Source: a virus. From it: a stretch of DNA of 25,232 nucleotides. The position numbers were made by a program, and so were the translations under genes. The notes under the pieces were generated by a model. The model was not told where the DNA came from, searched no databases, and worked only from the letters and a program-made list of their open reading frames with translations. The stretch lies in the IMG/VR virus record IMGVR_UViG_3300042553_000599, positions 1-25,232 of that record; one strand, written 5' to 3'. Positions 1-25,232 of the stretch are shown here, piece by piece (position 1 is the first letter of the stretch; each line of letters opens with the position of its first letter).

Positions 1-503
1 ACGTCCCGAAATCGGCGCTCTCGAAAGATGGGAATTTCTCCGGACTCGGAACGGTTCAGTTCCGAAACTCGTTCCGGGGGAATCTCCACATGCGGAAGCA
101 TCCCGAAACGAAAGGGGTCGTCGTCATTACTGACGACAAGGGAAGTTTGCTAAATCCTACGGGTGACGCTATGGCGTTTCGGAGAGTCGGGAACGAAGTT
201 CAATGGCTCGACGAGTTCGACAATCCGTTCGACAAAGGATCTACCGGCGCGGAATCAGCGACCGAACGTATCACCGAGTTTCTTCGGGCGAACGTTGGGG
301 TCGAATGGGTTCCGGCTCGCGAGATCGAAGATCGGGCGGAATCGGTCGGATTGGCGCCGCGCGGCGGTTCGTGGTCAAGGGCGAAGCGCAAGGTATGCGA
401 GTCTCAAAAGCGCGGGGGAACATGGTTCCTCCGTCTCTTGGATCCATTCGCAGACGACGAAGTCGGCGCGGTTGCGCCGCATTGGTCGGGGGTGAACGAC
501 TAG
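1..503 (+). CDS. RepA-like replicative ATPase/helicase, C-terminal part (5' end outside window)
   Basis: The reading frame is open from base 3 of the window to the TAG at 501-503, so this is the 3' end of a longer gene; the ATG at 90 is probably internal. The visible part resembles the end of RepA/AAA-type replication ATPases encoded by phages. It begins with the last strands of the ATPase core (FRGNLHMRKHPETKGVVVIT, then a segment ending AMAFRRVG), followed by a winged-helix-like tail. That tail reads ATERITEFLRANVGVEWVPA, then a basic helix with SWSRAKRKVCESQKRG and a terminal aromatic GGTWFLRLLDP. In this family the tail usually reads 'rTlrRAKk.lGv..rK.g...W.WrLP'. The Walker motifs would lie upstream of the window and cannot be checked. 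A role in phage DNA replication is inferred from the family. The stop codon abuts a 22-bp palindrome. Confidence 0.6.
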   Translation, partial: VPKSALSKDGNFSGLGTVQFRNSFRGNLHMRKHPETKGVVVITDDKGSLLNPTGDAMAFRRVGNEVQWLDEFDNPFDKGSTGAESATERITEFLRANVGVEWVPAREIEDRAESVGLAPRGGSWSRAKRKVCESQKRGGTWFLRLLDPFADDEVGAVAPHWSGVND

Positions 504-525
504 CAAGAAACCACGTGGTTTCTTG
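504..525. promoter_or_regulatory. Perfect 22-bp palindrome, half-site CAAGAAACCAC
   Basis: CAAGAAACCAC (504-514) is followed directly by its exact complement GTGGTTTCTTG (515-525). It begins at the base after the helicase stop codon. The same half-site recurs at 697-719. A dimeric DNA-binding protein site is the simplest reading; as RNA it could also form a hairpin after the helicase gene. Confidence 0.75.
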
Positions 526-578
526 GTTTCTTGGTGGTTTCTTCCTTTTAGCCGGTGAATATGGTTTCTTGGTTTCTT
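517..578 (+). repeat. Direct repeats of GGTTTCTT (five copies)
   Basis: GGTTTCTT occurs at 517-524, 525-532, 536-543, 563-570 and 571-578. Two pairs are exactly tandem with an 8-bp period. Together with the inverted copies at 505-512, 686-693 and 698-705 and the direct copy at 711-718, this gives nine copies in about 215 bp. The arrangement resembles iterons or an operator cluster. Confidence 0.8.
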
Positions 579-619
579 GACTGACGCTCTGTCTCGGAGG
601 GTCGGGAGGGAGAACCGTA

Positions 620-636
620 CCCGGACTTCGTCCGGG
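620..636. other. GC-rich hairpin
   Basis: CCCGGAC (620-626) pairs with GTCCGGG (630-636) across a 3-nt loop, giving a 7-bp stem. No T-run follows, so it is not a typical intrinsic terminator. The 12-mer AGGTTCAAAACG follows at 641-652; the same 12-mer follows another hairpin on the minus strand near the right end of the window. Confidence 0.5.
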
Positions 637-696
637 CCGCAGGTTCAAAACGCGCCAGAAATCAAAACTAGCGGAATGCAAAAGGAAGAAACCATT

Positions 697-719
697 CAAG
701 AAACCACGGTGGTTTCTTG
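697..719. promoter_or_regulatory. Inverted repeat with 11-bp arms, same half-site as 504-525
   Basis: CAAGAAACCAC (697-707), one G, then GTGGTTTCTTG (709-719). It is identical to the palindrome at 504-525 except for one extra central base, and ends 26 bp before the ATG of the sigma factor gene. A further AAGAAACC lies at 686-693. This is a good candidate operator for the sigma gene. Confidence 0.75.
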
Positions 720-745
720 GAAGCGTTCAAACCTAGTGAATTGAA

Positions 746-1447
746 ATGAAAAACGACTTGGATTTCGCTATCTTCAAGCGTGCGCAGTCGGGCGACGCGG
801 ACGCTCGCGACGCGATCGCGCGTCATTATCGGTCGTACGTGTTCACGGTAGCGCGGGAGTTTGGGCGCGAAAACCGTGGGGATCCGGACGATCACCGGGG
901 CGCCGCGCTCTTCGCTCTGGCTCGGGCGATCAACCATTACAACCCGGACAAGTGCGATCGGTTCTCCGGATACCTTCGAGCGATCGTAACGCGGGCGCTG
1001 ATGGATCTCAACAAGAAGGACCAGCGGCGTTTCGACCGAACCGTATTCAACCCGACCGACGACGAAGCGGAACCGCTGTTCGACCGGGCGACCGCTCCGG
1101 ACACCACGGCGCCAGAAATCGCCGACGCTATCGAACGAACGAGCGACCCGCTCGCGCGTAGATTGTTCGTGTCGCTTCAATCGACCGGCGATATTCGAGT
1201 CGCGGCGAAACTCTCCGGGGTCCGGACCCGGGTCGCGAGGTACGTTCTCGGATCCGTTTTCGCTCCGAACATGGTAGTTTCATATATGGCGCAGGGCCGG
1301 ACGTTTGAACGAATCGAAACACAATGCCCGCTACCGTTCGATTTTGCGGGCGACGACGGGAGGAATCGTCGCCGACCTTCGCCGCCAATTTCGACCGGTA
1401 AACCCGAAAAACCGGAACAACTCTCACTCTTCGCGGGGGTGCTTTAA
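746..1447 (+). CDS. Phage-encoded sigma-70-family RNA polymerase sigma factor (probable late-gene regulator)
   Basis: The 233-aa product has a sigma region 2-like N-terminus. Residues about 8-100 contain an AQSGDADARDAIARHYRSYV segment, then a segment with LARAINHYNPDKCDRFSGYL and an RAIVTRALMDLNKKDQRR helix, which match the core-binding and -10-recognition helices of the family. Residues about 145-185 contain a helix-turn-helix-like segment with RVAAKLSGVRTRVARYVL, comparable to region 4. The C-terminus is Pro-rich and ends SLFAGVL. The gene sits directly upstream of the small terminase, where many phages keep their late-transcription activator. It has no GCTATCGA motif of its own; a palindromic site lies 26 bp upstream. 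I infer that it switches on the late genes, perhaps by reading that motif. A non-sigma HTH regulator of similar fold is the alternative. Confidence 0.7.
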   Translation: MKNDLDFAIFKRAQSGDADARDAIARHYRSYVFTVAREFGRENRGDPDDHRGAALFALARAINHYNPDKCDRFSGYLRAIVTRALMDLNKKDQRRFDRTVFNPTDDEAEPLFDRATAPDTTAPEIADAIERTSDPLARRLFVSLQSTGDIRVAAKLSGVRTRVARYVLGSVFAPNMVVSYMAQGRTFERIETQCPLPFDFAGDDGRNRRRPSPPISTGKPEKPEQLSLFAGVL

Positions 1448-2002
1448 GTGGGACGACCGGCGAAGATCCCGATCACGAACCCGGACCATCCCGGGCGCGG
1501 TCTCGCTGAACGGATGCTACTTCAGAACGCGACGTTTAGCCAGATTGTCGAAGCGGTGACGAAGGAAACCGGGCGTACGATCTCGAAGGGGACGATTTCG
1601 GGTTACAAGGACAAACTCGTCGCGGCGGGTCGTCTGGAATCGAAAACGAAGCATCAGTACGGGCGCAACCGAAAACCGGCGCCAGAACCGGTCGAAGTCT
1701 CGGATTCCATCGCGGCGCGGATCGCGGCGGTCGATCACGGCGGGCCGATGGGTCGCGCGAAGCGAATGTCCGCAACGATGGAAGAAGCGTATCACCGAGT
1801 GGCGGCGCTGATCGGTCACGAAGCGGACCGGATCCGCTCCGATGCTTCACTCTCCGAACGGGACCGGCGCGACGGGATCAAGTCGCTTTCGACCGAAATG
1901 CGGCGACTACTATCGCTCGCGGCGGCGATCGCGGTCGGGAACGCGAATGATCTTCAGTCGCTGACCGAAGTCGCCGAATCGCTCGACGTGGACGGCGAAT
2001 AA
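1448..2002 (+). CDS. terS: Terminase small subunit
   Basis: This is a 184-aa product with a GTG start immediately after the TAA of the sigma gene. The N-terminus carries a helix-turn-helix (about residues 20-60, with FSQIVEAVTKETGRTISKGT), as expected for the DNA-recognition domain of small terminases. The rest is mostly charged helix (about 105-175), suited to oligomerisation. The gene lies directly before the large terminase and overlaps its ATG by one base (TAATG). Its role would be to recognise the packaging site and bring the large subunit to the DNA. The assignment rests mainly on position and the HTH; the sequence itself is divergent. Confidence 0.7.
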   Translation: MGRPAKIPITNPDHPGRGLAERMLLQNATFSQIVEAVTKETGRTISKGTISGYKDKLVAAGRLESKTKHQYGRNRKPAPEPVEVSDSIAARIAAVDHGGPMGRAKRMSATMEEAYHRVAALIGHEADRIRSDASLSERDRRDGIKSLSTEMRRLLSLAAAIAVGNANDLQSLTEVAESLDVDGE

Positions 2003-3465
2003 TGTTTCATACGCTGAAGGGTTCGAAGGTTGCGCCGAATCCCGCGTCCGCTTGGTTCGGTGGTGAATTCGCAAGGTTTGGGAACGCGAAGCGGGCGTCG
2101 TCGCCGCGTCCGGACAAGCGGCGCCGCGACTATCTCGGATGGTTGAAGTCGAACTCGGATCCGTCGTTCGATTTTACGGCGCCGCATATCGTTAAAATCG
2201 CTTCGACGATCGACGAGGTAACCGGCGGGACGCTCGACCGGGTTCGTATTCATATGCCGCCGCGTCACGGGAAAACCGCGACCGTGACGGTCATGTATCC
2301 GGTCTATCTGCTTCTTCGTGATCCGACGCTTCGGATTCTCGTCACATGCCATACGGCGAAGTTTGCGCGGCGTCTCGGGCGCCGGATCCGGAACCTTGCG
2401 GCGCGTCTCGGAGTGAACATCGCGGCGGACAAGAAAGCGGCGGACGAGTTCGCGACCGACGAAGGCGGTCTCGTTCTCTGTTGCGGCGTCGGGTCGCCGC
2501 CCACGGGCGAAGGGTTCCAATACATCATCATCGACGACCCGATCAAGTCTCGGAAAGAAGCGGATTCGATCGCGTTTCGCGATACGCTCGACGACTGGTA
2601 TACCGACGAAATCTATACCCGTCTTGAACCCGGCGGGCGGATCGTCGGGATATGGACGCTCTGGCATGAAGACGACCTAGCGGGACGGCTCGACGCTCGC
2701 GAGAAATCGGGCGACGCTGACGCTGACAAGTGGCACGTTTTGAAGCTCGCGGCGATCGCGGGTCCGAACGATCCGCTCGGTCGAGACGAAGGCGCCGCGC
2801 TCTGGACTCTCCGGTATCCGATCGAAGCGCTTCGGCGGATCCGCTCGAACATGGCGCGGCGCGACGGTCTACGCGGATGGGAAGCTCTCTACCAGCAAAA
2901 CCCGACGCCATTGTCGGGCGACATGTTCAACGTCGGCGAATTTCGAATCGTCGATCGCGCTCCGGTCGGTCTCGCTTGGGTTCGAGCGTGGGACGTCGCG
3001 GCAACGCGCGGCGGCGGCGACGCGACCGCTTCGGTTCTCATGGGCGAAGATAAATCGACCGCGATCTTCTACATTCGCGACGTGACGCGCTCGAAGGTTG
3101 ATACCGGCGAGCGCGATACGCTGATCGTCGAGACGGCGAACGACGACGGGATCGAAGTCGTTCAAGTTCTCCCGGCGGATCCGGGCGCCGCCGGAAAAGC
3201 GCAGGTTAAATACTGGGGCCGGATGCTTGCGGGGTTCGTGGTTCGGTTCGCGCGTCCCGTCGGTTCGAAAACCGCTCGCGCGGAAAGCTACTCGGCTCAG
3301 GTGAACCTAGGGAACTTCGCGCTCGTTCGCGGGCCGTGGAACGCCGAGTTCATCGAAGAACATCGGCAATTCCCGAACGGTGGTCACGACGACCAGGTCG
3401 ATGCGGCGTCGGACGCGTTCCGCGAGATCGTCGGAAACGCGAAGAGGAAAACCCGCGTTTACTGA
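2002..3465 (+). CDS. terL: Terminase large subunit
   Basis: The 487-aa product has both enzymatic halves of the packaging motor. The ATPase domain shows a Walker A-like MPPRHGKT (residues 85-92) and a Walker B YIIIDD (174-179), followed by the IVGIWTLWHEDDL segment (about 214-226) typical of this terminase family. The nuclease domain has an RNase H-like AWDVAATRGGGDATAS (residues 329-344, candidate metal ligands D331 and D340) and a C-terminal HDDQVDA (462-468). It pumps DNA into the prohead and cuts it. The start ATG overlaps the stop of the small subunit by one base, suggesting translational coupling. The length is normal for the family. Confidence 0.95.
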   Translation: MFHTLKGSKVAPNPASAWFGGEFARFGNAKRASSPRPDKRRRDYLGWLKSNSDPSFDFTAPHIVKIASTIDEVTGGTLDRVRIHMPPRHGKTATVTVMYPVYLLLRDPTLRILVTCHTAKFARRLGRRIRNLAARLGVNIAADKKAADEFATDEGGLVLCCGVGSPPTGEGFQYIIIDDPIKSRKEADSIAFRDTLDDWYTDEIYTRLEPGGRIVGIWTLWHEDDLAGRLDAREKSGDADADKWHVLKLAAIAGPNDPLGRDEGAALWTLRYPIEALRRIRSNMARRDGLRGWEALYQQNPTPLSGDMFNVGEFRIVDRAPVGLAWVRAWDVAATRGGGDATASVLMGEDKSTAIFYIRDVTRSKVDTGERDTLIVETANDDGIEVVQVLPADPGAAGKAQVKYWGRMLAGFVVRFARPVGSKTARAESYSAQVNLGNFALVRGPWNAEFIEEHRQFPNGGHDDQVDAASDAFREIVGNAKRKTRVY

Positions 3466-3473
3466 CCGGTGAC

Positions 3474-3481
3474 GCTATCGA
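3474..3481 (+). promoter_or_regulatory. GCTATCGA motif, 6 nt before portal GTG
   Basis: Exact octamer in the 22-bp gap after the large terminase. The spacer is ACCCGC and the start codon GTG (3488). Proposed as the -10-like core of a phage late promoter giving a leaderless transcript. Confidence 0.65.
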
Positions 3482-3487
3482 ACCCGC

Positions 3488-4693
3488 GTGAGTCTATTTC
3501 GGCGATTGTTCAGCGGCGGCGAGCGCAAACCCGAACGGAAATCGTTTCAGATTTTCCAGGGCGGCGCCGGTCTGGTGCTTTCGAACAACGCGCGGACGGA
3601 ATACCAGAACTCGGCGGTCGCTTCGGTCATGCGGGCGATTGATCGGGGAATGCGAAAGGCGCCGATCGTGGTTCTCGACTCGAATGGAGAACCGTCTACC
3701 GATTCTCGCGCGTGGAAACTGCTCTCGAAACCGAATCCGTACGTCATGCCGCGAGCGCTGATCTCGGCGATCATGTCGAGTCTCGTTATCACCGGCGACG
3801 CGTACGTCGTCCGGGTCTCAGGTCTCGCGGGCGTCGAAGAACTCTGGCCTGTTTTGCCCGGGGATATGTCGCTCATGCGCGACGGCGGCGGAATCCCCAT
3901 TTACTACTCGTATCGCGGGCGACAATTCCCGCTCGACAAGGTGATTCACTTTCAGGACGGCGTACACCCATCCGACCTGATGCGAGGTTATTCGGGGTTC
4001 GCGGCGCTGACCGACGAGATCCTTACCGACTCGGAGTCGAACGCGTATACGCGCTCTCTTCTTTCGAATCTCGGCGTACCGGGCGCGATTATCTCTCTCA
4101 AGGACCACGGCGACGAACTCGACGAGGATACGGCGGAACTGATAAAGGAAAAATTCAAGCGGGCGACCAGCGGTCGGAACCGTGGTTCCGCGATCGTGGT
4201 TACCGTCCCGGTGGACGTCTCGACGCCGGGGTTCAGTCCTGAGCAAATGGCGCTCGACACGATCCGGCGCGTTCCCGAACGCCGAATCTGCTCCGCGATC
4301 GGGATTCCGCCGATTGTCGCCGGTCTCGGCGAAGATCCGAAGTACGACAATTACCGGGCGGCGGTCGAAGTGTTTTACCGGTCGTTCTGTATGTCCTATT
4401 GGCAACTCATGGCGGAAACGCTGACGATCGGTCTCGCTGGCGAACTCGGCGGCGGGTCGGTCGCGTTCGATACGTCCGGGATCGAAGAACTTCAGGAAAA
4501 CGCGGACGCGCGGTCGAAACGCGCGGTCGAAGCGTATCAAGGTGACGTTATCACTCGGAACGAAGCGCGGTCGCTGGTCGCACTCCCGCCGGTGGACGGC
4601 GGCGACGCGTTCGCGTCTCAGTCGAGTACCGGTCGAGCGTCGGCGATCAACAATCTCCGGGCGCGGTCTCAAAAGTCGATTGAATCGTCATGA
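3488..4693 (+). CDS. Portal protein, HK97 family
   Basis: The 401-aa product starts at a GTG placed 6 nt after a GCTATCGA motif. It shows the usual run of HK97/SPP1-type portal features: an N-terminal basic segment (MSLFRRLFSGG), a helix with VASVMRAIDRGMRKAPIVVL, a TGDAYVVRV strand, an IHFQDGVHPSDLMRGYS segment, and near residue 280 the IPPIVAGL stretch preceded by RRICSAIG. Twelve copies would form the ring at one capsid vertex through which DNA passes and to which the neck binds. The end overlaps the next gene by four bases (ATGA). Confidence 0.9.
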   Translation: MSLFRRLFSGGERKPERKSFQIFQGGAGLVLSNNARTEYQNSAVASVMRAIDRGMRKAPIVVLDSNGEPSTDSRAWKLLSKPNPYVMPRALISAIMSSLVITGDAYVVRVSGLAGVEELWPVLPGDMSLMRDGGGIPIYYSYRGRQFPLDKVIHFQDGVHPSDLMRGYSGFAALTDEILTDSESNAYTRSLLSNLGVPGAIISLKDHGDELDEDTAELIKEKFKRATSGRNRGSAIVVTVPVDVSTPGFSPEQMALDTIRRVPERRICSAIGIPPIVAGLGEDPKYDNYRAAVEVFYRSFCMSYWQLMAETLTIGLAGELGGGSVAFDTSGIEELQENADARSKRAVEAYQGDVITRNEARSLVALPPVDGGDAFASQSSTGRASAINNLRARSQKSIESS

Positions 4694-5352
4694 GCCAATC
4701 GGCGTACCTGAACCTAATTCGCGGCGGCGTCTCGTCGCTCGAAGCGGCGATTGCGAAACTCGAACGTACCGGCAACGTGGACGCGTTCGCGGCGCGGTTC
4801 GCTGATATTCTGGAAGAGGTTCATCTAGGCGCCGTGTATCAGGGTCGGACGCTCGCGGGCGTCACGGGTCGGATCGGCGACGACGACCGGACTTTGGCGC
4901 GGGAACTCGTCGATCGACAAGCGGAATTCGCCGAAGGGTTTCTCGACGACTTGGATTCGGGACGCTACACCAGCGCGGACGGAAAGGTATCGGTTCCCGC
5001 GATCAGGAACCGCGCTTTCATGTATCTCGAATCGGTCCGGGGATCCGCGAACGAAGCGTTCGTCGTGTTCAGCGAACCGGACGATACTTTCGAGTGGGAA
5101 CTAGGACTCGCGGAACACTGCGCGGACTGCTTGGAACTCGCGCGACTTTCGCCGTTCGAGATCGACGAACTTTACACGAAACCCGGTCAGTGCGATACCG
5201 ACTGTCGCTCGCGGTGTCGGTGCAAACTTCGACGCGTCCGCGACCAGGTGTCGGGGTTTGACTACGTGGATCCGTACGACATTTCTCGCGGCGGGTCCGG
5301 GGTCGTCTCGGCGCCGTCTCGCTCGAAGCCGCGCGTCGCGGCGTCCGCGTAA
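4690..5352 (+). CDS. Minor head / head morphogenesis protein with Cys-rich C-terminus
   Basis: The 220-aa product follows the portal with an ATGA overlap, the usual place for a minor head protein of the SPP1 gp7 / Mu F type. The N-terminal half is helical; residues about 125-180 contain the family's cysteine cluster (C144, C147, C168, C172, C176, C178, in ELGLAEHCADCLELARLS and CDTDCRSRCRCKL), a probable metal site. The member here is short compared with full-length Mu F-like proteins. A role in head assembly or in protecting ejected DNA is inferred from the family and position. Confidence 0.75.
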   Translation: MSQSAYLNLIRGGVSSLEAAIAKLERTGNVDAFAARFADILEEVHLGAVYQGRTLAGVTGRIGDDDRTLARELVDRQAEFAEGFLDDLDSGRYTSADGKVSVPAIRNRAFMYLESVRGSANEAFVVFSEPDDTFEWELGLAEHCADCLELARLSPFEIDELYTKPGQCDTDCRSRCRCKLRRVRDQVSGFDYVDPYDISRGGSGVVSAPSRSKPRVAASA

Positions 5353-5355
5353 CGC

Positions 5356-5363
5356 GCTATCGA
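5356..5363 (+). promoter_or_regulatory. Orphan GCTATCGA motif with no start codon after it
   Basis: This is an exact octamer four bases after the minor head stop. Unlike the other intergenic copies, it has no ATG or GTG at 5-9 nt; the first start codon downstream is the GTG at 5482, which has its own motif. An intrinsic terminator ends about 100 nt downstream. It therefore behaves like a promoter for an untranslated RNA rather than a translation signal. Confidence 0.65.
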
Positions 5364-5369
5364 CTCTCG

Positions 5370-5466
5370 CGCCGCAAGGTTTAGATTTTCAACAAGTCCA
5401 GAACACACGAAGCAAGCCAAGACAATACATAGGCCGGGACGTTCGAGTCGTTCCCGGTCATTTTTT
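5370..5466 (+). ncRNA. Candidate small non-coding RNA between orphan motif and terminator
   Basis: The interval from about 6 nt after the orphan octamer to the T-run of the terminator is about 97 nt. It has no ATG or GTG on the plus strand. Its middle part (about 5380-5430) is much richer in A than the neighbouring genes, and the 3' end is the terminator hairpin. No known RNA family is recognised and the exact ends are guesses. An untranslated leader or unused remnant is the alternative. Confidence 0.45.
5434..5466 (+). terminator. Intrinsic terminator before head protease
   Basis: CCGGGA (5434-5439) pairs with TCCCGG (5452-5457), extended by CG/CG across a one-base bulge. The T-run TTTTTT at 5461-5466 follows. 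The next GCTATCGA motif starts two bases after the T-run. Confidence 0.75.
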
Positions 5467-5467
5467 C

Positions 5468-5475
5468 GCTATCGA
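5468..5475 (+). promoter_or_regulatory. GCTATCGA motif, 6 nt before protease GTG
   Basis: Exact octamer with spacer CGGCGC and start codon GTG at 5482. It follows the terminator T-run almost directly, so the protease and capsid genes would need a promoter here if that terminator works. Confidence 0.7.
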
Positions 5476-5481
5476 CGGCGC

Positions 5482-6045
5482 GTGAAACACGAACTAACGT
5501 TCGAGATCAAGATGATCGAACCATCGGGCGGCGACGGTCCCGGCGGTTTTGCTGGTCACGTCGCGGTATTCGGGAACGTCGATTCCGTCGGCGACCGGAT
5601 CGTCCCGGGCGCGTTCGCGAAACACTTGGAGTTCTTCAAGTCGTCCGGATACGCGTCGTACAACCATTTCGGGACGGCGCTACCGGTCGCGACCATCGCG
5701 GACGCTTACGAAGATGCGAAGGGGTTGTACGTCGAGTTCGAATTTCACTCGACGCGCGAGGCGCAAGACGTCCGAACCGTGATTCGCGAGCGACTTGATC
5801 GCGGTAAGTCGGTGAAGTGTTCGATTCTTTATCAGACGATCGGCGCGAAGGACGTCACCGAGAACGGTCGGACGGTTCGCGACCTTACCGAACTGAAGCT
5901 ATACGAAGCGGGCGCCGTGGCGATCCCGGTGAACGATCAAGCGGGCGTAGTCGCGGCAAAATCGGCGCCGACTCCGGACGCTATCGACGGCGCGAGGGTT
6001 TCGCCGCTGAACTCGCTTTACTTGCGGTTCCGTGGCGGGCGATAA
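5482..6045 (+). CDS. Head maturation protease, HK97 prohead protease family (S78)
   Basis: The 187-aa product starts at GTG 5482, 6 nt after a GCTATCGA motif. It has the prohead protease pattern: FAGHVAVFGNVDSVGDRIVP near residues 23-42, a candidate catalytic His62 in YNHFGTALPVA, and a candidate nucleophile Ser114 in KSVKCSILY. An LTELKLYEAGAVAIPVN segment at about 135-151 corresponds to the family's C-terminal core strand. It would cleave the N-terminal scaffolding part of the capsid protein during head maturation, which fits its place immediately upstream of the capsid gene. Confidence 0.9.
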   Translation: MKHELTFEIKMIEPSGGDGPGGFAGHVAVFGNVDSVGDRIVPGAFAKHLEFFKSSGYASYNHFGTALPVATIADAYEDAKGLYVEFEFHSTREAQDVRTVIRERLDRGKSVKCSILYQTIGAKDVTENGRTVRDLTELKLYEAGAVAIPVNDQAGVVAAKSAPTPDAIDGARVSPLNSLYLRFRGGR

Positions 6046-6051
6046 AAGAAA

Positions 6052-7296
6052 ATGACGTATACCGAACTTATCGAAGCGCTAAAAGCGAAGCGCGTGGAAC
6101 TCGAAGGATTGTTCGCGAAGCATCGCGGCGACGACGGGAAGTTCCATGCCGACATTCCCGACGAGGTGGTCGCCGAGATCGAAGCGAAGTCCGCTGAGGT
6201 CGAATCGCTCGACCTTCAAGCGAAGGCGCTCGAAGCGAAAACCGCGAAGGTTGCGGATCTCGAAGCGAAGAATTCGCGGATCGTGGTTCGCGAGCGTCCG
6301 AACGTTGCTCCGGTTCAGTCCGGCGACGCGGGCGCCGCTCCGGAGTTCACCGATCTCAAGTCGGCGTTCGCTGATTTCGCGTCGAAGTCGGACCGCGACA
6401 TCGTTTCGCAACTCTCACGACCGGGCGGCATCACGCTCGACGTGGACGCGAAAGCGGTCATGTCCACCGGCGCGGGCTGGGCGCCGGGTCTCGGTCGCGG
6501 CGCTTATGTCGGGTCGCCGCAACGAACGCTCGACTTGCTCGACGTCATGCCGACCATCGAATCGTGGCCTTTGCCAACGTATACGTTCCCGCTCGAATCG
6601 ACCATGACGAACGCGGCGGCGGAACGGGCGGAATCGGTCGAAGCTACGGCGTCGGCGTTCGCTGAATCGACGTTCGTCACTACCATGACCGACGTTTCGC
6701 TACGAATGATCGGTCACTCGCTCCCGGTTTCGATGGAACAACTCGAAGACGTGGGCGACGTGACGCCGTACCTGAACGATCGAATGATCTACGGCGTTCG
6801 CCGCCGGTTGAACGATCAAATCATCGTCGGTAACGGAACCGCGCCGAACATTCGTGGACTTCGAAACTTCGCCGGGATCAACACTGGCGCGAAGGGTTCT
6901 CAAACGAACGACGACGCGCTAGCGGCGGCGATTGCGTCGGTTCAAGCCAACGGCGAAACGACTCCGAACACGATGATCGTCCACCCGACGGATTACCAAA
7001 AATTCCGCCAGGGCAAGTCGGCGACGGGCGACCCTATCGCGTGGGATCCGACGGTCGGTTACGTTCAACCGCTGTTCGGTCTCATGCCGATCATCACGAC
7101 CGCCATGACGCAAGGTCGCTCGCTCGTGTTCGACTCGGCGTACACGATTCTCGTTTACAAGCGCGGCGTAGTTCTCGAAGTGACCAACGCTCACGCGTCG
7201 GACTTTACGAACGGAATCGTTCGGTTCCGCGCGTCGGTTCGCGCTGGTCTCGCTTTGACTCGCGTCACGGCGGTATATGAACTGACCGGACTCTAA
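6052..7296 (+). CDS. Major capsid protein, HK97 fold
   Basis: The 414-aa product starts 6 bp after the protease stop, with no GCTATCGA motif; it is presumably carried on the protease transcript. Residues 1 to about 80 are a highly charged heptad-like coiled coil (for example EAKSAEVESLDLQAKALEAK), matching the delta/scaffolding domain that the protease removes in HK97-type phages. A linker rich in Ala, Pro and Asp follows at about 85-100. The shell domain contains conserved-looking segments such as ESWPLPTYTFP, SLRMIGHSLPVSMEQLEDV, a GTAPNIRGLRNFAGI loop and a C-terminal IVRFRASVRAGLALTRVTAV. There is no separate scaffold gene, as expected for this type. Confidence 0.93.
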   Translation: MTYTELIEALKAKRVELEGLFAKHRGDDGKFHADIPDEVVAEIEAKSAEVESLDLQAKALEAKTAKVADLEAKNSRIVVRERPNVAPVQSGDAGAAPEFTDLKSAFADFASKSDRDIVSQLSRPGGITLDVDAKAVMSTGAGWAPGLGRGAYVGSPQRTLDLLDVMPTIESWPLPTYTFPLESTMTNAAAERAESVEATASAFAESTFVTTMTDVSLRMIGHSLPVSMEQLEDVGDVTPYLNDRMIYGVRRRLNDQIIVGNGTAPNIRGLRNFAGINTGAKGSQTNDDALAAAIASVQANGETTPNTMIVHPTDYQKFRQGKSATGDPIAWDPTVGYVQPLFGLMPIITTAMTQGRSLVFDSAYTILVYKRGVVLEVTNAHASDFTNGIVRFRASVRAGLALTRVTAVYELTGL

Positions 7297-7325
7297 CGGG
7301 GTCCGTTCGTTCGCCAGGTAGCGGA

Positions 7326-7362
7326 AGCGCTCGTCGTAAATTGCGGCGGGCGTTTTCCGTTT
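7326..7362 (+). terminator. Probable intrinsic terminator after capsid gene
   Basis: AGCGCTCG (7326-7333) can pair with CGGGCGTT (7347-7354), including two G-T wobbles, followed by a T-rich tract (TTTTCCGTTT). The next GCTATCGA motif begins at 7366. The stem sequence is closely related to that of the next terminator at 7622-7650. Confidence 0.55.
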
Positions 7363-7365
7363 GTC

Positions 7366-7373
7366 GCTATCGA
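7366..7373 (+). promoter_or_regulatory. GCTATCGA motif, 9 nt before ATG 7383
   Basis: Exact octamer directly after the terminator-like tract. The spacer is CCTTGCGTT. It selects the ATG at 7383 over an upstream in-frame ATG at 7341 that lies within the terminator hairpin. Confidence 0.65.
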
Positions 7374-7382
7374 CCTTGCGTT

Positions 7383-7586
7383 ATGCCGGTTGAAAATCAA
7401 GGACTTACATCGACGCCGACGGTTGCGGTCATCTACGCGAACGCCGGGGCGCCGACCGACGGGACCACGTACGCGAATATCGCGCCGAAGGGTGCGGTTT
7501 TAGCGGACACCACGAACGCGAATCTTTATATCAATACCGGGACGCTCGCGTCGCCGGTCTGGAAACTCGTCACTCGCGCGGCGTAA
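7383..7586 (+). CDS. Small virion-like protein (67 aa), function unknown
   Basis: Starting at the motif-linked ATG 7383, the product is 67 aa. It contains AGAPTDGTTYANIAPKGAVL and a C-terminal NLYINTGTLASPVWKLVTRA. Short proteins with a 'GA...D...LYvNtGt...P.W' ending are often found in phage head and fibre genes. Placement straight after the major capsid gene suggests a head-associated part, possibly decoration. It has its own motif and is framed by two terminators, so it may be made as a separate single-gene transcript. There is no catalytic motif, signal peptide or membrane segment. Confidence 0.65.
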   Translation: MPVENQGLTSTPTVAVIYANAGAPTDGTTYANIAPKGAVLADTTNANLYINTGTLASPVWKLVTRAA

Positions 7587-7621
7587 GAACCCGCGCTCGA
7601 CCTAGTGGATTCGAGACGCTC

Positions 7622-7650
7622 GCGCTCGTCGGTTTCCGGCGGGCGCTTTT
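7622..7650 (+). terminator. Intrinsic terminator after 67-aa gene
   Basis: GCGCTCG (7622-7628) pairs with CGGGCGC (7640-7646) with one wobble; the 11-nt loop can add GG/CC pairing. TTTT (7647-7650) follows. The GCTATCGA motif of the next gene lies 8 bp downstream. Confidence 0.75.
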
Positions 7651-7658
7651 CCGTCCGC

Positions 7659-7666
7659 GCTATCGA
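7659..7666 (+). promoter_or_regulatory. GCTATCGA motif, 9 nt before ATG 7676
   Basis: Exact octamer with spacer CTCATCACA, directly after the terminator at 7622-7650. Confidence 0.65.
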
Positions 7667-7675
7667 CTCATCACA

Positions 7676-8020
7676 ATGCAACGCGTAGACTTTTTCGGTA
7701 GTCCGCCCGCGCTTTCTGCGTACCGTTTGATCGGCGCGGCGGGTTCGGTCTCAGCGTCCGGGGTTTGGCTCGACCTGTACGGGTGCCGGGTCGGGAACCC
7801 GTGGACGGCGACGATTACGGCGTCTACCGTGACCGACTTCGCGACCATCGCGGGCGGCACGATCCCGGACGGCGCGGTCGGTGTCTCGCTGACGTTCTCG
7901 GCGTCGGTGAACGTCGATACAGTCGGGGCGCTTACTGGCGGAACCGCTATGGCGTCGGGGAATAAAGCGACGTTCCGAACAATTGCGGCGGGCGACTGGG
8001 TTATCGGGCGGGTCGCATAA
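7676..8020 (+). CDS. Small protein (114 aa) upstream of beta-helix protein, function unknown
   Basis: The 114-aa product is rich in Ala, Gly, Thr and Val. It has a beta-strand-like pattern (WTATITASTVTDFATIAGG and GVSLTFSASVNVDTVGAL) and ends AAGDWVIGRVA. I do not recognise the family. The start ATG is 9 nt after a GCTATCGA motif and the stop overlaps the next ATG by one base (TAATG), so it is probably translated together with the beta-helix protein. It could be an adaptor anchoring that protein to the head, or a decoration protein; this is inferred from position only. Confidence 0.65.
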   Translation: MQRVDFFGSPPALSAYRLIGAAGSVSASGVWLDLYGCRVGNPWTATITASTVTDFATIAGGTIPDGAVGVSLTFSASVNVDTVGALTGGTAMASGNKATFRTIAAGDWVIGRVA

Positions 8021-9786
8021 TGTCGAGAACCTTCGGAGATCAACCGGGAACCGTCGGCGCCGCCCGATTGAATCCGGTCGCGTTGCTTCTTCCGTCCGGT
8101 ATCAGTGACGACGTCGCGATCAACGCGGCGTTACAAGCGGCAAAATCTGCCGGTGGTGGAACGGTCACGCTCGGCGCTGGAACCTTCAACCTGAACGCGT
8201 CGCTTTTGATCCCGACCGGCGTCCGGCTCGTCGGTTCCGGCATGTTCGCAACTTCGCTTACAATGGCGGCGGCTACTCCGCGACCGGTTATCGTGAACGA
8301 AAGCGGCTTCGCCGGTAACCAGCGGATCGCGGTTCGAGACTTGACGGTCATCGCGTCGAGCAACCAAGCGCGAACGTCTCAGTTTCCGAACATCACGACG
8401 GCGGGACTCTCTGACGGGTCGCACTATCAAAGTCCGCTCACGCTTATTCGGTGTTCGAATGTTTTGATTGAAAACGTCCGCGTGCGGGTATGGGGCGGTA
8501 ACTCCATTCTTATTTCGGGCGGGCGCGACGGGATCGTCCGGAACATCGTATTCGACCAGATTACCGGGGCAAGCTCCAACGCGGACGGAATCCATATCAT
8601 GGGGGACGACACGACGGTCGATTCTCAGTCGCCGGTCCCGACGGTTGCGTGGCTTTTCGAGAATATCTCGGCTCCAAACCTGAACGACAACATTGTCGCA
8701 TTGATTGCGACGGACTACGCGAACTGGAGGACGACGGAGGGCGATCTAGACGATATTATCGTGCGCAACGTTGACGCGACGCTTGTTTCTCAAGCGACGG
8801 TACGGATCATCGCTCAAAAAGCGGGAACCAGCGGAACGCAGAGAACGGCGCGGAACATCGTGGTTGACGGTATCCGTTCTCGCACTACGACCGGTTCCGT
8901 TGCCGCGTTTGAGATCATCGAAGATTCTGGAGACTCGTCGGGCCAAGGTGCGCTGAACCTTTCCGGAACGACGTCGGTCGAGAACATCGTCGCGCAAAAT
9001 ATCTACCACGATTGTCCAGCGGCGACCGGGGTCATCGTTCGCTTAACGGCGGGACTGCTTCAGCGCGGGGTAGTGGTTCGCAACGTTCAGCGGTTCGGTA
9101 CGACGACTCGGACCGGGGCGCAAGATGTTTTCATTACCGGCAACTGTACTGATGTCACGGTAGACGGCGCGAAAGATGTCGGGTGTACGGGCGGGTTTAC
9201 GATTCTCGCGAGTAATGTCACCGGCGGCGGAAAGCTCACGATTCAAAATTGCGTTTCGACCGGCGGGAACACTTCGACTTCAATCGCGCAAGTTACCGGA
9301 AGTCTTGACCGACTCGCCTACATTGGGAACTACCTTTCGGGCGGGACGTATCTCGGCGACCATTCGCAAACCGCAAGTTCTGGAACTCCTGAGATTGTAG
9401 CGGTCGGGAACACGTTTAAGGGCGCGTACGCTATGTTCACTCCGCGAGCGTCGGGGGTTTACGTTCTGAGTGGGAACTCTGGAAGTTTTACCGAAAACGT
9501 TATCCGTCCGAACGGTTCGTCGATTGCGGTCACGATTCGCGGGGCTGGTAACCTTTTTAGTGGTTCGCTTTCTGGCGGGACCATTTTTGCAAACGCGGCT
9601 CATGCAAATATTCGGGTTCATTCGCCGGATTTCCCGGTATCTGACATCACGCGACTTTACTCGTGTATCGCTGGCGATCTAGTCTGGCGTTCATCGACAA
9701 CGGTCGGACTTCACAAGTGTACGGTGACGGGTACGGCGGGTACGGGCGGGAATGCGGGGACGGCGGCGACGTTGGTCGCGCTTTAG
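8020..9786 (+). CDS. Right-handed beta-helix (pectate-lyase-like) virion protein
   Basis: The 588-aa product starts at ATG 8020. Residues about 26-80 (GISDDVAINAALQAAKSAGG, then a TVTLGAGTFN strand and LLIPTGVRLVGSG) are the typical entry of phage beta-helix spikes and Pectate_lyase_3 proteins. The body has repeated strand turns such as LIRCSNVLIENVRVRVWGGN, DGIVRNIVFDQITGASSNAD and NIVAQNIYHDC. Such proteins usually bind or degrade host surface polysaccharide. They normally lie with the tail-fibre genes; here the gene is between capsid and neck genes, so the product may sit on the head or be a tailspike encoded out of place. The C-terminus (about 540-588) is a Gly/Thr-rich end domain. No catalytic residues can be assigned from sequence alone. 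Confidence 0.8.
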   Translation: MSRTFGDQPGTVGAARLNPVALLLPSGISDDVAINAALQAAKSAGGGTVTLGAGTFNLNASLLIPTGVRLVGSGMFATSLTMAAATPRPVIVNESGFAGNQRIAVRDLTVIASSNQARTSQFPNITTAGLSDGSHYQSPLTLIRCSNVLIENVRVRVWGGNSILISGGRDGIVRNIVFDQITGASSNADGIHIMGDDTTVDSQSPVPTVAWLFENISAPNLNDNIVALIATDYANWRTTEGDLDDIIVRNVDATLVSQATVRIIAQKAGTSGTQRTARNIVVDGIRSRTTTGSVAAFEIIEDSGDSSGQGALNLSGTTSVENIVAQNIYHDCPAATGVIVRLTAGLLQRGVVVRNVQRFGTTTRTGAQDVFITGNCTDVTVDGAKDVGCTGGFTILASNVTGGGKLTIQNCVSTGGNTSTSIAQVTGSLDRLAYIGNYLSGGTYLGDHSQTASSGTPEIVAVGNTFKGAYAMFTPRASGVYVLSGNSGSFTENVIRPNGSSIAVTIRGAGNLFSGSLSGGTIFANAAHANIRVHSPDFPVSDITRLYSCIAGDLVWRSSTTVGLHKCTVTGTAGTGGNAGTAATLVAL

Positions 9787-9797
9787 ACGTACCCGGC

Positions 9798-9805
9798 GCT
9801 ATCGA
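9798..9805 (+). promoter_or_regulatory. GCTATCGA motif, 9 nt before ATG 9815
   Basis: Exact octamer with spacer CTCGGCGTT. It picks ATG 9815 as the start rather than the in-frame ATG at 9752 inside the beta-helix gene. Confidence 0.7.
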
Positions 9806-9814
9806 CTCGGCGTT

Positions 9815-10339
9815 ATGGCAACAATTGCAAAACATCGGCTTTGCTGGGACGAATCGCGAACTCGACTCGTCGCGGATCATGACGTCTCGGCGGTCTCGCT
9901 CGCGTGTACTCCCGGCGACGAACTGACCGGCGACCTAGAATCGGCGTACGTGGCTTCGTTTCCCGAACCTGTTTCCGATCCGGTCCCAGTGGTTCCGGCT
10001 GGTGCGGTTTCTCCGACCGGCGATTTCGCGTTTACGGTCGCGCTCGAAGGCGAAGCGCTCGTCGTCACGATCGACGGGAAATCGCTCGCGCTCTCGGAAT
10101 TCAAGGCGGGCGACCTGAAGGATCTTGCCGAGTGGATCGGCGTCGAAAAGGGTGGTAAGCGTGACGAGGTTTACGACCGCGTAGCCGCTGAACTGCTGAC
10201 GTTCTTCACCGGCGGCGCGACGCTGGTCACCGCTTCGGTTTCGTACGTGGACGACGTCGCTGTCGTGTCCTACTCGGTGACCGGTGGTCCCGAAGTGGAT
10301 CCGAAAACCGGCGACGACGAGGATCCCGAAACCGAGTAA
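9815..10339 (+). CDS. Head/neck-region protein with SAP/HeH-like segment, unknown function
   Basis: Using the motif-linked ATG, the product is 174 aa. Residues 1-45 are a compact start (MATIAKHRLCWDESRTRLVA), then an acidic Pro/Val linker. Residues about 95-128 (FKAGDLKDLAEWIGV, then KGGKRDEVYDRVAAELL) resemble the helix-extended-helix of SAP/HeH motifs that bind DNA or protein. The C-terminus is strongly acidic (DPKTGDDEDPETE). Proteins with a similar SAP/HeH motif occur in phage head gene clusters between capsid and connector genes. The next gene starts 6 bp after the stop. Confidence 0.65.
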   Translation: MATIAKHRLCWDESRTRLVADHDVSAVSLACTPGDELTGDLESAYVASFPEPVSDPVPVVPAGAVSPTGDFAFTVALEGEALVVTIDGKSLALSEFKAGDLKDLAEWIGVEKGGKRDEVYDRVAAELLTFFTGGATLVTASVSYVDDVAVVSYSVTGGPEVDPKTGDDEDPETE

Positions 10340-10345
10340 AACCCC

Positions 10346-10924
10346 ATGCCCTACCCGACCGACTCCGAAGTCTACGCGTATCTTTCCGCCGCCGGTTTTC
10401 CCGTTGGCGGCGATACGTCCGACGTAGCGCGGGTTCGGTCGGGTGCGATCTCAGCGTTCGAGCGCGGGACCGGATTTTCCCCGTTCATCGCGACCGCGAA
10501 CACGGTCGTCTACGACGGCGACTGGGTCGCGTCGCTCGTTCTTCCGCTCCGGGTGTTCGAGTTTGATACGGCGGTTGTGCTGATCGACGACGCCGCGCAA
10601 AATCGCAACGTCGGCTACCGATGGAATCAAACCCGCGACCCGCGCTGGTCGCTCGACGTGCTGGTCGGTGGTACCACGCTGAAGGTAACGGCAAAAGCTG
10701 GCGGCGCTCTCGAACTCAGCGACGAAGCGTTTGAAGCGATTCTCGGTTATTGCGTGGTCCTGTACGCGGAAGCGAACCCGGAACATCACGCAAACTTGAT
10801 TTCGCAAAAGGTCGGAGACGTGACGGCGTCTCGAAGTTCCGACGAGGGTTCCGCGATCGAAGTCTTGCGAAAGCGGTTCGCGAAAGCGGTTCGGGACAAT
10901 CGGCGCGGTGGTGTCTTGTGCTGA
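10346..10924 (+). CDS. Head-tail connector protein, gp6-like
   Basis: The 192-aa product opens MPYPTDSEVYAYLSAAGF and has a helical N-terminal segment, a central beta part with AVVLIDDAAQNRNVGYRWNQ, and helices near the C-terminus (LSDEAFEAILGYCVVLYAEA, then EVLRKRFAKAVRDNRRG). The pattern and position suit the adaptor ring that docks under the portal. It lies 6 bp after the previous stop, with no GCTATCGA motif, so it shares the upstream transcript. Its end overlaps the next gene's GTG start by seven bases. Confidence 0.6.
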   Translation: MPYPTDSEVYAYLSAAGFPVGGDTSDVARVRSGAISAFERGTGFSPFIATANTVVYDGDWVASLVLPLRVFEFDTAVVLIDDAAQNRNVGYRWNQTRDPRWSLDVLVGGTTLKVTAKAGGALELSDEAFEAILGYCVVLYAEANPEHHANLISQKVGDVTASRSSDEGSAIEVLRKRFAKAVRDNRRGGVLC

Positions 10925-11256
10925 ACCCTTACCCGCATTGGGTGACGCATACGAAAGCGGTTCCGGTCGCTGGTATCTCGGGGGCTGAAGAATCGGTCGG
11001 GTTCCCGGACCAAGGTCGCCGGATCCGCGCGAGCGTTCAACCCGCGACGTTCTCGCGAGCGTTCGCCCGCGCCGGGGTCGAGACTTCGTCGGGCTATATC
11101 GTCATGACGAAACCAGCGGACGCGTCGGGGATCCACCAAGGGGACCGGCTCGCGTTCGGCTCACTCTCGCTGGTGGTCATGGCAGAACCGAAGGTCGAGC
11201 AATTCTGGACCGGCGTAGACCATGCCGTCATCGTCGCCGAACTCCCGAAACCATGA
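10918..11256 (+). CDS. Probable head-closure / stopper protein
   Basis: The best start is GTG 10918, giving 112 aa beginning MLNPYPHWVTHTKAVPVAGI and overlapping the connector gene by seven bases; a longer in-frame ATG at 10750 would overlap it by 175 bases. The C-terminal half looks like a small beta-barrel (HQGDRLAFGSLSLVVMAEPK) and includes FWTGVDHAVIVAELPKP, similar in layout to head-closure proteins of siphophages. The assignment is from position and general character. Its stop overlaps the next ATG (ATGA). Confidence 0.6.
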   Translation: MLNPYPHWVTHTKAVPVAGISGAEESVGFPDQGRRIRASVQPATFSRAFARAGVETSSGYIVMTKPADASGIHQGDRLAFGSLSLVVMAEPKVEQFWTGVDHAVIVAELPKP

Positions 11257-11648
11257 ACGATTTTCTAGCGCTGTTAATCTCGAAAGCGGTTTCCGCGTGG
11301 GGCGTCTCAGCGTCCGCCGTCGTCATCGGTCCGAACCGCGCGGCGAAGCTCTCGACGCCGTTTGTCGTTATCACGTTCGACGAGGATTCCCGGACGCCAT
11401 TCGCGGGCGGGTTCGACTACTCGATCCCGTCGGTCGAAGTCTGGTATCACGGCGAACTTACCGGCGAAGGTGACCGGGCGAAGTCCGCGATGATCGAGTC
11501 GTTCGCGGCGGCGTTCACGGTTCAAGAGACCGCAAGTTACGGGATCGAAGAATTCGCCGGGATCATCGACGCCGACTGGGACGAGGCGCCGCGCGAGTCT
11601 ACGGCGGTACTCGGCGTCCGGTTTTCCGCGTCGTTCTCGGAGTGCTGA
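11253..11648 (+). CDS. Probable tail terminator / neck protein
   Basis: The 131-aa product has an N-terminal helix (MNDFLALLISKAVSAWG), beta strands with PFVVITFDEDSRTPFAGGF and SVEVWYHGELTGEGDRAK, a helix (AMIESFAAAFTV), and a final strand AVLGVRFSASFSEC. This alpha/beta order and length are usual for proteins that cap the siphovirus tail tube at its head end. It is the last gene of a four-gene overlapping or tightly spaced block (9815-11648). I cannot exclude another neck role. Confidence 0.55.
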   Translation: MNDFLALLISKAVSAWGVSASAVVIGPNRAAKLSTPFVVITFDEDSRTPFAGGFDYSIPSVEVWYHGELTGEGDRAKSAMIESFAAAFTVQETASYGIEEFAGIIDADWDEAPRESTAVLGVRFSASFSEC

Positions 11649-11649
11649 C

Positions 11650-11657
11650 GCTATCGA
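11650..11657 (+). promoter_or_regulatory. GCTATCGA motif, 9 nt before endolysin ATG
   Basis: Exact octamer starting two bases after the preceding stop codon, with spacer CTGGTTACT and ATG at 11667. Confidence 0.65.
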
Positions 11658-11666
11658 CTGGTTACT

Positions 11667-12215
11667 ATGCCGGTTTCACCGAAGCCCGATTTCGTGACTC
11701 GCGTCACCGCTGACGAGTGGGCGGCGCTCCCGCTCTCCGAACGGGCGCTTTTCGTCGCTCGCTCGCAACTCGACGCGAAAGTCGCCGAGTTTCCGCGCGG
11801 TTCGAACTGGGGACCGGCGGTCTCGCTTTACCTTCGGATCGCGGGTCTCAGAAACCCGGCGCCGTGGTGCGCGGCTTTCGTTTACTGGTGTCTCGTCGTG
11901 GCGGGCGCGGATCGACGAAAGCTCTGGTCGAACCCGGCTTCGACTTACTCGCTCTGGAAGTGGGCGGCGAACTCCGGGCGGTTGTCGCCGGTTCCCGGTC
12001 GCGGGACCGCGTTCGTTTGGAACGCTTCGGGCGGCGGTCATACCGGGTTTGTCCGCGCGGTTCTCCCGGGAAACGTGGTCGCTACGATCGAAGGGAACAC
12101 GAACGCGGGCGGATCCCGTGAGGGTTACGAGGTCGCCGAACGGAAACGCGACGTTCTTCAGATTTTCAAAAGCGGGCCGCGATACGGGTTTATCGACTTC
12201 GGGGGCGTCTCGTGA
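11667..12215 (+). CDS. Endolysin, CHAP/NlpC-P60-type cysteine peptidase or amidase
   Basis: The 182-aa product is a single-domain peptidoglycan hydrolase. It has the papain-like triad in the expected order: Cys68 in APWCAAFVYWCL, His125 in GGGHTGFV, and Asn144 in IEGNTNAGG. The segment EFPRGSNWGPAVSLYLRIAG before the cysteine and a Trp-rich stretch (WSNPASTYSLWKWA) after it match the family. No separate cell-wall-binding domain or signal peptide is visible. It would degrade host peptidoglycan at lysis; a virion-associated entry lysin is less likely because a holin-like gene follows directly, overlapping by four bases (GTGA). Confidence 0.88.
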   Translation: MPVSPKPDFVTRVTADEWAALPLSERALFVARSQLDAKVAEFPRGSNWGPAVSLYLRIAGLRNPAPWCAAFVYWCLVVAGADRRKLWSNPASTYSLWKWAANSGRLSPVPGRGTAFVWNASGGGHTGFVRAVLPGNVVATIEGNTNAGGSREGYEVAERKRDVLQIFKSGPRYGFIDFGGVS

Positions 12216-12493
12216 CGTTCTCACAATTCGAAGCGGGCGCGGTCGCGTTCGGTAGCTCGCTCGCGGCGGCGGTCGCTCTGTTTTCTGACGTCACGAACGG
12301 ATTACCGTCGAACTGGGAAGGGTGGACCGCTCCGGCGATTCTCGCGGGGCTGGTCGGGTTTCTCGCGACTCGTCAGCAAAAGTCGATCGACCAGCTATCC
12401 GAACGGGTCTCGCATATGACCGAGACAAACTCGACGCTCGCGGCTGAGATCCGGTCGCTCGTGGCGACGCTATCGACTCGGCGTCATGAATGA
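12212..12493 (+). CDS. Holin-like small membrane protein
   Basis: The 93-aa product starts at a GTG overlapping the endolysin stop. It has two hydrophobic segments (about 9-27, GAVAFGSSLAAAVALFSDV; about 37-52, GWTAPAILAGLVGFLA). A charged, heptad-like C-terminus follows, with QLSERVSHMTETNSTLAAEI. This is the layout of small phage holins, which open the membrane for the endolysin. The last codons also contain the GCTATCGA motif for the next gene, and its reading frame ends eight bases inside that gene. Confidence 0.7.
   Translation: MTFSQFEAGAVAFGSSLAAAVALFSDVTNGLPSNWEGWTAPAILAGLVGFLATRQQKSIDQLSERVSHMTETNSTLAAEIRSLVATLSTRRHE
12469..12476 (+). promoter_or_regulatory. GCTATCGA motif inside the holin gene, 9 nt before ATG 12486
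   Basis: Exact octamer encoding part of Ala-Thr-Leu-Ser-Thr near the holin C-terminus, with spacer CTCGGCGTC. Here the motif is held at its standard distance although it must also be coding sequence. Confidence 0.7.
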
Positions 12494-12719
12494 TAATGAA
12501 AAGCTCTCGTTCGGTGTTTCCATCGCTGGTATCTCGATCCCGCCCGTCGTCGTGGACGTCACGAAGAACGACGCGATCGAAGGCGCGATCGACGACGCGA
12601 CGACCGTTATTGATCTTGCGGACGCGAACCCCGGGAACGGCGCGATCGACATTCGTACGGTGGTGAAGTTTAAGGGGATCACGATTCCCGTGACGTTTAC
12701 GATCGACGTCGTCGAGTAA
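12486..12719 (+). CDS. Small protein (77 aa), function unknown
   Basis: The 77-aa product is acidic and beta-strand-like: LSFGVSIAGISIPPVVVDVT, then DDATTVIDLADANPGNGAID and a final KFKGITIPVTFTIDVVE. There is no membrane segment or enzyme motif and I do not recognise the family. It overlaps the holin gene by eight bases, has its own GCTATCGA motif and is followed by a strong terminator, so it ends a transcription unit. It could be a tail or virion accessory protein, or a lysis accessory by position. Confidence 0.65.
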   Translation: MNDNEKLSFGVSIAGISIPPVVVDVTKNDAIEGAIDDATTVIDLADANPGNGAIDIRTVVKFKGITIPVTFTIDVVE

Positions 12720-12753
12720 CCGTTTTTCGTTCGTTCGTCAGTCCATCCAAGAA

Positions 12754-12790
12754 AACCCGCTCCGATCACTCGGGCGGGTTCTTCTTTTCT
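12754..12790 (+). terminator. Intrinsic terminator after 77-aa gene
   Basis: AACCCGC (12754-12760) pairs with GCGGGTT (12774-12780), and CCGA with TCGG inside. A T-rich tract CTTCTTTTCTTC follows. This is the clearest terminator of the late region and is followed by a GCTATCGG motif at 12793. Confidence 0.85.
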
Positions 12791-12792
12791 TC

Positions 12793-12800
12793 GCTATCGG
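12793..12800 (+). promoter_or_regulatory. Variant motif GCTATCGG, 5 nt before ATG 12806
   Basis: It differs from the consensus only in the last base, and has the shortest spacer (TATTC). It lies directly downstream of the terminator at 12754-12790. It is the only mismatched copy assigned to a start codon. Confidence 0.5.
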
Positions 12801-12805
12801 TATTC

Positions 12806-13309
12806 ATGGGATCCGGGAAACGCGAACCGCGCCGCCATTCGCTTCTACTCGACCGGCGTCACCGGGCGATACGGTCGCTCATGTTCACGGCTCACGACAA
12901 CTTGGTCCGGACCATGCGCGAACACGCGGTCGAACTGACCAGCGGCGGCGTCTCGACGAAAACTCTTCAAGCGATGGGACACCCGTTCGCGCGTCGAACG
13001 CAAATGAGGCGCAAGAAGTCCGGGAAGTTCGGGACGATCAAGAACCTACCGATCAACCGGCAACGCGGGAAACTTCAGTCCGCACTAAAAACGACGCGCA
13101 AGATCCGGACGCTCGATCGCCAAGTCTACGACCTGTGGTTCGACGGTCGGATCGCGAGAGGGTCTATGTACGTGATTTCGCCGCCCGGTACTAAGCGGAT
13201 GCGGTCGCGGGGATTCTGGCGCGAGATGGAAAAGCGGCGGAAGAAAGAAAATCTACTTTCGCGGCGCGGATTCCGCGAAGCGGCGTCGAAAATCGTCGGC
13301 TCGACGTAG
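12806..13309 (+). CDS. Basic tail-completion-like protein
   Basis: The 167-aa product is very basic. It contains TAHDNLVRTMREHAVELTSG, then LQAMGHPFARR, and after a charged stretch LPINRQRGKLQSALKTTRKI. The order 'GHPFARR ... P.NrQ.GkL..aL' is seen in phage neck and tail-completion proteins, and the position just before the tail tube fits. The C-terminus is a Lys/Arg-rich helix (FWREMEKRRKKENLLSRRG). A DNA-binding or head role cannot be excluded. Confidence 0.55.
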   Translation: MGSGKREPRRHSLLLDRRHRAIRSLMFTAHDNLVRTMREHAVELTSGGVSTKTLQAMGHPFARRTQMRRKKSGKFGTIKNLPINRQRGKLQSALKTTRKIRTLDRQVYDLWFDGRIARGSMYVISPPGTKRMRSRGFWREMEKRRKKENLLSRRGFREAASKIVGST

Positions 13310-13311
13310 TC

Positions 13312-13319
13312 GCTATCGA
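13312..13319 (+). promoter_or_regulatory. GCTATCGA motif, 9 nt before tail tube ATG
   Basis: Exact octamer two bases after the preceding stop. The spacer is CCCGGCGTT and the start ATG 13329. Confidence 0.65.
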
Positions 13320-13328
13320 CCCGGCGTT

Positions 13329-13709
13329 ATGGCGGTCTCAGCACGAAAGCGCGGCGGAAGCGCGACGGTATTTACGCTCGACGGAACGAATATCCTTTGC
13401 GAATTCGAAACCGCTGAAATGTCGGTCGAAATCACGACCGAGGACGCTCGCGGCGCGTGCGACGACTGGGAATACGCGTGGTCGATCTCGAAGTCGTGGC
13501 AACTGACCGGGTCTCTATTCGTTGCCGACGCCGCGTTTCTGCTCGCCGCCGCCGCCGGTGACAATCAAATCACGGTGGTATTCAACACGGGCGCGAACGC
13601 GTACACCGGGACCGGGATTCTCACGTCGGGATCTCACTCGGTGAACCGGTCGAGTTTGCAAAAGCAGAGTTTCACGATCAAGGGCCAAGGCTCTCTAACG
13701 GTCGCGTAG
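13329..13709 (+). CDS. Major tail (tube) protein
   Basis: The 126-aa product is beta-rich: AVSARKRGGSATVFTLDGTN at the start, then EMSVEITTEDARGACDDWEY, a WQLTGSLFVADAAFLLAAAA helix and a terminal QKQSFTIKGQGSLTVA. It has the size and strand pattern of siphovirus tube subunits. The phrase linking a tag-like acidic segment to 'W..tgsl' is common in them. It precedes the assembly chaperone and tape measure genes as usual. As an abundant protein with its own motif copy it may form its own transcription unit. Confidence 0.8.
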   Translation: MAVSARKRGGSATVFTLDGTNILCEFETAEMSVEITTEDARGACDDWEYAWSISKSWQLTGSLFVADAAFLLAAAAGDNQITVVFNTGANAYTGTGILTSGSHSVNRSSLQKQSFTIKGQGSLTVA

Positions 13710-13710
13710 C

Positions 13711-13718
13711 GCTATCGA
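13711..13718 (+). promoter_or_regulatory. GCTATCGA motif, 9 nt before chaperone ATG
   Basis: Exact octamer one base after the tail tube stop, spacer CTGCCCGTC, start ATG 13728. Confidence 0.65.
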
Positions 13719-13727
13719 CTGCCCGTC

Positions 13728-14207
13728 ATGGCAGGCTTTAGCGTTGATGATCTGATCTCAGCATTCCGCCCGGAATCGACGGTTCATACCGTGGATCTCG
13801 GGCGCGGTTTTTCTCTCACGTTTCGAACGGTTACCGACGCGTCGGAACTTGCGAGCATGAAAACGCGGGCCGAAAAGTTCGCGAAGATCCTCTATTCGAA
13901 AGCGTGTACCCCGGCGCTGGTCGCGGTTCGCCCGGAGAACCGAACCGTCGCGGTAAACGCGTGGTTTCTCTCGCAGGTCGCGACCGACCCGAAATGGTCT
14001 CAAGCGGACTGGCTGAAGCTCGCGCGGGACGCGGCGTTCGTTTTCGAAGCGGCGTTTCAAGCTATGAACGAGGCGCAAACCCGGGCCGAAGTCGAGTCCG
14101 AATCGACCATCGTCGAAGAACTGGGGGAATTCTCCGCGCTGACGGTTGGCGCCGATCAATCCTCACCGTCGCGCGAGACGTCTTCCGAAAACATCCCGAC
14201 GACCTGA
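13728..14207 (+). CDS. Tail assembly chaperone, short (G) form
   Basis: The 159-aa product lies between the tail tube and the tape measure genes, the standard position of the lambda G-type chaperone. It is mainly helical: DDLISAFRPESTVHTVDLGR at the start, then LTFRTVTDASELASMKTRAE, WSQADWLKLARDAAFVFEAA and a polar tail ending SSENIPTT. A second frame, shifted by -1, is open past its stop to 14314 and gives an extended form. The chaperone coats the tape measure protein during tail assembly in related phages. Confidence 0.75.
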   Translation: MAGFSVDDLISAFRPESTVHTVDLGRGFSLTFRTVTDASELASMKTRAEKFAKILYSKACTPALVAVRPENRTVAVNAWFLSQVATDPKWSQADWLKLARDAAFVFEAAFQAMNEAQTRAEVESESTIVEELGEFSALTVGADQSSPSRETSSENIPTT

Positions 14208-14314
14208 CGATCCGCGAACGATCACAACTACTCGAATTTCTAGCGCTCCGATTTTTAGAAGACGAGGCAAACGCGGACGCGCGGGCGACTGAGGGCGACC
14301 TAGTCGGCGACTGA
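13728..14314 (+). CDS. Tail assembly chaperone, long (G-T) form by probable -1 frameshift
   Basis: The frame ending at 14312-14314 is offset -1 from the G frame and is open throughout the overlap. Its part downstream of 14190 has no start codon and fills the otherwise empty 127 bp before the tape measure gene. It encodes a sensible helical segment, HPDDLTIRERSQLLEFLALR followed by FLEDEANADARATEGDLVGD. Candidate slip sites in the correct phase are CGAAAAC (14186-14192) and a GGGGG run in GGGGGAA (14123-14129). Neither is a perfect canonical heptamer, so the exact point is uncertain. A separate gene is unlikely for lack of a start. Confidence 0.6.
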
Positions 14315-14318
14315 TTTC

Positions 14319-14326
14319 GCTATCGA
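14319..14326 (+). promoter_or_regulatory. GCTATCGA motif, 7 nt before tape measure ATG
   Basis: Exact octamer after the end of the chaperone extension. The spacer to ATG 14334 is ATGAACA; an out-of-frame ATG within it opens only a very short frame. Confidence 0.6.
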
Positions 14327-14333
14327 ATGAACA

Positions 14334-16010
14334 ATGTCGGTCACCGTTGACGAAGTTATTCAGCGATACACGCTCGACGACCGCGCTTCGAAGGGAGTTC
14401 GGTCGCTGGTCACGGCGAACGACGCGCTCGCGTCGGCGAATTCCCGCGCGAACTCAGGGTTTGCGGGACTCTCCGGCGCCGCGTCTCGGTTCGGCTCGCT
14501 CGCGTCCGCCGCGTTCTCAGCGACGACCGCCGCGATCGTGGGCGCAACCGCCGCCGCCGTCGGGTTTGCCGCTGTCGCGGTGAACGCCGCCGCTGATATG
14601 GATTCCCTGAAACGGGCGCTCGTCGCGACTGCCGGATCCGCTGAAGAAGCGGAACGACAATTCGCGCGGTTGAAAGAGGTCGCGAAGCTACCGGGTCTCG
14701 GACTGAAAGAAGCGGTTCAGGGGTCGGTACGACTTCAACAAGCGGGGTTCTCGGCGAACCTTGCTGAACGGGCGCTTATGGCGTTCGGGAGCTCGCTCGC
14801 GCTCGTCGGTGGTGGTAAAGCGGAACTCGACGGGGTTTCTATGGCGCTCACTCAAATCGCGTCGAAGGGCAAGATTTCAGCTGAAGAAATCAACCAGCTA
14901 GCCGAACGGGTTCCGCAGATTCGCCAAGCGATGATCGCGGCGTTCGGGACCGCTGATACCGAAGCGCTTCAGAAACGAGGGATCGCGGCGACCGCGTTCG
15001 TTGAATCCGTCGTGTCGCAACTCGAAAAGGTGCCGCGCGTCTCTGGCGGGATCCGGAACGCGCTCGAAAACTTCGGCGACGCGGCGTTCCAAGCGTTTGC
15101 AACGATCGGGAACGCGATCGCGAAGGTACTTGTTCCGGCGCTCGACGTGGTCTCGTCGTACTTCGTTTTTCTCGTCGATTCCGGCGTACTCGACCAGGTG
15201 TCCCGGTCGATGCTCTCGATCTTCAATCTCGGCGGCGCAGGATCTTCGACCGCGCTCGTTCATGGTCTCTCGTGGGTTGTCGCGACGCTGAAGAACCTTC
15301 CGAGACTTGCGGCGGACGTCGGCGATTACCTTTCCGGCGCGTTTAAGACGGTGGGTGAAAATCTTTCGACCGCGTTTAAGATCGGGTTCGGAATTTTTAT
15401 CGGCGCTCAAGCGGTCGCGCTGATCTCGAACGTCGTTCAACTCGCGAAGGCTTTTATGCTGGTCGCTCGCGCGGTTCAGGCGTGGGCGACGGCGCAAGGG
15501 ATCGCGACGTCTCTCACGGGCGCGGGTCTTGCGATCACGGCGGCGGCGGTCGCGGCGGGCGTCGGGATCTACGCGCTCACGTCGAAAATGTTCGACGGGG
15601 TCGCGAGTTCGATCGACGCGGGCGTCGGCAATATCAAGAACTTACCGGCGTTTCAAGCGATCGCGAAGGATCAAGCGTCCCTAGTATCCCAATTCGCCGG
15701 ATACCAAGCGAAGCAAGCGGACAACGCGTCGCGCTCGAAGGTAGACGGTCCGACTTCGCCCGCGTCGATGCTTTCGAAGATCGCGGCGGCGACGACGAAA
15801 ACGGCGGTTAACACTGAAAAGGCTCTCGATCTGAACCGGTTCGCGCTCGGCGGCGGCGACTTGTCCCGGGCGGCGGTTTCCCCGATCGAACTCCGGCGGG
15901 TTCGCGGTGGTCGCCGCGTAGACGTCCGCGTCACCGGCGCCGACGAAAGCCTCAACCGACTCTTTTCGGACTTCCTTTCGCGAGCGCTCCCGCTTTACGG
16001 TGGTGGATAG
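14334..16010 (+). CDS. Tape measure protein
   Basis: The 558-aa product has an N-terminal phage tape-measure domain. Residues about 85-230 contain MDSLKRALVATAGSAEEAER, KEAVQGSVRLQQAGFSANLA and ISAEEINQLAERVPQIRQAM, typical of that family. There are hydrophobic Ala/Gly-rich stretches at about 55-90 and about 345-420 (for example GLAITAAAVAAGVGIYALTS). It is short for a tape measure; at roughly 1.5 angstrom per residue it would set a tail of about 80 nm. A long stretch of Asp, Ser and Arg occurs near the C-terminus (VRGGRRVDVRVTGADESLNR). The next gene starts at the base after its stop. Confidence 0.85.
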   Translation: MSVTVDEVIQRYTLDDRASKGVRSLVTANDALASANSRANSGFAGLSGAASRFGSLASAAFSATTAAIVGATAAAVGFAAVAVNAAADMDSLKRALVATAGSAEEAERQFARLKEVAKLPGLGLKEAVQGSVRLQQAGFSANLAERALMAFGSSLALVGGGKAELDGVSMALTQIASKGKISAEEINQLAERVPQIRQAMIAAFGTADTEALQKRGIAATAFVESVVSQLEKVPRVSGGIRNALENFGDAAFQAFATIGNAIAKVLVPALDVVSSYFVFLVDSGVLDQVSRSMLSIFNLGGAGSSTALVHGLSWVVATLKNLPRLAADVGDYLSGAFKTVGENLSTAFKIGFGIFIGAQAVALISNVVQLAKAFMLVARAVQAWATAQGIATSLTGAGLAITAAAVAAGVGIYALTSKMFDGVASSIDAGVGNIKNLPAFQAIAKDQASLVSQFAGYQAKQADNASRSKVDGPTSPASMLSKIAAATTKTAVNTEKALDLNRFALGGGDLSRAAVSPIELRRVRGGRRVDVRVTGADESLNRLFSDFLSRALPLYGGG

Positions 16011-18146
16011 TTGCCGGATCAATTCCCGCTCTCGCTGACGCTCGACGCGTCTCACCAGCGCGTAAAGGAACGGCGCATGGTCCTACTTGCGGCGTTCGAC
16101 GACTGGTCGCCGCGCGAGCGCTCGAACGTCTGGATCGACCCGATCACTTCGACGGCGGCGCTCATGCCGTCGCCGTTCTCTTCGACGTTCTGGAATTCGA
16201 CCGGCGGCGGGTTCCGTCGGCTTCGTCTCTCCGACTTCTACGTCGGTTCCGCGACCGGTTCCAACGGGAACGCGTCGAAGTGGTACGACCACAATCGCGG
16301 CGCGAACTCGAACGACTGGTTCGTCGTGAACACGACCACGAACGACGCGCTATTCTCGCGTGACGCGTGGGGCGCGAACCAAGGGTTCAGCGTCATTCTA
16401 TTCCCGCCGAACGTCGGCGCCGAAGAACGCGAGGTTCTTTCGCTGACGTGGGGCGCGGGAACGGCGAACGAACTTCGACTATCCATATTCGCGACCGGTC
16501 GGGTTGACGTGTACGAATCCGGGGTTCTGACCGGGTCCGACTCGATCAAGGGGGCGAAAGCGAACCAAGCGGGGCAAACCGGCGCCGACGCGGTTCAACT
16601 GACGGTACTCCCGTGGCGGTTCCGCGAAATCCTCGTCGTCTCGAATACCGGCGGCGGATTCGCGTTCGCTCGCGCGTCGCTCGACGACCAGACCGCCGAA
16701 CAACCGATCCTACCGGCGGGACAATTGAAGGTCGAGATTCCGACCGGCGCCGCGCAGGTTCAGGTACACCCGGTCACGTTCGCGACTTCGGGTTACGTTT
16801 GCGGGAACCCGGGAACGTTTCGAAGTATCCCGGCGACCGGTCGAGCCGTCGAGACTTTCGCGTATTCGATCGGGTCCGGGGCGACGGTTCGTCTCGTTGA
16901 AAGCGATACGATCGGGACCGACTTCGTTCCGAACGGCGTTCGGCGCCGCGCTCGCGTCCGCGTCGATCTCAGCGGCAACGGATCCCGGACGCCGTACCTT
17001 CTCGGCGCTCGCGCCGGGATCGCGCCGTCTACGGCGTTCACGTCGGACCAGTCGTCGTCGATCCTTTGTTCGCTGACGGCGTTCTCGCTCGACGTTCCCG
17101 AAGAGTTCGACGCCGTTCGAATGTCGGCGGTTTTCAGACCCGAACGCGACTGGGCGACGACGACTGGGAGAACCCGCGCGTCGAACCGCCCGATCACGGT
17201 TTCTATCGACGGTAAAACGATCATCGAAGGCGCGACCGAACCGGCGTCGCTTCGCGTCCGGTCGGACGAAGCGGGCGACATTGTGTCACTTGAAGCGCGG
17301 GACTATTCGAAGTCGGAAGAAAACGTTCAATTCGTCGATGATATTCCGCTCGACGGAATGACGCTCGCGGACGCGCTACGGCTTTGCATCGTTGAAGCGG
17401 GCGGATCGGCTTCGGAACTTGTCGCCGATACTGAAATCGAAAACTTTCGACTACCGATCCCGGAGGGGCGCGGCGAATTCGCGATCGTGATTCGGGTCGG
17501 GGATCGTCCGGGCGAATGGATGCGCCGCATTTTGAACGACTACGTCGCCGGGTTCTTCGCGGGCCGCGTTCCGGACGGATCGGGCTACCCGTTCCGTGTT
17601 CGCCGGTTGTACCGGTCTCAGGCTTCAGCGGCGACGCTCTATTCCCGGATCGCGGACGTTCCCGGAGGGTCCGGCGACCCGGCGTACTTGGTGTACCGGT
17701 CGTACGACGAAGCGAAACTCGAACCCGAAGCGAACGGAATTCACGTCACCGGGGTAGACCCGTCGCGGCGCCGACCGATTCTGGTTTCGATGATCGACCA
17801 GCGCTCGCGCGACCCGGAAATCCCGGTCGCTCAGCGTCCCGAGAATTGGCTTGGCGAACCGCGCGACTTTGGGTTTACCGATCCGTCTCTCACGACGCTC
17901 GCGCTTTGCGAGCGCGTCGCCGAACAACTGTACAACGCGCTGACGTGGCCTCGTTGGATGGTCGAGATTGAATCTCAAACGATCATGAAAGCGGACGGGT
18001 TCCCCGCGTGGCGCGGCGACGCGGTCACGCTCGACGGGTTCGGGATATGGCGAATCGTCGCGTTCTCGCTGGTCTCGTCGGTCGAGATGGACGGAAAGGT
18101 CCGCCGAACCGGAAAATATACAATGGAGTTTCTTCGAAATGCATAG
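16011..18146 (+). CDS. Tail hub/baseplate protein (distal tail to Tal-like)
   Basis: The 711-aa product probably starts at TTG 16011, right after the tape measure stop, as coupled genes here do; ATG 16077 is an alternative that would leave a 66-bp gap with no motif. The first 250 residues are beta-rich with RERSNVWIDPITSTAALMPS and aromatic segments. Residues about 395-560 contain LRVRSDEAGDIVSLEARDYS, DGMTLADALRLCIVEAGGSA and GEWMRRILNDYVAGFFAGRV, resembling the tail-hub domain of siphovirus tail proteins. The C-terminal part (AVTLDGFGIWRIVAFSLVSS) looks like a hub barrel. The specific role is inferred from position after the tape measure. Confidence 0.65.
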   Translation: MPDQFPLSLTLDASHQRVKERRMVLLAAFDDWSPRERSNVWIDPITSTAALMPSPFSSTFWNSTGGGFRRLRLSDFYVGSATGSNGNASKWYDHNRGANSNDWFVVNTTTNDALFSRDAWGANQGFSVILFPPNVGAEEREVLSLTWGAGTANELRLSIFATGRVDVYESGVLTGSDSIKGAKANQAGQTGADAVQLTVLPWRFREILVVSNTGGGFAFARASLDDQTAEQPILPAGQLKVEIPTGAAQVQVHPVTFATSGYVCGNPGTFRSIPATGRAVETFAYSIGSGATVRLVESDTIGTDFVPNGVRRRARVRVDLSGNGSRTPYLLGARAGIAPSTAFTSDQSSSILCSLTAFSLDVPEEFDAVRMSAVFRPERDWATTTGRTRASNRPITVSIDGKTIIEGATEPASLRVRSDEAGDIVSLEARDYSKSEENVQFVDDIPLDGMTLADALRLCIVEAGGSASELVADTEIENFRLPIPEGRGEFAIVIRVGDRPGEWMRRILNDYVAGFFAGRVPDGSGYPFRVRRLYRSQASAATLYSRIADVPGGSGDPAYLVYRSYDEAKLEPEANGIHVTGVDPSRRRPILVSMIDQRSRDPEIPVAQRPENWLGEPRDFGFTDPSLTTLALCERVAEQLYNALTWPRWMVEIESQTIMKADGFPAWRGDAVTLDGFGIWRIVAFSLVSSVEMDGKVRRTGKYTMEFLRNA

Positions 18147-18345
18147 TCAATCTTCGCTTTCCGCCATTGTCGCGCGTCATGTTCTAAGGGTTCAGCGCGG
18201 GCGCCGAGTCGATCGCGACAAGCTCGCGCGTCTCGCGTCGGTCTCACCGCTTCGCGGTTCGGTTCTGACCGATCAAACCCAGGCGCAAGGGGGCGGGCCA
18301 CCGTCCGGAAACCCGCCGGTTCGCGACGTTTGGGTCGGTGAATAG
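18139..18345 (+). CDS. Small protein (68 aa) between tail genes, unknown function
   Basis: ATG 18139 overlaps the end of the previous gene by eight bases and the stop at 18345 lies two bases before the next ATG. The 68-aa product has a basic first half (IVARHVLRVQRGRRVDRDKL) and a Gly/Pro-rich second half (QAQGGGPPSGNPPVRDVWVG). Tight packing between neighbours and absence of another frame in this gap support it as a real gene. It may be a small structural connector of the baseplate. The family is not recognised. Confidence 0.65.
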   Translation: MHSQSSLSAIVARHVLRVQRGRRVDRDKLARLASVSPLRGSVLTDQTQAQGGGPPSGNPPVRDVWVGE

Positions 18346-18347
18346 AT

Positions 18348-21300
18348 ATGGCGCGTTCTGCCGACTTGGTTCGGCTTTTCTTCCTTCGTGAACGGTTCCG
18401 GGTCTACCGGATCACGAACCCGATTGATCCGCTCGACTCCATTACCGGGACGGTGAACCCGAACGGTAGTCCGGAAGATTTCGCCGGTATCGACTTCAGC
18501 GCGGGCGAAGTCGTTCACGAGTGGGAAATCTACGCGCCGACGCTCTCGGAGGTCTACGGATACGACGTCGGACACTCGTTCCGGGGCGCTAAGATCTATC
18601 ATCGCGCGTACGGCGTAGACGACCGGGGATTCGGCGTCGGGGTCGAGACTGTCCGGGACTTGGACGACGTGAACGAGTTCACGACCGGTTCACCCTTCCG
18701 CATCACTTGCGGCGCGACCGTGGCGGGTTACCACGTCATCGAAACGGCGGAACTACTCGGCGACCCGGTTCCGTTCGATATGTCGCGCAACGGTACGTAC
18801 ACCGCGACGGTGACTTCGATCGACGGGTCAAGCGTCGTTCATTCGTCCCGGCTCTCGATCGCGAACGGAACCGGATTCGCTGAGGCTCGCGCGGAACTGC
18901 TTTCGGGGCATCCCGGGATCGGTCGCGGATCTTCGACCGCGTCGTACCGTTCGGAAACCGACGTCGTCGGTCGCGCCGCGTGGCGGGTCAGGTTCCGCCC
19001 GATCTACCCGGACGGTTCGCCGGTAGAAGGCAAAACCGCGCTCGTGATCCTTGGACTCATCGACGGGGACGCCGCCGCCGACATCGACCAGTTTGTCCAT
19101 TCCCGAACGACTCCGGTGGACGAGGTTTTCGCGCTACCGGTCGAGCGCGTCCGGACCTTCGACGAGATTTATTGCGGCGCGAACGCGTCGAGTATTTCGC
19201 CGCCGAGTACAGTATCCGACGTCGCGATCGCTGATTTTCGAACCTTGGCGCCGGTTGCTTGGTCGCGCCGGAACTCCGTCGCGGTGGTCTGGTCGAAGTC
19301 GGCGTTCGGCGGCGGGTCGATCTCAAAACTCGCGGATCTCAACGGGTCGGTCTCTCTTGCGCGAATCGAACCCCATCGCATGGCCGACGCGCGGTTTATC
19401 GACGAGTCGGGAACCGTGGCGCGGCGGGTCGCGACGCTCACTCTTCCGGCGGAACGAACGGTCGCGGTTCTTCCGTGGTTCCGAAACGACGGGGTATCCG
19501 TCGGCGATACGCTCGTCGGCGCCGCGGATCGGTCGTTCTATTCGTACGGCGGCGAAGATCCACAATTTAACCGGTTGTCGCTTGAACCGTACCGGTTCGC
19601 TGAGATCGACATAGACGCGAGCGCCGCAACGACGGTGTCGGTGTCGATCGTCGTTTCGCTTGGTCCGCTTCTATCGCATACCAAAACGTGGGACGTAGCG
19701 GTCGGTGAAGGGTTGCAAACGGTGACGATTGATCTACTCGACCCGACCAGGCTTAACGGGGGAACCCCTAAAACGTTGATCGAAAATCTCGACGGTCCCG
19801 GGCTAATCGTCGAGACGGCGGCGTCGGCGCCAAGTCCGGGCGGCGGTCCGCGCTCCGACGGCGTTCGCGCGTTCGGAACAATTCGAATCGACATTCCGTC
19901 CGGGGTGACGGTGAAGATCCCGCGAGTCGCCGGAGTTGCGCAAACCCGCGCCGAACTCGAACAATGGCGCGGCGACGTCGGGGTCGCGGGGAACGTTGAT
20001 TTCGCCCACGGGATGCGGGCTAGTGGTTCAGCGCTCGCGATCGCGACTTCGCTTTCCGGGCGCGGTCTCACGGTTTCCGCTCCCGACTGGTCCGCTCCGG
20101 CGGGCTGGCTGACGTCTACCTTCGACGGCGCCGCCGCAATCGTGGACGCGGGCGGGAATCGACTCGCGCCGGGTGACGTTCTCGCGGGCGTCGATCTCCG
20201 GGCGACGGCGATTTCTCAAGCTTTCGCCGGATACTGGGGCATGGGCGGCGCGTCGATGCTCTCTCGGGACGGTGCGAACGCGACCTTCGAATATCTCTGG
20301 TCGAACCGCGTCACGCTTCAAACGGTACCGGCGGTCCCGGGCGCCGCGCTTCGCGTGACGGGTTTACGCGGGGATCCGCGAGCGATTTCGTCGAACGTGG
20401 ACGGTCTCACGACGTACGACGAAATCGACTGGTTTCAACCGGCGGCGGCGAACGAACCGGTAAACCCGGCGATTTCGTTCCGGGAATGGTGGTCGGTTCG
20501 CTCGTTCTCTCCGGATCACGCGGCGCCGCGCCAGATTGCGCCGCTCTATCCGGTTGGTTCGGTTCGTGGCGCTTGGGCTTGGGTCGGAATGGCGGCGGTC
20601 GGATCCGGGGAACGACCAGCGCGAGACGCTAACGTCGCCGCGCGTCATTTCCGCGCGAGCGTTCGCGGCGGTCGTTTGCTGACGGCGTATAAAGACAATT
20701 CGCCGGGTTCGGCTTGGGTCGAGACCGTGACCGACATTCCCGCGCGGACGGTTGCGGTTCGCGTCGATCGGAACTCGTCGCTTCAGTACGCGATGATCGC
20801 GGTCGAGTCGAACGAAACGGTTCGGATCTACCGTTCGGCGCTCGACGGGTCCGCGCTCGAACTCGTCGGCGACGTTCTCTCCGGTGTATTCCCGGCGATC
20901 GTCATTCTCCCGGACCGGCGGCGGATCGTCTACGCGGTGAAGGGTTCGAACGTCGTCGGCGCCGTGTTCTCCGGGACCAACGTCGAAGCCCGGTCCGAGT
21001 TCGTCGCGATCTCTGGCGTCGAGCGTCGCGGAATTTCCGCCGAAGTTCAGTCAGACGGGAAAGGTTCTCACCGGGTTTCGATTGTGGCGGTCGTCTCTGG
21101 CGAACTTCGCCGGTACTCGTCGGTAGACGGTGAAGCATTTAGCGCGGACGCTGAACCGGGATCGGGCGCCGGTGACTCGGCGGCGTCGGTTCAATTTCTC
21201 GACGGGCGAATCGCAACGTATACGGTTCGCGGATCCCGCGTCGAATTCGAGATCCGGTCGCGCGGCGGAAAACTGCTTCGGTCCGGAGTGTCGGTCGAGA

Positions 21301-21434
21301 ACGTCGATCCGGGGCGCGGGGTTGCGGTCGCTCTCACCGCTCGCGGCTTCGGGCGGATCGTGGTCGGAATGACCGTCACGCGCGGCGGCGCTGAAGTGGA
21401 ACTAGAATCGCCCGACGGCGAGGTTTTCGCGTGA
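18348..21434 (+). CDS. Large tail/baseplate protein, possible receptor-binding
   Basis: The 1028-aa product begins MARSADLVRLFFLRERFRVY and lies in the four-gene block starting at the tape measure. The protein is nearly all beta-strand, with Asp/Val-rich segments. The N-terminal third includes EFTTGSPFRITCGATVAGYH. Around residues 760-1000 there are repeated blade-like segments: SSLQYAMIAVESNETVRIYR, GVFPAIVILPDRRRIVYAVK, HRVSIVAVVSGELRRYSSVD and VQFLDGRIATYTVRGSRVEF. These suggest a beta-propeller-like or repeated beta-sheet domain of the kind used for binding surface ligands. The identity as a central fibre or host-recognition protein is inferred from size and place. Confidence 0.6.
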   Translation: MARSADLVRLFFLRERFRVYRITNPIDPLDSITGTVNPNGSPEDFAGIDFSAGEVVHEWEIYAPTLSEVYGYDVGHSFRGAKIYHRAYGVDDRGFGVGVETVRDLDDVNEFTTGSPFRITCGATVAGYHVIETAELLGDPVPFDMSRNGTYTATVTSIDGSSVVHSSRLSIANGTGFAEARAELLSGHPGIGRGSSTASYRSETDVVGRAAWRVRFRPIYPDGSPVEGKTALVILGLIDGDAAADIDQFVHSRTTPVDEVFALPVERVRTFDEIYCGANASSISPPSTVSDVAIADFRTLAPVAWSRRNSVAVVWSKSAFGGGSISKLADLNGSVSLARIEPHRMADARFIDESGTVARRVATLTLPAERTVAVLPWFRNDGVSVGDTLVGAADRSFYSYGGEDPQFNRLSLEPYRFAEIDIDASAATTVSVSIVVSLGPLLSHTKTWDVAVGEGLQTVTIDLLDPTRLNGGTPKTLIENLDGPGLIVETAASAPSPGGGPRSDGVRAFGTIRIDIPSGVTVKIPRVAGVAQTRAELEQWRGDVGVAGNVDFAHGMRASGSALAIATSLSGRGLTVSAPDWSAPAGWLTSTFDGAAAIVDAGGNRLAPGDVLAGVDLRATAISQAFAGYWGMGGASMLSRDGANATFEYLWSNRVTLQTVPAVPGAALRVTGLRGDPRAISSNVDGLTTYDEIDWFQPAAANEPVNPAISFREWWSVRSFSPDHAAPRQIAPLYPVGSVRGAWAWVGMAAVGSGERPARDANVAARHFRASVRGGRLLTAYKDNSPGSAWVETVTDIPARTVAVRVDRNSSLQYAMIAVESNETVRIYRSALDGSALELVGDVLSGVFPAIVILPDRRRIVYAVKGSNVVGAVFSGTNVEARSEFVAISGVERRGISAEVQSDGKGSHRVSIVAVVSGELRRYSSVDGEAFSADAEPGSGAGDSAASVQFLDGRIATYTVRGSRVEFEIRSRGGKLLRSGVSVENVDPGRGVAVALTARGFGRIVVGMTVTRGGAEVELESPDGEVFA

Positions 21435-21438
21435 TTTC

Positions 21439-21446
21439 GCTATCGA
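21439..21446 (+). promoter_or_regulatory. GCTATCGA motif, 6 nt before methyltransferase GTG
   Basis: Exact octamer five bases after the previous stop. The spacer is ATCAGC and the start codon GTG 21453. The motif suggests that the methyltransferase gene belongs, or belonged, to the same late expression scheme as the structural genes. Confidence 0.65.
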
Positions 21447-21452
21447 ATCAGC

Positions 21453-22190
21453 GTGGTAAAGGCTTATTACGAGTGCGACGGGATTTCAATTTATAACGCT
21501 GACTGCTTCGAAGTCCTGCACACTCTTTCTGGAATTGGCGCAGTCGTGACCGACCCACCGTATTCAAGCGGCGGCATGTATCGGGGCGACCGCATGTCTT
21601 CAACGGTTTAAAAATACGTTCGAAGCGGTACGCAAATGGATGAAGTCGAAAACTCGTTCACGGGCGACAATCGGGACCAGAGAAGTTTTATGGCTTGGTG
21701 TTCTATGTGGATGAATGCCGCAAGGAACGCCAGCGTCCCGGGCGCTCACTTGGTTTCGTTCATTGACTGGCGTCAGCTACCTACGCTTACGGACGCGGTT
21801 CAGGCTGGGGGCTGGGTCTGGCGAGGGATTGGGGTTTGGGACAAGGGGTACGGGCGTCCGTCTAAGGCTGGATTTTCGAACGCGGCTGAATACGCGGTAT
21901 GGGCCGTAAACGGCGCTCCATTGGAACGCGACGATTACCCGGCAGGTATTGTCAGGGTCGGTACACTTCCGAGCGCAGAACGTGAACACATAACACAAAA
22001 ACCGGAGCAGGTCATGTCGTGGGCCTGCTCCGTTGCTCCTGAAGGGGCAACTATTCTAGACCCGTTCATGGGCAGTGGTACAACGCTGGTCGCCGCAAAA
22101 ATGCGAGGGTTAAAAGCGATCGGAATAGAAATCGACGAAAGGTACTGCGAAATCGCGGTCGAACGTCTCCGGCAAGGGGTTTTGTTCTAA
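21453..22190 (+). pseudogene. DNA methyltransferase (beta-class, DPPY) interrupted by in-frame TAA
   Basis: Read from GTG 21453, the frame encodes YYECDGISIYNADCFEVLH, then motif IV TDPPYSSGGMYRGDRMSSTV, then a TAA at 21609-21611. The same frame continues without shift as KYVRSGTQMDEVENSFTGDN, with WVWRGIGVWDKGYGRPSKAG, and a C-terminal motif I ATILDPFMGSGTTLVAAKMR. DPPY before FxGxG is the beta order of adenine-N6 or cytosine-N4 methyltransferases. The two halves align to one protein of about 245 codons with a single residue lost at the stop, so a point mutation (for example CAA to TAA) is likely. A restart at ATG 21636 would lack DPPY. Codon use differs from the neighbours (more TAT, ATT and CTG-type codons), suggesting recent acquisition. 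Readthrough is possible but unproven. Confidence 0.8.
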
Positions 22191-22191
22191 C

Positions 22192-22199
22192 GCTATCGA
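22192..22199 (+). promoter_or_regulatory. GCTATCGA motif, 9 nt before ATG 22209
   Basis: Exact octamer one base after the methyltransferase stop; spacer AACGACGTT. Confidence 0.65.
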
Positions 22200-22208
22200 A
22201 ACGACGTT

Positions 22209-22625
22209 ATGTCCGCCGCGACGAATTTTCTCGAAAACCTATTGCTGAACGCGACCTTCCGTTCTACGGCGGCCTACAAACCCGCCGCGATCTACGTCGG
22301 GTTGCTGACGGCGGTCACCGATGCTGAAGCGGGAACCGTGACGGAAGTCTCGGGCGGGTCGTACGCTCGCCAGCAAGTCACCCAGGCTGACGGATCTTGG
22401 AACGCTCCGACGAACTCCGGCGGCGCTCAGATGATTTCGAACGTCGCCGCTGTGAACTTCCCGACCGCTACGGCGAACTGGGGAACGATCACGCATGTAG
22501 GGATTTACGACGCCGCGTCGTCGGGAAACCTGCTGATGGTTCTCGCTCTCTCGACGTCGAAGACGATCAATACGTCGGATACTTTCACGATCCCGGCGAC
22601 TCAGCTTCAGATTACGGCGGCGTAA
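22209..22625 (+). CDS. Conserved phage tail-fibre-like virion protein
   Basis: The 138-aa product belongs to a widespread phage family. It opens SAATNFLENLLLNATFRST, continues with YKPAAIYVGLLTAVTDAEAG and EVSGGSYARQQVTQADGSWN, then INFPTATANWGTITHVGIYD-type sequence (here VAAVNFPTATANWGTITHVG) and ends KTINTSDTFTIPATQLQITA. Family members are about 130 aa and lie near tail-fibre or baseplate genes. The precise structural role is not established. It is followed by a strong terminator, so it is likely a single-gene transcript behind its own motif. Confidence 0.8.
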   Translation: MSAATNFLENLLLNATFRSTAAYKPAAIYVGLLTAVTDAEAGTVTEVSGGSYARQQVTQADGSWNAPTNSGGAQMISNVAAVNFPTATANWGTITHVGIYDAASSGNLLMVLALSTSKTINTSDTFTIPATQLQITAA

Positions 22626-22642
22626 ACCGACCCGACTTCGAC

Positions 22643-22674
22643 GCGTCCGGGTCGTTTCCGCCCGGGCGCTTTTC
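22643..22674 (+). terminator. Intrinsic terminator before the repeat protein
   Basis: GCGTCCGGG (22643-22651) pairs with CCCGGGCGC (22661-22669), nine pairs with one wobble, followed by TTTTCTGT. It lies in the 54-bp gap between 22625 and 22680. Confidence 0.8.
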
Positions 22675-22679
22675 TGTAT

Positions 22680-24506
22680 ATGCCGTCACTTACGACCCGA
22701 TTTTCCTCGTTCTCGCGCGACGAGGTTTCGCCGTCCGATTACTCGATCGGTCCGCTCTCGGGGCTATCGGCGCCGGGGGATTTCGACGAATGCGGGATCC
22801 CGTCGATCGCTTACGGGGATACGCCGTCGCTACCGGGCGCGACCGGTACGTCGATGGTTGCGAGCGCGAGGGATACGGTCTCAAAACTCCCGGCGGGTTC
22901 GACCATTACCGGTATACGGATCGAATTTCTCGCTAAACGCGATTGGTCGAGTTCTGGCGGCGCGTTTCTCGACGTGGTAAAGCTCGTCACGCCAAGCGCG
23001 ACCGGACTTAACGTCGGTACGTCGCTGGTCGATGATTTCGCGACGACGTACACCGGGCGAACCTTCGGCGGAACGTCGTCGATCCCGGGTCTCTCGTCCG
23101 TCTCGGCGGGCGACTTCAACGCGTCGGGGTTCGGCGTCGATTTCTCGGTTCAACTCGTCGCGCCGTCGGGCGGGTTCAGTCCGACCGCTCCGGCGGCGTA
23201 TCTCGACGATCTCGCGGTTACGGTTACGTACTCGCTCGCGGACGCGATCGGGGGCGCCGCGATTGGTGGAACCGTGGCGGCGACGGTTTCGCGTGGCGGA
23301 TCCGCGACGGGCGGAATCGCGATCGGCGGCGCGGTCTCTTCCGGCATGGCGGCGGGTCGTCTCGTTTACTCCGGGTCGGTTTCGGGAATCGTTCAGCTTC
23401 GCGCGGGTCCGGGCGGTATCGCTTGGAACGGTCGCGGGACTCCGAACCGGTCGTTCACCGGATCCGCGTCGGGCGTAGTCTCGCGTGGCGGGACGGTCTC
23501 GGCGGCGAACAACCCTGTCACCGGTTCGGTTTCGGCGCTCTTGGTCGGGTTCCGGCGAAGCGGGTCCGCGTCCGGTAGTCGCGCTGTTTCGGGTTCGGCG
23601 TCCGGTGGTCGAGCGATCTCGGGATCGGTCGCGGCAAAAGGCGCGTTCGTCGGGTCCGCGTCGGGCGGTCGCGCGATTTCGGGGTCGGTCGATGCTCTCG
23701 CACGTCGTGGTGGGTCCGCGATCGCGGGCGCCGCTCTCGCTGGTTCCGCTGGTTCGACCGTATCCCGCGCGGGATCGGCGGCGGGCGCGACTGCTCGAAG
23801 CGGATCGGTATCGGCGTCTCGTGGCGCGGCGGCGTCCGCGATCGGCGGACTTGCGATCGGTTCCGCTTACGTGGTTTCGGCGTTCATTCGGTCCGGTTCG
23901 GCGCTTGGCGGTCGGGCGCTCTCCGGATCGGTCGTCGCAGTCGCGGCGCTTCGGGGTTCGGCGCTTGGTGGTCGAGCGATTACCGGAACGGTTCTCGCGG
24001 TCGTGACTCGAAACGGCGCGTCGGTCGCGGGATCCGCTCTCAGCGGGTCGGCGTCGGGCGTCGCAACTCGCGGCGCTTCGGCGGTCGGTTCGCTCGCGCG
24101 GTCGGGGTCGATCGACGGTCGCGCTACTCGCGCCGGATCAACGATCGGCGGTCGCGTCGTCTCTGGTTCGGCATCTTCAGCGATCACCGCTCGCGGGTCG
24201 GTCTCAGCGGGCGCCGCGATTTCGGGATCGGTCGCCGGAACGGTTCGCCGGAACGCTCAAGCGACGGCGGGCGCGGTGGTTTCCGGTTCGACTGTCGCGC
24301 TTCGGCGGGTTCAATCGCCCGCGACTGGGCGGATCTCGCTTGGCGGGTCGGTCATCTTCGCCGACTTGCGGATCAACCCGCTCGAAGTCGCGCGGATCGA
24401 AGCGCCGGTATCGACGACCATCGTCGCCGATCTTTGGCAACTTTGCGAGGGTTCAGCGTTCTTCGCGCTATCGACGTCGCAAGGTGGAACCGATCCGAGT
24501 AGTTAA
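22680..24506 (+). CDS. Large fibre-like protein with about 20-residue Gly/Ser/Ala repeats
   Basis: The 608-aa product has three parts. Residues 1 to about 187 form a beta-rich domain with STITGIRIEFLAKRDWSSSG, DFNASGFGVDFSVQLVAPSG and a closing AAYLDDLAVTVTYSL, like virion-surface domains. Residues about 188-545 consist of about 15 imperfect repeats of about 20 residues with the pattern GSAxGGRAxSGSVxAxxxR (for example GSALGGRALSGSVVAVAALR). Residues about 546-608 form a C-terminal end (PLEVARIEAPVSTTIVADLW). The repeats suggest a long thin fibre stalk or adhesin-like rod. The gene starts just after a terminator but, uniquely, has no GCTATCGA motif. Its 3' end contains the motif and start of the next gene. 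Confidence 0.75.
   Translation: MPSLTTRFSSFSRDEVSPSDYSIGPLSGLSAPGDFDECGIPSIAYGDTPSLPGATGTSMVASARDTVSKLPAGSTITGIRIEFLAKRDWSSSGGAFLDVVKLVTPSATGLNVGTSLVDDFATTYTGRTFGGTSSIPGLSSVSAGDFNASGFGVDFSVQLVAPSGGFSPTAPAAYLDDLAVTVTYSLADAIGGAAIGGTVAATVSRGGSATGGIAIGGAVSSGMAAGRLVYSGSVSGIVQLRAGPGGIAWNGRGTPNRSFTGSASGVVSRGGTVSAANNPVTGSVSALLVGFRRSGSASGSRAVSGSASGGRAISGSVAAKGAFVGSASGGRAISGSVDALARRGGSAIAGAALAGSAGSTVSRAGSAAGATARSGSVSASRGAAASAIGGLAIGSAYVVSAFIRSGSALGGRALSGSVVAVAALRGSALGGRAITGTVLAVVTRNGASVAGSALSGSASGVATRGASAVGSLARSGSIDGRATRAGSTIGGRVVSGSASSAITARGSVSAGAAISGSVAGTVRRNAQATAGAVVSGSTVALRRVQSPATGRISLGGSVIFADLRINPLEVARIEAPVSTTIVADLWQLCEGSAFFALSTSQGGTDPSS
23240..24310 (+). repeat. Coding repeat array, about 60-nt period
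   Basis: The central half of the fibre-like gene is built of degenerate units of roughly 60 bp, encoding GSAxGGRAxSGSV-type repeats with a basic residue at the unit end. Unit lengths vary by one or two codons, and some units are longer in the first third. Nucleotide identity between units is partial, indicating old duplications that have diverged. Confidence 0.7.
24467..24474 (+). promoter_or_regulatory. GCTATCGA motif inside the fibre gene, 9 nt before GTG 24484
   Basis: Exact octamer within the last 40 bp of the fibre-like gene. The spacer is CGTCGCAAG and GTG 24484 is in the frame of the next gene. It gives that gene a start consistent with the others. Confidence 0.65.
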
Positions 24507-24855
24507 ATCATCGGCTTGCTTGCTGACGTATCTCGTTCGACTTCGGTCGGGTGAGACCATCGACGCGGCAAAGTGGACGCTCAAAACGTCGGACGCCGAC
24601 GCGGACGGGTCGGCGATCCTGCTTCTTTCGGTCACGCCGTCGGGGACCGCCGCCGGTCAGGTTACCGACCAGGGATCCGACGGGACCGCCGAAATTCGAA
24701 TCACTCTGACCGAAGCGCAAACGGGCGCGGTCGGGGTTACTTCCGCGCTTTCGGTTTTGAAAGTTCGGGTTCAACCGTCGGCGCGATGGGTTGAGGTTCT
24801 GGAAACTCGGCGACCGGTGACGATTCTCCCGTCTCGACTTCAGGCGACGACGTAG
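24484..24855 (+). CDS. Small virion-like protein (123 aa), unknown function
   Basis: The start GTG 24484, chosen because it lies 9 nt after a GCTATCGA motif, gives a 123-aa product. It overlaps the fibre gene by 23 bp; an in-frame ATG at 24340 would sit deep inside that gene. The sequence has LVRLRSGETIDAAKWTLKTS, then SAILLLSVTPSGTAAGQVTD and IRITLTEAQTGAVGVTSALS, a beta-strand pattern similar to small phage tail or fibre accessory proteins in which Asp and Thr line a beta-sandwich. Its last 119 bp overlap the convergent minus-strand gene. Confidence 0.7.
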   Translation: MEPIRVVKSSACLLTYLVRLRSGETIDAAKWTLKTSDADADGSAILLLSVTPSGTAAGQVTDQGSDGTAEIRITLTEAQTGAVGVTSALSVLKVRVQPSARWVEVLETRRPVTILPSRLQATT

Positions 24856-25096
24856 ATCCGCAACCGCAACCACAATCGACGTGGTCGGTGCCCAGGTCGC
24901 GAACGTTCACCCATCGACCGGACTTCACCGCGTCGCAAACTTCCGCGTCGGTCGCTAGAATCTCGCGGGTTGCGCTCGCGTACGCGTGAACGAACTTCTT
25001 CGCCGGGAACCCGCCGGGTCGCTCGACGGTTCGGTCGCCGGACCCGGTGTACCGGAAACGGTCGCCGGATTCGTCGAATTCAATCGCGATATTCAC
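24737..25096 (-). CDS. Minus-strand small protein (119 aa) with Cys-Gly cluster, unknown function
   Basis: It is read from GTG 25096 on the minus strand, 6 nt after a minus-strand GCTATCGA motif, and ends at TAA (24739-24737). The product starts MNIAIEFDESGDRFRYTGSG, contains FVHAYASATREILATDAEVC and a DCGCGCGS cluster near residue 75, and ends in a Pro/Glu-rich tail (EFPEPQPIAPTVEPELSKPK). No known family is recognised; the cysteines could bind metal. It is the only gene supported on the minus strand here, and its 3' end overlaps the plus-strand gene 24484-24855 by 119 bp. It may start a leftward gene block or be a single gene. Confidence 0.65.
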   Translation of the reverse strand: MNIAIEFDESGDRFRYTGSGDRTVERPGGFPAKKFVHAYASATREILATDAEVCDAVKSGRWVNVRDLGTDHVDCGCGCGSTSSPEVETGESSPVAEFPEPQPIAPTVEPELSKPKARK

Positions 25097-25102
25097 GCCG
25101 AG

Positions 25103-25110
25103 TCGATAGC
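25103..25110 (-). promoter_or_regulatory. GCTATCGA motif on minus strand, 6 nt before GTG 25096
   Basis: The plus strand reads TCGATAGC; on the minus strand the octamer is followed by spacer CTCGGC and GTG. It is the only minus-strand copy in the window and is tied to the only minus-strand gene. Confidence 0.7.
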
Positions 25111-25180
25111 GCCGCGCCGGCGTTGTCGTCGTCGGTCGTCTACGTGAACCTGCGAACCTGATTCGTGGGCGGGCTGTTGT

Positions 25181-25208
25181 CGTTTTGAACCTATGGGTCG
25201 AGACCCAT
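25181..25208 (-). other. Hairpin plus AGGTTCAAAACG element
   Basis: ATGGGTC (25193-25199) and GACCCAT (25202-25208) form a 7-bp inverted repeat. On the minus strand it is followed at once by AGGTTCAAAACG (25192-25181). The same 12-mer follows a hairpin at 641-652 on the plus strand; in both cases the next gene in that orientation starts about 85-95 bp downstream. The rest of 25111-25232 shows no gene. Confidence 0.35.
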
Positions 25209-25232
25209 TATCCGCCCCATTTCCTTCAAAAT

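Follow-up and report, generated by a model that had tools for sequence, protein, structure and literature searches.

A promoter-like octamer and an intrinsic terminator delimit a candidate small non-coding RNA between head genes of an HK97-type phage

The DNA analysed here (the window) is a viral contig of 25,232 bases that carries an HK97-type head-and-tail cluster. The genes that bear on the analysis are the following.

746-1447, plus strand: sigma-70 region-2 protein, 233 residues; putative reader of the octamer described below
2002-3465: large terminase, with Terminase_6N/6C domains
3488-4693: HK97-type portal
4690-5352, plus strand: head-region gene matching phrog_24776 (E 2.1e-10); stop codon TAA at 5350-5352
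5482-6045, plus strand: prohead protease (Peptidase_S78, E 2.8e-15), with a GTG start
6052-7296: HK97-type major capsid protein, with its ATG at 6052
14334-16010: tape measure

The best terminase match in bacterial genomes was 51% identical and came from a Capsulimonadaceae assembly, with 45% in a Chthonomonas assembly; we take both groups to be Armatimonadota. The protease matched proteins in Armatimonadota genomes at up to 48% identity, compared with about 34% in isolated phages. Since the terminase and protease matches both point to that phylum, the host of the phage is likely armatimonadotal. Directly before the tape measure gene, an ORF at 13728-14207 overlaps a -1 frame ORF reaching 14314, and this pair (13728-14314) is likely a tail-chaperone frameshift. 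A DNA methyltransferase-like gene at 21453-22190 is apparently split by a stop into 21453-21611 and 21636-22190, the second part of which has a database match.

We found 17 exact copies of an octamer, GCTATCGA, in the window, where 0.9-1.4 would be expected. The 10-mer that contains it, CGCTATCGAC, occurs 12 times, compared with an expectation of 0.15-0.35 (whole window, both strands). Scored as a 9-mer, the site stands 4-10 nt ahead of a gene start in 13 of its 16 plus-strand copies; no unrelated 9-mer showed such placement before gene starts, the runners-up being shifted versions of the octamer site. The orientation of the octamer agrees with that of its gene, and terminators sit directly upstream. 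When the copies were aligned, they stood out, besides the core, mainly at the start codons and at a C/purine pair, with C at +13 in 14 of 17 and a purine at +14 in 15 of 17, counted from the octamer start; no conserved base pattern of a -35 element was seen among them. Start codons lie 0, 1 or 3 nt past this pair. GTG follows the octamer by 6 nt at genes 3488, 5482, 21453 and, on the minus strand, 25096, and ATG or GTG follows it by 9 nt in nine genes, with single cases at 5 and 7 nt. Because the C/purine pair keeps its distance from the octamer while the start codon does not, we prefer a transcription start to a ribosome signal. The sequence pattern indicates that the octamer is very probably a promoter. 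A preliminary description of this DNA had seen the best evidence for transcriptional initiation in the single copy at 5356; a start-signal role for the octamer holds up, but the whole set of copies is the stronger evidence.

On the minus strand, the copy at 25096-25110 has its core 6 nt ahead of a GTG that opens an ORF on that strand (25096-24737), and the octamer signal thus serves both orientations. Most genes that lack an octamer overlap their predecessor or abut it and need no promoter. Inspection by eye of upstream sequences revealed no clear Shine-Dalgarno sequence before any gene of the window, which agrees with leaderless translation, and the late mRNAs appear to be leaderless. Like the leaderless mRNAs described previously (PMC3160421), they would have their start codons within 0-3 nt of the site where transcription is predicted to begin. 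Their promoter differs from those of that report (PMC3160421) in that the octamer is not of the TANNNT type; it appears to be phage-specific. Candidates for analogous signals elsewhere were rejected: the repeated 8-mers in the related loci L256, L257 and L264 are palindromic or tandem repeats away from gene starts, and ACTATCAA in L098 is likewise not at gene starts.

Between gene 4690-5352 and the protease gene lie the following features.

5355-5364, plus strand: late-promoter core CGCTATCGAC with the octamer GCTATCGA at 5356-5363 inside it (the orphan copy)
5368-5371, plus strand: predicted transcription start, read from the aligned copies; C5368/G5369 pair, alternatively 5371
5369-5466, plus strand: predicted non-coding transcript of about 98 nt; no start codon, non-coding score, A-rich
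5432-5466, plus strand: intrinsic terminator; stem 5432-5459, then A, then a U-run (TTTTTT) at 5461-5466
5467-5476, plus strand: next promoter core CGCTATCGAC, with its octamer (5468-5475) 6 nt ahead of the protease GTG (5482)

The orphan octamer is exact, lies 3 nt past the TAA of gene 4690-5352 and belongs to a full 10-mer matching at 10 of 10 positions. Its position just past a stop codon is shared by many working copies, and those at 11649, 13311, 13710, 14318, 21438 and 22191 likewise begin 1-4 nt past a stop. We found no ATG, GTG or TTG in the 103 bases of 5364-5466, which bears out the earlier observation of an exact octamer at 5356 with no start codon after it. The copy is not unique in this respect, contrary to the orphan status it had been given, as two others also have no adjacent start codon.

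1126-1134, plus strand: copy inside the sigma-like gene, with its octamer at 1127
5979-5988, plus strand: copy inside the protease gene, with its octamer at 5980; predicted start at 5994, 58 nt ahead of the capsid ATG (6052)

The octamer at 5980 lies 64 nt before the capsid ATG, has a perfect C/G start and is probably the capsid promoter; the copy at 1127 may serve the terminase genes or be a chance occurrence. The orphan is the sole copy that has a terminator and no gene behind it. At its initiator, G/C stands in the usual place of the C/purine pair (+13/+14) and CG is found one position earlier, nearer the octamer; a C/A pair is likewise one base early at the 12793 copy. Because G/C replaces the usual initiator, the orphan promoter could be weaker than the other copies.

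The composition of the interval is also unusual. Over the 63 nt of 5370-5432 the A fraction is 0.40, a value as high being found in 13 of 5034 windows, and the GC content is 0.44, with 45 of 5034 windows as low; the A-richness noted previously was thus confirmed. Codon scores in the three frames were -0.49, -0.92 and -1.00, where the 1st percentile of in-frame gene windows is -0.21. The interval 5369-5466 is non-coding, and none of its frames resembles the phage's own coding sequence. A short protein read from an unusual start codon would have room, as an ATT at 5385 begins an open stretch of 15 codons and the frame that passes through 5369 stays open as far as the protease start; with every frame scoring below 1% of real gene windows, we regard such a product as barely credible.

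Folding of 5430-5468 gave -16.6 kcal/mol (z -3.45), and 0 of 200 shuffles were as good, so that the intrinsic terminator previously placed at 5434-5466 was recovered with slightly wider bounds. It ranks fifth among 27 plus-strand T-runs. The top five are all intergenic, and in four cases an octamer follows directly (5468, 7366, 7659 and 12793); a simple consensus terminator scan was uninformative here (28 found, 26.7 expected). The second octamer, reported earlier to follow the terminator directly and to serve the protease, was found at just that place.

The terminator by itself needs no small RNA to explain it, because the capsid gene and other units also end in terminators just before an octamer. 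It might simply end a portal-g4690 transcript begun at 3474, the orphan octamer being inert or having another role, and the window is indeed expected to contain about one copy of the 9-mer by chance. However, a chance copy of the full 10-mer in the 1109 non-coding bases of the gene strand has an expectation below 0.01, and the orphan gap measures 129 nt where the other terminator-bearing gaps before octamer genes measure 86-89 nt. We consider it highly improbable that no separate RNA is made. Another reading starts from the protease octamer directly behind the terminator: transcription from 5356 would partly pass the terminator, giving a second protease mRNA whose leader measures about 113 nt, or would interfere with the promoter at 5468, and in either way would tune the protease dose. 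Protease dose matters for capsid maturation, and the 5980 copy seems to give the capsid gene a long-leader start as well. The rank of the terminator among the five best on the plus strand speaks against such passage, and no ribosome-binding sequence was seen by eye before the protease GTG; tuning of this kind appears improbable.

In an exact search of viral contigs, only one other contig, L009, contained the interval. It is identical to the window over 2080-12274, interval included; therefore the zero differences say nothing and covariation cannot be read from this pair. All 36 differences between the two contigs fall within 1564-2079, and many of them affect third codon positions in gene 1448-2002. 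The remaining 10.2 kb that the contigs share are identical, and 1564-2079 looks like a recent recombination tract. Viral contigs and genomes were scanned with single proteins, alignments and patterns for diverged relatives suited to covariation; these scans yielded only the near-identical L009 and distant phages (about 30-50%) without the octamer set. Blastn of the interval against phages and plasmids and a DNA search of 291 Armatimonadota genomes gave short, chance-like matches only. Two Armatimonadota prophages (L363 and L366) have the order portal, g4690, protease, capsid with short g4690-protease gaps, no octamer and no such unit. Judged from the sequences compared, the RNA, if real, is lineage-specific.

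In a related prophage, L373, an extra coding sequence lies between the g4690 homologue and the protease. This observation suits a reading in which a small gene once stood between 4690-5352 and the protease and was lost, leaving its promoter behind as the orphan octamer, with any RNA a functionless by-product: octamers normally start genes, and no coding signal is left in the interval. Against this, the promoter core is intact in all 10 letters, the A-rich, low-GC interval is unlike decayed native gene sequence of the phage, and decay is not expected to give a precise promoter-to-terminator unit. We therefore think a relic unlikely. On balance we favour, with modest confidence, the reading of the interval as a self-contained transcription unit of the late regulon whose product is a terminated non-coding RNA about 98 nt long. 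Production of such an RNA seems fairly probable; an independent function for it is less likely than not.

The role of the RNA is the least certain part of this reading, and a late trans-acting or protein-binding, lineage-specific small RNA is the most likely. In being intergenic, about 98 nt long and non-coding, with a putative promoter of its own and an intrinsic terminator, it resembles the small regulatory RNAs of phages, from which it differs in its late-type promoter, its place inside the head cluster and its status as a prediction. Outside the terminator the RNA folds no better than shuffled sequences (z -0.91). Antisense pairing to the phage's own gene starts did not exceed chance, 92 of 200 shuffles being as good, and an Rfam search of the interval returned no family at threshold; sub-threshold hits to STnc240 (E 3.6) and SdsR (E 1.6) had E values too poor to count. 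A T-loop-like TTCGAGT in the terminator loop was discarded as a tRNA hint, as no tRNA was found and TTCGA has 89 copies here.

The preliminary description had also raised, as speculation, a packaging role like that of phi29 pRNA. The two share the position of a phage RNA near head genes, but here there is no three-way junction and no Rfam match, and an ordinary large terminase takes the place of gp16. Since the terminase is ordinary and accompanied by an HK97-type portal, protease and capsid, and since the weak fold outside the terminator has no junction and matches no RNA family, the packaging idea found no support.

The candidate reader of the octamer is the sigma-like protein encoded at 746-1447. 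It matches the Pfam family Sigma70_r2 (E 1.7e-6), is SigI-like over residues 8-112 and has SigI6 as its PDB match; its PHROG matches are weak and listed only as sigma factors. Only region 2 was matched and no match to region 4 was found, and a diverged region 4 is possible. The C-terminus of the protein is KPEKPEQLSLFAGVL, with QLSLF at residues 225-229, four residues before the end, and this is the sole QL[S/D]LF among the 30 window genes scanned. QL[S/D]LF is a common bacterial clamp-binding motif (PMC12309361), and clamp-binding transposases usually carry their clamp motif at the C-terminus (PMC4549789). By its motif, then, the protein would have a C-terminal segment that binds the sliding clamp. 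A single-sequence structure model was too poor to use (mean pLDDT 38).

These features recall late transcription in T4, whose promoters have an octamer at -13 to -6 and no -35 element and are read by gp55, a protein with a region 2 and a C-terminal clamp-binding segment joined by a linker that may be unstructured (PMC1524935, PMC2988020). As in the T4 system of gp55, gp33 and the clamp gp45, we find an 8-base, -10-only promoter (at about -14 to -7 from the predicted start) before late structural genes, without a -35 element, and a small protein of the sigma family that has region 2 and, after a linker, a putative clamp-binding C-terminal segment. The promoter here is CGCTATCGAC, however, where the T4 consensus is TATAAATA; the clamp motif belongs to the bacterial QLSLF type, the mRNAs appear leaderless, and the phage is not T4-like but small and HK97-type, and its relatives are found in Armatimonadota genomes. 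No homology of the sigma-like protein to gp55 was detected, and tblastn in phages gave one weak unannotated match. Because there is no gp55 homology and the motif sequence differs, we do not place the phage in the gp55 system; at most, its system works like T4 late transcription.

Taken as a mechanism, the sigma-like protein, with its region 2 and QLSLF, would read the octamer, and the -10-only promoter CGCTATCGAC directly past the stop of gene 4690-5352 would start RNA polymerase near 5369. The RNA, about 98 nt long, would end at the intrinsic terminator 5432-5466, and a fresh copy of the same promoter would then start a leaderless protease mRNA. As in T4, the sliding clamp may perhaps tie late transcription to DNA replication. 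If produced, the RNA would be a rare non-coding member of a phage late structural regulon and would mark the octamer as a true promoter. A bolder reading, in our view quite unlikely, is that an HK97-type phage, probably of Armatimonadota, independently evolved a T4-like, replication-coupled late programme, in which a region-2 sigma binds the host clamp via QLSLF and reads a -10-only 10-mer, with leaderless late mRNAs and a dedicated non-coding RNA for head assembly. A clamp-motif region-2 sigma and 17 near-identical promoter-like sites whose start geometry is fixed would together allow a direct test of whether clamp-coupled late transcription evolved outside the T4 family. Just 5' of the sigma-like gene, at 504-725, lie direct and inverted copies of AGAAACCA/TGGTTTCT, nine of the ten in the window, in an iteron- or operator-like cluster.
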